Positions 1 through 46,411 of a DNA stretch of 46,411 nt are shown here, piece after piece. This stretch comes from Punctularia strigosozonata HHB-11173 SS5. Its lineage: Eukaryota > Basidiomycota > Agaricomycetes > Corticiales > Punctulariaceae. Positions within the stretch are counted from its first letter, which is position 1, and every line of letters starts with the position of its first letter. The DNA is taken from the NCBI RefSeq assembly GCF_000264995.1, contig NW_006767438.1, positions 1,603,631 to 1,650,041 of the forward strand. Reading direction: 5' to 3'. The notes beneath the pieces are model-generated. The model saw nothing but the letters and a program-made list of their open reading frames with translations. It did no database searches and was not told where the DNA came from. The translations under genes were made by a program, and so were the position numbers.

Positions 1-590
1 AACATTGCTCCTATGTGTATGGAGTTGTTATCTTATCTTATCGTATAAGCGCCCAAAAATCCACCCAAATGCGGCAACTGTCATTACGCAGAGAAACCAA
101 AGCGCAGTAGACCATACGATTACGTAACTGATTGTTATCAAGTCAGCGCTGACTTCGGCAACTCGGCAAACAGACGGATAACATTCGGAACTGATACTAT
201 CACATGATGTAAGCGATCCCACACCTACTATGTCACGCTGCTGCGTCCCATCTAAAACTAGCGCTCGTCCGTCCGATTAACGCGGATAATCACGCTTTAT
301 CACGCTTTTGTAACGTTTTGGCTGGGGTCACATCCCTGTCACTGTGACGAGGCCCATGCGCAAAAACCAACTCCCTCCTTCGGGGGAGTCGGAACCTATG
401 CAAGGCATACAATTCCCCTACCGCACCCCCACATGAGCGAGTATAGTGGCACGCCGTATTGAGAGCTCGCCGTTGAATAATTCTCGGTATTCAAATTACA
501 CATCTCCAGTAACCTTGTGCGCCGAAGTTATGTCAATCGGAGAAAGCTATAGAGATAAAACGAGGGCGTCAGTCGCAAATATTTGCGGAG
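1..590. other. Intergenic, no gene recognised
   Basis: No reading frame here has recognisable homology or a plausible intron/exon structure. A minus-strand frame at 28-222 could encode a 64-residue peptide with one hydrophobic stretch. It has no support beyond being open. The right edge is the 3' flank of the DUF6534 gene. Confidence 0.5.
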
Positions 591-1637
591 TTATTGCTCA
601 TACGTAACCTTTCCGTCTTCGTCATGTTGAAAGCGGTTCATCTCAACCTGAACGTTGATCCCTCGCGGTCGAGAGTCAGAGGTAGTGATCGTGTTGGATC
701 CCGATGCTTGCAAGCCGGTAGAGATGATCACTCCAGAGGAGTTCCCATTTTTAAGAGACGCGCGACCGTTGAGGCTGTGATATCGAGAAAAATATGTCAG
801 TATGAACATTCATGCGCAGGACACTGACAACTCACAATACAAGCAAACTGTTTGAGTAAAGCTTTGCGTAGAAAAGCAGGATTCCAAGCCAAATCGCATT
901 GTTAGGCATTGATACGGTGCAGGCAAGCATGAGTATTGATGCGACGCTTGTGACCGCTCCAGTCTCGACAGTCCACAGGATTAGCTTGTCAAGGACAAGT
1001 CTCGTATTGCGAAACCTGCTGCGTCTCCGGCGCAAGAGTAAGATAAGGGACATCGCGTTGTAGGCGTCGAGCGCCATGGTGTTGGCGATCGCCAAATTCA
1101 TCAGCCACCTATACTGCTGAACAAATTCCGGGAGAAGTCCGACTCGCATTGAAGTGACTGTGAGAGCGATGGCCAGAGCGAGTCGAAAAACGGAAAGAAT
1201 CCAGCCAGGAAGGGCGATGACAATCTGCGACGATACAACGCGGATGCGCCATGCAAAGAATGACTGGACGGCGCATCCGACCACACCGGATAGGAAGACG
1301 CATGTAGCGAGATCCCATGGGACGAGGAAGAGCTTGAGAACCTGTCCAAACTCCGTGATAGTAGCACCATAGAGGTAAGACCAGCTGAGAGCCGTATGGA
1401 GAGTCTCCGTAAGCCTGAAAGACAAATAGAATGTCAGACTCGTATTGATCGTACTTCAATGAAGCGTCCATACCACACAAAACCGACCAATATCTTGATG
1501 TACACCTTGTCGCGCTTGAAATGCTCGGAAGCTACGTAAATGTATGTTTGCATGGTCATAACGCCGAACAGCACTGTGGAGATGAGGATTCCGATCTCCA
1601 GAGCACCAACGGATGTGTCGAGGAGAGACGGTGCCAT
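591..1637 (-). CDS. DUF6534-family multi-pass membrane protein (copy A)
   Basis: Predicted integral membrane protein of the basidiomycete DUF6534 family, function unknown. I read three exons: 1637-1474, 1414-836 and 774-591. They close in frame to 308 residues. The N-terminus begins MAPSLLDTSVGALEIG, followed by a helix with a motif (FGVMTMQTYIY) usual for the family. Exon 2 starts in the family's W-L-x-E-T-x-H-T motif and carries five or six more hydrophobic helices. The C-terminal tail is hydrophilic and Ser/Gly/Asn-rich. The first splice only works with donor GTATGG at 1473, which joins V-W to L-T-E-T-L-H-T. Introns are 59 and 61 nt. A close paralogue with the same gene structure lies at 22579-23616. 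The nearest neighbour, a P450, starts 840 bp away on the other strand. Confidence 0.88.
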
Positions 1638-2475
1638 GTCTGTGCTATGCTGAGCTTGTTCCGATGACCTCTGGGTGCTTCGAGCTAGTTCGCAATTGTT
1701 CCGGTGGTGTGAGGCCGGGCCAATTCTACGTATAGAGGAGATCATCTCCTAAAGTACCAGAAGAACAGTCAATACTGCGCCAGCGTCAAGGGGCTTCCTT
1801 TTGATGTCCGTGTTGGTACTTGCTAAAGCAGGGGTATAGAGATTCTACTTAGTGTAAGCTTGATGATCAAGATTTCTCCGTACGCTGTCCATGTGGATGC
1901 TATGTACCATGATGAAACGTAGCTTTACACAATGCAGGCGCATGCTGGAAACCATGTACACCGATCATTGCAGAGCGCCCATATTCGCTATCATGGTGGG
2001 CGATTGTAGGCCAGATCGTGTGAAGACCATGCTGTCCATAACTCAATGAAGCACGATGTCCGGAGTGTTCTCGGAGTGAAGCGCGTATCAGCATGGGATA
2101 CTTTTCAGTCTAGTGTTTCCTCAGCGCGCCCAGAGCGCGCCACATGATTTGGAAGTTCGGAGGATCAAGATCCGGCGTCCAGATTGATGTGCAGGGGCGG
2201 GACTTGATCTGATCTGACTCTGAGTCCGCTGGCGTTGCTTCAGGCCGTGTGTGCGCTTGTGGGTGACCGAACGGACTGAAACAAGACGCCGATGGTGCCA
2301 ACGAAGCCTGTGACAGGCAGCGCGGGAAGGTACATAAATTGAACCTACGTCGCACAGCCATCCGCATCGGTCATCCCGGCTTCCCAGCCATTGCTCTGGC
2401 CTCAAGTCAAGCCCCACGAAGCGGGCGCGCTCTCTCCTTCGACAACAACCAGATAGACCTTCGTACCTCAGGAGG
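1638..2475. other. Divergent intergenic region (DUF6534 / P450)
   Basis: 838 bp between two divergent genes. Short frames occur on both strands (for example minus strand 2110-2510), but none resembles a known protein or has supporting splice structure. The region presumably holds both promoters. I see no clear regulatory motif. Confidence 0.45.
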
Positions 2476-4565
2476 ATGGCCGCAAACCCAACACCACTTG
2501 CTCTCTCCACGGGTCTGGTGAGAGCATCTCGTGCAGCGCGTGCAACGCTGAACCTAGCCTGATGTAGTTGACATCGTTCGCATTCCGGCGCTTTGAGCCA
2601 CGGCGTCCACTGTTCATTTTTTCGCTGCTGTTCATCCCGCCGCTTTTCCTCGCTGCCATTGCTTCATCCGGTTTGGGACCCCTTCAACGCGTGCAAACAG
2701 TAGCCAAACATGTCGTGCTACATCTTGCATCTCTCGTCATCTCCACCGTCGCGTATCGCGTTTCACCTTTCCATCCCCTCGCAAAATACCCAGGTCCTTG
2801 GAGATGCAAAGTTACGCGTCTATGGGCGCTGAAAATCGCCAATGGGGGTAATCAGCACCGTTACTACCACGCCCTCCATGAAAAATTTGGGCCGGTAGTG
2901 AGGTCGGGTCCGAACCATCTGCACGTACGCGATCGAAGCGCCATACCTATAGTTATGGGAAGAGAATTTCGCAAGGGAGGACGTACGCACAGTTTATCTC
3001 TGTACAATTACCCCCGCCTGACTGCGCTACAGGTTACGAGTCTAATCGCCTTCCCGGCTCGCAAGGCGCGCTGCTCACCATCTCCGATCCACATCTCCAT
3101 TCGCAGAGAAGGAGAATATGGGAGCGAGCGTTCACACCCACCAATATCAAGGAATATGAAGAGGTGGTCCGACGGCGAGCAAATGAGCTTGTGAAACAGC
3201 TTCGGAGTAAGAAGGGTTCCGCGTTGGACCTTAGCTCGTGGATAACCTACCTTTCGTGAGCTGTCTCTCCATAGCGCCTTTGAAATCTCGCTGAATTGAT
3301 CTCACAGGTTTGATGTGATGGGCGACGTAGCGTACGGCGGCCTATTCAATCTTGTATCTGATGGAGGGGACAAGTTAGGCTTCATTGCGCGCATGAACCA
3401 CGGTGTCAAGCAGCAAGAAGTCGCCGGAACCATCGAATGGCTGGCGCCGTTTGTGCTCTGGCTTCCGCAAATCAAGGCCGCCAGCGCTCGCATGTATGCA
3501 ATGGGCCGCCGGGCACTGGATGCACGCATGAAACAGGGCACAACTCGGAGGGATCTATTCTATTATCTTGTGCGTTCTAACTTCTGTTATTTCTTGAGAC
3601 TTGGTTCCGACGCATATCGTCAGCTGGACGAGGACAAAACTGGAAACGGAGGCGCAGAGCCTCTGAACGATGTGACGCTGATGGTAGAGGCCAGCTTTGC
3701 TATCGTCGCAGGTTCTTTACAATCGTCTGGTTCTTCACATCGCTCCTAATACGAGTGAACGCTCCCAGGCTCTGACACAACTGGGACGGCGCTCTCCAAT
3801 GCCTTCTACTATCTACTCACTCATCCACCCGTGTATCGTCGCCTGCAAGGAGAGGTCGACGCGGCCTACGCAAACTCTGGAGACGGCGAAAACGTGGATC
3901 CTGCCGTCCTTTCCGAAATGCCATACCTGAACGCGGTGATGTACTACATCCTCGCTCGTTCTCAGGGACCTCATCGAGCTCTGACTCCGCACAGTAACGA
4001 GACGCTCAGGATGCAGCCTGCACTGCCTAACGGTGTTCAGCGGCGCAAGCCCTTCGGCAGCGGAGATATCACGGTTGGGGCTTATCGCATTCCTGCTGGA
4101 ACTACGGTGCAGATTCCTAGCTACTCCAGTAAGTCGTCCTTGGAGCTAGCATGCACCGTACCCCCTGACGTCAAATCAGTTCATCGTGACCCGAGATACT
4201 TCTATCCAGAACCAAATACTTTCATTCCGGAACGATGGATCACTGGTGCCGATATCACAAAGGCGCATGGTTTCGCACTGGATAAGGACGCTTACATCCC
4301 GTTCAGCTACGGTAGGCGCCTATTCGCTTGCTCAAATACTTGAATAATGCGGACGGTAACTTGTGTTGTAGGTGCGACCAATTGCGTTGGTCGTCCTCTC
4401 GCCCTCCTCGAGCTTCGTGCCATCATTGCGACATTGGTACATCTGTTCGATTTTACTCTAGCCGAGAACGAGGGATGGTCGAAGGATAACTGGGAGAAAG
4501 ATCTCAGGGATGCGTTCGTGCTACTGAAAGGCCCGTTGATGGTCACTGTTCGGGAGAGGCTCTGA
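2476..4565 (+). CDS. Cytochrome P450 monooxygenase (P450-1)
   Basis: Membrane-anchored fungal P450, haem-thiolate monooxygenase, substrate unknown. Nine exons close in frame to 553 residues: 2476-2517, 2568-2982, 3033-3255, 3308-3569, 3624-3711, 3769-3940, 3995-4128, 4180-4311, 4372-4565. The true ATG lies in a 14-codon first exon, because the second exon is preceded directly by an in-frame stop. A hydrophobic N-terminal anchor is followed by a Pro-rich hinge ([13 protein letters not shown]). C-helix WERAF, I-helix AGSDTTG, ExxR as ETLR, FIPERW, and haem loop [11 protein letters not shown] with the Cys ligand are all present. Three of these motifs span exon junctions, which supports the splicing. 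It faces a related P450 tail to tail 402 bp away, and the two share exon 1 length and phase. I cannot assign a CYP family number. Confidence 0.93.
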
Positions 4566-4967
4566 ATTCATTTGTGTACTATGTGCCGGCGTCCCTGCGA
4601 ACATCTGTGACAGTGGTCTGGTAAACTGTATAGTTATGTACTCCACGACTCGTTTCTTCTTGTTGCTGCTCGTGACCTTACAACCAGACTCCATACCTGG
4701 TGCGGAAATCCAATGGAAACCGGGCGCGCCATCACAATGCTATACGAGTGCCTCGTTGACATGATACGTAACCTGATATTACGGCTATTACGGCACTGCA
4801 CCGTAATGTACATGGCAATAAAGACGGCTCGATGGCCCCAAATACGAACCTGCCCAGACCAGACCCGCCAATATTAATATGTTCGCATTGCGATTCCAAC
4901 TTGCAAAGGCTCAGCATCATGATCATGATTACATGCAATCGACCGTTGGAGCAATGATCTCGCCTGC
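4566..4967. other. Convergent 3' intergenic region
   Basis: 402 bp between the stop codons of two converging P450 genes. It should hold both 3' UTRs and polyadenylation signals. No coding potential seen. Confidence 0.5.
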
Positions 4968-7183
4968 TCAATCGGTATCTCTCCGTTTCGCACAGGCCAT
5001 TAAGGGTACGCCCAGCCCTGTCGTCCTGCGATTGTAGATCCGCTCGCGAAACTCCCTCGCGTCGAAATCAGCCGGTAGGCTCATGTCGTACGCGAGCAGC
5101 AGACGCGCGAGGACGTAGCGCATCTCGTAGTATGCAAACGTCTTTGCGGGGCACACATAAGTTCCTGAGAATGACACGCGAACACCGTTAGTATGACCCA
5201 AACAGTTGCGACGAGCGTTTGGACGCGCACCGGCTGTAAAGGTAATCAAAGCCTTCCGATCTGTTTCAAATCCTGCCGCAAGCGCGTCTTCTGCCCACCT
5301 CTCGGGTACGAACTGGTCCGGCATCGGAGAAAAGCTCTCCGCTGAAGTTTGTACGGAGTGAGCTGCGATCGCGACGACAGTCCCTCCAGGAATAAATACC
5401 GATCCAGACGGCATATGTGCGTCCTCCAAGATGGCACCGTGCGGAGGCGTGATGCGCGGGTTGAAGAAGGGCGTTCCCAGTCGGAGAGACTCGTTCACAG
5501 CACCATTTAGCAGCGGCAGGGACGCAAGAAATGAAGGGTTCAGGTGATCGTGTAAGGAAGTGTCGCTCCCAGGCACCAACCCACGAGCCGTGTTTGAAGA
5601 TTCGTCAAGATGAATCGCATGCTTCAGCGAGTGGAATAGCTCGGATTGCAACTTGTTCCAGTACCCCGGGGAGGAGAGGACGAAATATAGAGCGAGCGAG
5701 ATGGAGAGCGACGTATTGTCAGAGCCTGATTCATCGATGCATGAGCACTCAGCACGCCAGCCGCAACGGTGTACGCACCTGCCTCGATTGCCACCAGGGC
5801 GTTCACTTCCAAGTCCGTCTTCGTCATCTGCCTACGGCTTTGCGGGTGTCCTTCGAGCTATTCAAGGGCATGATAATGTTAGCTCGTGTCTTGTGGTGCC
5901 ACAACGCAGGAGACTGCACATTGATGTCATGATGCACATCCTCACCCAGTATCCGCTGATGTCTCGGATCGAGATCTCATGCTTCCTCCCTGCGTTGATC
6001 CGAGCCTGCATCATATTGCCAGCTTTCTGGCGCAGTTGGTGAAGATGAGAAGAGAAAGGTAGATGCCATAGTATGTCGAGTAGCCACGGCATTTGCCCGA
6101 ATGAGTCGACGATGGCCATGGCCTCCTTTCCGTTGTCAACGAGAGATTCAAGGTCGCCGTCGCGCATTAACTCCTAGGAGAGCCGGTGATATGCAATACT
6201 GGAGCCAACATAGTATAAGCACGCACGAGTTGACTTGAACCGCCAAACACAATCTCCCCCTGTAAATAGACGTTTTATTCAGTCGCAGATCACTCAGCGG
6301 TTTTCTAATCACCATGAAGTCATACGACCAGTGCGATACGCATTCACTCAAGTTGACTCGCCCCGTCAGGGGTTGTAGACGACGAGATATACATGCAATA
6401 AGCTCGTTTGTACGGCGTTCGAGGGGTAAATAGAAGTCCTGCACCCTACATGGCGACCTTTGCGTAAGCGATTCTCTCAGAGATAGAGCGATATAACATA
6501 CCCTTTAGTGAGAGCTTGGCCCCACACGTAGCGCAGCTCACTGTGTATTTTCTTATCGCGCGGCTTGAAGAAAAGCGACTGGGCATCGACGTGACCCGGA
6601 ATATCGTACGCGTACGACTTTTCCCATCCGCCGGCGTAAACTAACGATTGTGCGGCAGGAGAGCAGATCGATAAGAAGTTGGGACCTAAGCGCAAACGGT
6701 TCAGCTAGTACTATGCAGAGGTCATGGGTGGGAGTACTTACCTATCCGTACAACTCGTCCGTATCTTGCGTGCAGTCTCCCGATGACGATATGACGTCTC
6801 CCACTCAGGCTTGCCAGCACAAGCGCCAAGTCGGACATTTGCCATAGTAACGGGCCTCGGAACCGGTGGAGGGAATGAAACGGACTGACTCTCCAGGAAA
6901 CCGTGAACAAAATCGCTCCGAGGATGTGAAGGAAGAACAGGCGCAAGAAGCAGAATGATGATACGTTTCCAGGACGGTCGCGATTCTCCACCAGCGCGAG
7001 GGCGAGAGACAGAGTTATTATTGCGAGGAGGGCGTGATCGCCTCTCAGCCGGGTGCGCTTCAGGTGCAGAATTGCGCAAGTGAGCTGAGTCGCATCGTTA
7101 GCTATGGGTGAAGCACGTAGTGGGTCGGCTATAGGACTGACAACTCCAGATGACAGCGCCAGCGCCATCACGATGTTGTCCAT
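4968..7183 (-). CDS. Cytochrome P450 monooxygenase (P450-2)
   Basis: Second P450 of the convergent pair. Nine exons close in frame to 577 residues: 7183-7142, 7084-6742, 6685-6502, 6445-6313, 6259-6227, 6173-5946, 5857-5779, 5725-5231, 5164-4968. The first exon again encodes exactly 14 codons (MDNIVMALALSSGV) and aligns with P450-1, so I prefer this ATG over one seven codons upstream. A membrane anchor, the hinge VSPFHSLHRFRGP, I-helix AGSDNTS, ExxR as ESLR and FVPERW are visible. The haem loop is FTAGTYVCPAKTFAYYEMR: the Cys ligand is present, but the usual Gly two residues after it is Ala. It shares several intron positions with P450-1 but lacks the two near ExxR and before HRDP. The 5' end abuts a repeat tied to a transporter locus. 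Confidence 0.92.
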
Positions 7184-7402
7184 CCGATCGATGGATACTG
7201 GCATTGCGGATGTTCAGGGGGGGAGGAGGGTTGGAGGTTTGCCTTCCCTGCGTCTGTCTACCCCGAAACGAGATCATCGCATGCGAGGGCGTGGTAACCG
7301 GTCAGACCCACATTGTGACAGACTGTAATATGAAACGGGCAATGGTGAAGCCCGTCGAAGTTGAAAAAAGCATCATTTGTTTGCAGGGTGTTTCTTGCGT
7401 CG

Positions 7403-7985
7403 TCTTTGGATTATTGGCCGGTAACATGCAAGCTCCAAGTTTCAACGTGTCCGAAGCACCGGAGATTCAGACTGCTTCCGCGCGTGTGAAGGCCTGGGCG
7501 TTGTAAGAACGTCCGGCATGACCAAAGGGAGTGAGTGCGGCTGCAGCCAAATTTGTCGGACTGGTGAGATCCTGTGTCACGCCTTCGCTCAGACGAGGAA
7601 AGGCCCTACCTGCTTTTCTGGCACTGATGAGGAAACCTGGGCGCTCTGTGCCACACATACACGCTGCGCCCCACGCCGCGATGGTGTTGTCCGCCGAGAT
7701 AGAGGAAAATACAAGATATCGGTGGCCCTAACTTCTGTAATGCAGTCACAATGACGGGCAAGCAGTGGGCACCGAGTTGCAGGTGAAACCTATCCGATCT
7801 ACGCCCATTTCCATTGGCATTCCTAGAGACTCCCGTCATTGCTGTCCATCCCCCGGAAGATCGAAGCTATCACGCGCTCAAGGCAATACCATTTCGGTCC
7901 GGCGTTCCCATTAGCGAGGATCGCGCCCCGTATGCGCGCCGTACCCCATCATCGATTCTCTAGGGTGTTGTGGAGGTGGGCCATC
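7403..7985. repeat. Long direct repeat, copy 1 (transporter 5' region)
   Basis: This stretch is a diverged direct repeat of 17381-17984, sharing long blocks such as GACTGCTTCCGCGCGTGTGAAG. Copy 2 sits upstream of the intact DHA2 transporter at 18188, so the repeat is the transporter's distal 5' region. It contains part of a minus-strand open frame (7606-7839) matching the start of a longer frame in copy 2. Here that frame is shifted by a 2-nt difference in a CA-rich run. I do not regard that frame as a proven gene. The match stops at about 7985 and resumes at 11509. Confidence 0.8.
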
Positions 7986-10900
7986 GGTAGTCTAAATTCT
8001 TCGGTAATTCCAGCCGTGTACGTGAATCAGAAGGATGGGTCGGTGGCGACCTTTCTTTGCGGCTTGTGCTTTCGAGAGATATTCTCAGTCCTCACTTCAA
8101 CGACGCACATTCTCACCGGGTTCATTTCTGGACAATTTTCGTCGAGAACATCCCACCCACGGCGATCAAAAGTCAGCGGTGGGCCGGACCCAAACGGAGT
8201 GGATTGCTGCTCGCTCCCTCGATGAACCCCAAGCCACCGAAGCTTTCGCGCCCAAGTGAACAACTGTCAGCGCGAGTGAGTCGTCGCAGCCACTGTTCAA
8301 GCTGCGACGCCTCCGCTCTTGTCGAACAAGCTCAGATCGATCTCTAATATTGTGCGCAAGATAGTAGCCTCCGTCGCGAGACGCACAAGTACACCGATCA
8401 TCAGGTCTCGCTGGTCTCGCGTAATGTGAAGGATCTCTCGGGGGCTTGGGCTTGAATGCTCGAACGCAGCTGGCAACTGCGACGATCAGAACCTGTGGTA
8501 ACAGAGGCTCCGATTACGCTGTGCACCCCTCTAAAGGAAGACTCAATAAAGCATCCAGCAAGGTCAAACTGGTCCCATGCCCTGATTACGGCTTTCATCT
8601 CAATGCGCGGGCCGCCAACGCGCACACTAGCGCCCCATCGGGGAACCTTACGGATCACACACTCACACTCACTCTGACCGCCTTGCTAAGTCTGGCTGAC
8701 GCGGTGAGGGTAACGCTGATTGACAGCGAACGGTCGGAACGGAGCGCACTCCGTCGGGTCCGCTGGCATGCGTTCACGGGTGGGCCGCGACACAGACCAA
8801 AGCAATGCACTCGCCTGCCATGCGTCGATCGTCTGTTCTGTGAGGGCATAGTCTGTTCTGTGAGGGCATGATAAGTCTCATGGCTGGAATGGATCATGGA
8901 CTGGCTTACAGCACCGCAGTTCGACCGTGGAGGCGAAGTTAGACTCGTCACCGGACGTTACATAGACGACGATGGCTCCAAGCGCCGGATTGGCAGAACC
9001 AAGAGGTTTGACCAAAGTCCAAGCGATCGAACTTCGACTTGGTTACGACGCCCGCGGGGGCAGGGTTCCTTGGAGGTGGTGTTTGGTGGGACTAGCTGGT
9101 GCAGATGTAGAGGAGAGGCGTGTCTCGATAGTGCCGACGGCAGCATCTTTGGCTGGCTGGTCGACGTGTGGTGCGTTGGCCGATGGGGCGATAGGTACAT
9201 ACGCCATAGAGGCGAGTCCTGATCGTCACATCGCACGTTCGGAACCCCTCGCCGTCGGACAAAAGAAGTCGATGGCAGGAGTGGCGTTGTGGTGACAGAA
9301 GCTACAAGAAGGAAAAGGAGTAAAGTTAATGACCACGGCATATGACGAGGAGTAGATGAAAACGTACCTGAATAGAGTACCCCGCCGTCGTGGGCTAACA
9401 AAGGTTGAGATGAAGTAAGAAGACTGGAACGCTGTCGCTATAACCAGTCGGTCGAAAGGTTTTCCATCGTTCATGGTTTCCAGGACATGGAGATTGCGGG
9501 AGACGTTCCGGAGATAACGCAAAATCGAGGATGATAGAGGAATCTCGGGAACGGCATCGTGGGTATGCCCGGTCTGCGCTCCGGCGGCCTCTTTGTTCCA
9601 ATACGACAGCCGATGTCGACCTTCGAACACCTAATCGTGCGCTGGTCGTTGAGTGTGACGGGGCCAGGGAGAATGCGAGCAAGTCATTGAAGTGGTACTT
9701 GTCCTGGTGAACCGATAGTTGGGCGAGGTAAACCATTTTCGAAGTTAATTCAAGTGCAGTAGGTGGCGAGGAACGTCGAATAAGGGAGAGAGAACCGCGC
9801 TCTTCCTCGTGAGGATGGATACTGGCTTGATGGTAATGACCGCCGAACCCGTGATGTCTGTACATGGCGTTACGAGGGCCAGCGTGTAAAGTACGAAGCT
9901 ATGAGTACGTTCAGCGAGGGAACATGTGCGAGCAAATTGCACGCACTCAAAACCGTTCAACGGTGACTTCTCCACAAGCTGCAGTAGAAGAGCTTCATAG
10001 AATAGTGGTTCAGAGCGAACCCGGATGTGGTTCGCCTGCGTAGAGACGGTCTTGCGTCTGAACACGTCCCGTTATTTGGAAGACGGTAGTTTCAAGATGT
10101 TGAGAGACGTCGTATCATTGCATAACGTGAGCGTGGTCGCGTACTGAGCACAAACAATAGTTAGCCTAAGTTGCGATAGCAACGGATCCGTTGCAATACA
10201 TACGAAAGGTTAAGACGGCAAGGACAATGGCGCGCAAGAAGGCAGTCGCGCGAGCTCGCTAGTCTTATCCTGTACGAATGATGCATCTCGACAGAAGAGC
10301 AGCGATTTACCTGATAAAAAAAACACGAGTCAGCACTATGCGATACAATGACGATGGATTGGCTCACTATAGCGCGTTGAGCGTTCATTTTATTGTTGCG
10401 AGTTTTGAAGACGGATGATTTGGCGGTGTGTAGAGAATGTCACGGGTACAAGATGGACGTTGTTGGCACACGAGAACGTCCAGGAGTTCATCTTGCAGCG
10501 GGTGTGGGCACAGCCGCTATAGACGCACATCCCTTCTTCCGTCCTATCCTGCATGGGCAAGCCCAGGCAGGTGTGTGACTCTACCAGGGCCCGTGCCCCT
10601 GATCCTGGCGAGAGTAGCATCCATCCTGTTCGCGCGAGTAGAGCCGAATTGTCATAGTTTGGTGAAGCTGGGCGTTGTTGACATGGCGGTCGGTCAAAAA
10701 AGGCGGCTTGAATATTGGACACGTGATTTTGGATTACGCAATCGACGCGTCTCTTGAGTCTCAGCCAGTCGAGGGCGCCTCATCGCAGCGTTCATAATGC
10801 GCATTCATCACCGCCGATCTAAGTAATGAGATATAACGCTTGCTTCATTCAAGGCTATTCAGAGTAACGTAATCTTGAATCAATAGTAGGAAACGAAAAT

Positions 10901-11508
10901 GCGTTCCAAACCAAAAGGTTCGGGCGACTCGCAGCCCAAGAATTGACGCGCTTGCGATGGCGGACTCCACCAGCCATACGCTAAGCGTGTCCCTGACGAC
11001 CGGAGCACTGAATCCGAGCGACCTCCTGGCGATCCCGAGAACGTCCCTATGGGCGGGACATGTGTCGTGTTTCATCGTCACACACGCCCATCGCTTCGGT
11101 GCGAGTTGCTTGTGCGTCGCTCGCTTTCTTACTCGCTGACTTTCTCACTCGCTCGCTTTCTCACTGGTGGGTGTCACGCGTCCTATTCTGCTAGTATACA
11201 GTCTCCCAGCTGGATAATGGCACGATGTCAATGTTCACAACGGAATACTTGCGTTTGGTCGGCTAGAGAGGAATCGTGTTGCAAATCGCCTTAGCAGCAT
11301 CGAGCGAGCATCAAGATTTGCAAGTAAGTATTCCAAGGATCGCCGAAGTCTTGCATGGATGTAGGTGAGGTCTTTTACTAGAACTACAGGACCAGAAAAC
11401 AGCGAGTGATGACCACCATAACTGACATGCGTACCAGATTCCAGAACGAATGTCGCGGTCGACTTCCACATAGGCGCTTCAAGACGAAAGGAGCTCGTCT
11501 CCTGATTA
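7986..11508. other. 3.5 kb segment interrupting the repeat; no gene recognised
   Basis: In copy 2 of the repeat the corresponding interval (17985-18027) is only about 43 bp. Here it is 3523 bp, so this looks like inserted or replaced DNA. Many short frames exist on both strands (for example minus 8958-9401, 9226-9630, 9745-10065, 10390-10722), but none gives a domain I recognise, and no transposase, reverse transcriptase or terminal repeat is evident. It includes a 20-bp tandem duplication and a CTCGCTTTCTCACT-like low-complexity run near 11120-11165. It may be a decayed mobile element or unrecognised fast-evolving sequence. Confidence 0.55.
8831..8870. repeat. Tandem duplication, 2 x 20 bp
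   Basis: Two adjacent 20-bp units beginning GTCTGTTCTGTGAGGGCAT, identical except for the last base. It lies in sequence without a recognised gene. Confidence 0.85.
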
Positions 11509-11621
11509 CGTGTCCTGTGCACATTCGCCTTGTGCCTCACTGACAGCAGAGGTATCCCGGTGTCCCTACATTCGCATCACAAGTGTCTGACTGCATCGTC
11601 ATCCACAGTTCCGGTGGTGAT
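11509..11621. repeat. Direct repeat copy 1, transporter-proximal part
   Basis: The match to copy 2 resumes here (18028-18187 in the intact locus). Shared landmarks are CGTGTCCTG(T/C)GCACAT, AGGTATCCC and CACTGCATCGTC-like sequence leading into the transporter start codon. This shows that the pseudogene that follows once had the same promoter as the intact transporter. Confidence 0.8.
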
Positions 11622-11875
11622 ATGTCGTCTAAGGATATATTCCGCGTATCGCAGGCTAGCGCACAAACTTCATCACTCGAGACTCTTTTGTGGGCAAGAC
11701 AGTTCGAATGCCCCGGTCGTACGCTCTCTTCTCTACACGGAACGTTTGAGCTGATCTCGAAGCGTGCTGCAGGGGCAGCATCATGTTCGTCGGGTCGGTT
11801 AAATCCGTCCTCATTGCTTTGACATGGGCTGGACAAAAGTTCCTGTGGGCCTCGTTTCATGGTTCTCGATATGTT
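11622..11875 (+). pseudogene. DHA2 transporter pseudogene with large internal deletion
   Basis: Starts with the same MSSKD N-terminus as the intact transporter at 18188. After about 15 codons it jumps to sequence matching 19012 onward (RDSFTSK ... IVRMDW region), followed by the GGTAACATCATGTTCG-type exon and the ALTWAGQQF segment, before homology ends near 11875. Relative to the intact gene about 775 bp is missing, removing the first several transmembrane helices, and the C-terminal half is absent. It cannot encode a working transporter. Confidence 0.82.
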
Positions 11876-12082
11876 TGCCGATCAGATGGGCACTTTCCTG
11901 TAAGCTCTACATCTTCTCATTCCGGCCCGCACTGACTCGACGACAGAGCACGGACGATAGCCAGGAAAGTCTAGATTGAATTCGCTATTCCTCCTCACAC
12001 ACGGCCCGAGGTGCAGCCTGAGTGCGGGCCCTTGGAGGCGCTCTTTTGTATCGGTCTGCCATCGTCGGAATGCACGAGTCCT

Positions 12083-12215
12083 GAATTTACCCCTTGTCCA
12101 TTGGACTTTACGCCTCTCACTCCCCTCGAAACTCGTTTGCCGACGAGATAGTGCGATTGGACTGGATGAACCTCTTCGTCGTCACACCAAACGTTGAGAA
12201 GACGTTCTGTAAAAT
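12083..12215 (+). pseudogene. Second DHA2 transporter fragment
   Basis: A short stretch around GAGATAGTGCGATTGGACTGG matches the KIVRMDW region of the intact transporter (near 19040), with roughly three quarters of bases identical over about 48 bp and weaker similarity on both sides. The same region is already present in the pseudogene just upstream, so this is a separate remnant or an internal duplication. Boundaries are approximate. Confidence 0.5.
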
Positions 12216-12634
12216 CTATATGACGTTCGTTGAGCGTTCAACATTGGCGCTCCGAACTTGGGCTTAGGCCAGACCGAGATTCCTTAGGACCTCTCTTCAA
12301 GTTCCCATACACCCTGTGGTGAACTTGCGATGTATTCAGTTCCACCAAAATTGCAGGATGACTGCTTCTTTACGACCATCGTAACTATTTCACAGACGCT
12401 CCAATATTCCAATCCAACCCCAGAATATGTCTTTAACCTCCCAGAATCCCGTTCCGTCTTTCACTGGCTCTCTTTCGATGCTCTCTTCCAGAATGTTCGA
12501 TCCTGCTCAGCCATACAGCTCAGTCAAACAACGTGTGTTTCATTCTCTCGCAGAGTCGACTCGTAACTGAAGCCAGACTGTCAGCGCTAAGCCGGACGTA
12601 TTTTCATGGCTTGAAGCTGGTACATGCCGGTCAG

Positions 12635-14341
12635 CTAATCCTCTGGAGCCAATTGTCGCGCCGCTTCTCCCCGCGAGTTCTTGTAGAACACAACATTCCC
12701 CTCGTCCTCTACGAAATAGCATTGCGTGAATGATCGATAAAGCACGCGGAAGCAATTCTACGGTGTATTAATCGATTGTGGATCACGTCAATGTTTCGGG
12801 CATGCGCACCGTTGAATCGTAGTTGTATTCATCCTTGAGTACTTCCTTCAATTTTTTGGTTACTTGGGGCTGATTATCTGCGCGAGATTGAGACATGCCA
12901 TTTGAATGTGCACGCCCGAGACTGACAGAAAGGGATGTGCGAGAATAGATGATGTGCGGTATGATTGTGCGAGGCCTGCGGCGTTGATAAGCACTCGTCC
13001 CACAGAAACAATCGCCGCGAGTACGTACATTATGAAAGAAGAACCTGTCTATCCAACCCAGTGTCAGTCGATCAACGGTCGCCAGTGCCCCTCGCATGAA
13101 AGACCATTTTCCTCCACGATAGTAAGGGATTGTGGGATCGGAATGTTGCAAAAACGTAAGCATGACAATCCAATGGTTACTGAGCTATTACTTGATAGTC
13201 GATGTTGCGAGCAGCATTGGGGTGACATTAGAATGCTCACCAGGTACGGTACGACATAATCGACTAGAAATGCGGACCAGCCACAGCATTTCGCATACGT
13301 CAGTAGTACAACGCACATGGTCGCGATTCCGACATCGGAGATAATGATCAGCCTTCTCTCTGAAGGTTTGAACAGCGGGGAAGACGGGAGGTAATGCTGC
13401 ACCCAGTTTAGTCAGCGATATCATATACGATGAGATGAATGAGACGCGGTACTGACGTTGGTTCCTCGTGGATATCTGAGAGACCCTCCGGCATTGATGG
13501 ACATGTACAGCTGCAATCCAAGGAGCTGTGTCACGAGCAGGTTGATCAAAACGTAGATAGGTGTTTCCTCGAGTATCTCCTTGTAATCCGCTGCCGTTAT
13601 TTCCGACCACGGAGGAAGGCCTAGCTCTGCTCGTGTTCGAGGAACAAAGTTCTCGTCTTTTTTTATCGACCCAGTGGCTTTCTGTTTCGACATGCGTAAG
13701 TTCGTTTCAAAAATAGTCATGTGCACCTACGTGATGTGCTTGGTGTGTTGAGCGCCACGAGTAGTACGGGAGTAGTAGACACTAAGCAAGGCATCGAAAA
13801 AATGGCCGCGCTTACGAGGAAATGAATGACAAACAGTGTGCAAGAAGTATCCCACCATGTGATTAATCCTTGAGTGGGACGAGATGTTACCATGCCCGGC
13901 CTCATGTCCTGCATACGGAAGGAAAAAATGAGAACGGTTTCAGTCGGTCCTCATCTTTTCTACGTCACCTAAGCAGAAGACACCAGTCAAGGCGATTCCT
14001 TGCCACCACCAGTAGACCAATAAAGATACGAAATGTATGATCGATGGTATGAGATGATTAGGTTGCTGGCTCGTGTAAGATAGCGGCCAATCATTCACGT
14101 AACGGAAAGAAATGTAGAATAAAACTGGGAACGCGATGGTTTGGGCAGTGTAATACAGTCCTTTTGCAGTGGACACTTGATGAAGCTCCTTAGGCATGAC
14201 AGAGCGGACCTGCTGGATCGTTACCTGTGGAGCTTCAACAACGTTTCGCCCCTCAGCAAATGATGAACTGTAACTACCTACATTTGATGGCTTGAAGTCG
14301 CTCTTTGTACGCTTTTGATATTCAGGGGAGTCCTGAAACAT
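12635..14341 (-). CDS. Membrane fatty acid desaturase, Delta12/FAD2-like (FAD-A)
   Basis: Di-iron acyl desaturase of the ER membrane, FAD2-like; expected to introduce a double (or in divergent relatives a triple) bond near carbon 12 of oleate or linoleate. Nine exons close in frame to 424 residues: 14341-13969, 13908-13835, 13781-13731, 13681-13457, 13396-13241, 13184-13029, 12975-12927, 12877-12810, 12757-12635. The three histidine boxes are intact: HEAGHG (split by an intron), HQAHH (preceded by SWRST) and HTAHH (followed by LFSHIPFYN). The C-terminus has the family's CYFVEDEGNVVFYKN ending, recovered only by splicing past an apparent stop after MPETLT. The HEAGH/HQAHH combination marks a fungal subfamily distinct from the HECGH type next door. 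It is divergent from FAD-B across 627 bp. Confidence 0.93.
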
Positions 14342-14968
14342 AGCTGCGTAGCGTATGGGCGATGAGATAAGACGTGCTCATTCGATGATACCATCTATCT
14401 TATGGTAACTTATACTGGTACTGACGGTGTTCGAGGGCCTCGCGGCCGAGCTCCGGTTGCTAGTCACTATCGGAGTCCCGAGATTAGGCATTCGTTTATG
14501 AAGCTCAAATGGGTGCGTTACCACGAGCCCGAACAGGATATGGTCAATGGGTCCATGAATAGAGGCCCGCATTCACCTCGTTTCGGACACAGTTTGTACG
14601 GGTACCTGTACCGAGTCAAGAAGCTCATGCTACGATCAGAAATCCTCACGAAGATCCCGGAAGACCGAAGACCGATGATAGCACCGTGGCGCATGGCGTG
14701 AGACTAAGAATACGAGGGGTTACCCGGGCAGGCTTCCTTTCCGTATCAGCCACCCAGTAGCTATTCTCCATTGCGTCCTCCGCGTACGAAGATGATGTGA
14801 TGATTATCATCGTCAGGGCGCCCGCCCGCACGATGAGCCACATCGGTCCGAGGCGCACATGGCTCAAAACTGTGCTTCCGTTCTAGCCTACGCTAAATAC
14901 TGCTCGTGCCCCTCTCTGTATCAGTTGAACGTGTGCTTACTGCTGCCTCGCCACCATCCTTCCGTATC
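14342..14968. promoter_or_regulatory. Shared divergent region between two desaturase genes
   Basis: The two desaturases start on opposite strands from either end of this 627-bp stretch, so it must carry both promoters and could co-regulate them. A plus-strand frame (14402-14701) is open but has no homology I recognise. I could not pick out a TATA box or regulator site with confidence. That it is a bidirectional promoter is inferred from gene layout. Confidence 0.6.
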
Positions 14969-16635
14969 ATGAGCTCTACGTCTTGCGTCGCTGTTCGTCA
15001 TGACTTTGTTCCCTTGCCATGGCACGTGCCGCATATTTTTGATAGTCGTTTCTCACGTTTTTGAAGGACATTGAAGGAAATACGTGAAAGTATTCCGAAT
15101 GCGTTGTTTAGAAAGAGCACCGGGAGGGCTATCCTATACCTTGTCAGAGATGTAGCTTTCGCCGCTTTATTTGCGACATCAGTGTATCACTTGGATGCCG
15201 CTGCATGCCGGGTCGGAGCTGTGAGCATCATAGCCACAATCTCAAGATGGTGCATTTGGGCCCTATAGTATGAGCATCCTGTTCTCGTCCTTTAATATAG
15301 TCCCACGTCTAACCTTCTTGTCTTAGTTGGTGGTTCCAAGGTCTCGTCTTCACCCGAATATGGGTCATAGGTCATGAGGTAAATATTTCCCAACATAAAT
15401 TCTCCATTATCTTCCTAACCTGTACAAAGTGTGGACATTCCGCATTTTCTGACTCCCATACTATGAATAACGTCGTCGGTTTTGTGAGCATACGCCCATA
15501 ATTGCGCCCCATTGTTTATGACTGCCCTTCCCATAGATAACCCACACCGCATTATGGACACCTTACTTCAGCTGGAAGATATCTCACCACAGGCACCACA
15601 GCTATCACGGGTCTATGGAAAAGGATGAGGTGTCCGTGTCAAAATACTCGGATTTCACTTTCCTCTGCCTAACCTCGTCATAGATATGTCCCTAAAACTC
15701 GCGCGGATATCGGATTGCCGCCAGCACATCACAGCGCAGATGAAATCGAAGCTCACTTTAGTGATACCCCCATCTATACCATGTACATGCTCATCCGGCA
15801 GCAGCTTCTCGGATTTACAACATATCTGATGTTCAATGTCTCGGGGCAGAAGCGATATCCAAGATTTACTAATCATTTCAATCGTAAGATTTTTTGTTCC
15901 AGCGGTGATTCAAAATATGATCAATTTTGTTTAGCCGAGTCCGTTCTCTTTACGAAGGAGCAACGCAACGCTGTTATGGTATCCAACCTGGGACTTGCTA
16001 TCCAAGGTGCATTGTGCTACAATGCCATACAAATCTGGGGAACCGCGGCTTTTATCAGATATTACGGCCTTCCATGGCTGGCAGTAAATCACTGGTGAGG
16101 AGATGCACCACCGTCTCGCACTTTTTACGGATATACATGGGTCACAGGTTCATGATGATTACTTACCTCCCCCACACAAACTCAGAAATTCCTCATTACC
16201 GAGGAAAGGTGTGGAACTTTCAACGAGGGGCGGCTGCGACAGTGGATCGTAATTTTCTCGGTTTGCAGGGTCGTTTATTTCTGCATGACGTGAGAAATGA
16301 AGTCAATTTTCGGAGGCGGAACGATAACAATTGCACAATAGGTTGCTCACTTTCACGTCATTCATCACTTCTTCCCGGCACTCCCTTGGTACAATGGCGA
16401 AGAAGCTACTAAATACCTCAAGGACTTTATCGGCAAGCATTACGTCCGACCAGAAGACTCTGTTTTCCGTGTATTATGGAAAACATACAATGACTGTCAG
16501 TTCGTGGATGATGAAGGTCGGAGTGAATCTCATTCCGTTCATTTTTGCGGAACACTGAATACAAGCAAAGGCGATATTGTTTTTTACAGAAATCGGCGCG
16601 GCGAAGTCATGCGTGGCGTCGCTTTCTCGAAATGA
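14969..16635 (+). CDS. Membrane fatty acid desaturase, Delta12/FAD2-like (FAD-B)
   Basis: Second FAD2-like di-iron desaturase, divergent from FAD-A. My model has ten exons (14969-15025, 15077-15267, 15327-15378, 15430-15483, 15537-15637, 15684-15883, 15935-16094, 16148-16289, 16342-16516, 16571-16635), closing to 398 residues. Histidine boxes are HECGH (split by an intron), HHRHH and HVIHH, the last within [17 protein letters not shown]. The C-terminus reads [19 protein letters not shown] after splicing. From EIRESIP onward the model is firm. The first exon (MSSTSC...) is a guess, because it needs an acceptor at 15076 that drops the T-L-K normally before EIRES. The donor at 15638 (GTCAAA) is weak. 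A MITE lies 84 bp past the stop. The enzyme may be a second desaturase or a diverged acetylenase. Confidence 0.88.
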
Positions 16636-16718
16636 GGCGCATTATCAGTTTGGATGTGCGCATGATCAAGATGAATAGGTCAAGTTTCTAGCTGTGTAAC
16701 TACGACGATTATGCACTG

Positions 16719-16967
16719 TACTGTAATTTTACGACCTTAGGTTCGTCCCCTGTCCCCTGGCAACCTGAACTGAACCTAATTTCCCGTGTTGTCCCCTGTC
16801 CCGCCACCAATATCCAGGCCTTGAACTGACCGTGGGAACTGTATTTCCTACTGTGAGAATATTGCACACTGACTACAGTCAGTTTGCGAACTTCCCACGG
16901 GCCCGAACTTGCAGCTGTCCCCTGTCCCCCCGGGGGCGGACCGAACCTAAGGTCGTAAAATTACAGT
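16719..16967. mobile_element. TA-flanked MITE with 24-26 bp terminal inverted repeats
   Basis: A ~245-bp element bounded by perfect inverted repeats beginning CTGTAATTTTACGACC (left end at 16721; mirrored right end at 16965), each flanked by TA (16719-16720, 16966-16967). Inside are three copies of TGTCCCCTGTCCC-like motifs and a second inner inverted pair (CCGTGGGAA / TTCCCACGG), so the whole could fold into a long hairpin. There is no coding capacity. TA target duplication and size fit a non-autonomous Tc1/mariner-type MITE. The superfamily is inferred. Confidence 0.9.
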
Positions 16968-17380
16968 ATTGAGAAAGGTGGACACGATTATCTGAGAGCT
17001 ACTACACAATTTTGATGTAGCATCAGCTCTTCGTAACAGTGTCCCCGTACTCGAATAGAGGGAAATTCACTTTGTCAACGATTCAATTCAGACGTGAAGC
17101 TTGGCCCTTATGATGGGCTGTGGCGACGACTCAAAGGATACCTAGAGCCGCGCTGTTCCCGGTGATCGGAGCACCAAGCGACCAATCTGAGCTTTCAGAA
17201 GACAATACTCCCTTATACAAACATTGAATACGATAGCCGCACATGTAACGAAATGCCGCGATGAATCCGATAATAGATGCTGTCACACCTCTCAATTGAC
17301 GGAAGTCGACAAACATCACTGTTACCCTACGCTGGATCCGGTAAGTGCCGTCACCTTCAGGAAATGGTGATGCCTGCATC
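16968..17380. other. Intergenic, no gene recognised
   Basis: About 410 bp between the MITE and the repeat. It contains the 3' part of a minus-strand open frame (17131-17835) with no recognised homology. Nothing else seen. Confidence 0.4.
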
Positions 17381-17984
17381 TCTTTGGGGCACTGGCCGGT
17401 ATCTTGCAGGCTCCAACCCGCCCGAAGCCTCGGAGATTCGGACTGCTTCCGCGCGTGTGAAGACCTGGGCGTCGTAAGTCCAAGGGGAGTGAATGCGGCT
17501 GCAGCCAAACTTGTCGGGCTGGTCAAGTAGTTGCCGGAGTCCCATTGTGGTGGTGGCGTGAGATCCTGTGTCACGCCTTCGCTCAGACGAGGAAAGGCCC
17601 TACCTGCTTTTCTGTCACTGATGAGGAAACCTGGGCGCTCAGTGCCACACACACACACACTGCGCCCCACGCCGCAATGGTGTTGTCCGCCGAGATAGAA
17701 GAAAATACAAGGTATCGGTGGCCCTAACTTCTGTAATGCAATCACCATGACGGGCAAGCGGCGGGCACCGAGTTGCAGGTGAGACCTATCCGATCTACGC
17801 CCATTTCCATTGCCATCCATAGAGACTCCCGTCATTGCTGTCCATCCCCCGGCAGATCGAACCTATCACGAGCTCAAGGCAATACCAGTTCGGTCCGGCG
17901 TTCCAACATTAGCGAGGATCGCGCCTCGTATGCGCGCCGGACCCCATCATCGATTCTCCAGGGTGTCGTGGAAGTATGCCATCT
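17381..17984. repeat. Long direct repeat, copy 2 (transporter 5' region)
   Basis: Intact-context copy of the repeat at 7403-7985. It is about 20 bp longer, mainly through an extra ~35-bp block near 17530 and an expanded CA run (CACACACACACACA near 17645). It lies upstream of the intact DHA2 transporter, continuing through 17985-18187 to its start codon. A minus-strand open frame of 234 codons (17131-17835) covers it. Copy 1 breaks the same frame and I recognise no domain, so I treat the frame as probably non-coding. Confidence 0.8.
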
Positions 17985-18187
17985 CCAAGTCCGTCAGCTG
18001 TCCAGGTCCCTTAATCGTTTCAACCATCGTGTCCTGCGCACATACGCACCGGCCCTCACACGACGCCTCCATCATGGACGAAGCGCAGGGATCCGTGGCA
18101 ATGCTCAAACAACAAAGGTATCCCAACCTTCCTAGATTTGAAGTGCAAGTGGCTCACTGCATCGTCTTCCACAGTCCTGGTGGTGAC

Positions 18188-20270
18188 ATGTCGTCTAAAG
18201 ATCTACTACCCGTATCGGAGGCGGAGGTACCTGGCGCACCGACCAGTAGATCTCGTGGTGCCGCATTTTGGATGTCCTTCGTCGCCACGCTCCTCGTCGA
18301 CATCCTCTTCGCATTGGACCTCGTACATGTCGATCATTCGCAGCCCATCGCGTGCTCATAATGATTTTTCAGACCGCCGTTGGAACCGTTCTCCCTACCA
18401 TCATCGAGCATCTCAAAGGAAGCGACTTCATATGGGCAGGGAGCGCCTACACCGTATCTTCAACCGCAATCTTACCCGTTGTCGGAGGGCTCGCGTCGAT
18501 CTTTGGCAGGAAACCCACCATGTTGTCCTTCCTTGTCTTCTTCTTTCTCGGTTCCGGTATTTGTGCTGGGTCGCGCAATCTCAACATGTTCATCGCAGGA
18601 CGAGGTTAGTACCAATGCACTCCGGTATCTGCACATGAACGTGCTGAACGCGGACCAGTGATTCAGGGACTCGGTGGTGGAGGTGCTTTGGCCACAACGG
18701 TCATCATTTATGCCGATCTTATCCCCCTAGCGGAAAGAGGCACGTTTCTTGGCTACCAGGCTGTGTGAGTTCTGCGGCCTCTCCTTTTGGTGCAAGCTGA
18801 CTCGGAGATAGAGCATGGGCAACGGCGTGGTGAACTTGAACCAAGGCTGCGTACATTTACAATGCTCACATCATTATTAGCTGCATTGGCCCGATCGTAG
18901 GTGGAGCCCTGGCGAGCGCAGGCGCCTGGAGGTACCTGTTTTGGATCAATTTGCCATTATCAGGGATTGCCGGGGGCATAATCGCCCTGTATCTTCGCGT
19001 CCACACCCCGCGAGACTCTTTTACCAGCAAGATAGTTCGAATGGACTGGCCGTACGTCTTGTCCATTTCAGGAAACGTCTGAATGATCTTGACACGTATT
19101 GCAGAGGTAACATCATGTTCGTCGGGTCGACGACATCCGTCCTCCTTGCGTTGACATGGGCCGGACAGCAATTCCGGTGGGCCTCATTCCATGTTCTCGT
19201 TCCGCTGTGCATCGGGTTTGCGGGAATATTCGCTTTCTTCGCACTTGAAAGATGGGTCGTTCGGGAACCGACTGTGAGGACGAATTACTCTACATCACTG
19301 CAGCAACCTAATGCATCTGGTCAGGTCCCTTGGTACGCACTTTCGAATCGAACGTCGCTCAGTGGGTAGGTTACACGTTCTGCTTCGACTTTTTGCCATG
19401 CTCAATGCCTTGCGATCAGTTATATGGGCACATTCTTCCATGGGATGACATCCATGGCCGTCATATGTGAGCCTTCCATGCACGCGCGAATCGTAAAACG
19501 AGACCCATCCCGAGTCGTATAGTCTATCTGCCTGCCTATCTCCAGGCTTGCAAGGGGGACTCGGCCATACGTTCGGGTGTTAACATCATGGCCCTCGCAG
19601 TCGCGATTCCGTTCACCGCCATCATCATGGGAGTCTCAGTGCGCGTGTTCAAGCGATACCGCCCCCAGAACGTCTTCGGATGGGTGTTCTCCATAGCAGG
19701 CTTCGGCGCGCTCTCGACCCTGACCGAGAACAGCGCGAAGTCCCACTACATCGGATTTCAGATCATCATTGGGATCGGGACCGGATGTATCTGGATCGCC
19801 ACGCAATTCCCCATCCTGGCACCGTTGCCCCAGTCTAACAACGCGCATGCCCTCGCGTTCTTCACATGGACGCGCTTTTTTGCTCAGGTACGAGGTTGCC
19901 CTCACGCCCGACGTGCCATGATTTCTCAAGTTACTTGCAGAGTTGGGCCATCGTGATTGGCGGGAGCATACTCCAGAATCGCATTCATTCGCAATTGCCT
20001 CATGAGGTCCTCGCTCAGCTGCCACTGTCGTCGACCTCGATCTATGCTCTAATACCTCTTATCCACACGTTCGACGTGACTACTCAAGCGGTCATCAGAC
20101 ACGCGTTTGCTCGCAGCCTGCAGCTGTTATGGCGTGTGATGATAGGCATCTCAGGGCTGGGCTTTCTGTCTTGCCTTTTCATGCGAGAGGAGAAGATGCG
20201 GAAGGACATGGATGAGACGTGGGCTTTGAAGGAGAGTCGTTGGCGCGATGAGCCAGCCCGTCAGGAGTAA
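18188..20270 (+). CDS. DHA2-type major facilitator (drug/metabolite:H+ antiporter), MFS-1
   Basis: 14-helix-type MFS efflux pump, probably plasma-membrane export of a small molecule. The protein starts MSSKDLLPVSEAEVPG and is split by about nine short introns. Visible motifs after splicing are DLTAVGTVLPTII in helix 1, GGLASIFGRKPTM (motif A), GRVIQGLGGGG (motif B region), GPIVGGALASAGAWRY-LFWINLP (motif C region), then YLPAYLQACKGDSAIRSGV and a charged C-terminal tail (MREEKMRKDMDETW). Splices restore reading across apparent stops, for example A-W-A-T-A-C-C-I-G-P-I and DW-P-G-N-I-M. It is intact, in contrast to its deleted copy at 11622. It is convergent with the ICMT-like gene 87 bp downstream. 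Placement among P450 and desaturase genes suggests export of the cluster product. Confidence 0.92.
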
Positions 20271-20357
20271 GGGCTTCGTAGCAGCATTGTGTTAATAAGT
20301 GTTGCACATCTTCATCGCTCCACGCACATTGCATTGAATTCGCCGCGTCCACGAGAT

Positions 20358-21177
20358 CTACACTAAGCCAGGGATGAACTTGTACGGTACTCGATCTCTG
20401 TACGTGTTCCATTCCTCGCCGAACCGAGCCTTCAGTGCATCGTCCTCCACCCGTCCTCTCTTTACGACGCTCAGCAGGCTGAACGCGCTTAACACGTACC
20501 AGGTCCATAACCATGTCCCCCCAAGGGCTGTGCTGCTGAATCCGCTGTAGTTTGCGTATCCTTGAGGTGCGGAAACGCAGGTGATCGCTCCCACCATCAT
20601 GAGTCCGACTGCGGTGTACGAAGGGTGGCGAACGAACGTGTACGGCCCGGAGGTGACGAGCTTATGAGTGGGCTTGATGGCCACCTCGTACGTGAAGAGC
20701 GGGCCAAGGGTGCGATAACACCACATCCGGAGCGCTCCAGAGGCGAACATGAGGGAGACGCCGAGTGCGAAGCGGAGAGAGATGGTGGAGAGAACGTCCA
20801 GGGAAGCGGCACGACTCGAGTCCTTGGGGAGCATCGCTGCCGCTACCGTCTGGGCATAGGGTGCGTCCGGAAAGCGCAGCGCGAGGATGGTGGCACACTC
20901 TGAAAGGAGGAAGAACATGACTGTCGTCTAGAGAAAAAAAAAAACAGGTCAACTCCCGCAGTTCTTCCGACGAACGTACACGTCGGGTTCCTACCTTGCT
21001 CGCCAGACTGAGGGCGTGGACCGTATACTCGAATAGCTGGCCCTTGTACACTTTATCGTCCTTCGTGGGGCGCGCGTTTGGGGCTCGCAAGCTGACGTAG
21101 TGCGCGCCTGTGGCGAGAGCAAGGATAACACATTTGGCGAGAGGGGATCGTGCTATCGGAGTGGTTGCAGCTAACAT
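20358..21177 (-). CDS. ICMT-like isoprenylcysteine carboxyl methyltransferase family protein
   Basis: Integral membrane methyltransferase of the ICMT/PEMT-like family; the classical enzyme uses SAM to methylate the carboxyl group of prenylated C-terminal cysteines in the ER. Two exons (21177-20995 and 20927-20358, 67-nt intron with a long polypyrimidine tract) give 250 residues. Four or so hydrophobic helices precede the family signature GPYTFVRHPSYTAVG, and the C-terminus has the conserved ARFGEEW...YRDRVPYKFIPG. Fungi usually have one Ste14-type housekeeping copy and agaricomycetes many extra copies. The location next to a DHA2 pump fits a recruited copy that methylates a small carboxylic acid, but that is inference. 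No CaaX peptide gene was seen nearby. Confidence 0.9.
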
Positions 21178-22154
21178 CGTGTCGAACAGCGAAGGGGGGC
21201 GGGTGGCGTTTCCAGCGTAGTCAAAGCAAGGTATGGGTAACCTATGTTCAAAATTTATATCAGCCACAAGCAGGAAACGTTTGACCGTTCCACTTACCTC
21301 ATCCGGGAGGTATGCACTTCGACGTAACGCGGTCGCCCTCAATGCCGAGATCCACCTCCCATCCCCTTGATCGAATTGCAGGGCGCAGTAGATGCGCATG
21401 AGGAGAGGCAAATACGCACGCGATGATCTTCGACTCACAGGGCACCACGATAGGAAGGTGTTCCGTCGGCGGTGCACCGGAATCGCCAGCAACAGAATTT
21501 CGACCAGGTTTGGCACTTACCGCCAATGCTGATTCTATCGAATCTTCTGATGCTATACGTACGCCGTGTTGCACGCGCTATGAAACCCCGAGGTTGAACC
21601 ATGGCGCTGCACAGTGTTTTGTCCCGTTCATCATTCATAGTAATACGCTCACGGATGTGATAACACGAAGTGGAATCACACCTGGGGTCACGGGAACGTG
21701 TTCAATGCTTCAACGTCGTTTCGTCGATCGGAAGGTACTGTTGCAGCGATGGTTTCAAACGCTGGCTGTTGGCTCGAAGGCCGGCCGCATGACGGAGACA
21801 AAAGCTCGAGGTAATGCGTGAGAATCCCCTTTCGCGTCCGCCGCTTCACATCGGTAACGTCGGAATATAGGACTGTGACTTCGGAACTTTGACTGATTTT
21901 ACTGCACAGAAGCTGCAAACCGATCGACATCACTGCTGATTGAAGAAACAACTGACTGTACATACACGAGAGCGTCATTAAAACTAAGACTGTAGTTCGC
22001 CCCGCTTTGCAGTACTGTAAGAACCTCTTGAATGATGCAGCGCTCGGACAGCCATGATATCGATGTGAGCTGTTTTTACTACCACCCGGGAATACTTTAT
22101 TCTGAAGCCGGGTGATCCGCACCGTCGACCCTCGAGCCGGTAAACACTGACCGT
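21178..22154. other. Intergenic, no gene recognised
   Basis: 977 bp. Open frames on the minus strand (21299-21574, 21688-22122) have no homology I recognise and no obvious splice partners. Confidence 0.4.
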
Positions 22155-22216
22155 ATGTCTCTGGTTAGCATTGATGATGCTGAGATTGCGGGATTCATTG
22201 GAGAGTCCATGTACGG
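22155..22216 (+). pseudogene. Orphan first exon of a 7-TM membrane protein gene
   Basis: Encodes MSLVSIDDAEIAGFIGES followed by M-Y-G, almost the same as the first exon of the 7-TM gene at 32040-33618 (SIDEAELAGFIGESILYG) and similar to that at 43536-45073. The remaining exons of the family are not found downstream, where DUF6534 gene B lies on the other strand. This is a stranded remnant of a lost or moved gene copy. Confidence 0.72.
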
Positions 22217-22578
22217 ACCCTCGCCTACTTTCAGAGCTAGTGATGGACCAACTTCTCCTCTGCGACTGAGTACAGACAGGTGCTGCAATATCAGTGACGC
22301 AATGGTTGCGAGCGGACATGGTCAAAATCAAAACAGAGGTTCGGAATCATATTCGCGGTCTGTGAAGGTCATCGGTATTCAGTTGCATATGGTACATGAA
22401 TCCAGTTCTGTTTGCCATTCCAGACATCCCGTGACTTGTAGCACCAGAGCTGTGAGTCGTGCAGTGCAAGTAATCTCTAATCATACTTCTCCAGAAATTT
22501 TGTCATCCGAGGTTATGTCGATTGGTGAGGGCTACGAACCCAAAGAAAACAGGTCGTTAGCTATCGATTTCTCTCGGG

Positions 22579-23616
22579 CTACTGTCCATATACAACCTTT
22601 CTGTCGTCATCATCGTGAATACGGCTCATCTCCACTTGAACGTTAATCCCGCGCGGTTTGGAGACTGAAGAATTGATCGCGGTTGATCCCGACCCTTGCA
22701 AGCTGCTCGAAGTAAGCAATCCGGAGGAACCCCCCTTTCTGAGGGACCCGCGACCGTTAAGACTGAGATATGGGTCAACTTGGTTGTGAACGTAAGTCAC
22801 CGACGACTCACAAGACAAGCAGACTGTTCGAGTAAAGCTTCGCATAGAAAAGCAGGATGCCCAGCCAGATTGCGTTGTTGGGCATTGAAACGATGCAGGC
22901 AAGCATGAGTATCGATGCGATGCTCGTAACCGCCCCTGTCTCGACAGTCCACAGAGTGAGCTTGTCAAGGACAAGCCTCGTATTGCGGAACCTGCTCCGT
23001 CTACGTCTCAAGAGGAGAATGAGGGACATCGCGTTGTAGGCGTCGAGCGCCATGGTGTTGGCAATTGCTAGGTTCGTGAGCCACCGGTACTGCTGAACAA
23101 AAACGGGGAGAAGTCTAGCTTTAAGTGATGTGGCTGCGAGTGCGACGGCAAGGGCGAGGCGGAAAACCGAGCAAGTCCAACCAGGAATAGCAAAGATAAT
23201 CCTTGAGGACACGACATATATGCGCCATGCAAAGAACAATTGCACGGCACATCCAACGACGCCGGACAGTAAGACGCATGAAGCCAGGTCCCATGGGACG
23301 ATCAACAGCTCGAGAACTTTGCCGAACCGTGTGATCGTGGCACCGTAGAGGTAGGACCAGCTCAAAGCTGTGTGCAGAGCTTCCACAAGCCTGAACAAAG
23401 GTATATTATCAGATACGTGATGATAGCCCGTACGCTAATCATGTCTCCATACCACACAAAGCCGACTAGTATCTTGATGTACGCCTTGTCGCGCTTGAAA
23501 TGATCAGAAGCCAAATAAACGTATGTTTGCGTGGTCATAACACCGAATAGTACTGTGGAAATGAGAATTCCGATTTCCAGAGCACCAACGGATGTGTCAA
23601 GGGACAATGGCGCCAT
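22579..23616 (-). CDS. DUF6534-family multi-pass membrane protein (copy B)
   Basis: Close paralogue of the gene at 591-1637, with the same three-exon structure and splice phases and most residues identical across the membrane helices. The N-terminus is MAPLSLDTSVGALEIG. Splicing at the GTATGG donor again joins V-W to L-V-E-A-L-H-T-A-L-S-W. The last exon encodes the Ser/Gly-rich tail (LNGRGSLRKGG...). No disruption is visible, so both copies appear functional. The two copies differ most in the tail and in introns. Function is unknown. It sits between an orphan 7-TM exon and a long empty stretch. Confidence 0.88.
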
Positions 23617-24793
23617 GTCTATATTATATGCTGAGTATACTCCGGCGAGGATATAGGTGTACAGAATCACCTGATATTGCCAATCTTTCCATGCTCGCAG
23701 CTGGATTGCAGAGATTCAAGGGGAGAGGCAATATTACAGAGAGGAAGGCGGATGATGCTCAATGTATGTACTGAGCGGTGAATCCTGTACCAGCGTCAAG
23801 ATGGTTTTGTGGGTGACCTTTATAACGATGCAGTAATGGCAGTTTTCGTCACCACTAGATCGGTCATCAACCGCCGGTGATGAGTTCAAGGTTCGCAGTC
23901 CATGTGAGCACACACTATACTCGGAGCAGAAACTCGAATTCAGAAGGAAACGACTCTCTGCGGTACCTCCCGCGGCTCAATATGGCAGGAGGAAACCTCC
24001 GAATCGATCAGATCTGGTGCCGGTATTCGACCCGGACACTACTGATGATGATACCATGTCTATTGTTGAGTTGAATCGAGCGCCGTGGAAGGACAGCTTG
24101 TTGGCAAGGGTTAACAAGGACAGCATTCTGACTCCCCCCGTAAGCTATGTGCGCTGCACAGGAGGCATGGAATATTGAACTCCGCTTTGTTCCGGCATAA
24201 TCTCCGCACGAATATGACCAATCGGGTGCGTTGATTTGGGGGAGTCGGAACTCGGCGCGAGGCACCCCCTTACTCATGTCTGTACTGACTACCGGGCAAA
24301 CAACGACTCGGAGTACGTCACGCACAGGGACCGCAGTAAGATTCGAGGGGTCAGCGGTCAGGATTCATCACTAATCTCTGTCTCCGACGGGGTGCGCGTA
24401 AACGCTGCATGGCGAAGATGGTAGTGCCGCAGTGGGGCCCCGCTTGGTTGCAGATATCGCATTCGCCTCAGCCGACATCTTGACTGCGCATCCAATTCCG
24501 CGCAGACGGGCCATCAGCACCCAATACTCCCCCCTGCGAAACTGCTAAGCGCGATGCCCCAAAGCTCGTGGCAGTCAAAATTCGTGATTATTCCCGGGTC
24601 AAACCTGGTCATCCCTTGAGTGCATGCGGTGATATCAGATCATGCTGTCCAAGATCACGTCCCAATTCTTCGTGGTGATTAAATGCGGCGTCGCACACTT
24701 CCGAGTTCGTCACCTCGAATTGCGTCGGGCCCTACCTGCGCGAGGCGACGTCAGCCGAGGGTAGTCTTGATATAATATACAGAGACAATATGC
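23617..24793. other. Intergenic, no gene recognised
   Basis: Almost 1.2 kb without a supported gene. The first ~250 bp resembles the 5' flank of DUF6534 copy A (shared CCAGCGTCAAG motif), consistent with a duplication that included upstream sequence. Confidence 0.45.
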
Positions 24794-25165
24794 TCACATG
24801 GCGACGCAGACTGTGGGGTCTTTGCCCATCTCCGCGAATGCGTTTATGAGCTCCTCCGGCATGGGGTTGAGGCGGCAAACATGCAGCTGGAAGTACGCGC
24901 CGACGGCGGCCTGATACTCAGTGGGGCTTATGGTTCCATCTTCCTCGTGTTTGCGAAGCGTGTCTTGGAGCTCCTGCGGCAAACCGGCGCGCATCTCAGC
25001 GAGCGCAACCAGAGCTCCATGCACGTCAGACTGTCGGCAAGGATGAGCCGCTTCAGGCCCGGAGTGTGGTCCACGGCGAGCCGGTCGCCTAGGATCCTGC
25101 CCAACGAGCCCCCAAGATTGGCGAAGTCGTCCTGCATGGCCAGCTTCACGATTGCGGAGCTTCAT
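24794..25165 (-). pseudogene. Truncated, frameshifted proline iminopeptidase-like pseudogene
   Basis: Remnant of an alpha/beta-hydrolase of the proline iminopeptidase / amino-acid amidase type. One frame reads DDFANLGGSLGRILG, then DRLAVDHTPGLKRLI and LADSLT, which is the nucleophile-elbow region with the usual GHSWGG changed to GGSLGR. Homology then continues in another frame (LPQELQDTLRKHEEDGTIS ... PMPEELINAFAEM-KDPTVCVAM). The coding frame is therefore shifted near 25040. The N-terminal ~100 residues and the C-terminal half with Asp and His are missing. The fragment ends at what was an exon boundary (ATG-TGAGCAT, a former GT donor). Confidence 0.8.
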
Positions 25166-25333
25166 GCACGCGGACGAGGTAAGATCTGTGCTGCGCTTTG
25201 CGAACGTTCTTGCTCCCAGTCAAACATCTTGGGTATTCTAGACATATAGTCGTGATCGTCTTGATGCACAGAATGTTTGTCTCTTAGTTGTGCAGGGACA
25301 TCAGACTAGACGTTCAGAATGTTAAGACTAATC

Positions 25334-26658
25334 TCATACAACTGCTTCTCGATTCCCGTCGTCAGCAATCGATCCTTCTTCCCGCCTACTACCCTTACTC
25401 TCCATAGCACCCAAACCCTCCACCCCTCCATCCAACTCAATCCCCTCCACCTCGCAGCCCTCTATCTCATCCTCCGGCGTCATCGGTCGGAAGCGTATGC
25501 GAGAGAGGACATGCTTCTTAGTGCTAGCGTTTGAGGACCACAGCGAGTGGGGCTGTCCCCCTGAGCTTCCTTCGCCGGATCTGGATAGGTAGGTAGATGC
25601 TGCGCGTGTTTGGCCGGAGACGGAGGTGATGCCTAGACCAATGCGAACTATTATCATGGAGAACACGAGGCCCTGGGTATGCCAGATAAATAAGCAGTCT
25701 TCATGTGCACAATATGAGGATGAACGACATACGACGATGGGTGAAATCTGTGAGGTATTGGCGTCAGGTTTGACCAACTCGTTTGGGTGAAAGCAACACT
25801 TGCCGCGTCCAAAAGAACATACTGGAACCACGATCCCCTCTTAAACAAGATCAACAGCGCAATAAGCGTTGCCGAGTACACCGCGCCGCTTTCAATGACA
25901 AGTAGTATGATCGGGCGTAATGTGATGCAAAGACGGGCGCGGTGGGTACGACGCGGGCCATGGTGTATATGATCCCGATCCCGGTCGCTGTGTGTGCTTG
26001 AGTGCCAGTGCGTTACAATGTAAAAAGAGGAAAGGGGTTGAACCTGTGCTTCCGCAGAGGAGGAAGAGTGGAAAGATGACGATGAGTTTCCGGTGCCCTG
26101 AGACAATGTAGCATCTGTCGAGCTGTAGCACGGTGAGTGTAAAGCTGATCTAGAAGGTAGACGGTACCTACTACGATGGCATCGCCGACAAGGGTTTGGG
26201 CGACGTATATAGTAGTGCCGAAAAGCTGTGTAAATTGCGAGAGCTCGTTGAAGAATGCTGCCGGTCCTCCAAGCGCGTCTCGGTGAATGATAAACGCTTG
26301 GATTATCCGTGTATAATTCACACATATGTGCTGACAAATTCAAGCCTCAATATCTCTGAGAGAGACAGTACTAACCATGGTAGCGAGAGTGAACATAACG
26401 ATGACGATAGAGAGCGATTTTTTATTTCGTGGCTGGTCTGGTCGTCTCCTATGAAGCAAGACCCAGCATGTGAGAATGAAAACGACGGTGTATGCGCCTA
26501 AACAGAAATTAATGTATGGTATGTGCGTAAGAGCAGCACAAGACGTACCATACAGCAGAGTCTGAATGAATATCGACACGAGCTTGGCCTGTAGAGAACA
26601 CGTTGAGCCAAGTACTAGAGCGGAGTCAAATACGTACCTCATCGGCCGCGAAAGCCAT
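25334..26658 (-). pseudogene. 7-TM agaricomycete membrane protein with frame-shifting deletion
   Basis: Same family as the intact gene at 30270-31532. It starts MAFAADE in a short first exon (26658 down), splices to AKLVSIFIQTLLYG, then AYTVVFILTCW, LATM-HICVNYTRI, GGPAAFFNELSQFTQLFG, VAQTLVGDAIV and CYIVSGHRKLIVIFP. After ATGIGIIYTMARVVPTAPV the next family segment (LRPIILLVIESGAVYSA) appears immediately but in another frame. About 45 residues including one transmembrane helix are missing relative to the intact copy. Downstream exons (FQYVLLDA ... GLVFSMIIVRIGLG and an acidic tail) remain well preserved, so the deletion looks recent. An unrecognised splice could rescue it, but I see none. 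Confidence 0.75.
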
Positions 26659-27474
26659 CTTGCGGGAAAGGGCGAGAAGGCGAGGAACCTGTCGCTGAGA
26701 GCGGAGCAGCAAGTCTTGTATAAACCATGCTGGATGAGGCTGTCGGTGACAAAAATTCCCCGTTCCGAATCCACTGGATCATGAAATGTACGGGAAGAAG
26801 ACAGGTATACCGCATACCCCAAATTTCAAGGCTGGATAGCAGGACGCGTGGGATTGGGAATCTTGCTTCCGATGAGGTGAGAGTCTCTGAGTAGGTAGAA
26901 GCCAAGCTGTCCGCCACCTGCTGTCGGTGTGCCCGATCTGTCGTTCCCAGAAGACCAGAATAGGGTGTACGAAACTTAGAAGACAAAAATACCGGATACC
27001 GCAATTCTCAGAGCGGGACCGGCGGCAAGAGTGTCTAACTATATGCCAAGCTGTCCTCGCACCACCTGTCGTTGGTGCCCAACCTACCCCGTTCTCAAAC
27101 CAAGGCATCAAGAAGCTATTCAGGAATTACCGCAGGAATCCTGTATACCCCAATTCCGGTCCGAGCCGGACACCACCGCGTACACGGCGAGTACCAAGAA
27201 AACTGAGACGAGTTCTTCAGAACTGCAGTCGAACGAACCCGTGTCGGTCTCCTGTGCCACGATACGCCCAGCGCTACCTCTCCATACGTGAGAATGGCTC
27301 TGCTTCGTTCAATATTAACCGCACAAAGGAGATACAGCCTAGCTTCTATTGGACATCAGCACGCTGCGGCACACGGAGCAAATGGGAACACATCGATGTG
27401 TCGTTCTGATAGTGACTGTAACCGCGTACAATTCGCCGGTATATACAGAACGCGCCTCCCTTCCGATTACAAAG
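26659..27474. other. Intergenic with degenerate internal duplication
   Basis: 816 bp between the 7-TM pseudogene start and the IGPS stop. Two similar stretches (about 26797-26950 and 26979-27100) share GAAGACA...ATACCG...ATACC and GCCAAGCTGTCC...CACCTG...TCG motifs at slightly different spacing, so this is an old imperfect tandem duplication. No supported gene. Confidence 0.45.
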
Positions 27475-28344
27475 TTATGCATCCGTCGGCCAGTCGAGCA
27501 GCTGTCTGATGAACTCGGCCGTGTTCTCCGCCTTCATGAGAGCCTCCCCAACCAATACGGCATGCACGCCCTGCTCCTTGTACACGCTCACGTCCTTCTG
27601 GTCCGAAATACCGCTAAGTGCGCAGAACACGACCTCGCGCCCCTTGACCATGTCGACGAGGCGGCTCGTCGTTCCCATGTCGACGTTGAAATCATGTAGG
27701 TTCCGGTTGTTCACACCGATCACCTTCGCGCCAAGCGCGAGAGCTCGCTGCATCTCGTCCGCATTGTTGACCTCCACAAGCGGCTCCATCCCAAGCGAGA
27801 GCGAGTATGCGTACAGGCGCTCGAGTATCTCGGGCGCGAGCATGGCGACAATGAGGAGGACGGTGTCAGCGCCCCATAGGCGTGCCTCGGCGATCTGATA
27901 CTCGGAAAAGATGAATTCCTTCCGCAGAAGCGCGGGCCTGTCGGGCCCTAGGTCGTCGACAGCCTGCCGGGCAAGGCGGAGGTCGAGGAGAGATCCCTTG
28001 AACCATTTAGGCTCTGTCAGAACCGAGATGACGCTCGCGCCCGCTTGGGCGTACGCACGCGCCTGGCGCGGCGCATTCGCAGAGAGCGCGATGTCACCTT
28101 TGCTCGGGCTCGCGCGCTTGATCTCTGCCATGAGAGAGAGACCCGGGTTGGATGAGGATGTGGATGGGTTGCGCTTGAGGCGGGGGATGAGAGGGATGAG
28201 GGACGGCGCGAGGCCCATGGCAAGGTAAGCGTCAAGGTCAGCGGAGGAGGTGCCAGGCGTGGCTTGCGCGGCGGCGACGTCTTGTTGACGCTGCGCGTAG
28301 ATTTTTTCGAGAATGGTGGGCACTTTTCCCTGCGGCGAAGCCAT
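27475..28344 (-). CDS. Stand-alone indole-3-glycerol-phosphate synthase
   Basis: Converts 1-(o-carboxyphenylamino)-1-deoxyribulose-5-phosphate to indole-3-glycerol phosphate in tryptophan synthesis. A single uninterrupted exon encodes 289 residues from [19 protein letters not shown], which I prefer to an ATG 11 codons upstream. The (beta/alpha)8-barrel residues of the family are all there: E74/K76 in [12 protein letters not shown], the phosphate-loop region [12 protein letters not shown]142 in LLRKEF, E191 in PLVEVNN, N213/R214 in GVNNRNL, and S244/G245 in CALSGI. In fungi this activity is normally the middle domain of a trifunctional protein (glutamine amidotransferase, IGPS, PRA isomerase). 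Here it stands alone, with no isomerase sequence in the ~800 bp downstream. The sequence is fungal-like. It lacks introns, unlike its neighbours, and is divergent from an aldo-keto reductase. Confidence 0.95.
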
Positions 28345-28542
28345 GGTGGTCTGCAGTAAGGTTATGACAACTGGCAAGGATGTGGATGGAGACTCAGAGA
28401 GGCAGTTATATCGTGTCGGAGTCGAAACGTGAATCGGAGATGACGAGATGACTGCATTTCCACGTGACGATCTTCTTAAGACGCCGGCGGTAGCTTTTAT
28501 GTAAGCCTGTTGCCCTCAGCTCTCTGACCGAGACCGTGCAGT
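28345..28542. promoter_or_regulatory. Compact divergent promoter region (IGPS / aldo-keto reductase)
   Basis: Only 198 bp separate the two divergent start codons, so both promoters must overlap or be very short. No specific regulator motif was identified. Function is inferred from layout. Confidence 0.6.
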
Positions 28543-29846
28543 ATGTCCGAGCAGATACTCGGATTTCGGCTCAACAATGGTCTGCTCATGCCTGCGATTG
28601 GCATAGGGTATGTCTATCACATCACTATTTCCTCTGAGCTCATCGTAAATATGTGTATTCAGATGTTGGATGGGCATTCCCTTCGCTGGCGAAGGCGATC
28701 ACGTCACTGAGATGGTCAAAAAAGCACTCGCTACAGGTTATCGGCACATTGATACGGTTCGTCTCTTCGCGCTTTTCCCTTCGAGTCGATATCCGACCCT
28801 GAGTCTCGCTTCTACGCAGGCTGCAAATTACGGTAAGCATACTTAGCCATTTCGGCGTGCTTACCCCTGATTGTCTTCGACTGAAATTGTAGGTAACGAG
28901 CGATCCGTAGGCCGCGCACTGCGCGAATCGGGTGTTGCGCGCGGTGATATCTGGATTACCACCAAGCTCGAGTACGTGTTCGTTGCAATCCTCCTTGGCC
29001 GATCAAGTGATACAGTCTTCAAACAGCCATAAGGATCATGGTCGAGTTGCGCAGGCGCTAGACGACAGCCTTGCAAAGCTCGGGGTCGATTACGTAGACC
29101 TCTATCTCGTTCACTGGCCTCTTGCCGTAGATCCAGACACAGGTTTGCTCCTAGCTCATTATCTATGCCAATCGCTGAATACCGGTGCCTCTGTGTGGGA
29201 AATCAACAGGACGAACACTACAGCCAGACGAACACCCCACTATTGCCGACACATGGGCGCAGATGGAAACCCTCCTCCTCACAGGCAAAACACGTACCAT
29301 AGGTGTATCCAATTTCAGCATCAGAACCCTTTCCATTCTCCTCGCAACCCATACCAAGATCACGCCTGCCGTGAACCAAGTCGAGATGCACCCGTACCTC
29401 CCGCAGCACGCTCTGCGCGCATTCTGCATAGAGCGAGGTATACATCTCACCGCGTACTCGCCTTTAGGTAAGAATGAGCTCAAGGAAGAGGAGGTGCTGG
29501 TACGGATTGCGGAGGGGAGGGGAAGCGTGCCAAGGGTTGTGCTAAGCTGGGCGGTGCAGCGCGGAACGAGTGTCGTGCCGAAGACGTCGCACGAGGAGAG
29601 AATGAGGGAGAACTTGCAGGTGAGCGAGCGTGGCATTTTTGTCGGGCTTTGAGAAGCTTAATGATGTTGTAGTTCTTAGAGTTGAGCTCCGAGGAGATGG
29701 AAGCCATAGACGGGCTGCACACAATGAGTTCGGGGAAGCACAGGAGTGTGTGCAAGTTCCATTCAACCGAATTCGGCGGGTCGTGCTTCGGTTGGACGTA
29801 TGCTCAGCTCGGGTGGAACATGACTGTGGGGGGCGTAGCTAACTGA
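28543..29846 (+). CDS. Aldo-keto reductase
   Basis: Soluble NADPH-dependent carbonyl reductase of the aldo-keto reductase superfamily. It starts MSEQILGFRLNNGLLMPAIG and is split by about six short introns. Splicing restores DTAANYGNE with the catalytic Asp and Tyr, TTKL with the catalytic Lys, and LVHWPLAV with the active-site His. Later come GKTRTIGVSNF, NQVEMHPYLPQ, AYSPLG and VVPKTSHEERM, the last being part of the NADPH 2'-phosphate pocket. The final exon (LELSSEEMEAIDGLH...) ends FGWTYAQLGWN...VAN. All catalytic residues are present, about 315 residues in total. It is divergent from the stand-alone IGPS across 198 bp, so the two may be co-expressed. Its substrate is unknown. Confidence 0.92.
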
Positions 29847-30269
29847 GTGCAAACGATGGCGTGAATCGGTAGATTGCACCGATACGGCCGAAGGACTCGT
29901 GGTATGTAGGTGCGTGTATGGGCTTTGCGCACAGACTGATGTGGATGAGAAAAAGAATCTATGAAGGCAGTCCACCGGATAGATCACGTCCGCTTCAAAT
30001 TTAGCGTCCCACCGTGACTACTCGTTTGTTGGCCACCTATACGTTGCGTGCGCTCGTGCCGTTTCTGAAGCCAATGCCGTTCTACAGCCCGTGCATCAAC
30101 GCGTAGTCATGTTCTTGGAGAGGCGTGGGCGAAGCGTCTCAGAAGGGGAAGAAGTGCGCCCGCTGTGAACTAGCTCTCCGACGGGCCGCCGATTGGTCCC
30201 TCTCACGGTACGATAAGATACAAAACTTGGGACACCATTGCAGCTGAGTGAGAGCGCCGACTTCGCGCG
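29847..30269. other. Intergenic, no gene recognised
   Basis: 423 bp between two plus-strand genes. It holds the reductase 3' end and the promoter of the 7-TM gene. No supported coding sequence. Confidence 0.45.
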
Positions 30270-31532
30270 ATGCCGTTTCCACCACAGGAGGTGAGCGCTG
30301 CCCCTAGGCTTGGCGCGTGCCTTCCATAGTCTGACTTGATACCATCTGCACCGACTATAGTCTAAACTGGTTTCCATCTTTTGCCAGTCGGTTCTCTATG
30401 GTGCGTGGTCCATTCGAGTTCGTGGCATAGCCAGTGTTCCAAGTTACTTATCTGTCGGCCAGGGGCCTACACCATGTTGTTCGTCCTAACGACATGGATG
30501 CTGATCACCCGTCGACCTTTGCGCAAGCCCATGCTGTTTGTCTCGACGCTGATGTGGGTTGTGGCTACGATGGTAAGGTCATCTCATTCATATTCCATAT
30601 CTCTGCAACTCGGCGTACCGACTGTAGCATGTCGCAACAAACTTTACGAGGATCATCAAGGCATTCATCACCTTCTCTGACGCACCCGGAGGGCCCGCTG
30701 CATTCTTCAACAGGTTCTCAGAATTCACACAGATGTTCGGGAGCACGCTCTACGTCCTGCAGACTTTGATCGGTGATTCGATGGTGGTGCGCCGTCCGAT
30801 TACTCGGCGGCACTCACATGACGCTAACATGACTGCGGCGCCAGCTTTACCGATGCTATCTGGCCTGGGAGCGTAAATTCACCGTCATCGCCTTCCCTCT
30901 CCTTTGTCTCTTCGGAAGCACCGGTAAACTTTCACATTCATCACCCCAAGCCCCGCAATCTCATGCACGTTGCGCATAGCGACAGGCATTGGCATCCTAT
31001 ATTCTTTCGACCGCGTTAACCCCGAAGCCAACATCTTCGTCCACCAGCTCTCCCAATGGATCACCGCCTTCTTCTCCATGACCTTCGCCACCAACGTCCT
31101 TTGTACAGTGCTTGTCGCATTCCGCGTCTACCGTCTTAACCGAAAACAGCTTATCGGCGCCCGCGCGCGCCATCTGCGTCCACTCCTGCTTATCGTCGTC
31201 GAGTCCGGTGCTGTATACAGCGCGTGGTTGATGGCACTTCTCATACTTTATAACACCGACTCCTGGTTCCAGTACGTGGTGCTCGACTCGGTAAGTCTCT
31301 CTTCCCGTACTCCATCCGTCGAAGTCTTAGCTTCGGCTTAACACAGGTCTCGCCTATCGTCGGCATCGTGTTCTCTGTCATTATCCTCCGCATCGCCATC
31401 GGCGTGACCTCGGAGGAGGGAGAGACGGCGCTCCTGGGCTCGCCCGGTGGGCAGTTGTTCTCCATGGGGCGCCTGCCCTCGCGGGGTGGCACGCATCAGC
31501 CCAAGACTGGAGACGAGGATGCGTCAGTTTAG
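30270..31532 (+). CDS. 7-TM agaricomycete membrane protein (subgroup I, intact)
   Basis: Seven-helix integral membrane protein of a large, unnamed agaricomycete family, function unknown. A seven-codon first exon (MPFPPQE) splices to SKLVSIFCQSVLYG, then AYTMLFVLTTW. Further exons encode HVATNFTRI, GGPAAFFNRFSEFTQMFG, STLYVLQTLIGDS, a cytoplasmic LYRCYLAWERKF and a helix ending FGSTATGIGILYS. After that come PEANIFVHQLSQW, a helix ending LVAFRVYRLNR, IVVESGAVYSAW and FQYVVLDSVSPIVGIVFS. The tail is hydrophilic (EEGETALLGSPGG... DEDASV). All junctions are GT...AG and stay in frame. It is the reference for judging the broken copy at 25334-26658. Confidence 0.85.
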
Positions 31533-32039
31533 GTATGAAAAAATATCGGGAAATAAAGAGACATACGTCGAAGAAAGAGGTTGTATGATAGTGCAATGGC
31601 TAGTGCATCGCGGTGGCAGATATATCCTCCTCGGTCAAGTTCGTGTCGTTGAAGCCTTCGCCGATATTTCTTCCCATCTTCTCGTCTCACCGCTCCACAC
31701 TTTATAAGGGTATAGCCTCGCAGCCGTAGTTAGACTTTTTGTGAACATAGCATGGTCTGTACCCCATGTTCGATGTGCACAAAGCCCGGAGAACCAAATC
31801 GGGGATTGAACTGATAAGCACAGTCGGAGGTAACACTTCGACGCTTTACCTGACGGAAATGATCTTGCTTGTAATCCGCATCGTCGAGAATCCTTGCATA
31901 CATATGATCACCACGCCGGTGTCAGCATCAAATGTCAGAGTATCGAAGAGCGAATTCGGTATGTAGCTATTTATTTCAATCCTCGGTCCGGTACCATGCA
32001 CATGGCCTGGTAGATAACATTCCAGTAGCTGGATCAGAG
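31533..32039. other. Convergent intergenic region, no gene recognised
   Basis: 507 bp between the ends of two converging 7-TM genes. Short frames only (for example 31766-31966 plus), with no homology. Confidence 0.45.
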
Positions 32040-33618
32040 TTACACACCATCTATGCCCTTATTCTTATCGCCATCAATCCAAGATGCAGCGCTCTCGCTC
32101 TTATGGGCTGCCCGTGTTTCCATGTCCGTCTCTTGTGTGATGCGAACCTCCATCGGATATAAGCATTCCGCAGGTGGGCGTGACACGCGCGAATGAAATA
32201 TTGTCGGTGCTTGTAATCCTGTGGCACTTAGGCCTATGCGAACCATGATCAAGCCGTACGCAATTCCCTAAGACCTTTGTTAGCGTATGGTCACGGGTGT
32301 CGATGTTATGAGCTTACGATCATGGGACTAAGCTGAATTCTCGTGATCAATAAGTTGCGTTGTATGTACGGAATAAACTTGAATACCATAGTGGCTGAAC
32401 TAAACTGCACATTCGATCTTGCTGCGAAGGCCAACAATGTCACGAGATTGAGAACCCTGGGGCATTCCGGTAAGCAGCAAGATTCGACGGAATGCATCGG
32501 ACCCACCCAAGAATGACGGCACTCTCGATTGCCACTGGTATCATCGGCTATGAGTCGTTTGTAAGTCGCTGAGCATGATATGGATTACTAGCTAGTTGCG
32601 GCTGGGATGACCTACAGACAGCTCGGCGGTGGTGAACCCTCTCATATCACGGTCTCTCTTGACAATGCGATAGGTTATCAAAGCTAGATTCCCGCATCAG
32701 ACCTGGGCGAAGCTTTCTTTGCTTCCTCCTACCTGCTTGCATGATGTTTGTACTACAATTGTAAGCTCATACACCTTACATATTTCCCAATAAAGCTTGA
32801 GGCTCACCTGAGTCCGAGAACTAGTGCACTAACAATCCACCTGAGACGCAGCATGTCAATGGCCAACCTTGTATTTGGTCCCAAATATGCGCACCGTCCG
32901 GTCAAACTCGCAAATACGTCTTCTCCCGGCCTGACCTGCGAGAACGCTATTGCAACCCCGAACCCACTGACTGTGAGCCATATGTCAGATGGTTAAATCG
33001 GAACTAGTCTCGACTGCTTGCCCATGAGGCCTACTGTCGCTAACGCGGGTCCGATTATTGCAATTATCCTTCCACCCCAGATTGAATAGACACGGTATGT
33101 CTGTAGCGCACGGAAGAACTTGGTATTACAGCCTGGACAGAACTCTGGTAGACTTCGCTCACAAGAATTATATCCATGAGCACCGCTTCCGTGATAACAA
33201 CGGCTTGCTTGGCTACGTTCCTAGGATTCCATATCTCTGCTAGAAACAGCGTAGATCCATCCGATTGGTGGCGATACATAATAAAAGTGGTCCATATCCT
33301 GGACAGGTCAATGATCCAGTGCTTTTATGGAAAATGAGAGCCGCTTCAACAGATTTCAGACCACAACTAACCGCCGTTGATAACAGGATGAAGAGTGAAG
33401 TCATAGCCAGGAGAGCATGTCTCATCCTTGCATTAGCTCCGTACTCCAGCTTCCTTTTGGGTGACACCAGAAGAGCCATTGTTGCGAGCATAAGGGTCAT
33501 AGCACACCCTGAAAATTATCAGAGAGAATCATTCTATGACTGATATGCACGGACCGTATAAGATTGACTCTCCAATAAATCCAGCAAGCTCAGCCTCGTC
33601 GATACTAACTGGAGCCAT
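32040..33618 (-). CDS. 7-TM agaricomycete membrane protein (subgroup II)
   Basis: Multi-pass membrane protein, function unknown, paralogous to the gene at 43536-45073. Exon 1 encodes MAPVSIDEAELAGFIGES, then ILYG. Exon 2 follows with CAMTLMLATMALLVSPKRK and a second helix. Later blocks are HWIIDLSRIWTTFIMYRH, PRNVAKQAVVITEAVLMD, TYRVYSIWGGRIIA, a region with SGFGVAIAFSQVRPGED, LITYRIVKRDRDMRGFTT, VAIESAVILG, LVTLLAFAARSNVQFSS and a final helix, GLIMVRIGLSATGLQAPT. The tail ends WIDGDKNKGIDGV. Several middle junctions (around 32600-32950) are hard to place, so I cannot exclude a defect there. The paralogue and the orphan exon at 22155 show this subgroup is duplicating locally. Confidence 0.68.
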
Positions 33619-34224
33619 ATCAATCAATACTTTGAGCCGGAAGGTCAAGGCTTCGCGCGTAACTGCAGGCAAATAATCCGAGTATAAGTACTTCTGATCC
33701 AGGACAGCAATAATCCTCTGTGACCATGGTTGTCCGAACGCAGTCCCATGGCGGCTGCGAGAGAGACTCCAATTGAACCGTAGATGTCTCCACAACACGT
33801 TCACCGCCGTTTTATCTCACGCTTCTTCAATCAGCGCCGGAAGACCAGCATCTCCCCAAAATCTGACATCTCGCAACTCTGATCTTCCGATGTATCAAAT
33901 GCAGCCGGAACCGGGAATCATAGCAGCGCTGCGCACGCCCGCGCCCTGTACATGTAGCCATTCGTACACTTCAAGGTGCGGGGCATCACCACTTTATATC
34001 TGTATGCAACTCACGAGGGAGCTATTCTCAAGATATATTTCCAGGAAACAGAGCAATCTCCAGCACCAAAACAGACGTCATGCATGGCAAAGCGTGCACG
34101 CTTGCATAGTTGAGCTAAGCTGTCCGTATATTCTCTGAGGCTCTGAACATGGTGATCGTACGAGAGAAATAGTACAGAGGTATTTACTGACACACAGCTC
34201 GTCATCCGAGCAGTTAGAATCATA
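33619..34224. other. Intergenic, no gene recognised
   Basis: 606 bp between the start of a 7-TM gene and the stop of a transporter, both on the minus strand. Open frames at 33773-34138 (plus) and 34011-34223 (minus) have no recognised homology. Confidence 0.4.
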
Positions 34225-36160
34225 TCAGGGGGAATCGATCACCGCAAGAATTATTCCCTGCTGTTCTTCTCCATCGGAAATGGACTTGACATCCTTATCC
34301 TCGACCGAATCTCGTCCAAACGTCGAGATGGGCCAAATCTCCTTCATGAAAAATGTGGGAATGGCCGCTAAAGCAAGCCAAAGAGCAACACCGAGAAAAA
34401 TCCACCGATAGCCATTGCTATAAATGTGCCGTACGGTATGTATATCGCTGGATTCTAGCGTCGGGAGTACGATATCCGGTGATTTCATGATGGCCTCGAT
34501 GATATCGCTGCTGAGGGTGGTATCCTCTTGCAACCTACGCCGGACATATGAGTTCAGGATTGTCGAAGAAGACGCAATCCCGAGAAGAGCGCCGAGCATC
34601 CTTGAGGTAGAAAGAATCCCAAGGGCGGGTGGGACATCTTGAGGTGGAATAGGGTATTGAAAGGTGACGGTGGTAACGGTAATTGCTAGCCCAAGAGAAG
34701 TGCCAAGTATGACTTCGAATCCATACTGCTCCCCGAACCGAGTCGGGAAAGCAAGTAGGTTCAGTAGGCCACCGGCAACGGCAGCTAGAGCGACTGTCGT
34801 ACAGAGCAGAGGCATATAGGAGTGCGTTTTGGAGATAATGACTGCTGTGGGTGCGCTGAGAAAACCGCAAGTGAACAGCATGGGAAGCATGCGAACACCC
34901 GCGGTCTCGGCACTGAGAAGATCAACAACCTGCATCCTCTGTGTCAAGAACACGATCGTGCCGAAGAGACCGGCGCCCATGCCAATGGTGCATATCATGT
35001 TCAGGGGAATGTTTCGATGAATCCTGAACAGATATAACGGTACAATGGGCTCTTTTGACCGCATTTCAACGACGATGAGAAAGGGAATGAGAGCTATGGA
35101 TACCAGGAGTGGCGCGAGGACGGTCCTTGACTTCCAGCTGAACTGTGGAAGTCCACCGAGCTGCAGCTGTTGAGGAATACATTTGAGTCTCGAGCTACAA
35201 CAAGACTCTCATTGAAGAGGACTCACGGCGAGAGAGAACAGTAGGAGAACGCATAGCATCAGCGTGCCTCCTATCCAATCGATGCGCTGACGTATGATCC
35301 TCCATCTAAACGATCCGATAGGCGGCGCGTGCAGAGATAAATACAGCAGTAAGGCTGCAAATCCTCCGATTGGTAGATTGATCCAGAATATCCAGGACCA
35401 CGATATGTTTGCGACAATAACTACGATCAATAAACCTATTAATCAATGTAGTTCCTGGAAATTTCCCGGAAATTAACATACCACCACCAATTATTGGACC
35501 CAGAACGGACGCCATGGCATACATCATAGGCGTGATGCCTATGTACTTTGCCATGACCTCCGGAGGCATCATAGTCATAATAGAAGTCGTCGAGCAGGAC
35601 CACAGAGCCGACCCTCCAACACCTTGTAATGCTCGAAATACAATCAGTTCGTCCATGCTTCTTGCGCCAGCACATGCTCCGGAGAACGTCCTGCGAAGGA
35701 GAGACGTGCGAGTTGAATCATATTGTTAGCTTCGAATCAAAAATGAACTGACACAAATATTGCACACGATCCAAGGAGGACGTGCTTGGTGCCCAAAATG
35801 CCGCTGAGCTTTGCAAAGATAGGAAGAAATGCTGTTCGAAGAATGAGCAAGCAAATCAGGGTATCCTGCGAGGCCTTACCAACGTATGTGATCAAGTATC
35901 CGGTGATCAGCCAACTTGTCCGGTCGTAACTGTTGAACTGGGATCCGATGCGAGGTAATGCAACAGCAACTATGTTTTGATCAAATGGTTGAATGGGATA
36001 GATACAGACAGAAAGTACCAATGGTCGTGTCGAGCAGAGATATGAACGTCGAGAGAGCAAGACCGACGGCTGCCGCGATGCGGCGTTTGCCATACAAGTA
36101 GTAACGGGATGCGTCATGGAGTGTTGGAGAAGACGGGCCGATATCCTCTCCAGTGGCCAT
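34225..36160 (-). CDS. DHA2-type major facilitator transporter, MFS-2
   Basis: Second 14-helix-type MFS pump. It starts MATGEDIGPSSPTLHDASRY. The first intron splits the helix-1 signature LLDTTIVAVALPRIG, and later splices give GYLITYVAFLPIFAK, FSGACAGARSMDELIVF, RALQGVGGSALWS, SVLGPIIGGG and ISWSWIFWINLPIGG. A large 3' exon (35064-34225) carries the last helices and an acidic tail. Motif A is degenerate: the loop reads KLSGILGTKH where the family usually has an Asp and an Arg (LSDxxGRK type). This could alter proton coupling or mark a diverged subgroup. It is divergent from the alpha/beta-hydrolase across ~715 bp, suggesting they belong together. It is not closely similar to MFS-1. Confidence 0.9.
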
Positions 36161-36875
36161 CTCGGTTGACTAGATAATGACGGAAAAGCTTGAGTTCGAG
36201 AAGAGGGATAAACAGGGGGGTGGGGGTGAGCAGCGTAGAAGGACTTATAATTTGCTCGTGCGCGAACGCAGCTGAACCAGCCTGTTGAGGGTGCTGCCTG
36301 TACTTGCTTCGCGTTCGATTGCAGTTCCGTGGGAATGTTCCTGTTCACACAAGAATGCCGGCACATTGGCATCCACCATTGGCTGCGCAATGATTGCGGC
36401 ACTTGTGACTATAACAAGGCAGGATTAAGGTTCAATGCAGGTGTCGTGGCAGTTATCCGCTATGTTTTGGCTGTTCAATCTCGTAACAGCTCTCTCCGAT
36501 GCTGAACAGCACCTCAGACGCATGTAGCTTTTCGCTATCACTCTCGGAGCAAGCACCTTATGCGGACGGACTCCTCCATGATAGGGCGGTGTAATAGCCA
36601 AGAATGGAATCGTATTACTGAGTGACGAGATGCAGTCGTGATGACAGCCCTCTTCTTGCGCGGGATCCGAGAAGTCCGGTATGTACCAGTCACTTCTCTC
36701 ACCGAAACGCGTGGTAGCGTGGAATACAACGGAGAATATCCATGCCTTCTACTGCCACCGATTACAGATACGCCCAGTTTTCACGCCGCGCTGTGCCTCG
36801 GGCATCCTTACATATTCAAGTACGCACCTTGAACATGCCACGATCACGGCAACTGCTCCCGTCAGGGTTACCGCT
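36161..36875. promoter_or_regulatory. Divergent intergenic region (MFS-2 / hydrolase)
   Basis: 715 bp between two divergent start codons, presumably carrying both promoters. Open frames on both strands have no recognised homology and no regulatory motif was picked out. Confidence 0.45.
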
Positions 36876-38254
36876 ATGATCAATCTTCAGACTTCCTTCC
36901 TCGGTTCAATGTCCGTTGTATCGCACATCCTTGATCTACGCTACAGCGATCCAAGCTACCCCCTGCAGGTAGTGGCTCGCAGGTTTACACCCAAACCACC
37001 AACTTCGTCGGGAGATAACGTCAAGCAGATATCGCTCCTGCTCGCTCATGCGGTAGGCTTGAGTGCGGTACCTGATATTTCCTTAGATATACCAAGCTCA
37101 ACTACTCATGTAGGCACCGAGCACTATATCCCCTTTATCAAGCGGCTCTTCGAGGCTTGTAACGAGGCAAGACCTCACGATGTCCACATTCGCTCTCTTT
37201 GGGTCGTAGACAGCCCGAATCACGGGGATGCTGCTCTTCTGAACACATCGATCCTCGAGACACAGTTCTCATCGAAGTGTGAGTTTTCTGGCAGCTTTGA
37301 AAATGTACATATATGTACTTACCATGATGTAAGTTCCATGCAAGACGTACTCTGAGGCTATCACGCAGGTGGTACAGCATCTGCTGAGTCCGGAGGAGCG
37401 CCTTGAGCTCATCGGACTGGGCCATTCGGCGGGCTCAGGGGTTATGTACGTTATCTGCTCATGCTCCAACGAATAATCGTACTGAATGTTACGTCCATTG
37501 TCAGAGTGGGGACGGCGCTTGATTGCCCAAGTCCATTTAAATATCATATATTCATTGAACCAGGCTTTTGGACTGCCGCTGCAAATCCTATCTGGGACGT
37601 GGTGATGGCTCGACTTCAACAACTTTCGAAGTATCGCAAGCCAAGTTGGCCCACTATAAAGGAAGCAATGAACGACTTAACGCAGCAGAAGCCCTACAGC
37701 ACCTTCAGCGCGGAGGTTCTTGATCTGATGCAGGTGAATCATACTTACTGTTGAGGTAAGACACAAGTATTTGACGCCGCTATAGGATACCTCGTTTGTA
37801 GAGAGTCCTCAGGGCGGAGTTACTACAAAGACGTCAATCAGTCGCGAGATGGCTAGTATGAACTCCTATGATGAAGGTGTCGTGCTCTCCGAGCTTGCAG
37901 TCGACCTGTCCAAGTCAATACCGACGTACATGCTTCAAGGAGAGCGCCGAGACTTCTGGTGTGCTTCATTTTCATCCCATAAATTTACTTCTCTAGTCTA
38001 AAAGGTCGTCTTGTTATAGGCCTAAGCCACTCAACTCCGTTATTGAGGCGACGGTGAGCGGCAACAGTGCTTCAATGCGTTCCGTGCAGGTAATCCCTGT
38101 CTGTAGCCACTACGTGCGTGGGGCGTTTTTTGGGGACTCGGTAGCTGCTGACACTCTGAATTAGCCTCCTCAAGAGAACGTCGGTGTGACGGCAAAGATG
38201 GTGTTGGATATTCTGATCAGTATTCAATCTTCTGCGCAAGCTACGAGGTTGTAG
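36876..38254 (+). CDS. Alpha/beta-hydrolase fold protein, catalytic His uncertain
   Basis: Serine-hydrolase-fold protein. Six exons close in frame to 358 residues: 36876-37278, 37334-37445, 37505-37733, 37786-37958, 38020-38089, 38165-38254. A second possible ATG lies 11 codons in (MSVVSHILDL). Visible features are LLLAHAVGLS (oxyanion-hole type HxxG region), WVVDSPNHGDAALLN, and the nucleophile elbow LIGLGHSAGSG with Ser inside GHSAG. Then come FIEPGFWTAAANP, a lid region, and YMLQGERRDFWPKP before the C-terminus. Where the catalytic His is expected, near GNSASMRSVQ and before PPQENV, I see Ser/Met/Arg and no His. It could be an inactive hydrolase, use another residue, or rely on a different splice near 38089. 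It is divergent from MFS-2. Confidence 0.85.
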
Positions 38255-39469
38255 ACGTTCAAATTCCATCTTCAAATCGGGATCTTATGGGTCATCATCA
38301 GTAATATCAGCGTCATCCACCGACAGACCGAAAATCGGAAGTCTCTCGGTTACAAGCTATGAGAAGTGGACAATGTATTGAGTGTATTCTTACAGAGACA
38401 TGAGGCCGCGATTGGCTTGGATAGGCGAGATTACACGTGTACCTGAGCGAGCCAGATAGTTTACCGTACTTTCAACGTCACTCAAATTGCAATCTCACCC
38501 CATTCTACGGATAGCCCCGCACAGTGAAAAACTGGTGTGAATGAAGAGCCAGTGTCCTATTTCTTGCCAGAGAGTCAACATCTGAAAGCAGTGTCTGAAA
38601 ACAATTCAGGGGGGGGGGGGTAGGGACACGCACAACTTCTCCATCTCATGACTGCATTTACAGCACAAACCCTGCGATATACTTGTCTACTTCTTCCACC
38701 AATTCTTCCGCCATCTAAGATAGTGTACCGCGCTTGACGCAGTTGTTCTTGCATCTTTTCGCATTATCAGAAGCCCGTGAGTATTCGGTACCGTAAGTGA
38801 AGAGACGACGACTTCGACTGCCCCTGGCCTCACACCCGACTGGGTAATGCTGGTACCGCAGTGAAAGCTATGAAGCAGGGAAAAAGGGTGATGTTCTTTG
38901 TTCGAGACGGATATGGAATGAAAAATGCCGGCCAACCTGAATAATTACCCATGATGAATCGCCTGATCCCCTGTGTCGTAATCACAATGGAAGCAGCTGC
39001 ACTACATCCATCGGCGTGTTCTCGGCTCATATTTGTAAACCGGTGTTACGTAGCGTGTTCGAGGACGCTGATAAGGTCCCGGGATGTGAAGATATGAGCA
39101 CATGGGCATGATGCAGCGAGCCTTTCAAGCACACGCATACAGCTTCCGTGCGCGGCGACTGCATGGCATCTCAAATCTGAGCGCACTACGATGATGTACC
39201 GCAATCGGAACTGATGCACGATTCCTAGATGGAATTATATTAAGACATTTGCGTGACTACGTCAAACGTGCAGTCAACCCGCAGAAGGGTGACATTTCAC
39301 GTGCATATGGCATTGCTATGTATAATCAATGATTGTGTTGCAGCAATCATCGGGAATTCTGGGGGGTTCCCCGTGTCAAAATTGACATAAGTACAGCCAT
39401 ATTCAAGTGACAGCAACTCAGCACGAGCTGCCCTTCTACTGGAGTCCGAACATCCCAATCACAGGCACT
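38255..39469. other. Intergenic, no gene recognised
   Basis: 1.2 kb with a G10 homopolymer near 38610. Small minus-strand frames (38687-38935, 38830-39030) show no homology, signal peptide or CaaX ending. It should contain the promoter of the downstream P450. Confidence 0.45.
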
Positions 39470-41458
39470 ATGATTTATTCCATCTACGCGACGCTAGCGT
39501 TGATGATATATGTTATCTGGAGATTTATCAGGTTCAACATTGCTACACTTGCCTCGCCCTTGAGGAATCTTCCCGGCCCTTCAAGCTCCAGCTTCATCTA
39601 CGGTAATTTCCTAGAGATCTGGAACGCCGACATGTCAGCATTACACGAAGAGTGGGTGGATAGGTACGGAGTAACTTATGCGTACAAAGGATTCTTCAGT
39701 GTAAGCGATCAAGCTCTCGCCGTTATCTGTTCTCACCTCTTTCCAGCGAAGCAGGTTGTTCACCCTCGACCCCGCCGCCCTTGGTTATATTCTCAACAAT
39801 ACTAGCACCTTCCAGAAGCCGGACGTAGTGCGCCACTATCTTGGACTGATTTGCGGCGAGGGGGTGCTTGTAGCCGAAGGAGACGAGCATCGCAAGCAGC
39901 GACGCATCATGAACCCTAGCTTTGGTTCTGCTCAAGTTCGTTCGTTGACTAGCATTTTTGTCGACAAAGCCGCACAGCTGCGGGATATATGGCTCATTCA
40001 AGCGTCGACTGATGAGCCCGTCCGAATAGACGTGTTGTCCTGGCTGGGTAAAGCTACGCTGGACGTCATAGGTCTTGCCGGGTTCGACTACGATTTTGGG
40101 TCTTTGGAGAAAGACGGAACGAGCGAGCTCAGTGAAGCTTTCTCTGTCGTCTTTCGTGCTGGTCAGCAACTCAACATTCTGCCTATCCTTAAGGCAATTA
40201 TTCCTCCGCTGAGAATATTAGTATGTCAATTTTCTTGCGTCGCTAAACACCTTCCGCTCATCCTGCGTTCAAAGCACACTTCCCGTGACAGGAAAGTGCG
40301 CTTTGCTCAGGATACAATGACTCGTATTGGAGTGCAGCTCATAGAGCAAAAGAAGGCGTTTGTTCGCGCGGAGAAAACCACGGATGAGAACATACACAAG
40401 GACGACGTAAAAGGTGGGTATTATTGGTCAAGTAAACGCACATACTAAATTGCCTATGTAGGTCGTGATCTTCTCAGTCTCCTCGTGCGCGCCAACCTCG
40501 CCACGGATATTCCTGATAGCTATCGCATGAGCACAAAGGATATAGTGGCCCGTGAGTTCTCGCGTATCATTGGTGATCGTCGTCTCACCAGCGTGCATTA
40601 GAGATTCCAACGTTTCTCGTGGCAGGGCACGAGTCGACGAGCATCGGAGTTGCATGGGCTCTTTTTGCCATAGCACAGCACCAGGGAGTGCAGAAGAAGC
40701 TACGAGAAGACGTCCTATCGCTTACGTGCGATAATCCTAACATGGACGAGCTACAAGCCTTGCCGTATCTCGACGCCGTTTTGCGCGAAACAATGCGGCT
40801 TCATGCACCTGTTCCGAACACAGTTCGAGTGGCAACTCAGGACGACGTGATTCCCCTCAGTACACCGTACATAGACCGTTATGGCGTCAAAAAGACGACT
40901 ATACGGTGAGCATAGGGTGTCAACAATACGGCTCACATATTATTAAGTTTTTGGTTTTTGGTTTCAGAGTGCAGTCAGGAGATGCCATATATATTCCCAT
41001 ACTCACAATGAACCGTCTCAAGTCTATCTGGGGGGAAGACGCTCACGAGTTCAGGTGTGTGAGCCGTGTATCCTAATATAATCAGCGCTCCATAACGAGA
41101 TCTTGATCACAGACCGGAGCGCTGGATTAACTCCGTTCCTGGTACGGTCTCAGAGGTTCCGGGAGTATGGAGCAACCTACTCTCGTTTCTAGGAGGGCCA
41201 CGCAACTGCATAGGCCACAAATTCTCCGTGATAGAGTCAGTTTCATTGTATCCTTTCGGCGTACATTCCTGATGCGTAAGGTTCAGGATGAAGGCTATTA
41301 TCTTTGTGCTTGTACGCGCGTTCGAATTTTCTCTTGCAACAAAGCCAGAGGATATCATCAAGAAATGGGCCATTGTAGCCAGACCGGTTGTTGCGAGCGA
41401 ACCAAATGAGGGTAACCAGCTGCCGTTGCTTGTGAGGCCGTACAGATCAGCACAGTAG
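39470..41458 (+). CDS. Cytochrome P450 monooxygenase (P450-3)
   Basis: Microsomal P450 from a different family than the convergent pair. Eight exons close in frame to 539 residues: 39470-39700, 39747-40220, 40275-40413, 40462-40551, 40602-40905, 40968-41054, 41113-41235, 41287-41458. I chose the ATG at 39470 because upstream in-frame sequence has only a GTG. The protein opens with an N-terminal anchor ([13 protein letters not shown]), then the hinge [17 protein letters not shown]-helix region [12 protein letters not shown]-helix AGHESTS, ExxR as ETMR, FRPERW and haem loop [13 protein letters not shown] are complete. Nothing looks broken. Substrate is unknown. It could act with the upstream hydrolase and MFS-2 or be independent. 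Confidence 0.93.
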
Positions 41459-41699
41459 CGCGCATCGCATCTGTGGAGTTATATAGCTTGTATGTGAGCT
41501 CATATACTACCTTATATATTGTAACGCAGCTGTGTAACATCAGCTAGATGTGTCTTGTACAATATTTTATCGACGACGCACAGTGGCGGAGCAAAGGAGA
41601 GGGGAGAGAGGGCGGAAAACATTCGTCACCTTGTTCGTCATGTACGCGTTCAGGACTTTACTCTTACGCGATACGAAGGGACAGCTCACTCATACCTGT

Positions 41700-42691
41700 A
41701 CCGCATCTACAGGCCATCGACGGCGGCGGCCGAACCGCTCACGATGACGATCTGTGCAGGCTTCGCCGGCGCGTCGACTCGGACGTCCGAATGCGTCGCC
41801 GCGTTCACGGACAGCGCCGGCCAGCTCACGGCCATTCCACTGTGAGATTGCCCTGTCGTGCCACTCCCCACCGATCGCGCGCTCATGTTATGGCTAGCCC
41901 GACGACGACCGACTCCGTCGAGACTCTCAACTGCTTCGGCGACGGCTGCGAGCTCGTGTCAACCAACAGCCTCGGGCAGCTCACCACCTCCGTCCAGTGC
42001 GTATAATGTCCATCCGTTCCCTTTCATTTTCCCTCTTTTCCCCCTTATCTCCCCCGTTCTCCCAACGCGGACCTGCGGGTGCCGGGCTGCCCCGAGCCAA
42101 ATCTATCGATCCCGCGCCTTGCACATAGATTGAACGACCATCGCCATCGAACAAACCCTCAGGCATCGGACCAAACTGACGCATTCCGGTTAACCCAGGT
42201 CCCCGGGCGCGAAAGCTACCAGCACCCCCGGCTTCTTCTCCGGCACGCATACAATCTGCGGAGACGCCCAATGCTGGGCCGCCGTCCCGATGTAAGCCGT
42301 CTCTCACCACCCGCGTCCTCCCTTACTCCCCACTAAAGCGGTTCTACTCCACCCAGCTCGCGTACGACATACTACGCCACGGGAACCGTCGCCGTGACCG
42401 CCCCCGGTGCCGTCGCGAGCTCGAGCTCTCCCCCTCTCGACGCCGTCTCCTCCGGCGGCTCGAATAGCACCTTCACCATGATCGTTCCCGCCGTGGTCGG
42501 CACCGTCGGGGGCCTGCTCCTCCTCATCCCCGGCGCGATCCTCTACATCCGCTACCGCGCCCGCAAGGACGCGCCCTTGCGCGAGTGGACGAAGAACCCC
42601 AAGCTCGACCTCGTCCCGCCCGGTCAAGCCAGGCGCGCGCGAGATGTCCGAGGCCGAAGTCGACGATCTCCATCGCAACGCCTTTGTCTAA
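41700..42691 (+). pseudogene. Decayed Cys/Ser-rich single-pass surface glycoprotein gene
   Basis: Pieces of an agaricomycete-type secreted/membrane glycoprotein can be read in several frames: MTICAGFAG...SECVAAFTDSAGQLTAIPL, then DCPVVPLPTD, SPTTTDSVETLNCFGDGCE, SPGAKATSTPGFFSGT, HTICGDAQCWAAVP, a Ser-rich linker, and a single transmembrane helix (PAVVGTVGGLLLLIPGAI) followed by a basic stop-transfer IRYRARKD. The frame is interrupted by TGA where a Cys of CDC is expected (near 41843), shifts again near 41890, and shifts once more near 42630 before a plausible ending EMSEAEVDDLHRNAFV. No signal peptide precedes it. I read this as a pseudogene. Unseen introns might explain one of the shifts but not all. 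Confidence 0.6.
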
Positions 42692-43535
42692 ACGCCACGC
42701 CCCCGCAAACCTCGATAAAACTACCGCTTTTTCTTTCCTCACGTGCGTTCGTGCTTTAGTCTACGTTTTGTCCCCATAGGCATGTCGGCTGACGTGCGTT
42801 TTGGTCTCCCTTATTGTGCAGTCAACGCTGCTGTGTAACATTATTCACGCCCTCCCGTCCACGAACTCGTCCAATGCTCCCCGATCTCTTTCAGGCTCCA
42901 TGTTGTGTACCGGACCCGCTCACGACGCTCTCGCTCACAACGTGTACAGAGGGGGTTTAACCCTAGTCGCGAGACGTAGATAAGTAGCCTAGCCGACTGC
43001 GTTGTTTGTACAATAGATGTCTCAACGAGGCAAATGACATATCACTGCCTATTTCCCAGATTTCCTCTTCATGACGTAAGTATCCTCGGCGCCAGTCGTC
43101 GCACACAACACCCACGAGCTCGCGGATCGGCCCAAGAAACCTGCCCGTCTGCGGTCCAGGCACCTCGAACTCACTGCCAGTGTATCGGGAGTTAGACAAT
43201 TTCTGCGCGGAAGTTATCTGAGGTGCACGCTGATACTAGTAGCACCCGTAGCAACGATCAGGGTACCCAAGTTTTTCGAAGGAAGTACACTGACCCTCAT
43301 CAGCCTCTATCTTGGAGGTCTCCTGACGTTGCGCTGTACATTTAAGCTAAAGTACGGTTCGTCTTGTTTATTGGGAATGCTATCTATGAAGATGCCTGGT
43401 CTTCGTTGATTACACGCATCCATAATCCTGTCGTACTAGCAATCACTCTCGTCTGATCATAAATCATCACATAGTCAGATACATGGAAGCCCATACGATA
43501 CGTGTTGCAACACCCATGCAGCTAGCCTATGCCAC
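42692..43535. other. Intergenic, no gene recognised
   Basis: About 840 bp. A minus-strand frame at 42963-43199 (78 codons, ending SRLGYLSTSRD) has no recognised homology and no convincing upstream exon. Confidence 0.4.
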
Positions 43536-45073
43536 TCACACACCGTCCGCTCTTCCTCCTTTCATCCATGAGCTCGCGCTCTTCTGTATAACGCGTGTTT
43601 CGGAATCTATTTCTTCGGTAATGCGCACTTCCATGGGGTACAAGCCACCTCCCGGAGGGCGAGATACTTGAGGGCTGAATACCGTAGGCGCTTGCAGTAC
43701 TGTGGCACTGAGACCAATGCGCACCATGATCATGCCGAACGAGATTCCCTGGTATAAGTCAGAAGATTGTCCATTGCAAAGAGAGTGAACTTGCAATCAA
43801 AGAATTGAGCTATTTCACGACTTGTCAGCGGGAGCGGAATGAAGGAGTGGAATAACAAGTACCATTGTAATCGACATGAATTGCACGTTGGACTTGACTG
43901 CGAACGAAACCAGGGTGATTATGTTGATGATGCTGCGATGTGGTCAGCTCTCATTGACGATGTCATATGAGTCGGACTCACCCCAGTATCAAAGCGCTCT
44001 CGATTGCGACGGGTATGAGTGGCTGAAACATGATGGAGATCAGTGTCGTCCACTCGCTCTTGAGCGGATCCGACGAATAGCAAGGGGTGCAGTAGTAAAG
44101 CCTCTCATGTCACGATCTCGTTTGAGAATACGATAGCTGATCAGAGCTTCGACATGTCAGATATTCGAAGCAAAGATAATAGTGTTAGTCTCACCTGCCT
44201 GTATGATGTTTGTACTGAGTCTATCAGTATCGGTCCGTCTCAGGTACAACGCCCGAAGTCAGTTACCTAAGAGCGAGCACGAGGGCACTCATGGTCCAAC
44301 TGCGACGCTTGTCAGTAAGATATTACCTTACTAGAAGCATGACTATGTACCGGCCGATCGAGCTCGTAAAGATGTCTGTCGCTGTCTTGTACCGCGAGTA
44401 GGCCACCACTTCTCCAACACCACAGACTTGTCTGTGAATTAGCGAGGATAACTACGAGATGCGCTGATAGGCTCAACTGAATAGGCCCACTGTAGACAGA
44501 GATGGTGGCAGCAAGTTTACTTCCGCTCCGTATTGAATAGACACGATAGGTCTGAACATCGCTAGTTTAGTCAGGAATTTGGTGATATAGTTTTTGTGTA
44601 CCAAAATCATGTCCATAAATACTCCTTCTTCCATAACAATTGCAAGTTTTGCAACATTCCGCGGTTCAGACAGTCGAAAAAAGAAAAACAGAGACCCCTC
44701 CGGCGCGCTTTTACGACCAATAAACGCACTCCATATTCTGGACAAATCAATAATCCAGTGCTGCAAACAAGTGACATAATTAGCGCGTTGACTTGAGATA
44801 TAGAGCGCTCTATTTATCACCGTAGTCAAGATAAGAGGCATGGATGTTATGATGAGCAGAATCAGCCTTGTCGTTTTATTGTGGCCGTACTCAAACTTCC
44901 GCTTAGGGGACAGAAGTAGCGTTATCGTAGCAAGGAGTAATGTTGTTGAGCATCCTGAACATACTCTCAGTAAGGGATAACTCGTTTTAAACATCCAACT
45001 CACCGTATAGAACCGATTCTCCCACAAAGCCAGCGAGTTTGCCTTCATCGACCGTGAATGAAGACGAAGACAT
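43536..45073 (-). CDS. 7-TM agaricomycete membrane protein (subgroup II, second copy)
   Basis: Paralogue of the gene at 32040-33618, function unknown. Exon 1 encodes MSSSSFTVDEGKLAGFVGES, then VLYG. Exon 2 begins CSTTLLLATITLLLSPKRK and continues through HWIIDLSRIWSAF and PRNVAKLAIVMEEGVFMD. After an intron comes TYRVYSIRSGSKLAATI. Further blocks are VVAYSRYKTATDIFTSS, SWTMSALVLALR, ALISYRILKRDRDMRGFTT, IPVAIESALILG, INIITLVSFAVKSNVQF and the last helix FGMIMVRIGLSATVLQAP. The tail VSRPPGGGLYPMEVRITEE is almost shared with the other copy, and the protein ends KGGRADGV. Junctions near 44300-44460 are uncertain. The two copies face the same way about 10 kb apart. Confidence 0.72.
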
Positions 45074-46411
45074 TTGACCACTGCTACGTAGGTCTCTTTG
45101 GGTTCTATCTACGTCCGAGCGCCAGGGAGGGCACTTGTAGCTTCTTTGAGATTAGGACAGCAATGAACCTTTCGGAATCTGTGCCCAGTATTTAGGGTTC
45201 CGCTGTCGTGGGAGCGCAAACTCCGGACCAGCGCTAACCCTGAATGCTTCAGGATTTACCCCATCCGCTCCACAGAACGTTACCGATTGCATCATAGTAA
45301 GATGAGCACTGAATTATATCCTTCAAAATTTAGTATATCCCATGATATTCCTTAGACATTTAAGCGACTATGGTTGGCACCAGGTTCCGACGATGCAGAT
45401 TCGCAAGAATGTGGGGAATGTTGAGACATTCGAGAGATGGATCCGAAGTATCAGCATGTGAGCCGGGTGATTAGGATCAAGACACAGCATTCTATCTCAG
45501 GTCCATACGAGATGATGATTGCTGTCAGGCAGACAAGGAGCATGTGCTTCAGATCAAGGGAAAAAACATGTATCAGACTGTGTGCCACACTCAAGCCGGT
45601 GGTTTTGTCACGATAACAAGGACGTAGATTTTGACGAGACCTCCGGCTACGCGGTCGCGGAGATTGACATCTAGAAATTGTCACGCTTGCTCAATACGGA
45701 AACACGCTCGCCAACTAATAATGCCGGTGTTCTTCGGACTCATACTCCACCTCAACCACCCCTTCGGCACGTCGTTGTTAGGTAGAACTTGCCCCGTCAA
45801 ATGATACACCTTTGAGGCCTTGCCGAAGGGGGATTTACCCATTTTCCGGGTATTTCCCGCCCCCCTTGCTTTTTGGGCGGCCCATCCTCAGGTGCATACC
45901 CAGCAGGGTTGGGTATTGCGGGGACGTCTCATATTGGTCTGCGCTCTAGTGGGACGTCGTCCCCATCTGGCGGGACCCACCAACATAGACCCCGGACCAT
46001 GTGCCGCTGACGTGCCGAGCAACTCGGGCATAATGTTGCTGGCAGCCGAATCGGTCGCAACATATACTGTCGTCACGTGGACGCTGAACTCATTCCGTGC
46101 ACGCGCCCTCTCTCCCCAGTTTCTGCATCATAATAACTTATCATCTACGTACTCAGGCGATTTCCGCATTCTCATCTCGCTACGGTATGTCTAGCGTCTT
46201 CTCAACCACCTTAGAGAAGCGTGTTTTGACATTAGGCAGGTGCACGTACGTCAGGGGTCCTCTATTGCTGAGGGTAAGTCCCCATTCGGCCCTTTCAGCA
46301 CGTTTGCAGCTCTTGAGATCAGCCAGACATTTGATATTTGCTAGGCCCCACAGGATGTCATGTCACGCAGAGAATAATGAATACGATGCGACGATTAAGG
46401 CGCCGATCTTG
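45074..46411. other. Right end, no gene recognised
   Basis: 1.3 kb to the window edge. Frames at 45451-45684 (minus) and 45820-46194 (plus) are open but unlike any protein I recognise. The first ~200 bp is the 5' flank of the 7-TM gene. Confidence 0.4.

Follow-up and report, generated by a model that had tools for sequence, protein, structure and literature searches.

The stretch of 46,411 nucleotides of the Punctularia strigosozonata genome analysed here (the window; C6:1,603,631-1,650,041, in a genome of 33.6 Mb on 32 contigs) raises the question of whether its oxidising, desaturating, methylating and exporting genes serve a joint pathway. A first-pass annotation had proposed a fatty-acid-derived metabolite cluster without PKS, NRPS or terpene synthase, made up of two P450s, two divergent FAD2-like desaturases, a DHA2 efflux pump, an ICMT-family methyltransferase and two DUF6534 membrane proteins. 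In our analysis, the block at 2.5-21.3 kb is most economically read as a small cluster for specialised metabolism, acting on a long-chain fatty acyl substrate, and we put the probability of this reading at about 0.5. The features on which this reading draws are listed below in window coordinates.

591..1637, minus strand: DUF6534 protein 1 (gene model, PF20152)
2476..4565, plus strand: P450A, 553 aa in 9 exons (gene model, PF00067 E 2e-70; ETLR, FSYGATNCVG)
4968..7183, minus strand: P450B, 581 aa in 9 exons (gene model, PF00067 E 3e-30; ESLR, FTAGTYVCPA)
7387..12176, plus strand: decayed duplicate of the pump gene together with the sequence upstream of it, in pieces only (blastn 76-83% to 17366-19199)
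12635..14341, minus strand: DesB, FAD2-type desaturase, 405 aa in 10 exons (HEAGH/HQAHH/HTAHH; PF00487)
14342..14999, no strand: intergenic stretch between the divergent DesB and DesA, 658 bp between modelled start codons
15000..16635, plus strand: DesA, FAD2-type desaturase, 389 aa in 10 exons (HECGH/HHRHH/HVIHH; PF00487), start uncertain
18188..20270, plus strand: MFS efflux pump, 537-aa model (PF07690 E 1e-32, TRI12 E 2e-10)
20358..21302, minus strand: ICMT-like membrane methyltransferase, 278 aa (gene model, PF04140 E 1e-13)
about 22481..23616, minus strand: DUF6534 protein 2 (gene model, PF20152)

Genes were modelled with a simple finder trained on the organism's own genome, with a coding bonus and with splice sites picked by hand wherever homology within the family called for it, and the modelled genes were assigned to families by Pfam search. 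As the models were made without transcripts and with hand-chosen splicing, gene starts, that of DesA in particular, and a number of splice sites should be taken as provisional. Four models are complete (P450A, P450B, DesB and DesA, with 8, 8, 9 and 9 introns, respectively, of 41-88 nt), and the pump model contains one doubtful tiny exon (18812-18829). Six-frame Pfam scans covered 7.4-12.4, 23.6-28.5 and 31.5-46.4 kb; the stretches at 1-7.4, 12.4-23.6 and 28.5-31.5 kb were covered by Pfam via modelled genes only, with short gaps between these genes outside coverage. Models and Pfam together bear out the gene content of the first-pass annotation, namely the P450s, FAD2-type desaturases, MFS pump, ICMT-like methyltransferase and DUF6534 proteins. 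That annotation had overlooked the decayed duplicate of the pump (7.4-12.2 kb) and, at 27-41 kb, additional genes of metabolism.

P450s are recognised by PF00067, an ExxR motif and a heme-binding Cys stretch in which a last Gly is usual. Both proposed P450s are intact, with all three features in each, and the heme stretch of P450B carries Ala at the position of that Gly. The two are unrelated to each other; in own-genome searches, the best relatives of P450A lie on contigs C7 and C1. Sequence comparison of the P450s, the desaturases and the ICMT-like protein with the PDB turned up neither a close relative nor a clue to the substrate: the best match of P450A was CYP3A4 (E 8e-31; not a close relative), P450B had only two weak matches (E 7e-6), each desaturase had a single weak match (E 0.0035 and 0.00056), and the ICMT-like protein had a best E of 0.01. 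The latter belongs to the Pfam family PF04140, as had been proposed, but its 42.5 bits fall far short of the 160 bits that NCBIfam isopcys_mtase, from a bacterial/archaeal library, sets as equivalog cut-off for isoprenylcysteine carboxyl methyltransferase proper (Ste14/ICMT). The efflux pump matches MFS_1, Sugar_tr and TRI12, DHA2 (the name of a 14-helix subfamily) being the label of the first-pass annotation.

The desaturases were judged FAD2-type Delta12 enzymes by PF00487 together with three histidine boxes (HxxxH, HxxHH and HxxHH, with eight His). DesA and DesB score 79.3 and 89.3 bits against a PF00487 cut-off of 29.7 (DesB as a 409-aa model whose first intron was later revised to give 405 aa), all three boxes are intact in both, and their introns are all GT-AG. 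The two genes are intact, and they diverge from each other as first described. The FAD2 search of the own genome returned, besides DesA and DesB, a canonical-looking Delta12 gene on a contig other than the window's (C2:2218859-2219956; box 1 AHECGH), DesC (C6:1.796 Mb) and DesD (C6:1.802 Mb). Identity is 38% between DesA and DesB, 38% between DesA and the C2 enzyme, 37% between DesB and the C2 enzyme, 57% between DesB and DesD, 39% between DesA and DesD, and 36% between DesD and the C2 enzyme. Because DesA and DesB share 37-38% identity with each other and with the C2 enzyme, they are not the canonical-looking enzyme and are old relatives of each other. The description of the pair as divergent desaturases therefore stands, with the canonical-looking enzyme encoded separately in the genome, and an origin of DesA and DesB by recent duplication was rejected at 38% identity. 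No dN/dS ratio is given for DesB-DesD or DesA-DesB because dS is saturated.

The first fungal acetylenase was reportedly described by Blacklock et al. in 2010, from Cantharellus formosus, to go by the title; this enzyme, by the same title from a basidiomycete, is among the closest known systems. For plant enzymes, the accessible part of the safflower FAD2 paper gives three residue rules: a Gly ahead of box 1 in FAD2s of divergent function, hydroxylases excepted; a (D/N)VX(H/N) motif in acetylenases, spanning -5 to -2 of box 3 (credited there to the Cantharellus acetylenase paper); and, in conjugases, a Pro at position +3 of that box (PMC3554562). DesA fits all three: it has the Gly, reads DVAH at the motif and carries the Pro, and thereby shares these residues with plant acetylenases and conjugases, to which it was compared by way of the rules. 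DesB fits the Gly rule only (GHEAGH), with NASH instead of (D/N)VX(H/N) and with HTAHH-LFS at box 3. Five rows were aligned: DesA, DesB, DesD (a clean 409-aa model), the C2 enzyme and Arabidopsis FAD2; DesC, which as read without splicing consists of two pieces that would be continuous but for a stop separating them, was left out. The Gly occurs in two of these five rows (DesA and DesB), with Ala in the C2 enzyme, DesD and Arabidopsis FAD2, and the (D/N)VX(H/N) motif and the Pro each occur in one, DesA in both cases. DesA also reads LPHTN, as against LQH in the other four rows. By plant residue rules, DesA thus looks acetylenase/conjugase-like; this fit is a lead and not an activity test, because the rules derive from plants and the alignment holds no known acetylenase. 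More broadly, both DesA and DesB have the His boxes and PF00487 in common with plant divergent FAD2s such as Crepis CREP1, safflower CtFAD2-11 and Calendula FAC2, examples named in the accessible part of the same source (PMC3554562).

A competing explanation, which we consider somewhat unlikely, is a chance neighbourhood: ordinary FAD2 paralogues that serve membrane-lipid adjustment would happen to adjoin P450s and transporters unrelated to them, in a part of the contig rich in duplications and without a joint pathway. P450 abundance speaks for it. The genome holds at least 105 P450 matches (92 of 266 candidates scored), which merge into at least 84 loci. The three P450s in 46 kb of the window lie above a uniform null (Poisson 2e-4), but at least eight distinct places in the genome, the window among them, contain three or more P450s in 46 kb; P450 density alone is therefore not special and was rejected as proof of a cluster. 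FAD2 paralogues are similarly unremarkable. Six FAD2 homologues, studied for linoleate and heat stress, are reported from shiitake (Lentinula edodes), which resembles the present fungus in having several FAD2 paralogues in one mushroom (PMC11277945). In the accessible part of that paper, the shiitake genes fall into two groups, mostly have 6-8 introns and are described without a cluster with P450s (PMC11277945). FAD2 expansion is ordinary in mushrooms and therefore lends no support to a cluster by itself. Moreover, the 28 kb examined around DesC and DesD (C6:1.796-1.804 Mb) contained no window-type P450, pump or ICMT, and FAD2 relatives thus occur elsewhere without the other genes.

Local duplications within the window also fit a chance neighbourhood. 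The 0.6 kb just ahead of the pump gene (17366-17983) has a second copy at 7387-7985 with 82.6% identity, and pieces of the pump itself recur at 11543-11868 (77-78%) and at 12118-12176; the surrounding 7.4-12.4 kb yielded no Pfam domain in six frames. The two DUF6534 genes flank the block as direct repeats, 21.98 kb from one another, and go back to a duplication (75.9% over 1,177 aligned bases; dN/dS about 0.13 over 304 codons). Both proteins are present as first described, but one of them (591-1637) lies to the left of the 2476..23616 interval to which the pair had been assigned. The family has 23 matches in the genome, of which 16 exceed the cut-off on their own and another 5 do so together with neighbours; being common, it gives no support to a cluster by itself, and a role for these duplicates as pathway members is unsupported.

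A chance neighbourhood accounts poorly for the DesA-specific residue changes and for a second site on the same contig, where relatives of three unrelated families lie together. Among the eight families searched against the own genome at protein level, three converge on C6:1.701-1.716 Mb: the pump (C6:1701343-1703267, 45-60% identity), the ICMT-like protein (C6:1710540-1711309, 40-45%) and P450B (C6:1713677-1715724, 45-52%). These closest intact-looking relatives, known as matches only, fall within 14.4 kb (C6:1,701,343-1,715,724), all on the plus strand, and their order and strands differ from those of the trio in the window. For the pump, the best single match by E-value lies elsewhere (C10:284576-286066, 26% identity), and the gene at C6:1.70 Mb is the closest by identity and over several exons. 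Linkage of the trio in another arrangement would favour selection for linkage, and this co-location, read from protein matches, is the best new evidence in favour of a cluster.

Under a uniform null, the chance of any three of six genes being co-located is about 1.5e-5, a figure that is too optimistic because the contig holds further related pumps (C6:1.471 and C6:1.689-1.691 Mb) and also, to the left of the masked stretch, a broken ICMT-like piece (C6:1574216-1574517). For the same reason, part of the co-location may reflect local duplication, and the several related pumps on one contig are in keeping with a chance neighbourhood. Near the broken ICMT-like piece lies a 341-base DNA match (70%) to window 21417-21755. 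The remaining own-genome searches, with P450A, DesA, DesB, DUF6534 and IGPS, did not point to C6:1.701-1.716 Mb; no FAD2 match was found there, and the only matches of P450A were weak ones to the P450B relative itself (34-38%). Because the second site has neither a FAD2 match nor a close P450A relative, the trio may be separable from the fatty-acid part.

This separability bears on a further alternative, which we regard as quite unlikely: that the trio serves to tailor and export some other scaffold, or to detoxify a compound acquired from outside, with the desaturases as mere neighbours and a core enzyme possibly hidden in the masked stretch to the left. The left flank indeed reads N from C6:1,575,435 (8,197 of 10,000 bases of piece L008 and all of L009 and L010), so that the left edge of any cluster could fall in N-masked sequence. 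The genes to the right would also suit such a role, with an aldo-keto reductase at 28.7-30.2 kb (Pfam on a model) and, from six-frame Pfam, a second MFS pump (34-36 kb), a third P450 (39.5-41.4 kb) and a stand-alone IGPS (PF00218), which is overlapped by a weak match to QRPTase_C; a DUF7657 match in these scans was below its cut-off. However, the genome's 15 ketosynthase and 14 terpene synthase matches include none near the window or near C6:1.701-1.716 Mb, the sole one on C6 being a weak ketosynthase at C6:49 kb. Pfam on modelled genes and the six-frame scans turned up no domain of a PKS, NRPS or terpene synthase in the parts of the window that they covered, NRPS domains having been sought in the window scans only; within those parts, the absence of such enzymes holds as first reported. 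Both desaturases, furthermore, lie inside the block, between P450B and the pump, and not at its edge. A mating-locus idea, based on an ICMT together with multi-pass membrane proteins, was dropped, as no STE3 domain occurs in the scanned parts of the window.

The fatty-acid cluster remains our preferred reading. The interpretation first offered is supported in part, by the divergent and intact FAD2s, the separate canonical-looking Delta12 enzyme, the DesA residues and the joint relatives of the trio; the DUF6534 proteins and FAD2 expansion by themselves add nothing to it. In such a pathway, the canonical-looking Delta12 enzyme on C2 would supply linoleate, and DesA and DesB would act in the ER on the Delta12-Delta14 part of the chain by acetylenation, conjugation or introduction of a further double bond. 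P450A and P450B would introduce hydroxyl or epoxide groups into the chain, O-methylation of a lipophilic carboxylate would fall to the ICMT-like enzyme, and the pump would export the product. Pump, methyltransferase and P450B could form the core module, with the desaturases and P450A specific to the window locus. An acetylenic (polyyne-type) product is a weaker sub-hypothesis than the fatty-acid cluster itself, and we hold it to be doubtful. The same doubt attaches to the full picture of a basidiomycete cluster in which a reusable trio and two divergent FAD2s yield an exported acetylenic or conjugated fatty-acid methyl ester without a PKS, NRPS or terpene synthase.

Many alkynyl products are known from mushrooms, as tabulated in the accessible part of a published compilation (PMC10636002), and a 2020 paper on a mushroom polyyne, in its accessible part, still places gene identification in future work (PMC7692509). 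Among the matches listed in the open-access literature, no described basidiomycete cluster of such a make-up was found. If the fatty-acid reading is true, two divergent FAD2s and tailoring genes in one compact locus would make a polyyne-type pathway directly testable, and a locus of this kind would escape methods that seek PKSs, NRPSs or terpene synthases.

The two DUF6534 genes of the window stand one on each side of the candidate fatty-acid metabolite block, as direct repeats 21.98 kb apart that share 75.9% identity, with a dN/dS of ~0.13. Within the block, the MFS efflux pump gene, together with its upstream stretch, has a decayed second copy in pieces, in which a six-frame search recovered no Pfam domain.

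Features of the window (window positions; strand where assigned)
491-1654 and 22476-23635, DUF6534 genes
7387-7985 and 11543-12176, remains of a duplicate of the pump gene plus the sequence upstream of it
27475-28344 (-), stand-alone indole-3-glycerol phosphate synthase (IGPS), 289 aa, gene model intronless
28670-30168, aldo-keto reductase
34225-36100 (approximate; -), second MFS pump
39470-41450 (approximate; +), third P450

Relatives of block genes also occur elsewhere on C6, the contig holding the window. Two relatives of the FAD2-type desaturase DesB, designated DesC and DesD, lie in tandem at C6:1796001-1806000; DesC carries an in-frame stop, and the model of DesD is clean. To the left of the masked stretch, a run of Ns left of the window, a broken piece resembling the block's ICMT-like membrane methyltransferase (C6:1574216-1574517) has a stop within the match, and DNA near it matches window positions 21417-21755 at 70%.

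Several other repeats were found. The 460-bp repeat at 45748-46207, which has an inverted match of 99.6% identity ~35 kb rightward on the same contig, is young. A 193-bp repeat (10447-10639) recurs left of the window at 93.8%, and a diverged duplicate pair (32091-33323 and 43572-44762) matches in pieces at 69-82%.

The second MFS pump, the third P450, and the aldo-keto reductase, all right of the candidate cluster, may extend it in that direction. A further IGPS is encoded at C6:2015137-2015949 (331-aa frame), and another lies inside a 704-aa frame at C10:866914, on a different contig, a frame that is probably the fused TRP1. The stand-alone IGPS copies could feed an indole pathway.
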